A model generated the notes under the pieces. The model did not search any database, was not told the DNA's origin, and saw nothing but the letters and a program-made list of their open reading frames with translations. Of a stretch of DNA of 41,028 nucleotides, positions 1-41,028 are shown piece by piece. Both the position numbers and the translations under genes were made by a program. The stretch's first letter is position 1; each line of letters opens with the position of its first letter. Source of the DNA: a virus; the IMG/VR virus record IMGVR_UViG_3300032278_000029, positions 1-41,028 of that record; one strand, written 5' to 3'.

Positions 1-28
1 GGAGGTAGCCCTGTAAGCATTGGGCTTT

Positions 29-74
29 CTCCTGTGTTTAAAAATTTAAACCCAGCAGCGTAAAAACACAGGAG
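29..74. repeat. Inverted repeat (hairpin) at left edge
   Basis: Perfect 11-bp arms at 29-39 (CTCCTGTGTTT) and 64-74, enclosing a second palindrome at 36-51 (GTTTAAA-AA-TTTAAAC). A purine-rich GGAGG-type stretch follows, but no convincing ORF begins there. It could be a transcript-end or leader hairpin; function unknown. Confidence 0.6.
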
Positions 75-165
75 GCAGGAAGGAGTAAGCTAGCCCCTGT
101 AGACTATGGGTGTTGAACTTTCAAGAATAATTCCATACCCGGAAAGCTCAAACGCAGGGGTTCGT

Positions 166-190
166 AAAAGTAACATATTATGTTACTTTT
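166..190. promoter_or_regulatory. 25-bp palindrome, operator-like
   Basis: Near-perfect palindrome with 12-bp arms (AAAAGTAACATA / TATGTTACTTTT) around a single central base. Its half-sites contain AGTAAC, the core of the iterons at 627-858, so the same protein may bind both places. It lies in non-coding DNA between two repeat units. Confidence 0.6.
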
Positions 191-258
191 GTCATATCGG
201 AAGAAGTCCAATAAACGTGGGGTATTGGAAACTTGACAAAGAGCGATTGTTGAAAAGC

Positions 259-447
259 TCAACCCCACGAGTCGGAGAAGCCCATCATGTCTCCCTCTGG
301 CTCCTCGGGCATCCAGCCGCATGTCGGGCAGACCCACCCGTCCCCTTGCACCTCTAACGAAGCGTCGCACGGATTACCGTCTGGCATCTCCGCAGGACAC
401 TCCGGCGGATCTTCCGGTGGGTCAAGGTTAAAATCTTGCATTGTCAT
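259..447 (-). CDS. Small zinc-ribbon protein
   Basis: 62-codon ORF. I start it at the ATG at 447 (a second in-frame ATG follows at 441) behind a weak GGTAGG site. An acidic, proline-rich N-terminus is followed by a CP..C / CPTC-type four-cysteine arrangement that would bind zinc, then an acidic tail. Such mini zinc ribbons are common among phage early genes and often act as protein or nucleic-acid adaptors. Two repeat units of the GAAAGCTCAA family flank it. No specific function can be assigned. The reading frame is more protein-like than those opposite it. Confidence 0.5.
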   Translation of the reverse strand: MTMQDFNLDPPEDPPECPAEMPDGNPCDASLEVQGDGWVCPTCGWMPEEPEGDMMGFSDSWG

Positions 448-626
448 TCCGTGCCTACCGGGAAAGCTCAAACACAGGATATTTGAAACAGGGGAGAACA
501 GATGCAATTGGTATCAATCAACCCCAAAACCGTTTCTGCCTTTTTGATGGCACACACTCGCCAGCAGTTTCCCGAGGTATCAATGGGGTAAGAACCTTCA
601 AAAACTCAACCCCCTGTATTTACACA

Positions 627-858
627 AGTAACCCGAGTAACCTTTTAGTAACCGTCTTTCACTCCATCTTTTCTGGCCAGTAACCGAGTAACCCAGTAAC
701 TTGATTATTACGTAGGGAATTAATACCCCCTCGCAACCCGCACCGCACTTCCCGTCAATCCCAAACTGGTCTATGAAAAGTGGGTTACTGCGGTTACTCG
801 GTTACTGCCCCCGTTTACTGGGGTGAAACGAGTAACCCGCCACCCCTTGTCGGTTACT
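627..858. other. Iteron array: candidate replication origin
   Basis: AGTAAC(C) occurs on the plus strand at 627, 636, 647, 679, 687, 695 and 831. Its inverse GGTTACT occurs at 783, 792, 800 and 852, with near-helical spacing of 8-11 bp inside clusters. The two clusters have opposite orientation and flank 701-782, which begins with an AT-rich stretch (701-727). Arrays of short directly repeated initiator sites next to an unwinding element are typical of theta-type phage and plasmid origins. The primase-helicase gene lies just to the right, reading toward the array. No experimental origin evidence is available. Confidence 0.65.
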
Positions 859-1009
859 AATACAACGCCCAGATATTCATCAACAACAGGACAGCATACA
901 CTAAGAGCGCACCCCGTCCCGCAGTCCCCAGGGTGTCCGTATAGGCCCAGACAAAGACCAGGAAAACGAGCATTACAGCGTCAGCGATCAGCGTGAGGAG
1001 CGGCAGCAT
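857..1009 (-). CDS. Small membrane protein (50 aa)
   Basis: Begins at an ATG at 1009 seven bases after GGAG and ends at the TAG at 857-859, which lies inside the last iteron. Two hydrophobic stretches (about residues 2-22 and 34-50) are separated by a short polar turn (YTDTLGTAGRG), so a two-helix hairpin in the inner membrane is likely. It sits directly downstream of the primase-helicase gene on the same strand. Function unknown; a membrane-tethered replication or superinfection factor are only possibilities. Confidence 0.55.
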   Translation of the reverse strand: MLPLLTLIADAVMLVFLVFVWAYTDTLGTAGRGALLVYAVLLLMNIWALY

Positions 1010-1074
1010 GGGGTTCTCCAGGGACGTGACTGGTCATTGCTTTCCCAACAAGATAGGCGACCGCGAACCCCGCA

Positions 1075-3024
1075 TCACGGGTGAATCCGTTCCCCTCTCC
1101 CCCAGCCTTTGACTCGTTTGTCGTCATGGTCATAATCCACCACCGTCATGCGCCGGAACCCGAGTGCCTGCATGGTCTCGGCCACCCGGCGTGCTTGTCG
1201 CGTGTCCCGTCGTTCCACCGGGATACACAACACGTCCCAAATCTGTTCTGGCGTTACGCGGTGGTACTCCTCATCAAAGAATTGGGCCAGCTTATCCTCC
1301 CACGGGTCAGTGGCTTTCCGCCGGTCTTGCTGCATTGTAGCTGCGTCCCATAATGCCGGGTCCAGTCGGATGGACTCGCCAGCCTGTTCTCGGGCGTAGG
1401 CTTCGGCCCAGAGTTGGTCACGGTGTGTCTGAATCCAATTCACATCAAATTTCTCCACCCGCACCGGCCAGAAGCGGCGGTTGCCTGTTGAATCAGTCAA
1501 GTAGGTGTAGGAATTAGTCGTGCCAATAACAATGAATTGCCGAGGTTGCTCAATGGGCATCCGCGCATAGGCCATCCGCACGGGGCCATCGACTTGACGT
1601 GAGAGCATGCCCTTGAGTTGCTCCACCAGACTGATACGCATGCCCGAGAGGTCAGAGGCTTCAATCAGCCATTTGCCTAGCGTACGCTCCACAATCTCTT
1701 TGGACCCCACGTTGAGGGGGAGGTCATCCGAGAACCACTGCCCTTCAGGACAGAGCAACCGGAGTGCGGTGGACTTCAACAACCCCTGTTGCCCAGATTC
1801 GAGCACGACCATTTCATCAAATTTACACCCGGGGTGCGTGATGCGCCGCACCGCCGCAATCAACATCAGCGCCGACACCGCGCGCACATATGGCGTGTCC
1901 CCGGCGTGGGCACTTTCGATCAACCACATGTCCAGCCGGGGGGTGCCGTCCCACGTCAGGGTAGTCAGGTAGTCTTCCACCGGATGATAGGCGTGTAAAT
2001 GCGCCAAATCTTGAAGGATATCAAAGAAGAAATCTTTGCTGGGTCGAAACCGGAATTCATTATCAATTGCCAACCAGATGCGGATGGCCACGGGGTCTTG
2101 GAGGGGCACCCACTTATCGTCCCCGAGGGTGATCAACGCCCGGTGCGCAAAGTCGTCAAATCGCAATTTCACTTTCAGCTTAGACAAGGCTAGGTGAATA
2201 TTGAATTGGGAATTGGGCTTGATGGCTCCCGATTTGTTGGTTTGCCACTCGGACTCTCCCCGCTGGCCCCAAATTTTGTAGATTGTCGCCGGGAGTGTCG
2301 CCACCCCTTGTTTGCCCAACTCGGGTCCACCCGTGAATGGGTCATCTTCGGCATGACCGTAGGTGGTATGAACCTCCACTTGACGGTCAGCAATTTTGGC
2401 ATCGTGCGCCAGGGTGCCCGCTTCGTGGATGAGGGTGACGCATTCCCCTTCGGTCACACCACATCGGCGCAGCGTCCCCGCGAGTGCCAGCCCCCATTCA
2501 TGTCTGTTTCCTGGTGGGTTGTAGTATCGGGTAATAATGGCGCACGTGGCGACCAGTCGCACCGCGCGCAACAGGGCTTTTGCAGGGACGTGCGCGGCGT
2601 CACCCATCTCCCCATCCCATTCCAGCACTTCTCCGTCAGGGTGCGTGGACGGGGGAGCCATATCTTGGTGTTCTGCACGGAGTTCAATCAACGTGGTGCC
2701 GGCGTCCAGGTCTTTGAAGGCCAGCGTCTTCGGGAAAGTGGCGGTGTACAAGCGTTTGCTGCGCGGTTTGGAGGTGCGGCCATAAATGGCGCCAGTGGGG
2801 GGGAGAAACGCATCAGCGACAGCTACCGCTTCAGGGCAATCAATATCTATCACCACCAGCCCGTCCACTGACCGGATGCCCAGGTTGTCTTTGGGCTTGA
2901 AGTCGCTGGGCGCAAAGATCAGATTGGTCCAGCCCGTGTCCTTGCAGATTTTGCTCCCGGGGGCCAAGGGAACAACAGCCCAACCCCGGCTGATATAGTC
3001 CGCAGCCCATTTTTTGATACTCAC
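1075..3024 (-). CDS. Prim-Pol / VapE-type primase-helicase
   Basis: Predicted replicative primase (possibly primase-polymerase) with a fused SF3/VapE-like ATPase, 649 aa from the GTG at 3024. That start has an excellent GGAGGGG site and overlaps the upstream stop as GTGA; an ATG at 3039 is in frame but has a poorer site. The N-terminal Prim-Pol fold shows VVIDID (about 57-62, the metal-binding DxD) and IELR followed by APPSTH. The C-terminal part has a P-loop GQQGLLKST (about 411-419), WLIEASDL (about 453-460) and TGNRRFWP (about 514-521), all characteristic of VapE proteins. The architecture and length resemble the self-priming polymerase of deep-sea phage NrS-1. It is adjacent to the iteron array, which it may recognise. 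Confidence 0.88.
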   Translation of the reverse strand: MSIKKWAADYISRGWAVVPLAPGSKICKDTGWTNLIFAPSDFKPKDNLGIRSVDGLVVIDIDCPEAVAVADAFLPPTGAIYGRTSKPRSKRLYTATFPKTLAFKDLDAGTTLIELRAEHQDMAPPSTHPDGEVLEWDGEMGDAAHVPAKALLRAVRLVATCAIITRYYNPPGNRHEWGLALAGTLRRCGVTEGECVTLIHEAGTLAHDAKIADRQVEVHTTYGHAEDDPFTGGPELGKQGVATLPATIYKIWGQRGESEWQTNKSGAIKPNSQFNIHLALSKLKVKLRFDDFAHRALITLGDDKWVPLQDPVAIRIWLAIDNEFRFRPSKDFFFDILQDLAHLHAYHPVEDYLTTLTWDGTPRLDMWLIESAHAGDTPYVRAVSALMLIAAVRRITHPGCKFDEMVVLESGQQGLLKSTALRLLCPEGQWFSDDLPLNVGSKEIVERTLGKWLIEASDLSGMRISLVEQLKGMLSRQVDGPVRMAYARMPIEQPRQFIVIGTTNSYTYLTDSTGNRRFWPVRVEKFDVNWIQTHRDQLWAEAYAREQAGESIRLDPALWDAATMQQDRRKATDPWEDKLAQFFDEEYHRVTPEQIWDVLCIPVERRDTRQARRVAETMQALGFRRMTVVDYDHDDKRVKGWGRGERIHP

Positions 3025-3275
3025 CGGGTGCCCCTCCATTCCCGGTGAGCAGATTTCAGGGCACTTCGGCAGTTCGTAATACCTGCCCCCTCTGGCCCAT
3101 CCGACAACGGAGCGTGCTGCCAACGAGCGTGTTGCGCGTCTAGGTAAGTGAGCAGAACGTGGAGCCGCCAACTGCGTGTCGGCCACGATTCATCCCGCAC
3201 GACACAATGCGCAAATCGTCCGATGAGGTCACTGCGCGCGGATTGCTGTTGGAGCCAAATATAGAATGGTGACAA
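3021..3275 (-). CDS. YozE-like SAM-fold small protein
   Basis: 84-residue ORF starting at TTG (3275). The N-terminal FYIWLQQQSARSDLIGRFA, then DESWP and a helical YLDAQHA region, match the YozE/SAM-like family, short helical proteins of the form FYxWLxxQ...D..GdlA.D...D..FP. Its TGA overlaps the GTG of the primase-helicase gene, so the two are probably translationally coupled. The start is uncertain: no ATG exists in frame and an AGGAGG lies further upstream with no suitable start close to it. The role of YozE proteins is not established. Confidence 0.6.
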   Translation of the reverse strand: MSPFYIWLQQQSARSDLIGRFAHCVVRDESWPTRSWRLHVLLTYLDAQHARWQHAPLSDGPEGAGITNCRSALKSAHREWRGTR

Positions 3276-3337
3276 CGCTGCCCCGTTCTGAGTGTGTTGC
3301 TCGGCTTACCTCCTGGGCAGAGGTAGGCAACTTGCGT

Positions 3338-3353
3338 GGTTGGCACACCAACC
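3338..3353. repeat. Inverted repeat in divergent region
   Basis: GGTTGG-CACA-CCAACC, perfect 6-bp arms with a 4-nt centre, lying between the start of the minus-strand primase operon and its likely promoter. It could be an operator or a 5' leader hairpin of that operon. Confidence 0.45.
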
Positions 3354-3393
3354 GGGCAACGATGACAGGAGGAGTAAAGCTCCGTCGATTGGT

Positions 3394-3421
3394 ATTGTAT
3401 CCGAAACGGAGTAAACCGCAA
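3394..3421 (-). promoter_or_regulatory. Possible promoter for the primase operon
   Basis: On the minus strand TTGCGG and TACAAT are separated by 16 bp, upstream of the YozE-like gene at 3275. The -10 box is good and the -35 box matches only its first three bases. Confidence 0.35.
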
Positions 3422-3551
3422 AGTTGAATTTTTGGAGGGCGGGTGAAAGAGTCTGATGGTTGTCTTTTTTAGAAAAAGTTTTGGGAGATAAATGCGCACC
3501 CCAGTAAACATGGCATGTAATTTCTAAAATAATTGAAAAGTTATGTTTCTA

Positions 3552-3579
3552 TTGGGTTGTTTCACCATAAAGGTATAAA
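3552..3579 (+). promoter_or_regulatory. Possible sigma-70 promoter for the early plus-strand genes
   Basis: TTGGGT and TATAAA with a 16-bp spacer, about 120 bp upstream of the first plus-strand gene (3698). The surrounding DNA (about 3500-3640) is conspicuously AT-rich compared with its neighbours. Confidence 0.4.
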
Positions 3580-3637
3580 AACACCCATTATTTATGGACG
3601 ATTAGAAATTATCAGCATTTTACTTTCATGTTGTTCT

Positions 3638-3659
3638 CCACTAGACTTACGTCTAGTGG
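3638..3659. promoter_or_regulatory. 9-bp inverted repeat in the 5' leader, operator-like
   Basis: CCACTAGAC-TTAC-GTCTAGTGG has perfect 9-bp arms and a 4-nt centre. It lies between the predicted promoter and the ribosome-binding site of the gene at 3698. It could be a repressor operator or an RNA hairpin controlling early expression. Confidence 0.55.
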
Positions 3660-3697
3660 TTACAACAAACATCCCGGCAGACAAGGAGAATGAGCGA

Positions 3698-3871
3698 ATG
3701 ACCGTCAAAGAATTGAGACAGTTGCTATACGACGTTGAAAATCAGGATTCAAAAGTCACCGCAGGTGGCTATGAAGTAGCCAGCGTAACCACCCAGACAC
3801 TGTTACGCTTTACCGAGACAGGAACTGAAAAGGTTCCGGCCATCGACTTGATCCTCACAACTGAGAGCTAA
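3698..3871 (+). CDS. Hypothetical early protein (57 aa)
   Basis: First gene of the plus-strand arm. The frame is open further upstream, but the ATG at 3698 is preceded by AAGGAG at a 9-nt distance and the upstream extension does not look coding. The sequence begins TVKELRQLLYDVENQDSKV and ends in a hydrophobic beta-like segment (VPAIDLILT). The TVKEL..L..... opening is common in small phage proteins of unknown role. The next gene begins two bases after its stop, indicating one transcript. Confidence 0.6.
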   Translation: MTVKELRQLLYDVENQDSKVTAGGYEVASVTTQTLLRFTETGTEKVPAIDLILTTES

Positions 3872-3872
3872 A

Positions 3873-4070
3873 ATGAAATTCGCAACAAAAACACAGATTA
3901 AAATTAATCAGTTACTTGACGGTGAGCCGGTAAAAACATACTTACCAAATTTGAACGGCACAGAAAACCCAAGTGAAATCCTCAAGCAACTTGAGGAGCG
4001 GTTTGCACATGCCGCAAAAGTCGGACAGGAAGAAGCCCGAGCACACCGTCTTTATCCTAGCGATTTTTAG
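3873..4070 (+). CDS. Hypothetical early protein (65 aa)
   Basis: Starts one base after the preceding stop (TAA-A-ATG). Its ribosome-binding site is weak (GAGAG), so translation is probably coupled to the upstream gene. The N-terminus is lysine-rich, and the second half is a likely amphipathic helix (PSEILKQLEERFAHAAKVG). I recognise no domain. Confidence 0.55.
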   Translation: MKFATKTQIKINQLLDGEPVKTYLPNLNGTENPSEILKQLEERFAHAAKVGQEEARAHRLYPSDF

Positions 4071-4098
4071 TTTGCAGCCATAGAGAGGAGAAAGAACG

Positions 4099-4857
4099 AT
4101 GACTCAACAAGAAAAATTACTGGACAAGCTGGCCAAGATTCAGGCGCACGCCGAGTCTGCGAAAAAGATTGGGAGTGAGGCTGAAGCCGAGGCATTTGCG
4201 GCGATGCTTCAGCAATTGATGCTCAAGCACAAGATTGCGATGACCGACATCCAGTTTGCTAATCTTGATAAGGATGAGCCAATTTGCAGGCATGAGATGG
4301 ACTACAGGAAAGGTGGAGTGCCCTCCAAGAAAGCACGGAGTGCGTGGCAAGAAGAGTTGGCCCTCATCGTTGCCCAGGCGCACTTCTGCCGCATTCTCGT
4401 AAAGTCCCGTACCAACCGGGTTACGATGGTTGGCCGGGAAAGCGATTGCGCTGTTGCTGAGTACACGTTCATGGTGCTTACTAGAGCCATCACTCAACTC
4501 TCCAACAAGTCATATGACCAATTCTATTATCAGTGCGAGAAGACAGGAGAAACCCACCGCGCAGCCGGGTACAAACGGTCATTCATTGATGCGTTTGTGA
4601 CTCGTTTGGCGCAGCGGTTTTATGAAGAAAAAGAACAAACCGAGAACACTTCATCCACAGCGTTGGTACGCATCCAGACCGCAGATTTGGCAATCCAAGA
4701 GCACATGCGTAAGAGGTACACCCACACTGCAAATTCTCTATCCATGAACACCCAATTCAATCGGGAGGGCGTCAGACAAGGCCGGGATGCAGCGAACAAC
4801 GTCAACCTCCACGGCAACAAAGGCGTGGGCACTTCCACTCAGAGCAAGTTACGATAG
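4099..4857 (+). CDS. DUF2786-domain protein
   Basis: 252 residues with AGGAG before the ATG. The N-terminal 50 residues (LLDKLAKIQAHAES...EAEAFAAMLQQLMLKHKI) match DUF2786, a helical domain frequent in phage and bacterial proteins of unknown biochemical function. The middle (about 75-175) is an alpha/beta-like region typical of the domain that usually follows DUF2786. The C-terminus (about 210-252) is basic and low in complexity and may contact nucleic acid. The gene is part of the early operon. Confidence 0.75.
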   Translation: MTQQEKLLDKLAKIQAHAESAKKIGSEAEAEAFAAMLQQLMLKHKIAMTDIQFANLDKDEPICRHEMDYRKGGVPSKKARSAWQEELALIVAQAHFCRILVKSRTNRVTMVGRESDCAVAEYTFMVLTRAITQLSNKSYDQFYYQCEKTGETHRAAGYKRSFIDAFVTRLAQRFYEEKEQTENTSSTALVRIQTADLAIQEHMRKRYTHTANSLSMNTQFNREGVRQGRDAANNVNLHGNKGVGTSTQSKLR

Positions 4858-4871
4858 GAGGAGAACGATCA

Positions 4872-5135
4872 ATGCCGAGGGGTCTGAACCAAGTGTACAT
4901 CATCGTGATCAAGGATTGGGTCAACGGGTGGGAATTCCTGCAGTGCTCCAATCTCAGCCGCCCTTATTGCAGCCCTGATTGGTCATGGTTCTTAGAGGAG
5001 GCACAGCGGTTTTCTCAGAAGCGGAAAGCACAGCGGGTACTCGACCAGATCAAGGTCAACGTCAGTTGCCAGAGGGCTGTTCTTTGCCCCGTAGTCACCG
5101 CGAGTATGGCGAGGGCAGTGAGGTGTTCAAGATGA
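4872..5135 (+). CDS. Hypothetical protein (87 aa)
   Basis: ATG with a strong GGAGG site 9 nt upstream, just after the DUF2786 gene. The first 60 residues are aromatic-rich (VYIIVIKDWVNGWEF, DWSWFLEEAQ) and plausible for a folded domain; the last 30 are cysteine- and arginine-rich and less protein-like. A frameshift or late readthrough in the C-terminal third is therefore possible. No family recognised. Confidence 0.5.
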   Translation: MPRGLNQVYIIVIKDWVNGWEFLQCSNLSRPYCSPDWSWFLEEAQRFSQKRKAQRVLDQIKVNVSCQRAVLCPVVTASMARAVRCSR

Positions 5136-5170
5136 AGTGTACGCAACCTCGTGACCCAGGAAGGGACATA

Positions 5171-5377
5171 ATGAGCAAGACGGTCTTGAATAAAGCAGAG
5201 TTGATGAAGTTAGTCAAGAAGCTAAACATTATTGCTGGGCTTTCAGGGGATGACCGATACATGTTGTTGGGCACCTACTTTTTTGCGCTCTATAAAGGTA
5301 ATTGGAGCATGACCGGACTGACTGCAAGTAAGGCACAAAACACTCTCGTTTCTTTGATTTCTAAGGAAGGGACATAA
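5171..5377 (+). CDS. Hypothetical protein (68 aa)
   Basis: Short helical protein with alternating charged and hydrophobic segments (KAELMKLVKKLNIIAGLSG, YMLLGTYFFALYKG). The frame is open further upstream, but ATG 5171 follows AGGAAGGGA at a suitable distance. The phrase GGAAGGGACATAAT recurs at both ends of the gene (about 5160-5172 and 5365-5378), suggesting a small local duplication. Function unknown. Confidence 0.55.
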   Translation: MSKTVLNKAELMKLVKKLNIIAGLSGDDRYMLLGTYFFALYKGNWSMTGLTASKAQNTLVSLISKEGT

Positions 5378-5391
5378 TCACCCGAGAGGGT

Positions 5392-5418
5392 CACAGGATG
5401 CACCGAGAGCAACGACTG
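5392..5418 (+). repeat. 28-bp dispersed repeat, copy A (diverged)
   Basis: Shares most of GATGCCCCGAGAGCAACGAT with the copies at 22479, 27790, 32971 and 36880 (here GATGCACCGAGAGCAACGAC, with one base missing in the 5' part). Located at a gene junction, in the same orientation as the copy at 27790. Confidence 0.75.
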
Positions 5419-5483
5419 CAAGGGCAGACAGGGCCAAGGTCACTGGGGAATAGATGCCTTTTAGAACGGAGATACTGCGTGGC

Positions 5484-5513
5484 TTTACTTTTGACATTGA
5501 TTCCTTCTATGAT
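5484..5513 (+). promoter_or_regulatory. Possible promoter
   Basis: TTTACT and TATGAT with an 18-bp spacer, upstream of the basic-protein genes. The -35 area is part of a 13-mer, GCTTTACTTTTGA (5482-5494), which recurs exactly at 17003-17015 upstream of the UvrD-like helicase gene. Confidence 0.35.
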
Positions 5514-5595
5514 AGCTGGAGAACGAAAGAAAAAGGAGGTTGCTATAGGCGCACACCCATTCATTAACCCGTGAACGAGAGAAAGAAGGACAAGA

Positions 5596-5931
5596 ATGGT
5601 AATTGAAGCAGAGAAGAGAATTGTGCTCACCCGGCGCGCAGTGAACAAAAACGGGGATATTGCGTACAGCCGTGAAGGGGTTCGGTCTACAGTCTACGCC
5701 AACCGAGGGATGTTTGTGGGGGATGCTCCAGAAACAATCACCTTGGAATGCCGCACCCTCGTGTTCAAATCTCCCCGTCCTGGGGTGGACCCGGCTGAAG
5801 TGAAGGACAGAGCCAACAAGGCTCAAATCCGTGCGCAGAAAGCTGAAGCACGACGTCAAAAGGCGACAGACATCGCCAACAAGGCAAAGATCACCGCAGT
5901 CAAGGCGAGCACCGCAGCGGCCAACATCTAG
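5596..5931 (+). CDS. Paralogue 1: MFVGD-domain protein with Ala/Lys/Arg-rich helical tail
   Basis: 111 aa, ATG behind AAGGAC. The N-terminal ~60 residues form a compact, probably beta-rich domain with the pattern LTRR...GDIAYSREGVRSTVY...MFVGDAPETITL. The same pattern occurs in the next gene. The C-terminal 45 residues are a highly charged Ala/Lys/Arg helix (KAQIRAQKAEARRQKATD), suggesting DNA or nucleoid binding. The two genes look like a tandem duplication whose tails diverged. Nucleic-acid binding is inferred from composition only. Confidence 0.7.
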   Translation: MVIEAEKRIVLTRRAVNKNGDIAYSREGVRSTVYANRGMFVGDAPETITLECRTLVFKSPRPGVDPAEVKDRANKAQIRAQKAEARRQKATDIANKAKITAVKASTAAANI

Positions 5932-5974
5932 TTTGATTGGAAACGAAACCGTCAACGAAGAAAGAAGGAAAGAC

Positions 5975-6319
5975 GTGACACAAACTACAACAGAAGCGCC
6001 AGAGAGTGGACCAGTGAAGCTCACTCGACGCACCATTGAGAAGGGTGGATTGATCTCATTTGCCCGCCAGGGAGTGCGCGCAAGTCTGTACTTCAACAAA
6101 ACGATGTTTGTTGGAGACTCCCCGCTTGAACTGGTGCTCACAGCCGAAGGGTTGAGGGTTCCGTTCAAGCCCGCACCCACCCCAAAACCTACCAAGAAGG
6201 TCACTCCCAAGACCGCCAAGAAGGTCGCCCCCAAGACCGCCAAGAAGAGCAGCAAGAAAGCTGCCAAGAAGAGCAGCAATAAAGCTGCTAAGACCCGTAA
6301 ACGCAAGAGCACCAAATAA
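5975..6319 (+). CDS. Paralogue 2: MFVGD-domain protein with histone-H1-like tail
   Basis: 114 aa from the GTG at 5975, preceded by AAGGA; an in-frame ATG at 5831 would lie inside the previous gene. The N-terminal domain repeats the paralogue pattern (KLTRR, RQGVRASLYF, MFVGDSPLELVL). The last 45 residues are Lys/Ala/Pro/Thr/Ser repeats (TKKVTPKT, AKKVAPKTAKK, SSKKAAKK) closely resembling eukaryotic H1 or bacterial AlgP/Hc1-type tails. Likely a sequence-independent DNA-binding protein. A strong intrinsic terminator follows directly, so this gene ends the first early operon. Confidence 0.7.
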   Translation: MTQTTTEAPESGPVKLTRRTIEKGGLISFARQGVRASLYFNKTMFVGDSPLELVLTAEGLRVPFKPAPTPKPTKKVTPKTAKKVAPKTAKKSSKKAAKKSSNKAAKTRKRKSTK

Positions 6320-6336
6320 GCTCTGCAAGACTTACC

Positions 6337-6385
6337 TGGCCGTGGTCCCTTGTTTGAAGGGGCTGCGGCCATTTCTTTGCCTTTT
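6337..6385 (+). terminator. Strong intrinsic terminator
   Basis: 15-bp stem (6337-6351 with 6357-6371, three G-U pairs), 5-nt loop GTTTG, then a T-rich tail (TTTCTTTGCCTTTT). It separates the early small-gene operon from the polymerase operon. Confidence 0.85.
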
Positions 6386-6395
6386 AGAATTCAAG

Positions 6396-6424
6396 TTGAC
6401 TTCAGTTCTAAACTCAGCTACAGT
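6396..6424 (+). promoter_or_regulatory. Sigma-70-like promoter of the polymerase operon
   Basis: TTGACT and TACAGT at exactly 17 bp, immediately downstream of the terminator and just ahead of the gene at 6442. The predicted start site (about 6431) would give a very short leader beginning near the GGAG site. Confidence 0.65.
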
Positions 6425-6441
6425 ACCCTCGGAGAATGACT

Positions 6442-6567
6442 ATGACTTTCACAATTATCCTTGCATTGATCGTTGCGGCACCTTTGGCTATTATCGCTGG
6501 AGATTTCATCGCTGCTGGCGCATACCTCGTATTAAGTTGCGTGGTGCTCTTCTCTGAAAATGATTGA
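6442..6567 (+). CDS. Small membrane protein (41 aa)
   Basis: First gene behind the promoter at 6396. ATG 6442 lies 7 nt after GGAG; an ATG at 6436 is in frame but too close to the site. Apart from a short acidic C-terminus (SEND) it is almost entirely hydrophobic (TFTIILALIVAAPLAIIAGDF), consistent with one long or two short membrane helices. It overlaps the DNA polymerase start by 8 nt, suggesting translational coupling. Its function in a replication operon is unknown. Confidence 0.6.
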   Translation: MTFTIILALIVAAPLAIIAGDFIAAGAYLVLSCVVLFSEND

Positions 6568-8428
6568 TTTACTTGATACACTCCCCAGGAATCACAAGTG
6601 GGAACCAGTGAGCCCACCCTGCCTAGACGGGGTGAACTGCCTCGCCTTTGACTGCGAGACAGACGGGTTGAAATGGTGGGACGGGGATAGGCCCATTGGA
6701 TGCTCTATTACTCTCCCCGAGGGGCACAACCCCAAGGGTATCACCGCCATCTATCTCCCGTGGGGGCATCACGGTGGGGGGAACCTTGATGAAGCTACCG
6801 TCAAGCGATGGGCTCAGCGGGAGTTGCGAGGCAAACATCTTACTGGATTGAACATCCGATTTGACATCCATCACTTTCGAGAGTGGGGGGTGGACTTAGA
6901 GGCACAGGGGTGCACCTTTTCCGACGTGGGCCACTATGCCGCACTGCTCGATGATCACCGCAAACGGTTGAGCCTAGACAGTATTGTCCAAGATTATTTG
7001 GGGCTGGAGAAAGTAGGTAAGGAATTGGATGATACACGCATGGCCTCATACCATGCCGGAGAAGTTGCACCCCGGGCTGAAGCGGATGTCTGGCAAGTAC
7101 GGGATTTGCGCGCAAAAATGTGGCCATTGCTCGATGAGCAAGACTTGCAACGGGTGCGGCAACTAGAGGATGAGGTCATCCCGGTTGTGTGCGAGATGGA
7201 GCGCAACGGCACTCTGATTGACCAAGAATTATTGGAACAATGGATTCACGACACTGAGCAGGATTTTGAACGATGTCTGTGGACCATTTACCGGGAAACT
7301 GGATTGAACATTGATCCAGGGAAAACAGAAGCCAAGGAACGATTATTTGATCACCTTGGATTGCGGATTGAGCACACGGCAACCGGGGCATCTAGCTTCA
7401 CCGATGCTATCCTCAAAGCGGCGGGGCACCCCGTCGTGGAGCACCTCAGACGCGCACTCAAGCTCAAGAGTCTGCGCAGCAAGTATCTCCTCAAGTATAA
7501 GAGTGCCCTGGGCAACGACGGGGTGCTGAGGTATGCACTACATCAGCTGCGTGTAGAAAAAGACGATACAGGGCAAGCGGGCACCATCTCAGGGCGGTTC
7601 TCAAGCTCATCTATCACCCGGGGGGTGGGAGTTAACATCCAACAGGTGATGAAGGTGGCCAAACAAGCAGTTTCCTTCGGGGACCAATACCTCATCCGGC
7701 AGCTTCACGTCCCTGAATCGGGGTTGTGGCTTTCCGCAGACGCAATGCAGATTGAATACAGGATGTTTGCCAGCTACGCAGGCACCCCAGCGGTGCTCCA
7801 GGCATACGAGAAAGACCCGTTGCTGAGCTTCCACAAACTCATCTGGGAGATGATCAAACCGTTCAAACCGGATATCACCTACAGGCAGCAGAAAGATTTG
7901 AACTTTGCCAAAATATACGCAGCTGGAATTGTGAAATTGGCGCACATGCTGGAGTTTATCTCTGAATCTGAAGCGGATGAATTGCGGAGAATGAAGGCTA
8001 ACAGGGGGCACCCTAAATTGGCGCAAGCCGTGGAGGTGGAGCAAATCTATGCGCGTGAACTCCCCGAGGTTGCCACGCTGCTTCGGAATGCGAGCAACGC
8101 CGCAGCTGAACAAGGCTATATCCAAACAGTGCTTGGACGCCGCATGCGCTTTCCAAATGGACAGAGACTCCACAAAGCCTTGAACGGAATTATTCAAGGG
8201 GGAGCAGCAGACATCAATAAGCAAAAATTGATTGAACTCCACCGGGAACGAAAGCAAACCGGGTTCAAGATGCGGTTCACCGTCCATGACGAGGTAGACG
8301 GGGATGTGCCTGACCTGGAGGCAGCGCGAAAAGTGGGGCAGATTCTTGACAAGCAGTCGTTTCCAGAGATCAAAGTACCTATCCTTTGGGACATTTCGAC
8401 AGGTTGCAATTGGAGGGAATGCGGATGA
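6560..8428 (+). CDS. Family A DNA polymerase with 3'-5' exonuclease domain
   Basis: 622 aa, the main replicative polymerase. Exonuclease motifs: FDCETDG (D31, E33) and NIRFD (about 98-102). Polymerase motifs: TISGRFSSS (about 342-350), motif A DAMQIEYR (394-401), motif B KDLNFAKIY (445-453) and motif C VHDE (575-578). The TVLGRRMRF segment (523-531) is also conserved. All catalytic carboxylates are present, so it should be active. The 5'-nuclease domain of E. coli PolI is absent, as is usual in phages. It probably ends at NWRECG. A frame just past its stop looks coding (see nuclease entry). Having both this enzyme and a Prim-Pol helicase suggests a division between initiation/priming and elongation. 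Confidence 0.95.
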   Translation: MIDLLDTLPRNHKWEPVSPPCLDGVNCLAFDCETDGLKWWDGDRPIGCSITLPEGHNPKGITAIYLPWGHHGGGNLDEATVKRWAQRELRGKHLTGLNIRFDIHHFREWGVDLEAQGCTFSDVGHYAALLDDHRKRLSLDSIVQDYLGLEKVGKELDDTRMASYHAGEVAPRAEADVWQVRDLRAKMWPLLDEQDLQRVRQLEDEVIPVVCEMERNGTLIDQELLEQWIHDTEQDFERCLWTIYRETGLNIDPGKTEAKERLFDHLGLRIEHTATGASSFTDAILKAAGHPVVEHLRRALKLKSLRSKYLLKYKSALGNDGVLRYALHQLRVEKDDTGQAGTISGRFSSSSITRGVGVNIQQVMKVAKQAVSFGDQYLIRQLHVPESGLWLSADAMQIEYRMFASYAGTPAVLQAYEKDPLLSFHKLIWEMIKPFKPDITYRQQKDLNFAKIYAAGIVKLAHMLEFISESEADELRRMKANRGHPKLAQAVEVEQIYARELPEVATLLRNASNAAAEQGYIQTVLGRRMRFPNGQRLHKALNGIIQGGAADINKQKLIELHRERKQTGFKMRFTVHDEVDGDVPDLEAARKVGQILDKQSFPEIKVPILWDISTGCNWRECG

Positions 8429-8549
8429 TAGCCTTTCTGAAACGGAAGATGTTGCCAACTGGAATGTGGACTCTGGTGTTGCGTTGGAGGTGGTGGCGGG
8501 GATTATCAGCGGCAGACCGATACTTGGCGACAACGAGGATGGGAAATGG

Positions 8550-8954
8550 ATGGCTACGGAAGCATCTTTGAAACAGGCACTGACGAAAAAGATGCGGGAA
8601 GTCATGCCGGGGGCAGTAATCTTCCGACATGAGGACAAGCACATTTTTGGAGTGCCGGACATTTCGTGCACGTGGGGAGGGATGACGAGTTGGTGGGAAG
8701 TCAAATATGCAACCCCCTATATTCATGTCACTGAGGTGCAACTTCTCAATTGTAGAAAGCTCGACAACCGGGGGAGCAAGTGCGGGTTTATCGTCTTTCA
8801 AGGCAAGGGAGAGTTAGCGTGTCACGTAGTGGACCCAATAGACATGAAAGAGTGGGACAGAACTACCCCGGGGAGGTTCCATTGCACGGGGTTCAACTTT
8901 ACCGAATTAGCAAGATATATCAAAGGAGAACACCTCAATGTTATGGGCCGATAG
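8550..8954 (+). CDS. PD-(D/E)XK / VRR-NUC-like nuclease
   Basis: 134 aa from ATG 8550. GVPDIS (D37) and WWEVK (E50, K52) give the PD-(D/E)XK catalytic signature. A downstream TEVQLLNCRKL...CGFIV follows the Q...L...G pattern of VRR-NUC or Holliday-resolvase-like phage nucleases. It probably processes branched DNA during replication or packaging. The same frame is open upstream to 8304. Codons at 8427-8549 show strong G-first bias but contain no ATG, so the true start is uncertain. A 48-codon frame from 8425 with a good GGAGG overlaps the start. Confidence 0.75.
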   Translation: MATEASLKQALTKKMREVMPGAVIFRHEDKHIFGVPDISCTWGGMTSWWEVKYATPYIHVTEVQLLNCRKLDNRGSKCGFIVFQGKGELACHVVDPIDMKEWDRTTPGRFHCTGFNFTELARYIKGEHLNVMGR

Positions 8955-9099
8955 AAACACGCCAGTGGGGGGACACGTATTGCCCGAGGTCAAAGAACAA
9001 TTGAGGGAGGCATCCCGAGTTTTTAACAAATCAATGTCCCTCATTATCTCGGAAGCTATTGTGAACTGGCTGAAAAAGAATTCACCCCCCAAGGAGTAA
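8938..9099 (+). CDS. Ribbon-helix-helix-like small protein (53 aa)
   Basis: ATG with AAAGGAG 9-10 nt upstream, overlapping the nuclease 3' end by 17 nt. The beta strand and helices (PEVKEQLREASRVFNKSMSL, then IISEAIVNWLKK) match the RHH/CopG-Arc pattern, usually a dimeric DNA-binding regulator. It lies just ahead of the modification gene cluster and could control it or the replication operon. Family assignment is from pattern only. Confidence 0.6.
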   Translation: MLWADRNTPVGGHVLPEVKEQLREASRVFNKSMSLIISEAIVNWLKKNSPPKE

Positions 9100-9103
9100 T
9101 GAT

Positions 9104-9805
9104 ATGTGTGGTGTGATAGGGTATTCACCCTTGAAAGATCAATCGTGGGAAGTACGGAGAAGAGCGCAAGAGGCATTTGGCGCATTGTTCAAGGAAAGCA
9201 CTATCAGGGGCAAGCATTATTATGGGATTGCCCAACCGAATTCCACTGGACCTGACGGGTATAGTGGAGAATTCAAAGTGTGGAGAAGTCAATATGCCTC
9301 CACCATTCCTTCTACGTTCAACTCATTATTGCCCGCCATTGCGCATACCCGGTTTTGTCAATCCGGTGATTGGCAGATAAACGAGAACAATCAGCCTCTT
9401 CTCACTGCATCATCGGCGTTGGTAATGAACGGGGTCATTCATATGGGCACCAAAGAAGAATTTGAAGCCGCTTTTCAAGTGAAATGCAAGGTGGACAATG
9501 ACGGGGAAGTCTTCCTGCGGTGCGTAGAAAAAGGAGAAGACCCCGTCAAGTTTGTGAACGGCATCTCGGGGTCTTTTGCTGGAGTGTGGATGGAGAAAAG
9601 AGAAGATGTGTGCAAGATGTTTGCTGCGCGCAATACTCGCAGACCCCTCTGGCGTTGCCAAGAGTTTGGAGCAGTGTGGCTTGCGTCCACCCTCGACATT
9701 TTCTTACGTGCAGGATTTGAATCACCACTCACTCCCTTAGTCCCGGGGTTACTTTACCGAGACACCACCCACTTTTCTCTGATAGAAGGGGTGAAATCAG
9801 AATGA
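9104..9805 (+). CDS. Stand-alone class II glutamine amidotransferase
   Basis: 233 aa. The protein starts MCGVIGY, so after Met removal Cys2 is the N-terminal nucleophile of the Ntn-hydrolase GATase-II family (as in GlmS, PurF, AsnB). Other family landmarks are AHTRF (80-84), NNQPL (95-99), MNGVI (108-112) and DGEVFLR (about 133-139). It lacks a synthase domain, so ammonia must go to a partner. The next gene overlaps it by 4 nt (ATGA) and encodes a pyrophosphorylase-like base-modification protein. Nitrogen transfer to an activated thymine derivative is therefore the working idea (inference). Confidence 0.88.
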   Translation: MCGVIGYSPLKDQSWEVRRRAQEAFGALFKESTIRGKHYYGIAQPNSTGPDGYSGEFKVWRSQYASTIPSTFNSLLPAIAHTRFCQSGDWQINENNQPLLTASSALVMNGVIHMGTKEEFEAAFQVKCKVDNDGEVFLRCVEKGEDPVKFVNGISGSFAGVWMEKREDVCKMFAARNTRRPLWRCQEFGAVWLASTLDIFLRAGFESPLTPLVPGLLYRDTTHFSLIEGVKSE

Positions 9806-10803
9806 GTAGGCTCAAATCCTTTTTGAACTATTACGCTGAAAGCTCCAGGGCAGGGGATATTGACCCCGCGCATGGGATGCTTGAATACCTCTGTGAACGA
9901 TTTGAGCTCAATTTTGAGCAACGATACTGGCTGGCGTTTGTGTATGCGCTGACCTACTCGGGCCCATCAACATTCTACGTGTACAATGAATTTCCAGATT
10001 TTGAAAACTTGGACACGGGGAGACTCGGCAGGTGGTGGGTAGACCGGGGACGTCAAGAGATTATCTGCCAGACTGATAGACGATGGGTGCGGTCACTCAA
10101 TTTGTTCGTTCCTGCGGTGGAATCCTATCGAGAATGGATAGGTGAAGATACCCAAGAAGAACACTTTGCCGGCATGGTAGATGGAGTGTCGAATCCTGAA
10201 CAACGGTATAACGTCATCTATGCCGATGCCAAAAAGAAGCTCCACTCATTCGGGCAATTTGCCCTGTTTCTATATTTGGAAGCACTTCACACTATTACTC
10301 CCATGAATTTGGCTCCGACTACGCTGGACTTGAATGAGGCCACCTCGTGCCGCAATGGACTCTGCTATGCGTATGGTCTTGACCAATACTTAACAGAAGC
10401 CAATCAATCTACCCCAGAGGGGGCACACAAAGACATTTCGTGGGCGTGGTGGGATTTGCAGAAAAGACTAGCAGAGATGGACCCTGCCCCCACTATTTGG
10501 GCCACGGAAACCATGCTATGTGCTTACAAAAAGTTTCATCATGGGAAGAGATATATCGGTTATTATCTTGACAGACAAGCTATTGAAATCAAGAAGCTGG
10601 AGCACTCCTGCCCTCGGGGAGTAGCATGGGAAGTGCTGTGGCAATTCCGTGAAGAAACATACGACGACAAGCGAATGGCTGAAACTCGGGGGTGCGTCAC
10701 TCATCGGGGGGTATCATCCAAGTGGAAAAACGCAGCAGTGACCGGGACAGCTGATATTGCGGGAGGTGCTCCCGGCACGTTGGGTTTGTTATTAGGAGAA
10801 TGA
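9802..10803 (+). CDS. Alpha-glutamyl/putrescinyl-thymine pyrophosphorylase-like protein
   Basis: 333 aa, start overlapping the amidotransferase stop. The order of motifs resembles the aGPT-PPlase family described from hypermodified phages: RYWLAFVYALTYSGPSTF, then YNEFPDFENLDTGR, QTDRRWVR, FGQFALFLYLEAL, and SCRNGLCYAYGLD. Those enzymes replace the pyrophosphate on DNA-borne 5-hydroxymethyluracil with an amino-containing group. Which clade this belongs to cannot be told by eye. Its pairing with a glutamine amidotransferase is unusual. Assignment rests on remembered family motifs, not a search. Confidence 0.72.
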   Translation: MSRLKSFLNYYAESSRAGDIDPAHGMLEYLCERFELNFEQRYWLAFVYALTYSGPSTFYVYNEFPDFENLDTGRLGRWWVDRGRQEIICQTDRRWVRSLNLFVPAVESYREWIGEDTQEEHFAGMVDGVSNPEQRYNVIYADAKKKLHSFGQFALFLYLEALHTITPMNLAPTTLDLNEATSCRNGLCYAYGLDQYLTEANQSTPEGAHKDISWAWWDLQKRLAEMDPAPTIWATETMLCAYKKFHHGKRYIGYYLDRQAIEIKKLEHSCPRGVAWEVLWQFREETYDDKRMAETRGCVTHRGVSSKWKNAAVTGTADIAGGAPGTLGLLLGE

Positions 10804-10804
10804 G

Positions 10805-11038
10805 ATGCTAGTGGGGGATATTTCAACCAATATGTCCTTTGATCAACTCTGGAAAGCTGCTGAACCTTATATCATTGGGGTGTGGAAGTATCGCAAGCCG
10901 GGGGAACCCGTGCGGTGGAGTGCCACATATTTGGTAGATGGAGCCTATTGGGATGCGGGGTTGTCTGATACCGTAGAAGAGGCATTGATGAGAGTGATTC
11001 TCCAACGGTCACACCAAGTGCGTAAGGGGCTAAAATGA
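10805..11038 (+). CDS. Hypothetical protein (77 aa)
   Basis: ATG with AGGAG 6-7 nt upstream; overlaps the following gene by 4 nt. Sequence is aromatic-rich (WKAAEPYIIGVWKYRKPGEP, YLVDGAYWDAG) and ends in a basic helix. It resembles small beta-rich phage proteins, but I recognise no family. Its location inside the modification operon suggests a helper role. Confidence 0.6.
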   Translation: MLVGDISTNMSFDQLWKAAEPYIIGVWKYRKPGEPVRWSATYLVDGAYWDAGLSDTVEEALMRVILQRSHQVRKGLK

Positions 11039-11628
11039 CGCTGCCGTTGGAGGGTGACAGACTACCTCACATGTGTACCTATACGGGCAAATTTTTAGAC
11101 TTGCTGAACTTCAAGACCTCAGATGTGATGCTGGAGGATATTGCGCACGGATTGGCGTGTGTGAATCGGTTTGGGGGCCAAGCCAGAATACCCATCAGCG
11201 TGGCACAGCACTCGGTGTACGTCAGCCGGTTATGCGACACCACCGGGGGTGCGCTTCAAGCCTTACTCCACGATGCGTCTGAAGCATATTTGGGTGACGT
11301 AATCTTTATGCTCAAACGGTCCCCTGAGATGGGGGAATTTAGAAAGATTGAGGAGCACATCCAATCCACTATTTATCAAGCCTTTGGGTGTCCTGTAGAA
11401 GAACCACTGGAACTCATAGAAGCAGACAAGCTGATGGTAGAATTTGAAGCCAAGCACGGGTTCAAGTCTGGATGTTTTCAATTCGACATGCCCGGGTATG
11501 CTTTTCCTGACGCCAGACAAGAACACCGAGTGGGGGAGTGGCACGCGTGGAATTGGCAATATGCGAAACAAGCATTCAAGGCCCGGTTTGCGCTTCTAAC
11601 GTGTTCAGTACCAACGACAAAAATGTGA
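11035..11628 (+). CDS. HD-domain nucleotide phosphohydrolase (YfbR-like)
   Basis: 197 aa. Motifs SVAQHS (H59), LLHDASEAYLGD (H79, D80, E83) and a later helix with EADKL (about D130) form an HD metal site like that of YfbR 5'-deoxynucleotidase and related phage phosphohydrolases. The opening YTGKFLDLLN...EDIAHGLA is typical. In phages with unusual bases, HD enzymes such as DatZ or dTTPases remove the competing normal nucleotide. Here depletion of dTMP or dTTP would favour 5-hmdU incorporation (inference). ATG 11035 is preceded by AAGGGG. Confidence 0.82.
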   Translation: MTLPLEGDRLPHMCTYTGKFLDLLNFKTSDVMLEDIAHGLACVNRFGGQARIPISVAQHSVYVSRLCDTTGGALQALLHDASEAYLGDVIFMLKRSPEMGEFRKIEEHIQSTIYQAFGCPVEEPLELIEADKLMVEFEAKHGFKSGCFQFDMPGYAFPDARQEHRVGEWHAWNWQYAKQAFKARFALLTCSVPTTKM

Positions 11629-11673
11629 GGATGTCTACCCTGGAGGTCGTTGACAAAGTTGCGTACGCGCAAA

Positions 11674-11691
11674 CCTCGTGATGCAGAAGTA
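11674..11691 (+). repeat. 18-mer shared with the flank of dispersed-repeat copy C
   Basis: CCTCGTGATGCAGAAGTA is identical to the reverse complement of 27779-27796, which joins the 28-bp repeat to the tail-hub gene start. Here it lies in the ~100-bp gap between the HD and zinc-ribbon genes, next to TTGCG-TACG-CGCAA (about 11659-11672). Confidence 0.7.
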
Positions 11692-11730
11692 TGGAATACA
11701 CCAAGCAAACGACTCCGAAGGGGGATGAAC

Positions 11731-11856
11731 ATGGCAATTTGCAAACGATGCGAAAAAGAAGAAGCGCAGCTGAGGCACAGAATGGGGTGGTGTCGGGCTT
11801 GCGAAGAGTGGCGGGTGAAAATGATCAACCGATTCAAACCCCCCCGTGAGGCGTGA
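11731..11856 (+). CDS. Mini zinc-ribbon protein (41 aa)
   Basis: ATG 11731 lies 6 nt after AAGGGGG (ATG 11725 is adjacent to it and less likely). Two CxxC knuckles (CKRC and CRAC) about 17 residues apart form a likely zinc ribbon, followed by a basic tail. It overlaps the GTG preceding the P-loop kinase gene. A longer frame from TTG 11650 is open but the upstream portion overlaps a repeat and is less plausible. Confidence 0.6.
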   Translation: MAICKRCEKEEAQLRHRMGWCRACEEWRVKMINRFKPPREA

Positions 11857-11858
11857 AA

Positions 11859-12422
11859 ATGATTGTAAATCTCAGAGGGACATCAGGCAGTGGTAAAAGC
11901 ACCATAGTGCGCGAGGTGATGGGGGTATTTCAACAAAAAGTGCCACGGTATTGTGAGGGGAGAAAGCAGCCAACAGGGTATGAATTATTTGATACAGTTT
12001 ATTCAAAGTTGTTTGTCCCAGGGCACTATGAATCGCCCTGTGGAGGATGCGACACGTTGAGCTTTTCAGGTTCTCAAGACCGGATTTGGGAGTGGATACG
12101 AGAGCACCACGCCCGAGGATACAACGTGTTGTTTGAGGGGGTGATCATCGGGGACGATAACAAGCGCACCATCCAGGCGCACCGGGATAAACTCCCGTTG
12201 CTTTTGATTGAGTTGACTACGAATTTGAACAATTGCCTCGCAGGGATACAAGCACGCAGGGATGCCCGTGGAGATACCCGACCGATCAACCCCAGCAATA
12301 CTACTAAGCGCATGCCTGGTATTTCCAAGCGCATGGATAAGTTTGAACGGATGGGGATGGACGTGAGGCGATTGACCCGGGGGGATGCTCTTGAACTTTG
12401 TAGGAGAATGCTATGCCCCTGA
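11859..12422 (+). CDS. P-loop nucleotide/DNA-base kinase
   Basis: 187 aa from ATG 11859 (GAGG 7 nt upstream; a GTG at 11853 is in frame). The Walker A motif GTSGSGKS is at residues 7-14; later landmarks are FEGVIIGDD and a basic GIQARRDARGD lid-like segment. It overlaps the next gene, a 5-hmdU DNA kinase helical-domain protein, by 10 nt. In related phages a kinase and that helical domain act together to phosphorylate 5-hydroxymethyl-dU in DNA. I infer the same role, with the two parts encoded separately. An alternative is a free dNMP kinase. Confidence 0.78.
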   Translation: MIVNLRGTSGSGKSTIVREVMGVFQQKVPRYCEGRKQPTGYELFDTVYSKLFVPGHYESPCGGCDTLSFSGSQDRIWEWIREHHARGYNVLFEGVIIGDDNKRTIQAHRDKLPLLLIELTTNLNNCLAGIQARRDARGDTRPINPSNTTKRMPGISKRMDKFERMGMDVRRLTRGDALELCRRMLCP

Positions 12423-13303
12423 CTCAATTAGACAACACCAACTTGTTTTGGTACTGGGTCAACGAACGGCACATGATCTATCTTCGGAGCAAGGTGTCAC
12501 AACTCCCGAAGCCGTGGACCAAAGACCCTATCCTTCAAGAGTACAAATTCACCAATGTTTTCCGTCAACTTGATACAGGCACACTATGGCTTTCGGAGCA
12601 CTTCTTGGAACCTCACCGGGGTGCCCCGTTGGATTTGCTCGCCTTCAACATTTGCTGGTACAGGATGTTCAACTGGACGGGGACGGGGGGAGCTTTGGGG
12701 TGGTGCAAAGATTGGCCGGTGAAACGCATCATTTCCACCCTTTCAGCCCTCAAAAATGAGGGGTATCAGATATTCACAGGTGCACATATTATTCATAGTG
12801 AACCAGGAGAACCAAAGATTGACTCCATTACCAAAGTGTGCCGCCATATTTTCAGGGCACGCAAGGATATTGTAGAGGTGGCCCGGGACACCCGCAGCCT
12901 GGAAGCCACCTACACGGAGTTGAAAAAGCATCGTCACGTGGGCAGTTTCCTCGCCTATGAGATGGTGAGTGACATGCGGTGGACCCGGCTATTGGAAGAT
13001 GCGCACGACATCAATACGTGGGCCAACCCCGGTCCAGGGGCAATGCGAGGGTTGAGCCGATTACAAATGCCGGCCACGGAGAAAACTGGGGTGGACTCAA
13101 TGCGCACGTTACTCGCTCAACAGCATTTGTTGCGGTCTGAACAAGAGACTTCTGGTTGGCCTGGACGTTACAAGGCTGATTGGACTCCGGTCTTGGAGAT
13201 GCGAGACATCGAACACTCGTTGTGCGAGTTTGACAAATACTCCCGGGTCAAATTTGGCGAGGGCAAACCCAGGGGACGATACCCGGGCAGAGGTGAAACA
13301 TGA
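12413..13303 (+). CDS. Putative DNA base hypermodification protein (5-hmdU DNA kinase helical domain)
   Basis: 296 aa. Strong family landmarks: FWYWVNERHMIYLR, PWTKDPILQEYKFTNVFRQLD, FLAYEMVSDMRWTRLL, TWANPGPGAMRGLSRL and MRDIEHSLCEFDKYSR, ending in a basic GEGKPRGRYPGRG. This is the signature of proteins annotated as putative DNA base hypermodification / HMUDK helical domain. The helical fold is thought to engage modified bases in DNA. The gene is between the P-loop kinase and the thymidylate-synthase homologue, overlapping both, which points to stoichiometric co-expression. Confidence 0.85.
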   Translation: MPLTQLDNTNLFWYWVNERHMIYLRSKVSQLPKPWTKDPILQEYKFTNVFRQLDTGTLWLSEHFLEPHRGAPLDLLAFNICWYRMFNWTGTGGALGWCKDWPVKRIISTLSALKNEGYQIFTGAHIIHSEPGEPKIDSITKVCRHIFRARKDIVEVARDTRSLEATYTELKKHRHVGSFLAYEMVSDMRWTRLLEDAHDINTWANPGPGAMRGLSRLQMPATEKTGVDSMRTLLAQQHLLRSEQETSGWPGRYKADWTPVLEMRDIEHSLCEFDKYSRVKFGEGKPRGRYPGRGET

Positions 13304-14358
13304 TAGTTATCAATACGGAATCCGCACACCAAGCTCTCCCGATGGGTATCCACCTGCTCAACCGGGACGGCATACCCGTCATCACTCGGAATGGGCCTGT
13401 AATGGCAGCCCCATGCCCAGTGACAACCGTTTACAACAATCCACTCGACAAGTGTGTGATGTGGCCTGAACGGGACGTCAACATTGCGTTTTTGATCTAT
13501 GAGTCTTTGTGGATGCTCGGGGGAAGAAACGACGTGGAACCCCTCCAGCGGTATGTACATGATTTTGACCGATACAGTGACGACAAGAAAACGCTCCACG
13601 GGGCATATGGGTATCGGTGGCGGCATTGGTTCAAGATAGACCAACTTGAACTCATTATCGAGCAACTACAGAAAGACCCCACAGACAGGCGCAATGTACT
13701 CCAAATGTGGGACGCCTCACAAGATTTGGGTCACCAGGGGTTGGATGTCCCTTGCAACGACATCGCCACCTTTCAAATAGACTCCAAGGGTAAGCTCAAC
13801 ATGGTTGTCTTCTGCCGGAGTAATGATATCATCTGGGGGACGTATTTTGCGAATGCGTTTCACTTCGGTATATTGTTGGAATATATGGCTACCAAGATTG
13901 GTTGCCAGATGGGTACTTATTCGCAAGTGAGCGTGAATTACCATGCCTACTTGACCACCCTTCAGCCGCTACTTCACCTCGGAGAGATGTGCCCCTTTGA
14001 CGAGCAGGAATACACCCTCAAGGTGGAGACTCAACTGAAAGAAGAGTACAGCGAAAGTCTCCGAGGCAGGCAATTGAGAATGGATTATGTGCTTCTGGAT
14101 GAGCATATTGATGAGATACTTCTTCAAGCAAGTACCGGGTTTGCCCTTCCCCGGTTGTTTACCAACGATAACCCGTGGGTGGAGGCCATCTATGCGGTGC
14201 TCAAAGCGCACCACGTATGGCGCACCTTTCCTCCATCTACTAAATATGAGCACGCCTTCAACATTCTCTCAACTGCAGACGGGGGAGTTGACTGGATTAT
14301 TCTCATGAAACGATGGTTGAGGAAGAGGCAACACCTGTATCTTGCTGCCTCAAACTGA
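13300..14358 (+). CDS. Thymidylate-synthase-family protein, likely dUMP hydroxymethylase
   Basis: 352 aa. TS landmarks are YGYRWRHW (103-110), DPTDRRNVLQMWD (126-138), the catalytic cysteine in DVPCND (C152), and CRSNDIIWGTYFANAFHF (172-189). Canonical TS has PCH and G-x-PFN; here His is Asn and the nucleotide-binding loop is WGTYFANA, a variant seen in phage relatives. TS-family enzymes that make 5-hydroxymethyl-dUMP use the same fold. The neighbourhood of hmdU-processing genes favours that activity, but plain dTMP synthesis cannot be excluded from sequence. Start overlaps the previous stop (ATGA). Confidence 0.85.
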   Translation: MIVINTESAHQALPMGIHLLNRDGIPVITRNGPVMAAPCPVTTVYNNPLDKCVMWPERDVNIAFLIYESLWMLGGRNDVEPLQRYVHDFDRYSDDKKTLHGAYGYRWRHWFKIDQLELIIEQLQKDPTDRRNVLQMWDASQDLGHQGLDVPCNDIATFQIDSKGKLNMVVFCRSNDIIWGTYFANAFHFGILLEYMATKIGCQMGTYSQVSVNYHAYLTTLQPLLHLGEMCPFDEQEYTLKVETQLKEEYSESLRGRQLRMDYVLLDEHIDEILLQASTGFALPRLFTNDNPWVEAIYAVLKAHHVWRTFPPSTKYEHAFNILSTADGGVDWIILMKRWLRKRQHLYLAASN

Positions 14359-14368
14359 GAAGGAGCGA

Positions 14369-14707
14369 ATGATGCCCGAAGATGACAAGTGCTTAAAGAA
14401 TTTGAAGGCAATTTTTGAAAAAGACAATCTTGCGCTTCATCAAAAAGACCGTGCCTACAGGGGCAGCTGGAAGAAACGAGGTGGAGTGGGGGCATTCATG
14501 ATGCTCTGTCGGAAATGGGATCGAATTGAAGCCCGTGTGCAGGAGTTCAATTGGGACATTTTTGAGTCTATCAAGGAAGACATCCGAGATGAGTCCATCT
14601 TGGATGACATTCGGGATTTGCGACGGTATTTGGGGCTGGTAGAGGCTGAAATGGTTGAACAGCAAAATGACAACGTAGGGGTGAGTATCACATACACTGC
14701 CCCCTGA
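14369..14707 (+). CDS. DUF1599/Nmad1-like protein
   Basis: 112 aa from the ATG at 14369 behind AAGGAG. KDRAYRGSWKKRGGVGAFMMLCRKWDRIE, then DESILDDIRDLRRYLGLVEAEM, follows the helical pattern of DUF1599, also called nucleotide modification associated domain 1 (K..dYG..W...g....R...Ki.R......D...D...Y). Many such proteins are all-alpha NTP-pyrophosphohydrolase relatives. Its position right after the TS homologue supports a nucleotide-pool or base-modification role. Family call is moderate. Confidence 0.6.
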   Translation: MMPEDDKCLKNLKAIFEKDNLALHQKDRAYRGSWKKRGGVGAFMMLCRKWDRIEARVQEFNWDIFESIKEDIRDESILDDIRDLRRYLGLVEAEMVEQQNDNVGVSITYTAP

Positions 14708-14739
14708 TTCAGTCTATTTGACCCCGGTGGGAGTAAGCG

Positions 14740-14991
14740 ATGAAAGGGACCATCACCAGGCTCCGCTTGAATCAAGGTTACTGCTTCATCCGAGATGAGG
14801 AGGGCATCTCACGATTTGCCCATGCACGGGCATTTGTAGATCCTGTCTCATTTGACTTGGCGCGTGAGGGACAAGCTGTTGAATTCACACCAGTGATAGA
14901 CCCCAAGGGGCTTAGGGCGCAACACGTGCGTTTGCTCCCAGCAGGGTATGCCGTACCACGAATCAGCAAGGATACTGACGGGAATGTCTAA
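14740..14991 (+). CDS. Cold-shock-domain-like nucleic-acid-binding protein
   Basis: 83 aa with GGAG before the ATG. GTITRLRLNQGYCFIRDEEG, then SRFAHARAF, and EGQAVEFTPVIDPKGLRAQHV follow the cold-shock OB-fold pattern (G.V...GYGFI..., FvH.s, G..V.F...KG..A..V). It probably binds single-stranded DNA or RNA. The C-terminal 15 residues overlap the start of the next gene by 8 nt. Confidence 0.75.
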   Translation: MKGTITRLRLNQGYCFIRDEEGISRFAHARAFVDPVSFDLAREGQAVEFTPVIDPKGLRAQHVRLLPAGYAVPRISKDTDGNV

Positions 14992-15286
14992 TAAAGAATT
15001 CAGAAATCTCACAACTGAAATTGTGGAATGGGAAGATGCTACAGGGTGCTCGGGGTGGGCATCAGATAGCACTGGGGAACCCGTTGGAACCCTGATGATA
15101 ATACGGTCAGTGGGGTATCTGCTGAAAGAAACAAAGAGCACCCTCACCCTGTGTCAGAGTCTAGACCAAGACGAACAAACGGACAACCGATTGAGCATCC
15201 CCAAATCCATCATCACTAGACGATGGGTGATCAGGCCAGACGGGTCTGGTTGGTCAAAATCGACCGGAGAGTCAAGGAATGATTGA
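14984..15286 (+). CDS. Hypothetical protein (100 aa)
   Basis: ATG 14984 after a weak ACGGGA site; the frame extends upstream to 14948 but inside the previous gene. A VEWEDATGCSGW opening followed by SVGYLLKETKSTLTLCQSL and IPKSIITRRWVI is a pattern I associate with small beta-rich phage proteins of unknown function. It overlaps the SNF2 gene by 8 nt. Confidence 0.6.
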   Translation: MSNKEFRNLTTEIVEWEDATGCSGWASDSTGEPVGTLMIIRSVGYLLKETKSTLTLCQSLDQDEQTDNRLSIPKSIITRRWVIRPDGSGWSKSTGESRND

Positions 15287-16847
15287 CTTTGCAAAATGTA
15301 ACACGAAACCGTATGACCACCAGAAAGCGGGAGTTGAGGCGCTGGTGGGCAACGAGGTCTTTGCGTTGTTTGATGAACCCGGGGCAGGCAAGTCCAAACA
15401 GGTGATTGACGCAGCAATGCTTTTGTGGGGAGAAGGAGCCATTGACCGGGTTATCGTAGTGTGCCCTAGCCCAGTCAAGCCAGTTTGGTTTGACCCTGAG
15501 TTGGGGCAACTCTCAAGGCATCTCTGGCCAACAGTACCGTGCTTGATCTCTGAGTATCATTCCAAGCTCAAGCAGTGGACTTCTGGACCCGAAGGGGTTG
15601 AGCCTTTGCGTTGGGTCATTACCAACTATGAGTACTTGCGAGATGCTGCCAGACTTAAAATGCTGACGGGTAAAGTGGGCCCAAAAACCCTTTTGGTACT
15701 GGATGAATCGAGTGCGATCAAAACGCCGAGAGCACAGCAGACGCGAGCATGTAAGAAACTCAGGAAGAAGTGTGGCCGGGTAGTGTTATTGAACGGCACT
15801 CCGATTGATCACAGTCCCCTTGATATGTATTCTCAGGGAAACATTATGAGCCCTGACATTCTTGAAACCCCCAACCTGCAATTATTCCGCGCACGGTATT
15901 GCGTGATGGGTGGGTGGCAAGGTCGGGAGATTGTAGGGTGGAACAATCTGGACGATATCACCGCCCGGTTTGCCCCTTACGTCTTGAGACGATTGAAACG
16001 GGATTGCCTTGATCTCCCAGAGAAAATGGAACCCGTCACTATTACTGCGACATTGACCCCGGCTACGTGGAAAGTGTATTGCGAAATGCGGGATGACCTT
16101 ATCACGTGGCTCAACGAGTCTACCGCGAGTGTTGCCCCGCAGACGATTACCAAGGTGATGCGGTTGGCTCAAATTACGTCAGGATTCATCGGGGGGATTG
16201 AAGACCAAGGGTTGGATGACGGACTCCCCGAGTATCTCAGCACGACACACAAATTGCCGGAAGAAATCTTGTTTCAAGGTTCGTGGACTTCGGAGTCAAA
16301 AATGATGCGCACAGTCCAAGAGATTAGTGATGAAAAGCTCACGACGTTTCTTCAATGGCATCGAGAGCAATTGTTCATGAATCCTAATTTCAAGGTGGTG
16401 GTCTGGTGCCGTTTTCGTAATGAGGTGGAACGGCTTAGATTGGCTCTCACTCAGTTGCCTCACCCAAATGTAAAGGTGGGCACCATTTGGAGTGGACCGA
16501 AGGATGAGCGGGAGTACGCGGTGAGATTGATGAATCCATATACCGCACCGAAGGGTCCAGCGGTGCTTGTAGGCACCCCGGCAACCGGGGCATTTGGACT
16601 CGATTTCACCGCAGCAGACACCGCCGTATATATGAGCAACGAACGGAGATTGCTGATCAGGATTCAATCTGAAGACCGAATACACCGACCGGGACAGACT
16701 CGTGCGGTGAACTATTTTGACGTCATCGCGCAAGGTCCAAGGGGGCAAAAGACTATAGACCACCACATCATCAAGATGCTTTGGGCGCATCGTGACCTTG
16801 CTGAGATGACTACTTCGGGGTGGATTGAAGCCCTGTCGGAAGAGTGA
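15279..16847 (+). CDS. SNF2-family DNA helicase/translocase
   Basis: 522 aa. Motif Q-like PYDHQKAGVEAL is followed by P-loop DEPGAGKSKQ (32-41), the Walker B variant LVLDESS, LLNGTPI (motif III) and, in the second RecA lobe, VVVWCRFRNEVERL, TGAFGLDFTAAD and SEDRIHRPGQTRAV (motif VI). These are standard SNF2/SWI2 signatures. Phage SNF2 proteins remodel DNA-protein complexes or assist replication and recombination. The start overlaps the previous gene, and it is the last gene before a 317-bp gap. Confidence 0.93.
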   Translation: MIDFAKCNTKPYDHQKAGVEALVGNEVFALFDEPGAGKSKQVIDAAMLLWGEGAIDRVIVVCPSPVKPVWFDPELGQLSRHLWPTVPCLISEYHSKLKQWTSGPEGVEPLRWVITNYEYLRDAARLKMLTGKVGPKTLLVLDESSAIKTPRAQQTRACKKLRKKCGRVVLLNGTPIDHSPLDMYSQGNIMSPDILETPNLQLFRARYCVMGGWQGREIVGWNNLDDITARFAPYVLRRLKRDCLDLPEKMEPVTITATLTPATWKVYCEMRDDLITWLNESTASVAPQTITKVMRLAQITSGFIGGIEDQGLDDGLPEYLSTTHKLPEEILFQGSWTSESKMMRTVQEISDEKLTTFLQWHREQLFMNPNFKVVVWCRFRNEVERLRLALTQLPHPNVKVGTIWSGPKDEREYAVRLMNPYTAPKGPAVLVGTPATGAFGLDFTAADTAVYMSNERRLLIRIQSEDRIHRPGQTRAVNYFDVIAQGPRGQKTIDHHIIKMLWAHRDLAEMTTSGWIEALSEE

Positions 16848-17164
16848 AAAACGAACGAAAAACGAAATGTGTCTAGAAAGTGTTAGGAATGCGTCTAAGA
16901 GGTGTACAACATTTTGATGATAGCTACAGTGGTGTCATGGTCAATCGTTGATTTGCTTCTAAAGTATTATGAACATGTAGTTTATAACTTTTTTATTTTA
17001 GAGCTTTACTTTTGAGAAAATATAAAATTTGGCCTGTTTTTGGGGGTGTAGATGCCTCGCACTTCTAAAATAAGCTATTTACTTTTTTATAAAAACAGAT
17101 TACAGTTATCCCTTACAACGAGTGCCGCAACGATACGGCACCTCAAAAAAGGAGAAGCCCGAAG
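16848..17164 (+). promoter_or_regulatory. AT-rich intergenic regulatory region
   Basis: No supported gene. Contents: a 16-mer GGTCAATCGTTGATTT (16939-16954) also present in reverse at 32926-32941; the 13-mer GCTTTACTTTTGA (17003-17015), also at 5482; a TATAAA (17021-17026) with TTTAGA 18 bp upstream, a possible promoter; a second TTTACTTTTTTATAAAA element (about 17082-17098); and a hairpin GTGCCG/CGGCAC (17122-17141) in the leader of the helicase gene. A 62-codon frame starting at 17052 overlaps the helicase gene and looks spurious. Confidence 0.5.
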
Positions 17165-18637
17165 ATGGCTGATACTCACACCTGGTCAGAACAGCAAGAA
17201 AAGATTTTTGAGTGGTTCAAGACCGGCGTCAGGCACTTGATCGTCCGTGCTCGTGCCGGCACCGGAAAGACCACCACGATCATCGAGGGGATAAAGCACG
17301 CCCCTGAGACCAGCATCCTGCTGGCCGCATTCAATAAACGTATTGCCACTGAGTTGGACCTGCGATTGGAGAACACCAACGCAGAAGCCAAGACGCTTCA
17401 CGCCATTGGCTTTTCCTTCGTGAAACGCTATTGGGAGAGGCTGTCATTGGAGAAGCGCAACGGGGCACGCAAAATGGGGCTAGCCGAGCAGGTGTGCGGC
17501 GCACGTGTCCCCGATAGCATCATCAAACTCGTGGCCAATCTCCACTCCAAGGCCCGTGAAATCGTCCCCCATGCTTGCCACCCCGGGGATTTGACCGACA
17601 TCATGTACAAATTTGACTTACTCCCCGATGAAGAGTGGGTGGGTGAGGGGTATGATGTGGAGTTTGTTGAGAGCAAGGCGTTGGAAGCGATGGAGGTAGC
17701 AGCCACCGTCAAACCCGTCACGACAGGGATTGATTTCAGTGACATGATCTTCTTGCCCGTCCGTAATAAGTGGCTGAGCAAGAAGTACGATTTGGTAGTG
17801 GTCGATGAGGCGCAGGATATGACTGCGGCGCAGCTGGAGATTGCCCAGGGAGTTTGCCGTGGACGCATTTGCGTAGTGGGAGATGATAAGCAAGCCATCT
17901 ATGGTTTCCGAGGGGCAGACAGCGGGTCTTTGGACCGTCTCAAGACAGAACTGGATGGGGTTGAGTTGGGACTGAACACCACTTACCGCTGCAGCACGGC
18001 CATCGTAGAAGAAGCAAAGCGATTGGTGCCCGATTTTGAAGCTGGCCCTACAAACAAAACCGGGATGATCACTCAGATCCCCCGGGAAAAGATTGTTGAC
18101 GCTGCGGACATGAGTGATTTCATCCTCTCCCGGTTAAATGCTCCGTTGGTAGGCATTGCCCTCTCGTTGCTGGCGAGAGGCAAACGCACCGTCATCGCTG
18201 GCAGGGACATTGGCGCTGGTCTCAAAAAGCTCATACGCACACTCGCAAAGGGTCAGGCAGCACAGTCTATACCCCGGTTGCTGGAGCGCATCTCAATCTG
18301 GGAAGTGAAGCAATGCGACCGGATGATCAGAGCGCAACGACCGGAGCAGACTGACCTCATCCAAGACCAAGCGGAATGCCTCGTCAGTCTGTGCCAAGAA
18401 GCCCGAAGCGTCAACGCAGTCATGCAACGAATTGATGTCCTGTTCACCAATAATGGACTCGGCCAAGCAGGGACTATTACGTGCTCATCGGTTCACAAGG
18501 CAAAAGGGTTAGAAGCTGACCGGGTATTCATCTTGAAAGATACCCTGAAAGATTCTAGCGAAGAAGAGTTGAACATTCAGTATGTCGCAATCACGCGAGC
18601 AAAGACCACTTTGGTGTGGGTCACGGAAGGAGAATGA
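17165..18637 (+). CDS. UvrD/Rep-like superfamily 1 helicase
   Basis: 490 aa. Motifs in order: Walker A ARAGTGKTT (29-37), motif Ia LAAFNKRIA, Walker B VVDEAQDM, VGDDKQAIYGFRGAD (motif III), LNTTYR (motif IV), SSVHKAKGLEADRVFIL (motif V) and YVAITRAKTTL (motif VI). All catalytic motifs are intact and the protein is shorter than UvrD, as is typical for phage versions. ATG 17165 follows GGAG. Predicted 3'-5' DNA unwinding in replication or recombination. Confidence 0.93.
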   Translation: MADTHTWSEQQEKIFEWFKTGVRHLIVRARAGTGKTTTIIEGIKHAPETSILLAAFNKRIATELDLRLENTNAEAKTLHAIGFSFVKRYWERLSLEKRNGARKMGLAEQVCGARVPDSIIKLVANLHSKAREIVPHACHPGDLTDIMYKFDLLPDEEWVGEGYDVEFVESKALEAMEVAATVKPVTTGIDFSDMIFLPVRNKWLSKKYDLVVVDEAQDMTAAQLEIAQGVCRGRICVVGDDKQAIYGFRGADSGSLDRLKTELDGVELGLNTTYRCSTAIVEEAKRLVPDFEAGPTNKTGMITQIPREKIVDAADMSDFILSRLNAPLVGIALSLLARGKRTVIAGRDIGAGLKKLIRTLAKGQAAQSIPRLLERISIWEVKQCDRMIRAQRPEQTDLIQDQAECLVSLCQEARSVNAVMQRIDVLFTNNGLGQAGTITCSSVHKAKGLEADRVFILKDTLKDSSEEELNIQYVAITRAKTTLVWVTEGE

Positions 18638-18641
18638 AAGA

Positions 18642-19133
18642 ATGGGAAAATGGACGGCATTGATGGAGGGCAGACCACTTTACCGGGGAGTTGAGCCCAG
18701 ATATCAAGACAAGGTTGAAGCCGTAAAAGCACCGCTGAAGACAGCTCAATTGTCCCCGGCTGCAATTGCGTCTGAGGTGGTAGGGTTGAGGGCAAAAAAG
18801 GCTAGCAAGGAATCTGAGTTGTCTGAAATCAATCTCTTGCTGGAAGCCCATCACCAACTCCTCATTGACGTCTATGACGAAGCCGGGGTGGAGAACCTCA
18901 AGCTGTCATCAGGCCACTCGGTGCGCACGCAGGTAGAACCAAATGCGGTAGTCAAGGACAAGGAAGTGTATCGCAAATGGTGCCTTAATAACGGATTTGG
19001 AGAGTTGATGTCTCTGCCGTGGCAGACAACAAACAGCCTGACCAAAGAACGATTGGAGGAGGGGAACCCAGAACCTGATGGGATTGAAATCTTTTCACGC
19101 ACAAAGGTGATTCTGACTTCCCCCAGAAGATGA
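18642..19133 (+). CDS. Hypothetical coiled-coil protein (163 aa)
   Basis: ATG 18642 begins four bases after the helicase stop. Residues about 40-90 (VGLRAKKASKESELSEINLLLEA and on) are a likely coiled coil, followed by an alpha/beta-type C-terminal half containing RTKVIL. This layout (heptad region, then a small domain around a SVRTQVEP-like strand) is common in phage proteins encoded near recombination or ssDNA-binding genes. Function not assigned. Confidence 0.65.
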   Translation: MGKWTALMEGRPLYRGVEPRYQDKVEAVKAPLKTAQLSPAAIASEVVGLRAKKASKESELSEINLLLEAHHQLLIDVYDEAGVENLKLSSGHSVRTQVEPNAVVKDKEVYRKWCLNNGFGELMSLPWQTTNSLTKERLEEGNPEPDGIEIFSRTKVILTSPRR

Positions 19134-19237
19134 AATGCCCACATTGTACAAACGACAACCCGAGTATGTTGGAGAGGATTTCAGCCAGCACAGTATTCTG
19201 CTTGGTATGTTCCAAGCAATTTCAGGAGAAAGACTGA
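19130..19237 (+). CDS. Mini zinc-ribbon protein (35 aa)
   Basis: Begins as ATGA over the preceding stop and ends one base before the next ATG. CPHC (C3, C6) and CLVC (C24, C27) form a rubredoxin/zinc-ribbon-like pair. Coupled translation on both sides and the four-cysteine spacing support it despite the small size. Confidence 0.65.
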   Translation: MKCPHCTNDNPSMLERISASTVFCLVCSKQFQEKD

Positions 19238-19238
19238 C

Positions 19239-20009
19239 ATGAAGAGAAAGAAAGTGGTCAAAACCGCAAAGAAACGGGTGGTCAAGCCCACCACGCTCGC
19301 AACTACTACCTCAGCAGATCTCATAGCCCCCTCGTTTGTAGATGTCTCGGACACCCGAGGGACCGAGCATTTGACGAGGGATGATATGCAAATGCCCCGG
19401 CTTACGCTGTCACAAAAGATGTCAAATCAGCTAGACCCCCAACACTCTTCATTTCTCCCTGACTTGAGGGTGGGGGAGTTTTTCAATGACCTTACGGGGG
19501 ACATTTATGGGCCTGATCCTCTGCGATTTGCCGTGATGCGGTCAGATCCCCCTCGTGGAGTTGAATTTTCCCCGCTGGACGAGGGTGGTGGCGTAAAGGA
19601 TATGAACGTGCCACTGGATGACCCTCGTATGGTCTGGGGGGATAACGGGGAAGTGCCCGTGGCCACTCGATTCTATGACTACATTATCTTGTTGTTAGAT
19701 TGTAATGAAGAAGTGATTGCCTTGTCGTTGGCTCGCACCGGAGTCAAAGCAGCTAAGAGTCTCAACACGTTGATAAAAGTACGCAGGGGACCATCTTTTG
19801 CCGGAGCTTATACTGCTACCCCTGCGACAGAAAGCAATAACAAGGGAACTTATGGGGTGTGGAAATTCAAAAATGATGGGTGGGTTAGCAAAGAACAATA
19901 TGAGCGGTTTACCGAGTTGTATGAGAATTTGAAAGACCGCACAATTAACATTGAAAGAGATCCTCAACCGACCAACCCTGAAGAGAAAGGGTCAACACTG
20001 GAGATATAG
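19239..20009 (+). CDS. Hypothetical replication-associated protein, possibly ssDNA-binding
   Basis: 256 aa with a basic N-terminus (KRKKVVKTAKKRVVK). The core MPRLTLSQKMSNQLDPQHSS, LRVGEFFNDLTGDIYG, then an aromatic/charged C-terminus, matches a widespread phage protein family found beside replication genes. An SSB-like role is often suspected. The acidic segment after residue 110 and the Glu/Pro-rich tail fit that idea, but I cannot confirm an OB fold. It is the last gene before the hairpin at 20016. Confidence 0.6.
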   Translation: MKRKKVVKTAKKRVVKPTTLATTTSADLIAPSFVDVSDTRGTEHLTRDDMQMPRLTLSQKMSNQLDPQHSSFLPDLRVGEFFNDLTGDIYGPDPLRFAVMRSDPPRGVEFSPLDEGGGVKDMNVPLDDPRMVWGDNGEVPVATRFYDYIILLLDCNEEVIALSLARTGVKAAKSLNTLIKVRRGPSFAGAYTATPATESNNKGTYGVWKFKNDGWVSKEQYERFTELYENLKDRTINIERDPQPTNPEEKGSTLEI

Positions 20010-20015
20010 CAATTG

Positions 20016-20056
20016 GGGGGTCGCCTTGGGGCTATGACGAGTCCAAGGCGACCCCC
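20016..20056. terminator. GC-rich hairpin, probable terminator of the plus-strand arm
   Basis: Perfect 14-bp arms (20016-20029 GGGGGTCGCCTTGG with 20043-20056) and a 13-nt loop, placed 6 bp after the last major plus-strand gene. It lacks a clear U tract on the plus strand, so termination may depend on Rho or on the stem alone. Confidence 0.7.
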
Positions 20057-20112
20057 ACCCCTCTGGCATGCGAGGTTTGCCCCTACGTAATAAACGAAAG
20101 CACCCCTGACCT

Positions 20113-20328
20113 ATGATTCAAATTGGAGCACTTGCGGCACCTATCCTCGCCATTGCTGCTGTCTATGCGGCGCACTTCCCGGGTGGGTGGGCACCGTATG
20201 CGGGGGTGATACTAGGGTATCTGGCCGGGATACTTGCCGCACGATATGAAGTTGGGGTGGTGGTGGAGTCAGACCCGCCGACTGTCGTGAAGTCTCGTGC
20301 CCGCATTGACTCGACTCCAAAAGGCTAG
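20113..20328 (+). CDS. Small membrane protein (71 aa)
   Basis: Two hydrophobic stretches (IGALAAPILAIAAVYAAHF and YAGVILGYLAGILAARY) separated by a PGGWAP turn, then a charged C-terminus. This is the shape of a small class II-type holin or other membrane protein, and it lies next to the lysis genes. There is no clear Shine-Dalgarno site and it overlaps the convergent peptidase gene by 60 bp, so it remains tentative. Confidence 0.4.
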   Translation: MIQIGALAAPILAIAAVYAAHFPGGWAPYAGVILGYLAGILAARYEVGVVVESDPPTVVKSRARIDSTPKG

Positions 20329-20724
20329 CCGCTGCCCACGGTCCCGAGTATCCAAGTGGACTCCCCACTTGTACCATCCCAATCCCCCCACCCGTACATC
20401 GTCTTGAGCAAACATTTTGGCTTTGGCTCGAAAGGTTTTGAGCGCCATCCCCCGAGGACAGTGGAGGTCAAGGGCACGCCCCTGAACGTGTTGACTTTTC
20501 AGAGCACCCCCTTGTTTTCTATTCCATCTCATCGTACGAAACGCAGACCCGATGACAAGCGGTTTGGACCCCATAAATGTTCTGAAATCTTCAAACACCC
20601 GAGCAAGCACCGGCAGTCGAGTCTCACGCCACACGAGGGGGTATGGAGTGCCGTCATGACACTCCAATTCCCCCCACGACAAGTGTGGGCCAGGGCTAGC
20701 TGGTTCCACCACGTTTTGTCGCAA
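20269..20724 (-). CDS. M15-family peptidase endolysin
   Basis: 151 aa. SQHVQGRALDLH and WGVHLDTR carry the zinc ligands H, D and H of the M15 D-Ala-D-Ala carboxypeptidase/VanY family, with AFRTMRWNRK ahead of them in the typical position. Many phage endolysins consist of just this domain and cleave peptidoglycan stems. The ORF starts at TTG 20724 with no clear ribosome-binding site and overlaps the previous gene by 29 nt, so it may be coupled or start internally at a GTG. Confidence 0.85.
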   Translation of the reverse strand: MRQNVVEPASPGPHLSWGELECHDGTPYPLVWRETRLPVLARVFEDFRTFMGSKPLVIGSAFRTMRWNRKQGGALKSQHVQGRALDLHCPRGMALKTFRAKAKMFAQDDVRVGGLGWYKWGVHLDTRDRGQRLAFWSRVNAGTRLHDSRRV

Positions 20725-20968
20725 TCACATTTTGGAGAGCCACCACCGCACGCATCACTTCGCGGGTGGCCCGGTTCACGTCTTCGTCATTGAGTAGATC
20801 ACGATCTGCCCCGGCTTCCACGGTCATTAGGATAGCGTGCACCATCCCCACCGCAGCATCTTCTTTTTCTTTCCCCCGCTGCCCTCCGCGCAGGAATTGT
20901 TCCACGGCGCTCACGCAACTCACGATGTAGGGCAATAGCTTCATTCCGATAGCGAGAAATCCCATCAT
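20696..20968 (-). CDS. Lysis-region hypothetical protein (90 aa)
   Basis: Hydrophobic N-terminal anchor (MGFLAIGMKLLPYIVSCVSAV), then a charged, mostly helical domain (VNRATREVMRAVVALQNVIATK). ATG 20968 has a GGAG upstream. It is encoded just before the endolysin, so a holin, spanin-like or regulatory role is possible but not shown. Confidence 0.55.
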   Translation of the reverse strand: MMGFLAIGMKLLPYIVSCVSAVEQFLRGGQRGKEKEDAAVGMVHAILMTVEAGADRDLLNDEDVNRATREVMRAVVALQNVIATKRGGTS

Positions 20969-20984
20969 TCACTCCTTCTTTCAT

Positions 20985-21242
20985 TCAGGCTGGCCGTCTG
21001 CGTTGGTACTCACTCCAGCCGCCAACCACCAGCCACGTTACGAGGTCATGCCCACCCTCATCTGACCACGCTATCCCATAGTCAGTTGAGGTGAGATATG
21101 TTGCGCCAAAAACAAATGCCCCAATGACGACCAATCGGAGAAGCATTCCAAGCATCCCCCAAATGGGGTGGCCGGGGTCAGCCAGGATTTGCCCCACACT
21201 ACCGGGACGTAATACGGTGGAGAAAGTCTCGTGTCCCGTCAT
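20985..21242 (-). CDS. Membrane protein, holin candidate (85 aa)
   Basis: Chosen start ATG 21242 (an in-frame start at 21272 lies inside the upstream gene). A strong transmembrane helix (MLGMLLRLVVIGAFVFGATYL) is followed by a hydrophilic region and a second weaker hydrophobic stretch (LVTWLVVGGW). It lies in a row of lysis-type genes and overlaps the 3' end of the lipoprotein hydrolase gene by 44 nt. Confidence 0.55.
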   Translation of the reverse strand: MTGHETFSTVLRPGSVGQILADPGHPIWGMLGMLLRLVVIGAFVFGATYLTSTDYGIAWSDEGGHDLVTWLVVGGWSEYQRRRPA

Positions 21243-22605
21243 GCTCTCTGAAGGTCCATTCTTGGCCCGCATCTAATTCCACCACCTCAATCCGCTCACC
21301 TGTGCGTGCGCTGAAAATTTCCACCCCCATAGCCCGTTTGGCCGTGACGGTGTAAGAGTCCCGCATGCCAATTATCGCCACATATGAGTGCTCTCCGAGG
21401 TTGGCTGCAAATGCCCGCACCACCCCTGTCTCTCCCGTATCAGGCCAGATTTGGTCGTCACTTTCATACGGGTGGCAACTCCAGTGATGGTTGCATCGTT
21501 CAGCATTGGCAATATCCCCCGGGAGCAAGTCACGCATAGCCCGAAGTGCGCTCATAATCTCGTCAGAGACCACTTCCCAATACAGGTCATGTCCTCGTAC
21601 ACCGGCAGACGAGTGGAGCACGTGTCCCGCACCTCCAGCAATGAACGTGGCGGCCATCCCAATGGCGAGTCTTGCTGGGTCAGCCTCTGAGTCACCGGAT
21701 GAGCCGGGGCCAATAGGTTCATTGCTTACAAACGGCAAGACACGGTCATAGAATTGGGCTTCCCACGGTTGACGGTGTGGTCTGTAAACGCTCTCAACGG
21801 TGTTGATTCTCCGGTCAAAGTGCGGCGTCAAGAGGTCTGCGTCAATCACGTTTTCCGAGAACAACCGATTGAGTGAAATCTCGGCATTGCCCCCGTCTGG
21901 TGAACTGGGGGCTACAGGTATGGTGCTAACATCGTTCCAGAGGGTAGTCAAATCTGCCAATTCTTCATCGTCCACTCCATTCAAATTGGATTCATTGGCT
22001 ATCTCTACAAATTGCACGCTGCTTCGTGTTGACTCAAGTACTCCCGCCACCCGTTCGACCCACAGCCGCCGGTCACGCCAATCTGGCATCATTTCCTGCG
22101 CATCAGCAAAAAGCACTACTTGGACCCGTAACCCCCGGCGTGCGCAGCGTTCAAGGAAACTGACCAGCATCTCATCGTACCCGGGCCACCCCGGGTCAAT
22201 CACCCGTCCCGCCCAGTACGGTTGTGATCCCACCATGCTCAGCACCCGCACATAGTCCACTCCCCACGAGGCTAGCCAATCCAAGACTGAATCCAAATAT
22301 TGCGGATCTTCCCGTTCCCCCCACAGCCCCCAAAACAAGCTCACCCCCCACGCCGCAAAGGGGCCATCATCATCCGAGAACGACCTGCCACTCAAGGAAA
22401 CATTCCCAGACAGAGACACGCTAGGCGGATCAGGGACAGGATCAGGAATGGGGTCAGGTAAAGGGTCAGGCAGAGGATCAATCGTTGCTCTCGGCGCATC
22501 CTCGTGCTCTTCTGAAGGTGAAACGGGGGGTGAAACGGGGGGAGTTGTCGCGCAACCACTAAAAATCAGCAAAATGAAGACCTGGGTGAGCTTGTGGTTG
22601 TTCAC
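21199..22605 (-). CDS. Lipoprotein with glycoside hydrolase (clan GH-A-like) domain
   Basis: 468 aa from GTG 22605 (GGGAGG upstream; GTGA overlap with the holin-like gene). An N-terminal signal helix ends in the lipobox IFSGC (C18), predicting lipid anchoring. A linker of Pro-Asp repeats (about 43-60) precedes a TIM-barrel-like domain. VEIANESNLNG (E205) and PFVSNEPIG (E296) look like the acid/base and nucleophile glutamates of GH-A enzymes such as GH5. A host-surface or cell-wall glycan target is likely. Repeat copy B lies in the linker coding sequence. A phage-encoded lipoprotein hydrolase is unusual. Confidence 0.7.
   Translation of the reverse strand: MNNHKLTQVFILLIFSGCATTPPVSPPVSPSEEHEDAPRATIDPLPDPLPDPIPDPVPDPPSVSLSGNVSLSGRSFSDDDGPFAAWGVSLFWGLWGEREDPQYLDSVLDWLASWGVDYVRVLSMVGSQPYWAGRVIDPGWPGYDEMLVSFLERCARRGLRVQVVLFADAQEMMPDWRDRRLWVERVAGVLESTRSSVQFVEIANESNLNGVDDEELADLTTLWNDVSTIPVAPSSPDGGNAEISLNRLFSENVIDADLLTPHFDRRINTVESVYRPHRQPWEAQFYDRVLPFVSNEPIGPGSSGDSEADPARLAIGMAATFIAGGAGHVLHSSAGVRGHDLYWEVVSDEIMSALRAMRDLLPGDIANAERCNHHWSCHPYESDDQIWPDTGETGVVRAFAANLGEHSYVAIIGMRDSYTVTAKRAMGVEIFSARTGERIEVVELDAGQEWTFREHDGTRDFLHRITSR
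22479..22506 (-). repeat. 28-bp dispersed repeat, copy B
   Basis: Differs from the copy C sequence at one base, in minus-strand orientation. It lies in the coding sequence of the lipoprotein hydrolase just after the signal peptide, where it encodes HEDAPRATI. The same peptide is encoded by copy E in another gene. Confidence 0.85.
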
Positions 22606-22892
22606 CGTACCCTCCCATTGGTTTTCCGCAATTCGGTCACTTCCACCCGTAATTCTTTGGTGGCCTCCAGTATAGTGTTGGCCGTTTCGGTATTTGTGAC
22701 GATTGCGGCGGTGTTATCTTTCACAATTTGAATCATTAGTTTTTCGTGACCCTCATATCGTTCGGCCATCTCTTTCCACTCAGTCTTGTGCCGAAGTGAA
22801 TCTTTCCTCGCGTAGAAAAAGATCACCAATGCCAAGACAGCAGCGAGTGACGTACTGCCATCTTTCAAAAGGTCAAGAATGGCCGAATCCAT
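22602..22892 (-). CDS. Holin-like protein with coiled coil (96 aa)
   Basis: One N-terminal transmembrane segment (SLAAVLALVIFFYA) followed by a basic turn and a long coiled-coil-like helix (VTNTETANTILEATKELRVEVTELRK). This resembles BhlA/XhlA-type phage holin-associated proteins. ATG 22892; its stop overlaps the lipoprotein start. Confidence 0.6.
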   Translation of the reverse strand: MDSAILDLLKDGSTSLAAVLALVIFFYARKDSLRHKTEWKEMAERYEGHEKLMIQIVKDNTAAIVTNTETANTILEATKELRVEVTELRKTNGRVR

Positions 22893-22894
22893 GA

Positions 22895-23248
22895 TCAGCT
22901 TTTCTCCGGTGCCGCATCTACATAATCCAGCGCGTCAATCGCATCCTCCACAACATGCGGTCGCCATTGTACCGCCCATCCGTACTGCGTCAGGAGCTTG
23001 ATCTGCGGCTGCTCCAACTCCACTGACCCTCCCCCGGTTTGCAGGTCACGGTGGTCGACATCTCCCTCTACTGTGCCATTGGTTGAAATGCCCTTGAGCG
23101 CCTTACGGATACCGCCCTCCAACCGCATTCTGTCTGGCGTGCGGTCTTCCGGTTTTTGCGAGATAGTCCCAAGCCTAAACCCGTCCCACACCAGTTGAAA
23201 TCGTTTATGACCCTCATCGGTGTCTTCAAACGTAATCACCCTCGTCAT
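22895..23248 (-). CDS. Hypothetical protein (117 aa)
   Basis: ATG 23248 has an excellent GGGGGGAG site; the longer frame upstream (to 23392) lies in the previous gene. Sequence is mixed, with a DRMRLEGGIRKALKGIS helix and an acidic C-terminal segment (VVEDAIDALDYVDAAPE). It is encoded between the hydrolase-like protein and the lysis genes and may be a minor tail or baseplate part. No family recognised. Confidence 0.6.
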   Translation of the reverse strand: MTRVITFEDTDEGHKRFQLVWDGFRLGTISQKPEDRTPDRMRLEGGIRKALKGISTNGTVEGDVDHRDLQTGGGSVELEQPQIKLLTQYGWAVQWRPHVVEDAIDALDYVDAAPEKS

Positions 23249-23258
23249 TCTCCCCCCT

Positions 23259-24233
23259 CTACCCCTGTCCACCAGAGGTGTCCTCATATTGACGGTAACG
23301 AGCCATGCGAATATCTCGCGTGGCCTGATCCCGTGCCGTTTCAAAATACCGAAATGAGCCGTCACCCATATAGTGACGCACCCGTCCCGCAATGCCAGGG
23401 CGATTTGCTACTGACCAGGGGTATTCAAATGCCCAATATGCTGCCCCATCGTCAGGATTGGGGTGGTCCACCGTGGCCTCATCGAGCCGTGGCTGATAGA
23501 GCAATCCAAATGTCAACCCCCGGTCACGCCCCTCTCGCCACAGCGTATGATCATCCGTATCATTCGGCCCGGCAGGTGCCCACCACCCTGGTCGGAAGTG
23601 CACATCCAACGGAGTGGACGGGGCCAAGTTACGAAGCACTGCGATGAAATCCAGTAATTTCCACGTATCTCCCGACCAGCCCCACTCGGTTCCATCCTCA
23701 ACCGCATACCCACCCCCACGCGTGGGGTCAGGGAATTCCCACCCCGTGCCAATGAAATCAGCATTGGTACGTGGCACAATATATTCAGCCCAGGCACAGG
23801 CTTGACCGTAGCTCATTGGCTGATCACCTCGATCAGTAATCAGCATATGCAACCACCTCATTCCAGATGCGTGCAATTCTTCCTCAATCTCATATGCCAA
23901 GTCCAAGGATGCTTCTTTGGTCGTGGGCATATTCTCCCCGCCTGGCATCACGCAAATGGGCAAGTCAGTGTAGCCGGCAGCGGTGTAATCTGCTCTGAAT
24001 TGGGCACGCTTATCTGCGGTCCAACGATAGTAGAACAGCCCGCAATCTCCATTCCGGTCATCGCCCATTTCCCAATCCGGTGCGAGGGCCAAGAAGTTGG
24101 CGTTGAGCGTCCCTCGGCCTATGACCTTTGGCGGCTGCGGCGTCGGGTCAGGTTCCTGTACGATATAGACGGGAATTGGGTCCACCTTCCCCATCCCAAA
24201 CCACGAGAGCAGCCAGCGCCAGAATGTAGCCAT
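23259..24233 (-). CDS. Hydrolase-like phage protein (324 aa)
   Basis: Starts MATFWRWLLSWFGMGK, a hydrophobic N-terminus, then a proline-rich linker and a large alpha/beta region rich in Trp, Tyr, Gly and Asp (LPICVMPGGENMP, MLITDRG, DFIGTGWEFPDPTRGGGY, LDVHFRPGWWAP). The alternation of strands and helices and the E in TGWEF suggest a TIM-barrel glycan hydrolase or lyase, similar in position to the lipoprotein hydrolase downstream. Family not established. Likely a tail-associated, host-surface-degrading protein. Confidence 0.55.
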   Translation of the reverse strand: MATFWRWLLSWFGMGKVDPIPVYIVQEPDPTPQPPKVIGRGTLNANFLALAPDWEMGDDRNGDCGLFYYRWTADKRAQFRADYTAAGYTDLPICVMPGGENMPTTKEASLDLAYEIEEELHASGMRWLHMLITDRGDQPMSYGQACAWAEYIVPRTNADFIGTGWEFPDPTRGGGYAVEDGTEWGWSGDTWKLLDFIAVLRNLAPSTPLDVHFRPGWWAPAGPNDTDDHTLWREGRDRGLTFGLLYQPRLDEATVDHPNPDDGAAYWAFEYPWSVANRPGIAGRVRHYMGDGSFRYFETARDQATRDIRMARYRQYEDTSGGQG

Positions 24234-24240
24234 TATCCAC

Positions 24241-26028
24241 CTATTTTTCAGGCTCTACGATGGGGTGCCCGTCCTCGTCTGTCCACTCGGTTTCCATGAT
24301 GTGCGTGTCTTGCCGATTGGTAACTACCATCCAGCTAACCACGTCATCACATTCTTCTTCACAGTCAATGGTCAGGGTGCTGCCTGTAACCGAGCCGCGA
24401 ACGTGATGCCACCCTGTTTCGTTGGTTGTATAGCACTGGGCTTCCCGACAGAGTAGCGCCCACGTGCCAGCGGTCATCCCTGCGGCATCATCCAGATCCA
24501 CCGTCGCCTGTCCAGCAACCAGGGTCGCTGCTCCACGGTAAATCAGCAAGGTTTCATTGGATTCAGCAAACGAATGAATTAGGTGATGCGTGTCGGTCAT
24601 GCTAGGAAGTGGATGGTCGATTTTGAAACTTCCCGATCCCTTGGACAACGCGCCAGCGACAGCCACAGCACCACCCGGTTCGACGGTTAGCCGTGCTGTC
24701 GAGGTGGCATCGTCCCCCGTGCGTAAAATCACATAGCCAGCTTGTAGCTCAACGGCAGCGGTATCGTAGGAACTGTTGAATCTGGCGGGAGATCCTGAAT
24801 TGAGGTATTCATTTGCGCCGATCCATAACTGGATGTTTGTCGTACTTGTCCAGCTATCAATGCTCCCATCGACCGTGCCCTGATCGTTCTCCAGGCGAAT
24901 GGTCGGTGTGGCGGATTCGGCGGCATCAATACAGAGATCTCCGCCGGTTGGTGTCACCCCAATGCCGACATCGCCAGCAGGAGCGATGGTCATCGCCGTA
25001 ACCGCCGATGCGGAATTATAGGTGACAAAAGTCAGAGATCCGCTGCTATCCGCACCTGACCGATTGCCAGCGATATAGGCCATGATGTTATTGGTCGTCG
25101 AAACGCGGTTGATGAACATGACCTGTCCGGTTGCGTCATCGCCCGTGCGTGTGCCAACAATCTCCAGGCGCGGCTGTGTCGCTCCCTGGAGCGTGAGTGC
25201 CGTAGGCGCACTGAGATAATTCGGGGTCGCGGTTCCGATGCCGACATTGCCGTCAAATCGGCTGACCCCCTCGTCTACCCACAGGGCGTAATTGTTGGTG
25301 GCTTCGCCGGGTGCATCTAAGATATAGAGACTTGCAGCATTCGTGACCGCAGACCCAGACCCCACAGTAATAGTTGGTGCAGCTATATAGGTTTGTGCCG
25401 CCAACACAAGAGTCATACTCGCGGCTGGCGTAGCGAGCGATGAGGTAAAACTTTGCCCTGTGAGCCGTGCTACATCACCAACGTGTCCCGTAATAGCCGT
25501 TTCAGTAACGAGGCCAGAAGCAACAGATGAATCCCCACCAGACGTAAATGATCCAGCGATGATGGTCTGGTAATAGTTAAGATCGGCTGCGCGGAAAAGC
25601 CCCAGGCCGGTAGACGTGAGATTCAAGGCATTGGCGTTTGCCGATGTCTCAACACGGAAGTCTTTGTCTGCTCCCGCGTCGTTGAAGACCACATTCCCCA
25701 CGACATCAAGCGTCGAGTCCAGCGTCGTCGCGCCCGTGACATCGAGCGTGCCCCCAAGGTCGACATTGGTGGGCAACGCGGCGTTCACGATCTGCGTTGA
25801 CCACTGAGGCGCAGACCCACTACTGGTCAAGATTTTGTTCGCGGTGCCGATTGCGAGCCGTGCGAGTTGCGTTGAAGACGAGGCGTAGAGGACATCGCCA
25901 GCCGCTTGACTCGTAATCGCAATGCCGCCAGACCGCAATGCCGAATCATTGTCAGACAGAAACGTATTCATGTCCGACGCCAGCACTTTATAGCCCGTGG
26001 TCCAGCTTTTCGGTGTGCTCCAAGCCAT
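24241..26028 (-). CDS. Tail fibre / receptor-binding protein
   Basis: 595 aa. Repetitive Gly/Ser/Ala/Thr-rich beta-structure (LDVTGATTLDSTLDVVGNVV, VGIGTATPNYLSAPTALTLQ) typical of trimeric fibres. The C-terminal SGSFKIDHPLPS...HLIHSFAESNETLLIYRG segment matches a domain frequent at the end of phage and prophage fibres. The gene lies immediately downstream of the tail hub gene. Host range is determined here in most phages. Confidence 0.8.
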   Translation of the reverse strand: MAWSTPKSWTTGYKVLASDMNTFLSDNDSALRSGGIAITSQAAGDVLYASSSTQLARLAIGTANKILTSSGSAPQWSTQIVNAALPTNVDLGGTLDVTGATTLDSTLDVVGNVVFNDAGADKDFRVETSANANALNLTSTGLGLFRAADLNYYQTIIAGSFTSGGDSSVASGLVTETAITGHVGDVARLTGQSFTSSLATPAASMTLVLAAQTYIAAPTITVGSGSAVTNAASLYILDAPGEATNNYALWVDEGVSRFDGNVGIGTATPNYLSAPTALTLQGATQPRLEIVGTRTGDDATGQVMFINRVSTTNNIMAYIAGNRSGADSSGSLTFVTYNSASAVTAMTIAPAGDVGIGVTPTGGDLCIDAAESATPTIRLENDQGTVDGSIDSWTSTTNIQLWIGANEYLNSGSPARFNSSYDTAAVELQAGYVILRTGDDATSTARLTVEPGGAVAVAGALSKGSGSFKIDHPLPSMTDTHHLIHSFAESNETLLIYRGAATLVAGQATVDLDDAAGMTAGTWALLCREAQCYTTNETGWHHVRGSVTGSTLTIDCEEECDDVVSWMVVTNRQDTHIMETEWTDEDGHPIVEPEK

Positions 26029-26036
26029 CGTTCCTC

Positions 26037-27773
26037 CTACCAGCCCAAGACAGTCGTTTCACCCAACTCTGACCTACCAGCCGTCTCCAAGAGCCACATG
26101 GCATACGCTGACCCAGGAGCCAAGCCGAGTGTACACGTGAGCCACGGCCCACCGCGCACCTCCAAGCCAATCGACTGGATGAGCATCTGGATTTGATCGG
26201 CCCCAACCGTAGACTCTGACACATCAACAATATCACCAGGCTCACGTGCCAAGGCTTGCTGGAGCAAATCTGCTGAATCATTCCCATTGAACGTAATTGA
26301 ATCCAATTGTGTTGCTGCCGCATCGTTGAAACCATCCTCAACCGTTAGTGCATACCCTTGTGCATTTTCTGGATTCGATTGATACGCCAGGTCAATGGTC
26401 AGCATCTTGTCTCCGTATGGCTGCGAAGACACGGCCTCAAAACTTTGCTGCGCTCTCTGATAAATCCCCTTGCCGCGAAGCTGAAGAAACGCCACCCCGG
26501 AGCCATTCACCAGATACACGGTTGATGCCCCGGTATTTGAAATGGCCAGTTTTGCCGTGGAGGCATATGCCGTAGTGGTGATGCTCAAGTCAGAAGTCAA
26601 GTTTGAGCCTGTTCCGTCAACTGCCGCATTCCCCAAATAATCCGTTGTGGCCGTCGCGTTTACAACCGCCGTGCCTCCTATCAAGGTCTGCGTATCATTT
26701 GGATCACGGTATTCTAAATACACCGTGAGCGTTTCACCAGAACTCACAGACAGCGGCGTCCCGGTCGTGGATGCGATCACCGTCGTTGCTGATGCATCAA
26801 TAGTCCTCGGACTGATGGTGGTTCGCACGTTATTCACCAGTTCGTCCACGCTCGCATTCGTGGTCAAATCTGACATCGTTTCGTCAAAATGGAATTGAGG
26901 AGTCCCGGTGCCCCTCGTATTCCTTGATTGAAGTACCAATGTCCCGTCGCCAGTCATGAAAATCCCGCCATATGTGCTGACCGCGATATGTTTGCATATT
27001 GTGAGTGCCGGTGTGCCCGATCCCAACTCGTTGAACGCATACGGAAACGTGTCAACCCCAGTGTCAAAATCACGCCGAAGGGGTTGCGCGACGGCGGGTA
27101 ACGAATCCAGCACCAAGGTCAGCAGTTCCGCTTCCGTTTTGTTGATCGCCACGTCGATGGCTCTGACTTTCGTTTCTGCCAAATCACGCATCCGGTCGTA
27201 ACTCGTCACGCGCACAAAGTGTGGACGGTATGCCCCTGGATTTGGATTGGCAGCACGCAGCTTTCCCCAGTGTTTGATATAGCCCAGACGTGCCGTGATT
27301 GTTCCCGAGGCTGGAGTTGCCGGAGTGAGCGAACCAAGTGAATACGTAAACGTCGTGGACGCTGTGTCCGTGATTTGAAACACTCCGTTATAACCAGACT
27401 GACTGGCCCCGGCTATCGTAATCCAATCACCAGTGCTATAGCCATGACTAGCCGCAGTAGTGACAGTCGCCGTGCTGCTCGACCTCGTAATGGACGAGAC
27501 ACTTTGAGCGGCATCGCTCGTCCGGTACATCGTCACACGAATCCCGGCACCAAACACAAATCCCGATAGCGCATCCGCATGGTGAAAAGAGTATTTCAGC
27601 CCTTTAAGTGTGAAAGAGCACTCCCCAGTTCCTCCCACCACATCCATGGGTTTGTCGCCAAATATCCCGTAGGAGATGGACACACCTTCTGCTACCATCA
27701 CATCTGGGGTCAAATCAGTCCAGATGTCGGTGGCCGTCTCTACTCCTATGTGAACTTCAAGTTGCGCGCCCAT
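26037..27773 (-). CDS. Tail hub / distal tail protein
   Basis: 578 aa, located directly after the tape measure gene, where siphoviruses encode the distal-tail/hub proteins. An N-terminal tail-protein domain, a beta-sandwich insertion (about 100-165: HGYSTGDWITIAGASQSGYN, typical of tail and capsid add-on domains) and a C-terminal DALAREPGD-type region (QALAREPGDIVDVSES) resemble known hubs. ATG 27773 follows a repeat-containing leader (see 27790). Confidence 0.7.
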   Translation of the reverse strand: MGAQLEVHIGVETATDIWTDLTPDVMVAEGVSISYGIFGDKPMDVVGGTGECSFTLKGLKYSFHHADALSGFVFGAGIRVTMYRTSDAAQSVSSITRSSSTATVTTAASHGYSTGDWITIAGASQSGYNGVFQITDTASTTFTYSLGSLTPATPASGTITARLGYIKHWGKLRAANPNPGAYRPHFVRVTSYDRMRDLAETKVRAIDVAINKTEAELLTLVLDSLPAVAQPLRRDFDTGVDTFPYAFNELGSGTPALTICKHIAVSTYGGIFMTGDGTLVLQSRNTRGTGTPQFHFDETMSDLTTNASVDELVNNVRTTISPRTIDASATTVIASTTGTPLSVSSGETLTVYLEYRDPNDTQTLIGGTAVVNATATTDYLGNAAVDGTGSNLTSDLSITTTAYASTAKLAISNTGASTVYLVNGSGVAFLQLRGKGIYQRAQQSFEAVSSQPYGDKMLTIDLAYQSNPENAQGYALTVEDGFNDAAATQLDSITFNGNDSADLLQQALAREPGDIVDVSESTVGADQIQMLIQSIGLEVRGGPWLTCTLGLAPGSAYAMWLLETAGRSELGETTVLGW

Positions 27774-27789
27774 TTCATTACTTCTGCAT

Positions 27790-27817
27790 CACGAGGATGC
27801 CCCGAGAGCAACGATTG
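27790..27817 (+). repeat. 28-bp dispersed repeat, copy C
   Basis: Lies in the 72-bp gap between the tape measure and tail hub genes, in the orientation opposite to those genes. Its left flank (27779-27796) contains the 18-mer shared with 11674-11691. Confidence 0.88.
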
Positions 27818-27845
27818 CCTCCTCACACAATGGTAACGTCATCTG

Positions 27846-30800
27846 CTAATTCATCAGCGTTAGACTGTCGGAGAGTGCCAGCCCAAACGCTCTCGGTTGG
27901 TCTTTGAGTAACCGCTCAATGCTTCCCAAGCGTTTTTCGAGAACGGCTGTGCCGGCAGATTCCCCTGAAACCTCGTTTATTGTTTGAATGCGCTCTTTGC
28001 CGTGTAAGACAACCGGGGTGCCTGCTCCAAAATCGTGGAAAGCTCCACGTGTCCCGTGCTTAAATCCCTGAAATTCAAAATTGTCCCAATTCATGTCCAC
28101 CCTTCCCCAATCCCAATCAATGTCCGGCATATCAAAATCGGGCATCTGCTCAACGCTAAACCCCACGCCGACGTTGACTTGATCAGGGATATCCTTAATC
28201 GAGGTGCCTACACCATCAGTCAAGCCCAAAAGGTCAAGGAAACTGTTGATCAAAATCCCAAGTTTGTCCACAACCTGATCAAACTTGGCGGCCATCGGCT
28301 CAGCGAAGTCCACATCACTCATGTCGGTGATAGCCTCGCCGTTTGCCCCAACCAAGGTGCCCATCGCTATCATCTGCTCAATGATTGGGCGCATGTTGTC
28401 CGGTATCGCCACGCCCGCATTTTGGGCGTCAGTGACGAGGGCTTGGACTTCATCTCCCATCCCGGCTATCACCGCTCCAACCTCTGCGCCATTTGCCGTC
28501 AGCATTTCAAAATCGGCGCTGATGCCGTTCGCAATATCGTTGAGCTTCGCCTCATCAAACTTCGGCCCGAGGGCAGACAACTCAATCCCGTACTTGCTTG
28601 CCGCAGCCTCCATCGCCTTGAAATCGACCTTTGAACCGTGCATTAACTCGTCCATCTTTAAACGCTGGTCATCAGTGATCACGCCCAGATCGATCAATTG
28701 CTGCATGAACGGCTGTAACCCTTCTTGCCGTAAATCAACCATCCCGTCTCTCATGCGAGTCAAAACCGTTGGGAGGTCTTGGCCTAGCGCCTTATCGACC
28801 AAATCCTCACCAATCGCTGCTGTGATTGCATCCATATCCAGCCCAAATTTCTGGGCCAGCGTGATCAACTCCATGAACTGCGTTTGCCCCGCTTCTCCGG
28901 CACTATCAAATGACCCAGCAAGCTGAGTGAGGACAGGCAGCAAACCCTCAAGGGCTTGCTCTGAGGTGAGCTTGCCCATATCAATGGCGCTGAATGTGTC
29001 CCTAGCCGCACGGGTGACGTTCGTGAATCCCAGAGCCATCACGCCGCCGGACACCTCAATAGTATTGCCTAGCGTGAGGAGCAACCCGGTGAAAGAATCG
29101 CCAACAGTCTTGGTCATTTCCGCAGCGGCTTTGGCCGCTGTTTTGTTGAGCGCAATTCCCCACATACGCTGTGCAGTACTTTTGACGTTCTTGATGGTTT
29201 TATCCCCAAATAACTTTTTGCCTAGCCACCCTCCTATTTTCCCTGCCGCCTTCCCGATCCCCTCGGCCAAGAGACTTCCAGCCATTCCACCTAACGGACC
29301 CATCACTGACCCGAGCATCCCGCCCAGCTTTCCAGTCAACCCGTCAATCGAACCTTTGAGCTTGTCCCCGAGGTGCCCCCCAAGCGTTGAGCCAAACAGA
29401 GAGCCAACGGCCTTCATGGCATTACCGCCACCCTTGAGGGCATCAACCATAATGCCCGGTATCTTCTCCCAGACACTTTTCAACTTGTCCGCCAGTGAAA
29501 TTTGCCGTTCTATCTCTGGTGGTCCTACAAAATCATTTGCTGCGGACTGAGCATTGCGGAACAAATCTGCAAGGTCATCCAGTTCAGTGGAGAGGTCTGC
29601 CCCATCATCGCGGAGCTTCAGCGCGGCTTCTCCAAGTCTGAGCAAGGCCGTTTCGCTGTCTTGCCCATTGAAAATCAAAAGGCCCAACGACATCTCCAGC
29701 GCATCAACCTGTTTGCGGAGATTTTTGCCGCTGAATTCATCGGCAAGTTGGTTCGCTTTGCGGGCAGTCTCGGACATTGTCGTGCCCACCTCTTTGACTT
29801 CCCCTTCTACCTCCCGGGTGGCCTCAGCAAGATCAACAAACACTCCCTCAAGCACTACTCCTTCATCAGCAAGATCGGCAGCTATCTCCCCCGCACGTCT
29901 CATTGTATCTGCATTCATTTGTTGCTCTGGGGTCAATTCTCTCCAGGCAGCTTTGAGCACTTCTAATTCCCCTAGCAACCCCTCGCCAGACAATTCCTTG
30001 CGCAAGTCTTCCGTAGCGGATAGCAACTCATCTGATTGTTGACGCTGTTTTTCTAATTCTGCGGATGCGTCTGCGGCTGCTTCCTTCTGTTGGTCAAAAA
30101 CATCAACCATGCGCTGAAGTTCAGGGGTCAAGTCTTTCCCCGCATCCCGAAGTGAAAGTGCTCGCTGCGTGATGAGATACATCTCATCTTGGTTCAACCC
30201 ACCGACAACTCCAGCAAGGTTGACCATCGCTTGTTGTAATTCTTTTACTGTGCCACTGACTCCGGCGGCTTCGCCTAATTTCTCCCGCAGTTCGTCAGCT
30301 GCGGGGGTCACATCTCCGAGGTCACGACCTAATTGTCTTGTGGACAATTGGGCTTTTACCTCTTCATCTGATAGGAGCCTCAACCAGCCTTTAAGACGCA
30401 CAATAGCGTCTTTCACCGCATCAATTCCCATAACCCATTTTATAAACTTCCACGCCGCAAACCCTACAGCAATTGCGGCCACAAACGCCACCCCTACCCC
30501 AGTGGCCGTCCAGAGGGCATAGAGGGAAGTAGTGAGCACCCCTGAAGCAGTAGCGGCCAGCCCTTGCGCTATTGTTATTGAACCAAGATATGCGATGAAC
30601 CGCAATATAACTCTTTTGCCCCCACCGATAACAAGCATCAAGGCTTTCTTCACAGTGGTGTAGGCTATCGTTGCGGCAGATGCAACCTTTTGCGCTGCGG
30701 TGGTGGCCGCAATACGGGTGACTAAGGTTTTGAGGGCACTCCCGGTAGCAAGTGCTGCCGCGTTCAAGAATTTCAATGCGGGGGTGAAAAAAGTCTTGAC

Positions 30801-32156
30801 ACCCTTTGCTAGAAAGCTCTTGTTGAGTGTAGTCATCGCCCGGGTTAACATGGACACTTTGGGAACGGTGCTTGCTACCGTCAATGTCCCAAGGGAAAGA
30901 AATCCAGTGATGAGTGCCCCCACCCCAATAGCCATTTGACCGAAGATAATGAGCAACGGACCCATCGCAGCAGCTAGCGCAATAACCCCAATGATGACTT
31001 TTTGGGTGATGGGGGAAAGAGAGGTGAATGCGGGCACTAGTTTATTGGACACCCAATTCGCAGCCTTGATCCCGGCTTCAAAGAGTCCGATGAGTGCGGG
31101 GGCCAGTTTTTCTCCAATCTCAATGAATGCCCCTTCAGCCGCTGACTTGAATCGGATGAAAGCCCCATTCAACCCCTCCATCTGGATGGTGGCTACACGG
31201 CTGGCGATGCCTCCGGCATTCTCCAATTCTCCGGTGAGCTTACGCAGAGCACCGTGCCCCTGTGAGACCAATCCCGCCATCGCGGGTCCAGCCCGCAGCC
31301 CAAAGATAGTCATGAGCTGAGCGGTAGTGGCTCCCCTCTCCCCGAGTTGCTGCACGATGTCCGCCATGGGTAAGAGTTGGCCGGTGGAATCTGTAGCCAC
31401 TAATCCCACCTCACGCATCGTTTTAGCAGCCTTGTTCGTGGGGGTTAGCAACTTCGTAATGGCTCCACGCAACGCTGTGCCCGCCATACTCGCCTGTATG
31501 CCCGCATTTCCCATGAGGGACAATGCGGCAGTTGTTTCTTCAAAGCTCACCCCAGCAGACTTGGCCACTGGTCCAACGAATTTGAATGCTTGCCCCAATT
31601 GGACCAGGTCAGTATTGGCAGATGTGAATGCCTTCACTAAGATGTCATTTGTCTCACCAACCTGTTCCACCGTCCGACCGTAGCCGGTGAGAATATTGGT
31701 GGTGATATCAGCTGACTCTGCGAGTCCAAGATTGGCCGATGCGGCAAGCTCAAGCACGCCGGGAAGTGATCCCATGATTTCTTGCGTTTTGAACCCTGCC
31801 ATCGCCAAAAAGCCCATGGCATCTGCGGCTTCACTCGCAGAAAATTTAGTGCTTTTGCCAAGGTCTTTGGCCAGTTGGGTCATATCATCAAAGGCTTGCC
31901 CCGTTTCCCCGGTCAAGGCTTTGACTTTGTTCATATTTTTCTCAAAACTTCCAAACGCAATTCCAGCCGCAGCCCCCATTGCTACGAGAGGCAACGTCAA
32001 ACCCGTCATCAGGGACGTGCCCGCAGACTTCATCCCTGCGCCGATAGTTTTGAGTCTTTTACTGGTAGACTGAAGAGCAGCAGATGCCCGCGTAAGCGCA
32101 GGAGTCATCTGATCTTGTAACTTGAGAACGGCAAGAAGAGTGCCAATGTTGATCAT
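27846..32156 (-). CDS. Tail tape measure protein, TP901 type
   Basis: 1436 aa, the longest gene. It opens with the TP901 core pattern (GSFEKNMNKVKALTGETGQ, FSASEAADAMGFLAMAGF, ADITTNILTGYG). It continues with hydrophobic transmembrane-like segments (about residues 385-440 and 535-580) and long helical, heptad-rich stretches in the middle (EKQRQQSDELLSATEDL). It sets tail length and helps DNA entry; the length implies a tail of roughly 200 nm by the usual 1.5 Angstrom per residue rule. The start overlaps the chaperone stop (ATGA). Confidence 0.95.
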   Translation of the reverse strand: MINIGTLLAVLKLQDQMTPALTRASAALQSTSKRLKTIGAGMKSAGTSLMTGLTLPLVAMGAAAGIAFGSFEKNMNKVKALTGETGQAFDDMTQLAKDLGKSTKFSASEAADAMGFLAMAGFKTQEIMGSLPGVLELAASANLGLAESADITTNILTGYGRTVEQVGETNDILVKAFTSANTDLVQLGQAFKFVGPVAKSAGVSFEETTAALSLMGNAGIQASMAGTALRGAITKLLTPTNKAAKTMREVGLVATDSTGQLLPMADIVQQLGERGATTAQLMTIFGLRAGPAMAGLVSQGHGALRKLTGELENAGGIASRVATIQMEGLNGAFIRFKSAAEGAFIEIGEKLAPALIGLFEAGIKAANWVSNKLVPAFTSLSPITQKVIIGVIALAAAMGPLLIIFGQMAIGVGALITGFLSLGTLTVASTVPKVSMLTRAMTTLNKSFLAKGVKTFFTPALKFLNAAALATGSALKTLVTRIAATTAAQKVASAATIAYTTVKKALMLVIGGGKRVILRFIAYLGSITIAQGLAATASGVLTTSLYALWTATGVGVAFVAAIAVGFAAWKFIKWVMGIDAVKDAIVRLKGWLRLLSDEEVKAQLSTRQLGRDLGDVTPAADELREKLGEAAGVSGTVKELQQAMVNLAGVVGGLNQDEMYLITQRALSLRDAGKDLTPELQRMVDVFDQQKEAAADASAELEKQRQQSDELLSATEDLRKELSGEGLLGELEVLKAAWRELTPEQQMNADTMRRAGEIAADLADEGVVLEGVFVDLAEATREVEGEVKEVGTTMSETARKANQLADEFSGKNLRKQVDALEMSLGLLIFNGQDSETALLRLGEAALKLRDDGADLSTELDDLADLFRNAQSAANDFVGPPEIERQISLADKLKSVWEKIPGIMVDALKGGGNAMKAVGSLFGSTLGGHLGDKLKGSIDGLTGKLGGMLGSVMGPLGGMAGSLLAEGIGKAAGKIGGWLGKKLFGDKTIKNVKSTAQRMWGIALNKTAAKAAAEMTKTVGDSFTGLLLTLGNTIEVSGGVMALGFTNVTRAARDTFSAIDMGKLTSEQALEGLLPVLTQLAGSFDSAGEAGQTQFMELITLAQKFGLDMDAITAAIGEDLVDKALGQDLPTVLTRMRDGMVDLRQEGLQPFMQQLIDLGVITDDQRLKMDELMHGSKVDFKAMEAAASKYGIELSALGPKFDEAKLNDIANGISADFEMLTANGAEVGAVIAGMGDEVQALVTDAQNAGVAIPDNMRPIIEQMIAMGTLVGANGEAITDMSDVDFAEPMAAKFDQVVDKLGILINSFLDLLGLTDGVGTSIKDIPDQVNVGVGFSVEQMPDFDMPDIDWDWGRVDMNWDNFEFQGFKHGTRGAFHDFGAGTPVVLHGKERIQTINEVSGESAGTAVLEKRLGSIERLLKDQPRAFGLALSDSLTLMN

Positions 32157-32871
32157 TCTTTCTTTTCCGTGTTGATCCCCAAAAACTCTCCCACCATTTC
32201 CATTTGCAACCGGAGATAGCGGGTGGCTGCGCTATCGGTTGGAACATTCTTAGCATCTGCACTATCAACACGTGATTTGGCACTAGCTAAAGAGCGCATG
32301 TCCATAATCTTGAAAATGGACCCGCTGGAATCATTCTCTAGCGCAACTCGTGCCTCGTCTGGCAAACAGCTAAACTCTTCACAGACTCTTGAGATGATCC
32401 ACTCTTCTGGTGGCGGAATGTCGGAGTCATCTTGGTCTAAATATTCGACAAACCGCTTGGCCCTTCCCCCGCTTCATCCTGTGTCTCAGGCCGACTATAG
32501 TCAAAAATGGCTTGAGACAGAAATGCGGCGGTGGGCTCATCAAGCTCGCTGAGTACTTCTACCCGATTGGAGTCAGTAATGGCCGGGTCTAACGTCCACG
32601 ACACAATCCCCTTCTCCAACAGGGAGTCACGATGATAATTGGCAATGTTTGCTTCTTGCGATTTCTGAATGCGATCCACCTTACCACTGTCCTCATTTCT
32701 GAGGGCCATGAGCAGTTCTGCTCCCACCTCGCGCATGAACCCAATTCCCTGAGATTGCTGCGCCGCAGCGGCATCGGAAAGTTTGCGGTGACTCAACTTA
32801 CGAATCACCGCAGACTCCCCAGAATCCAACGGCAGATCTACCGTTTTCTGCTGTCCAATCACCAGTCCCAT
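32153..32871 (-). CDS. Tail assembly chaperone gpGT (via -1 frameshift)
   Basis: The frame ending at 32153 (starting ...KRFVEYLDQ and continuing to GINTEKKE) has no start codon near its beginning and overlaps the end of the gpG-like gene in the -1 frame. A run of five G (minus strand, plus-coordinates 32466-32470) within GAA-GCG-GGG-GAA allows the P-site GGG to slip back. In the -1 frame a TGA lies immediately before this run, so slippage must occur just there. The fusion would be 239 aa, the classic G/GT arrangement required for tape-measure loading. Confidence 0.75.
32437..32871 (-). CDS. Tail assembly chaperone gpG-like
   Basis: 144 aa, encoded between the tail tube and tape measure genes, where G-type chaperones always lie. 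Polar, helical and acidic-ended (TQDEAGEGPSGLSNI). ATG 32871 follows AAGGAG. Presumably binds the tape measure core, with the frameshifted GT form present at low ratio. Confidence 0.75.
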   Translation of the reverse strand: MGLVIGQQKTVDLPLDSGESAVIRKLSHRKLSDAAAAQQSQGIGFMREVGAELLMALRNEDSGKVDRIQKSQEANIANYHRDSLLEKGIVSWTLDPAITDSNRVEVLSELDEPTAAFLSQAIFDYSRPETQDEAGEGPSGLSNI

Positions 32872-32896
32872 CGCTCATTCTCCTTGAAAGGTCTAA

Positions 32897-32914
32897 CTCT
32901 TGTTATTACAAGAG
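32897..32914. repeat. Inverted repeat upstream of the chaperone gene
   Basis: CTCTTGT-TATT-ACAAGAG, perfect 7-bp arms and 4-nt loop, between the tail-tube stop and the chaperone start. It may be a transcript-processing hairpin or weak terminator. Confidence 0.5.
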
Positions 32915-32970
32915 GTTGGACACTGAAATCAACGATTGACCACTCATACATGTAAATGTACAGGTGACTA

Positions 32971-32998
32971 TGCTCGTTGCTCTCGGGGCATCCTCGTG
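32971..32998 (-). repeat. 28-bp dispersed repeat, copy D
   Basis: Lies in the 156-bp gap between the tail-tube and chaperone genes. Matches copy C except at its distal end (GAGCA instead of GATTG). Thirty bp away is the 16-mer shared with 16939-16954 (here 32926-32941). Confidence 0.85.
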
Positions 32999-33009
32999 AT
33001 TTATAGCAA

Positions 33010-33032
33010 CATAAACTCTCAACGAGTTTATG
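33010..33032 (-). terminator. Hairpin at the tail-tube stop, possible terminator
   Basis: CATAAACTC-GAGTTTATG with 9-bp arms and a 5-nt loop, starting inside the TAA of the gene at 33028. No clear U-run follows, so it may instead protect or process the message. Confidence 0.45.
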
Positions 33033-33453
33033 ACCACGCACCTGTGCCAGTTGGTACCAATTCAGCAACAATCGTCTGAATCGCGCCATTGGCCGCAACC
33101 ACTTCAGATGACATCAAGCGAACGTCTACAGTGTACGTTTTCGAGTCTCCGAACACTACCACAAGTTGGCGCCCATCATCCTGTGGACCGTCATCAACCG
33201 TCCCGAGTACGGCATGCGTGCCTGTGGTTCCCGTCGTGTCCCATATGCAAGTGAGGATGATGTTTTCAGTTGTCAATTGACCCGTAGGAGTCTGCTCAAC
33301 GAAAGCATCCCCCAATGAGGTCGTTTCCATCAGAGTCGAGGTCTGCTTGACGCTGACCCCTTCCAAGATGAAATTGGTGAGTGCCCTTGCGGTCCCCCCT
33401 GGTCCATCTTCAAGGGTGACGGTGACTGAGCTTGGTCCGTATCTGCCTGCCAT
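33028..33453 (-). CDS. Tail tube protein (141 aa)
   Basis: Beta-rich, with the pattern SVTVTLEDGPGGTARALTNF, VKQTSTLMETTSLGD, YTVDVRLMSSEV, characteristic of siphoviral tail tube subunits (TSLGDAF is a common phrase). It precedes the G/GT chaperones as expected. ATG 33453; preceded by another tail-type protein, so either may form the main tube. Confidence 0.7.
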   Translation of the reverse strand: MAGRYGPSSVTVTLEDGPGGTARALTNFILEGVSVKQTSTLMETTSLGDAFVEQTPTGQLTTENIILTCIWDTTGTTGTHAVLGTVDDGPQDDGRQLVVVFGDSKTYTVDVRLMSSEVVAANGAIQTIVAELVPTGTGAWS

Positions 33454-33474
33454 AGTGTTGTACTCCTGTCCTGT

Positions 33475-34221
33475 TTACGAACGTGAAAACCCACAAAACA
33501 CAGTGATGCTGCCACTTCCCGTCACACTTCCTGTGAACGCCACATAACGCTGGACTGTTCCGCTCATCTCCAATCTTTCTGCGAACGGGGCTGAGACGCT
33601 AGTTGAAAAATTTATGAATGCTGAATATGTAACATCATCAGATGATTCTTTTAATTGCCCAGTAAACGCTGAAAAACCGCTTGCAGCGGTACACTGAAGA
33701 TACCCTACTCCACCCCCACTCGTTGACGCTGCATTATCAACGGGTGTGCTTTCGGTATTCCATGAAGCGGTTTTGGCGGCAAGGGGTTGTATTATCACCC
33801 CCGCATCCCGGCTTCCGGTCATTGAGTAAGTCACATTGGCTTTCGTCAAATTGCCTGACTCTGCCGCCACTTCATATTCTTGGGTGAAATTGCCTTTGTA
33901 CCCCACCATGGGATAACCAACTGTTTGCCCCGCAAACCCGAGGCACATCACCCTCTCGGTGGCTTGGGGAGAAGTTGGCACCGACGCATTAAACGCAGCG
34001 TGACCCCCGTTGGTGCTGGTGTCAAAATAAGCCCCTTCTTGAGTGACTTCAACAGATACCACCCCCGTTGGGTCATGTGAGGTGAATGAGTCCCCCAATG
34101 CCGTCACGTCCTCAGTGGGTGAGGTGGCTTTTTCCCGCAACCCCTTGAGCTTTTGCCCCAAGAGATTGTACCCATCAACGAAGAACAGCGCACTAGCTGG
34201 TCCAAATTTACCAAGTGCCAT
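33475..34221 (-). CDS. Tail protein, second tube or decoration subunit (248 aa)
   Basis: N-terminal half has a tail-tube-like opening (FFVDGYNLLGQKLKGLREKA, DVTALGDSFTSHDPTG). The C-terminal ~100 residues form a beta-sandwich add-on domain (STSGGGVGYLQCTAASGFS, FAERLEMSGTVQRYV). Phages often encode tube subunits with such C-terminal decoration domains. Start overlaps the preceding stop (TAATG). Two similar-context tail genes side by side may indicate a tube and a capsid/tail-decorating variant. Confidence 0.6.
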   Translation of the reverse strand: MALGKFGPASALFFVDGYNLLGQKLKGLREKATSPTEDVTALGDSFTSHDPTGVVSVEVTQEGAYFDTSTNGGHAAFNASVPTSPQATERVMCLGFAGQTVGYPMVGYKGNFTQEYEVAAESGNLTKANVTYSMTGSRDAGVIIQPLAAKTASWNTESTPVDNAASTSGGGVGYLQCTAASGFSAFTGQLKESSDDVTYSAFINFSTSVSAPFAERLEMSGTVQRYVAFTGSVTGSGSITVFCGFSRS

Positions 34222-34472
34222 TATTTCTTCCTCCCCGCAGCTTTTGTGGTCTTAGACTCCCCCACAATCTCTACATTCCCCCGCTTCAGTTGATCCTTGA
34301 GTGAACTGGTCGGGAGATCATTACAAAATTGCCCCGGCTTGCGTTCAATCAATACCAATTTGGACTTCTGTCTATTAGATAATTTGCTGATGCCTCCAGC
34401 CCGTTTGACCATCTCTAAACTCTCAGGGGACGGGTATGTCAGACCCACTAGTGCTCTCAATTGATTGCTCAT
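34221..34472 (-). CDS. Small basic structural protein (83 aa)
   Basis: ATG 34472 overlaps the upstream zinc-ribbon stop; AAAGGGA provides the ribosome-binding site. Sequence contains ALVGLTYPSPESLEMVKRAGG and ends in a lysine-rich tail. It lies between the tail terminator and tail tube genes. Function unknown; probably a minor head-tail component. Confidence 0.6.
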   Translation of the reverse strand: MSNQLRALVGLTYPSPESLEMVKRAGGISKLSNRQKSKLVLIERKPGQFCNDLPTSSLKDQLKRGNVEIVGESKTTKAAGRKK

Positions 34473-34618
34473 AACAGATCCCTTTGATATCCACATTTCA
34501 TACAGACTTCTTGCCCGCCCATAACCGGCTTGAATTGGCCTTTATCCTCACCGCACTGTTCGCAATGACCGTCCCCCCGGGGTTTGGTCCCCCCATCGGT
34601 AAGAATCACCCCACTCAT
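34469..34618 (-). CDS. Mini zinc-ribbon protein (49 aa)
   Basis: Begins as ATGA over the stop of the tail terminator gene and ends overlapping the next ATG. Two CxxC pairs (CEQC at residues 19-22, CMKC at 39-42) suggest a zinc ribbon. An intriguing small zinc protein in a structural operon. Confidence 0.65.
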   Translation of the reverse strand: MSGVILTDGGTKPRGDGHCEQCGEDKGQFKPVMGGQEVCMKCGYQRDLL

Positions 34619-35019
34619 GTTACTTCCTTTTGAAAGATGATGTTGAACACAATCCTTGGTCGTCCATTCTCATCTGGACCCAATGCGAATGGTTGTTGCA
34701 TCATCGTTGTGAGGTCATACCGGGTGCCTGAGAGGTCTTCCGTTTGAATCGTTTTGAGGTTATTGAATGCTGTTTGCGCCGGGGTGCGTGCACTCGCATA
34801 GTCATCCACATTCCCACGAAACACTACCTGAACCCCTGGTTGCTCAAACGTAATTCCCGCTGTGCCTAAAACTTCAATGCCGCCCAATCCCCCCGTTTCA
34901 TATACCGCTGCGCACACATCGGGAGTAGGAGGCATCATGCCTTGAAAGACATTAGTACCCAAAGTGCCCGAGATGGCCGTGGCTAGCCGGGTGCCAATTT
35001 CATCAATCACTGTTGCCAT
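34615..35019 (-). CDS. Tail terminator-like / minor capsid protein (134 aa)
   Basis: Resembles tail terminator or minor-capsid family proteins: VIDEIGTRLATAISGTLGTNVFQG, then DVCAAVYETGG, PGVQVVFRGNVDDY and NIIFQKEVT. It is positioned between the gp10-like protein and the tail tube, exactly where terminators occur. It caps the tail tube and joins it to the head. Starts at ATG 35019, TAATG-like junction with its upstream neighbour. Confidence 0.65.
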   Translation of the reverse strand: MATVIDEIGTRLATAISGTLGTNVFQGMMPPTPDVCAAVYETGGLGGIEVLGTAGITFEQPGVQVVFRGNVDDYASARTPAQTAFNNLKTIQTEDLSGTRYDLTTMMQQPFALGPDENGRPRIVFNIIFQKEVT

Positions 35020-35435
35020 TAGACTAACGCCACCTTGAGCCGAGCAGCCACCCGTTTACTGATAAATGGCGCAGACTCTTTGATAGTGTTTTCCAAGAAT
35101 TTGGCTTCACCTGTCCGATGGAGTGCCTCCATGTCCTCGTGAACCACCTTAGCATACGGGGCTGCTGGACCACCTACTTTGATAGTGACTGAAATCTCAG
35201 TGCCACCTTTTGTGTACTCCGGGGGCATCGTTTCATGGCTAGCCCTCAGTGCCCCCGTCTTAACAGGTGTGCGCATCATAGACTCGGCCATCTCAATCAA
35301 ACCTTCACTGTACAAAGCAGCCCCAACCGCACCGGGTATCTTCGCAGCCATCGCAGCCATCTTTCTCCGCATGGCTTTATCACCCAGCATCTTGACCCCG
35401 TTACCAAAGTGTTGATATTGTAGAGGGTTAGCCAA
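35019..35435 (-). CDS. HK97 gp10-like head-tail joining protein
   Basis: About 138 aa. ALYSEGLIEMAESMMRTPVKTGALRASHETMPPEYTKG, then PAAPYAKVVHEDMEALHRTGEAKFLENTI, is the signature of the HK97 gp10 (tail completion) family. A TTG at 35435 fits the GGTGGAG site and produces MANPLQ...; the ATG at 35462 would add nine poorly conserved residues. Confidence 0.75.
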   Translation of the reverse strand: MANPLQYQHFGNGVKMLGDKAMRRKMAAMAAKIPGAVGAALYSEGLIEMAESMMRTPVKTGALRASHETMPPEYTKGGTEISVTIKVGGPAAPYAKVVHEDMEALHRTGEAKFLENTIKESAPFISKRVAARLKVALV

Positions 35436-35787
35436 GCTCCACCTCCACCATGTATTCAGCATTAGTGTCTGGGTCCACTATCCCCCTCACCATAAGTATA
35501 GCCAACTCAGAACTATCGGGCAAGGTCACCATATCGGTGTTTGCTATTGTGACGGGATAGGGAAAAGTGAGGAGGGCTTTGGACAACACTTCCTGACCCA
35601 TAGCATCTCGGAGAAGTTTGTTGCGCTTTTCAACAATCGCTTTCCGCGATGTAGACGTGCTGAAAGTGGGCGTTCCAAACGCATCCCGAGTCAAGCCTGT
35701 TTTGTGCGTCACAGTCGCCTGAAGAGTCTCAGTCAGAGTGTTCGCAATGGAAACCCCCGACGCAACAAGGTCAGCAAATCCAGCCAT
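35428..35787 (-). CDS. Head closure / neck protein (119 aa)
   Basis: Small beta-rich protein (ADLVASGVSIANTLTETLQATVTHKTG, TIANTDMVTLPDSSELAILMV, DPDTNAEYMVEVELG), in the position of head-closure or stopper proteins upstream of gp10. Family assigned by position and size. ATG 35787; its stop overlaps the next start. Confidence 0.55.
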   Translation of the reverse strand: MAGFADLVASGVSIANTLTETLQATVTHKTGLTRDAFGTPTFSTSTSRKAIVEKRNKLLRDAMGQEVLSKALLTFPYPVTIANTDMVTLPDSSELAILMVRGIVDPDTNAEYMVEVELG

Positions 35788-35788
35788 C

Positions 35789-36316
35789 TTATGCCCTCAC
35801 CGCTGCTATTGTACTCATGAGTCTCCCCCGGGGTTTGCCCCACATCTCAGGGATCAAATGATACACCGCATCAGGAACAATTTTATTGTAGGTTCCACTA
35901 TCGCTAAACGTGAGAGTGATGGAACCCGCTTTCAATTGGGCTAGGCTTTCAGCCTCAGTCGGGTTGTCATCAGCCCTCCGAGATACAAGCAACTGGCGCG
36001 CAAACTCCGCTGTGGCATCTCGTATAGGCTCAGGCATCGTGTCAGCATCCAACGCATACCCGTTTCTGTTCCACAACCCACTGCGCGGCCACGCCAATTT
36101 TTGCGTAGTGGTCGTCACTGCCCCGTTCCAATCATACAACGATTCCAACAACTCAGTGGCCCACAATATAGCCCGGGTCTTGTTATTGTCTGTGGAGGCA
36201 GCCCACGTCGTACCTGAAGCCACCCGATCATCGTGATATTGATCAGCTTGGGCCAACGTCACGTAACTGTTGGACGAGGCACCTTTGGCCGTGGCGTCAA
36301 TTGCTGATGTTCCCAT
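35789..36316 (-). CDS. Head-tail adaptor, DnaT-like fold (175 aa)
   Basis: The pattern SNSYVTLAQADQYHDDRVASG, LLESLYDWNGA, WPRSGL...PEPIRDATAEFARQLL matches the family often annotated as DnaT-like ssDNA-binding protein. In phage structural operons it is an HK97 gp6-type head-tail adaptor. It is encoded between major capsid and the neck genes, as expected. The DnaT label probably reflects fold only. Confidence 0.75.
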   Translation of the reverse strand: MGTSAIDATAKGASSNSYVTLAQADQYHDDRVASGTTWAASTDNNKTRAILWATELLESLYDWNGAVTTTTQKLAWPRSGLWNRNGYALDADTMPEPIRDATAEFARQLLVSRRADDNPTEAESLAQLKAGSITLTFSDSGTYNKIVPDAVYHLIPEMWGKPRGRLMSTIAAVRA

Positions 36317-36317
36317 T

Positions 36318-36758
36318 TTACTGGTTCACAACAAGGTCAACGTCCAGCGTGGATGAACCCGTATATGAGGTGCCCGCAATTATTGTCTTCACCCTGAGCC
36401 TATCCCCCATCAACCCGTCTTTGATCGTATTATCTGAAAGTGCCCCATCTGTGGGGGTATAGTTTGCTGCTAGCGCAATGTATGAGCGCACTGCGTGTAT
36501 TCTAGTTGCAGAAGAGGTTGTAAAAGCCCATTGAGCAATATCTACCCACGTGTCCCCTCTATCCAGGGACGTTTGGAGAAAAACATCGCACGTGCCTCCC
36601 CCCGCTGCCCTGACGAATGTTGATTGAGCGGCCAAAGTACTAATGTCCCGAGGCACGCTAATCTCATCAGATACAAAAGTGCCGGTGGCCAACAAACTAA
36701 ACGCATTGACCAGACCAATACTCCTATTGGGCTGGATAGACGGTGCCGCAGCTGCCAT
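36318..36758 (-). CDS. Structural protein, probably head decoration or adaptor (146 aa)
   Basis: Beta-rich sequence (IGLVNAFSLLATGTFVSDEISV, GGTCDVFLQTSLDRGDTW, AVRSYIALAANY), with no strong family match I can name. It lies in the operon directly after the major capsid cluster, where decoration proteins are common. Beta-sandwich content and size agree. ATG 36758. Confidence 0.55.
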   Translation of the reverse strand: MAAAAPSIQPNRSIGLVNAFSLLATGTFVSDEISVPRDISTLAAQSTFVRAAGGGTCDVFLQTSLDRGDTWVDIAQWAFTTSSATRIHAVRSYIALAANYTPTDGALSDNTIKDGLMGDRLRVKTIIAGTSYTGSSTLDVDLVVNQ

Positions 36759-36799
36759 ATGAGACTCCTATGTCTAGCAAATCGAAAATGGCGCAAGCA

Positions 36800-37015
36800 C
36801 TACTTCACCATCCTCTTGCGCTTCTTGGCTGTTCTCGTGCCGGTTGACGAGGGGCTGACGTAAACCCCACCCTGAAGCTCAATCGTTGCTCTCGGGGCAT
36901 CCTCGTGCGCACCTGACACCCGTTTATGGATTGACGAGTCAAAGTCAGACTCATTAATCACAATCTGTTGTTTTGAAGATAACTGAACGACAGTCATAGT
37001 AGAACACGTTGACAT
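36800..37015 (-). CDS. Small capsid-adjacent protein with basic tail (71 aa)
   Basis: ATG 37015 with GGAGG eight bases upstream. Contains the phrase INESDFDSSIHK common in short proteins that follow major capsid genes, then residues encoded by dispersed repeat copy E (HEDAPRATI), and a basic C-terminus (TAKKRKRMVK). The repeat portion may be an insertion into a linker. Function unknown. Confidence 0.55.
   Translation of the reverse strand: MSTCSTMTVVQLSSKQQIVINESDFDSSIHKRVSGAHEDAPRATIELQGGVYVSPSSTGTRTAKKRKRMVK
36880..36907 (-). repeat. 28-bp dispersed repeat, copy E
   Basis: Differs from copy B at one base and matches copy C over its whole length in the opposite orientation. Lies inside the small gene 36800-37015 and encodes HEDAPRATI in the same frame as copy B. 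Confidence 0.88.
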
Positions 37016-37045
37016 GGGCTATGCCTCCAGAAAGAAGAAAAAGAA

Positions 37046-37079
37046 GTGACCCCGCCCACCGGAGAGTAGACGGGGTCAC
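37046..37079 (-). terminator. Intrinsic terminator after the major capsid gene
   Basis: Minus-strand stem GTGACCCCG/CGGGGTCAC (9 bp, 37046-37054 with 37071-37079), 16-nt loop and a T-rich tail (37030-37045). It probably reduces readthrough, so capsid message is more abundant than the downstream head-tail genes. Confidence 0.8.
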
Positions 37080-37085
37080 GAGGCA

Positions 37086-38219
37086 CTAGCCAGCGAGCCT
37101 GACACCCAACTCTTGTCGGATGACCGATGCACCATACAGCGCATCATACGCCCACTGCCATTGACGATGTTGACGGGTGACTTCCACTCGGAGAGACAAC
37201 CCCGAGTTTTCATCAATCGCCACTCCTTGGAAGGATGCCCCCGGCACCTGTACGGTGTCGATGAGGGGAGCCATTGCAAAGGCAATCGCATCCCGGTGCA
37301 TCAACACGTTACACACGTGGTCGGCTTTGAACGTCACCGCTGCGTTATCGGCCCACGCCACTTGAGCTGTGGGGTTCATGGTGATAACGGTTGAAGTGCT
37401 TGACACCACGCAATAGGTCTGCGTGTCGCCAGCCACTGTAAATATGTCCCCAGCTGCTGGTGCTGTGCCCCCGCCATCCCATGTAAGTGTGGTGTCGCCA
37501 ACAGAAACAGACGCATCATTGACTAGAACAGTGCCTGCACCCGTATTGGAGTGCGTGGGCACGTTCTGCGTTCTAATCCAATTGGCACCCAACTTCTCCC
37601 CGATGGTGCCCTTGATGATCGTCTCGGTTCCACCCGAATACGACGCATCAGCAAACGCACGCAACCCTCGGGCATTGGCTTCCAACGCGGTATCTATGAG
37701 CATGAATCGGGGTTCATCGTCCATCAATTGATCGCTGGCTACCTTGGATGCTGAGAGAAAGTCAGCTGTGGTGCTCGCCAACGGAGTAGTCCCAGCGGTG
37801 CCAACATATCCATAGAACCCATATGCTCCATCCGTCAGGCTCCACAAATAATTATCAATATTGTTAGCTATAGCCTTCACAGCTTCGCTGATTTGCATCG
37901 GGACGATACCCTGCTGGACTTGCGCCAACCCCTTATCGTCAATTGCGAAGGGTGCCTCATACCATTGATCCAGCGTAATAGCTTTCACCGTAGGAGTCAC
38001 AGCGGGAACTGCGGGTGGAACCACGTCAGGGGCAACCGTTCGAGCAGTCACTGCTGCCGGAATAGTCACATTGACGGTGGCGTTGCGCTTGGCTCCCGTG
38101 ATAGATTCTTCATAATCACGGTTAACAATGCGCGGCATGACTACTTTTTCACGAAGGGCTGACAGGCCCATCGCAGCCATGGTGTTCAGAATGTTAGTGG
38201 TGACAAGTGCTCCAGCCAT
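37086..38219 (-). CDS. Major capsid protein, P22 coat type
   Basis: 377 aa. Opening and core (LSALREKVVMPRIVNRDYEESITGAK, VNVTIPAAVTART, APFAIDDKGLAQVQQGIVP, SEAVKAIANNIDNYLWSLTDG) resemble the P22 gp5 coat family (HK97 fold). An Ig-like or beta insertion occurs around 235-285 (VLVNDASVSVGDTTLTWDGG). It follows the scaffold gene and has AGGAG upstream. Expected to be the most abundant virion protein. Confidence 0.85.
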   Translation of the reverse strand: MAGALVTTNILNTMAAMGLSALREKVVMPRIVNRDYEESITGAKRNATVNVTIPAAVTARTVAPDVVPPAVPAVTPTVKAITLDQWYEAPFAIDDKGLAQVQQGIVPMQISEAVKAIANNIDNYLWSLTDGAYGFYGYVGTAGTTPLASTTADFLSASKVASDQLMDDEPRFMLIDTALEANARGLRAFADASYSGGTETIIKGTIGEKLGANWIRTQNVPTHSNTGAGTVLVNDASVSVGDTTLTWDGGGTAPAAGDIFTVAGDTQTYCVVSSTSTVITMNPTAQVAWADNAAVTFKADHVCNVLMHRDAIAFAMAPLIDTVQVPGASFQGVAIDENSGLSLRVEVTRQHRQWQWAYDALYGASVIRQELGVRLAG

Positions 38220-38368
38220 GGTGTTTTTCTTCTCCTGATAACAAGTAAACTGTCACCAGCAACTACACCGTAGCTGGGCCTGTACTCCGCCGGAGTAAGA
38301 CCAGGGATGCACTCCCCGAGTGCCTCCCCTCTGACTCTTCTGCCCACCCAGATTATACCCCGTATCAT
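38186..38368 (-). CDS. Questionable small ORF between scaffold and capsid genes
   Basis: 60 aa frame starting as ATGA over the scaffold stop and overlapping the capsid gene by 34 nt. Composition is basic (GRRVRGEALGE, VIRRRKTPWLEH) and there is no Shine-Dalgarno site, so it may be spurious. The 145-bp gap also contains palindromes TACTCC-GCC-GGAGTA and GCACTC-CCC-GAGTGC, which look regulatory. Confidence 0.25.
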   Translation of the reverse strand: MIRGIIWVGRRVRGEALGECIPGLTPAEYRPSYGVVAGDSLLVIRRRKTPWLEHLSPLTF

Positions 38369-39219
38369 CTGGGCCCAGTGCCGTTATTGATTCCCGCAGC
38401 CTCTTCTGCTGTTACAACGCGCATCTTCCCGGTTGAAATTTCTTTTCCGTATTTGCCCAAATCTTGGGGTGACGGGTCAATCAAGAGCTTGACCCCCGAG
38501 GGCAACCCTGATGCTATCTCTCCAGCCCCGGGGGGAGTACCCATACCGTTGCTTTTTCCAAAAGCAAATCCCACGTCTTTGGTTTGGGTGGCCATCCATT
38601 CTGCGAGGGGCAACGGTTCCCCGGGCTTTTCAACACTGTAATTCCCCGTCTTGGCGCGCATATCCCCGTCAACCATCTCAAACCGCTCACGTGCGCGACT
38701 CACAATGAAAGACTGCGCAGCATCTTGACCCCCCACCGCTTTGAACGCTCTACCAATAGCCGCAGCCATGGATTGGTCAGACACCTGTTGCTCGGCGGTC
38801 TTGCGCGCAGCATCCGTGGCCTCTAATTTGGCTTGAACTGCCTTGAATTCCGTTTCCTTGAATTGATGCAACGCAGCGTCCACGACTGCTTGGACATCCC
38901 CTGCTTTTTTGACCCCTTTGCCTTCTAACTCTTTGATTTGGGTTATTGCTGCTGTAGCTTGTTCGGGGGAGATGTCCCCGAAAGACGTGCCCCGATCTGC
39001 GAGGGTTTTTAGCTGGTCCCGTTCAGCCATAAGAGTCACGTTGTTGTTTCTGAACTCAGTGACTTTGTTCAACTGCTCATTATGCGTCAACTGGTCCACA
39101 TATCCTGGGAGTTGTCCATCCAGTTGAAGGACAAACTTGCCTTCAGTGTTCCCGACGTAATGAGAGCGCAAACTCTCATCAATTTGGTCCAGTGAATCAA
39201 TTACGGGTTTTAACGGCAT
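38365..39219 (-). CDS. Scaffolding protein
   Basis: 284 aa, highly charged and coiled-coil-rich (ITQIKELEGKGVKKAGDVQA, KLEATDAARKTAEQQV), encoded directly upstream of the major capsid gene. Both are hallmarks of phage capsid scaffolds, which template procapsid assembly and leave or are cleaved. ATG 39219 follows GGAGG. No protease motif seen. Confidence 0.82.
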   Translation of the reverse strand: MPLKPVIDSLDQIDESLRSHYVGNTEGKFVLQLDGQLPGYVDQLTHNEQLNKVTEFRNNNVTLMAERDQLKTLADRGTSFGDISPEQATAAITQIKELEGKGVKKAGDVQAVVDAALHQFKETEFKAVQAKLEATDAARKTAEQQVSDQSMAAAIGRAFKAVGGQDAAQSFIVSRARERFEMVDGDMRAKTGNYSVEKPGEPLPLAEWMATQTKDVGFAFGKSNGMGTPPGAGEIASGLPSGVKLLIDPSPQDLGKYGKEISTGKMRVVTAEEAAGINNGTGPR

Positions 39220-39269
39220 TCTAAACCTCCATGATCATACGGGTTTCAGGGTGGGCTGTAGTTTTTTAC

Positions 39270-39449
39270 TTACCTATAATTCAAATGAGCCAATAGAATA
39301 TGCCGTACAAGGGCTGACAGGGTGACGTTCCTCTTTCCTGCTTTCATCGCCAATTGGTCAAACACTTCTATCGGCACCCGAGAATTGATGGGGATAGTCT
39401 GTTTGAGTTTCTCAGATGGCAATCGTGGTCGGCCAGGTTTGCGTTTCAA
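39270..39449 (-). CDS. RHH regulator with AT-hook-like N-terminus (59 aa)
   Basis: Starts at TTG 39449 (overlapping the upstream stop as TTGA) with CAGGAG 7 nt upstream. Residues 2-10 KRKPGRPRL resemble an AT-hook (GRP core with basic flanks), followed by an RHH strand (TIPINSRVPIEVFDQL) and helices (TLSALVRHILLAHL). Likely a small DNA-binding regulator, possibly of late genes or packaging. Confidence 0.7.
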   Translation of the reverse strand: MKRKPGRPRLPSEKLKQTIPINSRVPIEVFDQLAMKAGKRNVTLSALVRHILLAHLNYR

Positions 39450-39679
39450 TAGATGGCTCCTGGTTTGCCCTCTGGCGGGGGATTCTCAAGCACCACTACA
39501 TCTTCGGGGAATTGCGCACTGAGATGGTTCACCCATGAAAAGTCTCGGTTGGGATAATACTGAAAGTCATCAGACAGTGGAAAGATGTTGATCAGCCGGA
39601 CAGTGCGGGCATCTTTCGAGGTCCATCTGCCTGCGGTCAATTCGGCTTGCTCTCCAAAAAACAAAATGCTGCGCGGCAT
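39446..39679 (-). CDS. Hypothetical protein (77 aa)
   Basis: ATG 39679 with GGGGAGG immediately upstream; an in-frame start at 39706 overlaps the minor head gene. Contains ILFFGEQAELTAGRWTSKD, VRLINIFPLSDDFQYYPNRD and an acidic middle. Hydrophobic and aromatic composition suggests a compact domain. No family recognised. Confidence 0.6.
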   Translation of the reverse strand: MPRSILFFGEQAELTAGRWTSKDARTVRLINIFPLSDDFQYYPNRDFSWVNHLSAQFPEDVVVLENPPPEGKPGAIY

Positions 39680-39702
39680 ATATCCTCCCCACAGTAGCGA
39701 TA

Positions 39703-41028
39703 TCAAATAGAATGTAGCCGTCTAATCTCATTGATGGAGTGAACAATAAAGTCAAACATGTCTGGGTCTTGAGTTGCGAATTTCAACGGGTCTTTGTAGA
39801 AGTATTCCAACCCCATAGACAAAACCTCTGAGGCATTATTGTACTTTTTGCCGATGTACGCATCCAAAAATTTGTTCTCAAACGCCCACTCATCGTCAGC
39901 AAACTTCCGATTGGGGTACAGCTTCTTGAGTTGTTTCAACTGCTCCCCTTTAGCCCGTCTCTGTACCCACTTCCATGATTCCTTATTCCACCCTGTGCGT
40001 TGTTCTATCCAATGGGCAAATTCGTGAACCACCGTCTTCATCCCATACTCCCCACCGTGAACGGACATATTGATAGTGCCTCCTTGCCCCGTCCATGGGG
40101 TGTAGTTTGACCTCCCTTCAAAAAGACCTGTTCCAGAATTGTTGACGCTTACATTCCACTTTTTCCCAATTTTGTCCCCCAATAATCGTCGAGTGAATTC
40201 AATGCCTTGAGCGTCCCTTTCCCCAACTCTTGCTATGTGTCGAGGAGAGTTTGTCTGTATCCCCTTGTTCAAGTCCCTAGCCGTTGTATGAATGTTCTTG
40301 GAGGACATGACCTCCCCTTGGTGGTTATAGACCTTGAATTCTGACCGGGTATCTGTGAGCAACATATCGTGAGCAGCTTGTCTAACATCCCCCGTCTTTT
40401 TGAGAGCTTTATCCAAAACCATTTTAGCTTCATCATATTTTTCGATAGCCTCATCAATCTCAGCTTGTGGTTTCTTCCCTTTCATTCTTCTCTGAACTAT
40501 GTTTCTTGTCTGTCTCACTAACCGTTCCGCAACTCTGGGAGGGGGGGTTTTTCCGGCTTGCATTTTTTTGTTAAATACCCCCAGCAACTTCTTGCGTATT
40601 TCTGGCCCAGTTAATGGCCGTTTGGCCACTGCTTTGGGTTTGGGTTTGGGCTTAGGGGCAACAGTGGTGGGGGTAGGAGTCACCCCTGTAGCACCGGGCA
40701 CCCCGAGTCCAGGTACTGGAACCACAGCACATCGGCAATTTGGGTGTGCCGTGGGACGATCCAGTGGTCCTACAATGCTTTGAAAACTGCCCGAGATGGG
40801 CACCTCCTCACCGCTCAATTGGGTACAAATAGGACATGCGCCAAACCCGGTCGTGATCCATCGTTTTTTCGCATCTGACCCGATCATCCCGGCTTTTTGC
40901 GCTTGGCCCCACGCAACTTGTTGTCCAAGAGCCAATGACCCAATAATCTCAGTGCGAGCAATCATCTTGGCCCGCACTCGCAAAGATTTCTGGATGTAGC
41001 GTGCTGTTTTCCGGTTCACCGCATCCAT
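39703..41028 (-). CDS. Minor head (MuF-like) protein fused to an HEXXH metallopeptidase; truncated by window edge
   Basis: 441 residues visible; the true N-terminus likely lies beyond the window. The visible protein begins with the C-terminal MuF-type segment RARTEII-like RAKMIARTEII, CPIC (65-68) and PTAHPNCRC (92-100), typical of Mu gpF/SPP1 gp7 minor head proteins. A Pro/Lys-rich linker (about 117-137) and charged helices follow. The C-terminal domain contains VVHEFAH (HEXXH, H335 and H339) and an ASEVLSMGLEYF region supplying a possible third zinc ligand. MuF-toxin/enzyme fusions are known; here the cargo looks proteolytic. Confidence 0.78.
   Translation of the reverse strand: MDAVNRKTARYIQKSLRVRAKMIARTEIIGSLALGQQVAWGQAQKAGMIGSDAKKRWITTGFGACPICTQLSGEEVPISGSFQSIVGPLDRPTAHPNCRCAVVPVPGLGVPGATGVTPTPTTVAPKPKPKPKAVAKRPLTGPEIRKKLLGVFNKKMQAGKTPPPRVAERLVRQTRNIVQRRMKGKKPQAEIDEAIEKYDEAKMVLDKALKKTGDVRQAAHDMLLTDTRSEFKVYNHQGEVMSSKNIHTTARDLNKGIQTNSPRHIARVGERDAQGIEFTRRLLGDKIGKKWNVSVNNSGTGLFEGRSNYTPWTGQGGTINMSVHGGEYGMKTVVHEFAHWIEQRTGWNKESWKWVQRRAKGEQLKQLKKLYPNRKFADDEWAFENKFLDAYIGKKYNNASEVLSMGLEYFYKDPLKFATQDPDMFDFIVHSINEIRRLHSI

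Follow-up and report, generated by a model that had tools for sequence, protein, structure and literature searches.

A class II glutamine amidotransferase paired with an amino acid:DNA transferase family protein in a candidate pathway of viral thymine hypermodification

The window analyzed here, that is, the complete 41,028-nucleotide IMG/VR record IMGVR_UViG_3300032278_000029, is a metagenomic contig that, like most of the contigs of its relatives, probably represents a partial genome. It contains a compact gene cassette that we are somewhat inclined to interpret as a PaMx11/YuA-type 5-hmdU hypermodification locus in which a glutamine-fed class II glutamine amidotransferase (GATase) and a protein of the amino acid:DNA transferase (AADT) family form the tailoring head that, as we infer, produces 5-aminomethyl-dU. 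The phage probably converts part of its own thymine to an amine-bearing base, with the nitrogen apparently coming from glutamine rather than from a whole amino acid. 5-aminomethyl-dU is an already known phage base, and the novelty lies in the route to it, which is a variant of a known pathway.

Organization of the cassette and assignment of its genes

The cassette consists of nine tightly packed plus-strand genes at positions 9104-14707, starting with the GATase gene, with junctions that are either overlaps of 4 to 17 bases or gaps of 1 to 22 bases, in agreement with an earlier note on this DNA that described at least eight tightly overlapping genes. All these ORFs are intact and retain conserved motifs. 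The genes and their upstream context are as follows:

6560-8428, plus strand: DNA polymerase I-type polymerase, upstream context (homolog of PaMx11 gp55, phmmer E 5e-44)
9104-9805, plus strand: stand-alone class II glutamine amidotransferase (GATase), 233 aa, Cys after Met (Pfam GATase_7)
9802-10803, plus strand: amino acid:DNA transferase family protein (AADT/ADDT; PF18724); 4-base overlap with the GATase gene
10805-11038, plus strand: 77-aa ORF within the operon, no family match
11035-11628, plus strand: HD-domain deoxynucleoside 5'-monophosphate phosphatase homolog (phrog_318)
11650-11856, plus strand: 68-aa Cys-rich ORF, no confident family
11853-12422, plus strand: P-loop kinase, probable 5-hmdU DNA kinase of the PaMx11 gp49 type (identity to gp49)
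12413-13303, plus strand: HMUDK_hel, 5-hmdU DNA kinase helical-domain protein of the PaMx11 gp50 type (PF18723)
13300-14358, plus strand: thymidylate synthase (TS) family, probable dUMP hydroxymethyltransferase of the PaMx11 gp51 type (matches to the MW2 enzyme and gp51)
14342-14707, plus strand: 121-aa ORF with a TTG start, homolog in the nearest relative, L006

The product of the first gene, already recognized as a class II GATase, matches GATase_7 above the cut-off (E 6e-10) and displays the hallmarks of this class, namely, a Cys nucleophile that immediately follows the initiator Met, Arg and Asp residues that bind glutamine, and an Asn-Gly oxyanion hole; this catalytic set (Cys2, Arg83, Asn109-Gly110 and Asp133) is conserved in 57-58 of 58 relatives. 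When the GATase profile was compared to PDB sequences, the best match was PurF (1ao0, E 3e-11), with GlmS and AsnB also detected and no match to EgtC at E 0.01. The structural model (pLDDT 88) resembles the glutaminase domains of GlmS and PurF and also fits structures of EgtC, a gamma-glutamyl hydrolase (E about 1e-6, TM 0.6), so that ammonia transfer is not the sole possible role of this protein.

The product of the second gene had been described as aGPT-pyrophosphorylase-like, and an amino acid:DNA transferase had been considered missing; both statements have to be revised. The best-matching family is PF18724 (ADDT), with an E of 4e-14 and a score of 53.2 bits against the curated cut-off of 26.2, and aGPT-Pplase3 scores under its own cut-off. 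The sole significant PDB match of the predicted fold (pLDDT 92) is 8z2n_B, the PaMx11 glycinyltransferase gp46/PUGT (E 6e-4, probability 1.00, TM 0.52/0.58, 14% identity by fold alignment); phmmer yielded chance matches only in PDB, and the informative searches were those with profiles and folds. The name of the AADT family reflects amino-acid donors; the AADT of the window is proposed to be a 5-PmdU transferase that uses ammonia. In two of the related contigs, L048 and L051, the HMUDK_hel matches fall on the AADT gene itself.

For most of the remaining genes, the initial assignments hold. The reference was the PaMx11 gene set: gp46 glycinyltransferase, gp47 flavin-dependent lyase, gp48 acetyltransferase, gp49 kinase, gp50 HMUDK_hel and gp51 TS family (pathway structures in PDB entries 8z2m/8z2n and 8z2o/8z79). 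A source of 5-hmdU is represented by the TS-family gene, whose product matches the Pfam thymidylate synthase family (E 4e-28), is 40% identical over 99% to the deoxyuridylate hydroxymethyltransferase of Bordetella phage MW2 and matches gp51 with a phmmer E of 4e-74. The 5-hmdU DNA kinase function is represented by HMUDK_hel (PF18723, E 2e-51; phmmer against gp50, E 1e-50) together with the P-loop kinase, which shows weak Pfam matches and is 36% identical to gp49 (phmmer E 5e-38) and 41% identical to the counterpart in phage Simon. The HD protein belongs with the dNMP phosphatases of phrog_318 (E 3e-41), the Pfam YfbR-like match being at merely E 0.004, and by inference probably trims the dTMP pool. 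The assignment that fails is that of the last ORF, which had been called DUF1599/Nmad1-like: PF07659 gives no match even at E 10, the best Pfam match is unrelated (E 0.15), and the recognizable homolog is the one in L006 (E 7e-20).

Association of the GATase and AADT genes in uncultured viruses

Among 92 distinct IMG/VR loci, which were chosen by similarity to the AADT of the window and are not independent, the GATase gene adjoins the AADT gene in 91, the 92nd being truncated by the contig end; adjacency is found in 43 of the 43 relatives with at least 2.5 kb on both flanks, and the two genes are on the same strand in all cases (127/127). The pairing was detected via AADT similarity; the GATase used as the query gave no match in viral_contigs, and the GATase alignment contains no segment of sufficient conservation for scanning. 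At least 91 viral sequences besides the window encode the pair, which is absent from the cultured phages searched. No GATase was found in 21 distinct ViI-type and MO526-type AADT loci or in any of the 8 comparator cultured phage genomes. The GATase family is represented in 13 of 50,697 cultured phage records, where its members adjoin amidoligases, not AADTs; given this rarity, the near-invariant adjacency in the relatives points to an association beyond chance.

The two proteins also diverge together (r = 0.88), with lower correlations to the kinase (0.76 for GATase and 0.71 for AADT) and still lower ones to Tet/JBP (0.57 and 0.60, respectively). Only AADT, GATase and the kinase, whose profile is kept in 88 of 92 loci, are near-universal in the relatives, and in most of these, Tet/JBP stands in for TS; the AADT is therefore the most likely user of the ammonia. 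A search for GATase-AADT fusions among the ORFs of the clade found none. The only clade ORF with two cassette profiles, in L051, joins a partial GNAT to the AADT.

Other partners are variable. A GNAT acetyltransferase that matches the profile of PaMx11 gp48 is encoded in 46 of the 92 relatives and an amidoligase in 6, never together; the window encodes neither and therefore probably ends with the free amine as its product. The DAO/flavin lyase, which is found in PaMx11, Simon, Sonora and MO526, has no match in the window or in 20 of 20 GATase-bearing records. The profile of the CBA120 gene that follows the AADT gene, which we take to encode a PLP enzyme (Pfam gave no match for that gene), has no match in the clade loci or the window.

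Proposed pathway and competing explanations

By homology, the TS-family enzyme would produce 5-hydroxymethyl-dUMP, with the HD phosphatase limiting dTMP, and 5-hmdU would be incorporated into DNA, where the P-loop kinase together with HMUDK_hel would phosphorylate the 5-hydroxymethyl group. The GATase would then hydrolyze glutamine and hand the ammonia to the AADT, which would use it instead of an amino acid to displace phosphate or pyrophosphate, yielding 5-aminomethyl-dU; in the relatives, the new amine could be acylated by GNAT or amidoligase enzymes. PaMx11 makes the same amine in two steps, glycine transfer followed by flavin-dependent cleavage, both of which the GATase-AADT pair would replace. 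Acylating genes of both kinds also follow the glycine and flavin-lyase module (PaMx11, Simon), as expected if both modules yield the same amine. The earlier note had proposed that GATase-derived ammonia gives a 5-aminomethyl-dU-like base; of all the readings, this one has the most support, and the comparative data reinforce it. The original argument from a missing transferase was faulty because an AADT that would use the ammonia is encoded directly after the GATase, as its near-constant neighbor.

We see about an even chance that the two proteins constitute a glutamine-dependent DNA thymine aminase in which channeled ammonia displaces the phosphate of 5-phosphomethyl-dU to form 5-aminomethyl-dU in one step, a shared platform from which a large set of uncultured viruses would derive thymines that are acetylated, amide-linked or possibly radical-SAM-modified. 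Points counted against the pathway include the lack of a gene fusion, the match of the GATase fold to EgtC, the amino-acid donors for which the AADT family is named, and the lack of GNAT in half of the relatives and in the window.

Four other explanations have to be weighed. The GATase could be a gamma-glutamyl hydrolase of the EgtC/Dug3 type, acting on an adduct formed by the AADT. In that case, the activated methylene would first receive either a gamma-glutamyl amine or glutamine linked via its side-chain nitrogen, and glutamate would then be removed by the GATase, so that the base would still be 5-aminomethyl-dU. The GATase is indeed stand-alone, without a synthetase domain, and its model matches EgtC; furthermore, AADTs are known for acting on amino acids, and the PaMx11 pathway trims after conjugation (gp46, then gp47). 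Nevertheless, the sequence profile leads to PurF, GlmS and AsnB in PDB, with no EgtC at E 0.01, and it is established chemistry that the side-chain amide nitrogen of glutamine is a poor nucleophile; we consider this route unlikely, if worthy of serious attention. Slightly less likely again, the AADT could follow the pattern of M6, ViI or PaMx11 and add an ordinary amino acid, with the ammonia amidating the carboxylate or otherwise altering the side chain to give an amide-bearing thymine. This would accord with the family membership of the AADT, with the amidoligases near the pair in a few relatives and with the CmoY-type ligases that contain a glutamine-hydrolyzing domain and are predicted to amidate carboxymethyl bases in other phages (PMC12783734). 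Such amidation, however, requires ATP-dependent activation, and a ligase or synthetase is missing from the cassettes of the window and most relatives; moreover, the AADT is the sole universal partner of the GATase, and the GNAT that adjoins the pair requires a free amine.

That the cassette is decayed or inactive, leaving plain T or 5-hmdU in virion DNA, is improbable: the window lacks a downstream acylating enzyme, but every gene is an intact ORF with conserved motifs. At least as improbable, and perhaps more so, is that the GATase serves a phage peptide or metabolite pathway and merely shares an operon with the AADT. GATase and amidoligase genes are adjacent in cultured phages, as this explanation would have it, but the pairing with the AADT persists across varied cassettes with tight co-divergence, whereas an amidoligase is nearby in just 6 of 92 relatives.

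Should the aminase reading be correct, a broad group of uncultured viruses would reach an amine-bearing thymine by a shorter path, driven by glutamine, in which the chemistry of PurF finds its DNA counterpart; this path is absent from the cultured phages searched. Such a route would also provide a two-gene tool for attaching a reactive primary amine to DNA and would change donor prediction from AADT genes, given that an AADT need not imply an amino-acid adduct.

Comparison with known modification systems

The closest parallel is PaMx11, with which the window shares homologs of gp49-51 in the same order and an AADT-family transferase, and its relatives a gp48-like GNAT. In contrast, gp46, gp47 and gp48 are replaced by GATase and AADT: the window encodes neither the flavin lyase nor the GNAT but a GATase II, its AADT is only distantly related, and its HD gene shows no homology to gp52 detectable with phmmer. 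The systems of ViI and CBA120 (Ackermannviridae; HMUD2 kinase, AADT and PLP enzyme), in which the donor is reportedly an amino acid, have in common with the window the AADT family, a 5-hmdU kinase and the TS-family logic but contain no GATase in any of their loci, where a conserved gene, presumably that of the PLP enzyme, follows the AADT gene. Microbacterium phage MO526 (Tet_JBP, ADDT, DAO/flavin lyase and Ploopntkinase3) has the same cassette plan as the Tet/JBP-encoding relatives of the window, with a flavin lyase at the place where these carry the GATase II.

Outside DNA modification, the GATase domain is most similar to that of PurF amidophosphoribosyltransferase, in which ammonia from glutamine displaces the pyrophosphate of PRPP; in PurF, however, the ammonia is accepted by a fused PRTase, whereas in the window the acceptor would be a separate, DNA-acting AADT. 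A glutamine amidotransferase domain also provides nitrogen to a DNA base in the Gat-QueC/DpdA pathway of 2'-deoxyarchaeosine synthesis in phage 9g (PMC6884629), although there the target is 7-deazaguanine and the GATase is fused to QueC. Finally, among the CmoX/CmoY amide ligases of 5-carboxymethylcytosine, one CmoY cluster has a glutamine-hydrolyzing domain, the predicted source of ammonia for a DNA base (PMC12783734); unlike the pathway proposed here, that reaction modifies cytosine and forms an amide, which requires ATP and an asparagine-synthetase-like ligase.

The nine-gene cassette and its two leading enzymes

The window spans 41,028 bases, comes from a viral record in IMG/VR and is without a close cultured relative: its 6560-17000 segment had no megablast match in 50,697 phage records. 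Nine consecutive plus-strand ORFs occupy 9104-14707, separated by gaps of 1-22 bases or overlapping by 4-17 bases.

Genes of the cassette in order, with assignments from family searches
9104-9805 (+), class II glutamine amidotransferase (GATase)
9802-10803 (+), amino acid:DNA transferase (AADT; ADDT in Pfam)
gene 3 (+), 77-aa ORF
gene 4 (+), HD-type dNMP phosphatase
gene 5 (+), 68-aa Cys-rich ORF
11853-12422 (+), P-loop kinase
12413-13303 (+), HMUDK_hel
13300-14358 (+), thymidylate synthase (TS) family
gene 9 (+), 121-aa ORF without a family

The flanks encode a Prim-Pol/VapE-like primase-helicase (1075-3186, minus strand), an SNF2-type helicase (15279-16847, plus) and a UvrD-type helicase (17165-18637, plus), followed by homologues of phage Pam3 gp33 and gp34 (DUF7307, Pam3_Gp34; 18582-20009, plus). 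Four large minus-strand ORFs at 21199-27773 (468, 324, 595 and 578 aa), three of them without a PHROG match at E 0.001, are probably structural.

The earlier note read 9802-10803 as an aGPT-pyrophosphorylase and recognized no amino acid:DNA transferase in the window; both readings have to be abandoned, given that Pfam places this protein in ADDT with a score twice the cut-off and that the sole significant Foldseek match in PDB to its AlphaFold2 model (pLDDT 92) is a glycinyltransferase, gp46/PUGT of Pseudomonas phage PaMx11. The title of the gp46/PUGT entry gives the substrate as 5-phosphomethyl-2'-deoxyuridine, and an ET-x-x-C core is common to the window AADT, gp46 and the ViI-type enzymes. 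A weak match of the HMUDK_hel profile to the AADT gene of two relatives, L048 and L051 (G021:C1:13179-13526 and G022:C1:14752-15081), suggests a common superfamily for AADT and the helical domain of the kinase. A single ORF, L051:2075-3100, matches AADT as well as GNAT (N-terminal part only); it may be an in-frame fusion of a partial acetyltransferase with the transferase, or may have arisen in assembly.

The GATase contains the class II catalytic set (Cys2, Arg83, Asn109, Gly110, Asp133), invariant among the aligned relatives save one truncated row. Its best profile match in PDB is PurF, followed by GlmS and asparagine synthetase; the structural model agrees, with the gamma-glutamyl hydrolase EgtC also matching by fold.

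Pairing of the GATase with the transferase

Relatives comprised 58 viral loci from a scan with the window AADT and the best 80 of 592 candidates from an alignment-based scan, yielding 92 loci distinct by AADT sequence. In 91 of these, a GATase lies no more than 4 kb from the AADT (in the exception, L063, the contig end cuts the AADT), and the same holds for all 43 loci whose contig extends 2.5 kb or more to either side. The two genes share a strand in each of 127 loci; with five exceptions, they are immediate neighbours or have a small GNAT gene between them. None of 21 distinct ViI-type and MO526-type AADT loci has the GATase, and its profile, which matches 20 of 20 clade records, has no match in eight comparator phage records. 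Pairwise GATase and AADT distances correlate at 0.88 (88 loci), above the correlations with the kinase (0.76 for GATase, 0.71 for AADT) and with Tet/JBP (0.57 and 0.60). The loci have common ancestry, and the counts therefore do not represent independent trials.

Among the nearest GATases examined in cultured phages, three of the four annotated cases lie beside amidoligases; the fourth, JB8, is annotated as hypothetical proteins. In the cultured phages L001, L003 and L004, the class II GATase gene adjoins amidoligase, ATP-grasp or gamma-glutamyl cyclotransferase genes, apparently a different GATase-linked pathway.

Versions of the cassette among relatives

Most relatives encode a Tet/JBP dioxygenase, a ParB-like protein, GATase, often GNAT, AADT and a P-loop kinase, followed by terminase genes; judging by its family, the dioxygenase would make 5-hmdU in DNA. 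In the window and its nearest relative, L006, a TS-family enzyme and HMUDK_hel take the place of Tet/JBP, and GATase with AADT is the constant core of both versions. The Tet/JBP loci, which can do without a pool of modified nucleotides, nevertheless retain the kinase, so its substrate is most likely 5-hmdU in DNA.

GNAT genes occur in 46 of the 92 GATase loci. The GNAT profile matches PaMx11 gp48, a resemblance of fold and subfamily within a large superfamily rather than a sign of the same substrate. Amidoligases occur in six other loci, never together with GNAT.

Amidoligase-like genes
L006:9324-10277, in the cassette
L069, L027, L032, L046, L062, in the cassette
L165 (phage Simon) 7582-8535, after the flavin-lyase module

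Both nearest relatives of the window AADT (53% identity) have such a gene in the cassette; the window has neither an amidoligase nor a GNAT gene, and its phage would accordingly be predicted to make the free amine.

Radical SAM proteins of one family accompany GATase, AADT and kinase in L032/L033, L039, L045, L046, L058, L088, L136 and L161-L163 (the last three being Bacteroidota MAG contigs), usually where neither Tet/JBP nor TS was found, which suggests a further branch of tailoring or that the hydroxymethyl group comes from elsewhere.

Proposed chemistry and comparison with known pathways

The analysis shows gene content, catalytic residues, fold, the near-constant pairing and the absence of the flavin lyase. 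In the proposed mechanism, the substrate would be activated as a phosphate, and ammonia released from glutamine by the GATase would take over from the amino acid the role of nucleophile for the AADT. The main rival, in which glutamine itself is transferred and glutamate is then cleaved off, leads to the same product; under either route, this would be an amine such as 5-aminomethyluracil, which is cited in PMC11550810 as a base that occurs naturally in phages.

A role for glutamine amidotransferases in DNA modification is already known from the deazaguanine pathway (Gat-QueC; PMC6884629), and one is predicted for carboxymethylcytosine modification (PMC12783734). The GATase-AADT pair had no mention for thymine in the literature searched, a search that did not include the most relevant papers.

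PaMx11, Simon, Sonora and MO526 each have a flavin lyase of the DAO family, which was found in none of 20 GATase-bearing records. Flavin-dependent cleavage is reportedly how 5-aminomethyluracil arises from glycine. Acylating genes of the same kinds follow the GATase module and the flavin-lyase module, as expected if a primary amine is the end product of both. The window kinase, HMUDK_hel and TS genes are homologous to PaMx11 gp49 (E 5e-38), gp50 (E 1e-50) and gp51 (E 4e-74), in the same order. In PaMx11, however, these are directly preceded by gp46 glycinyltransferase, gp47 flavin lyase and gp48 acetyltransferase (names from PDB), whereas GATase and AADT stand at the head of the window operon.
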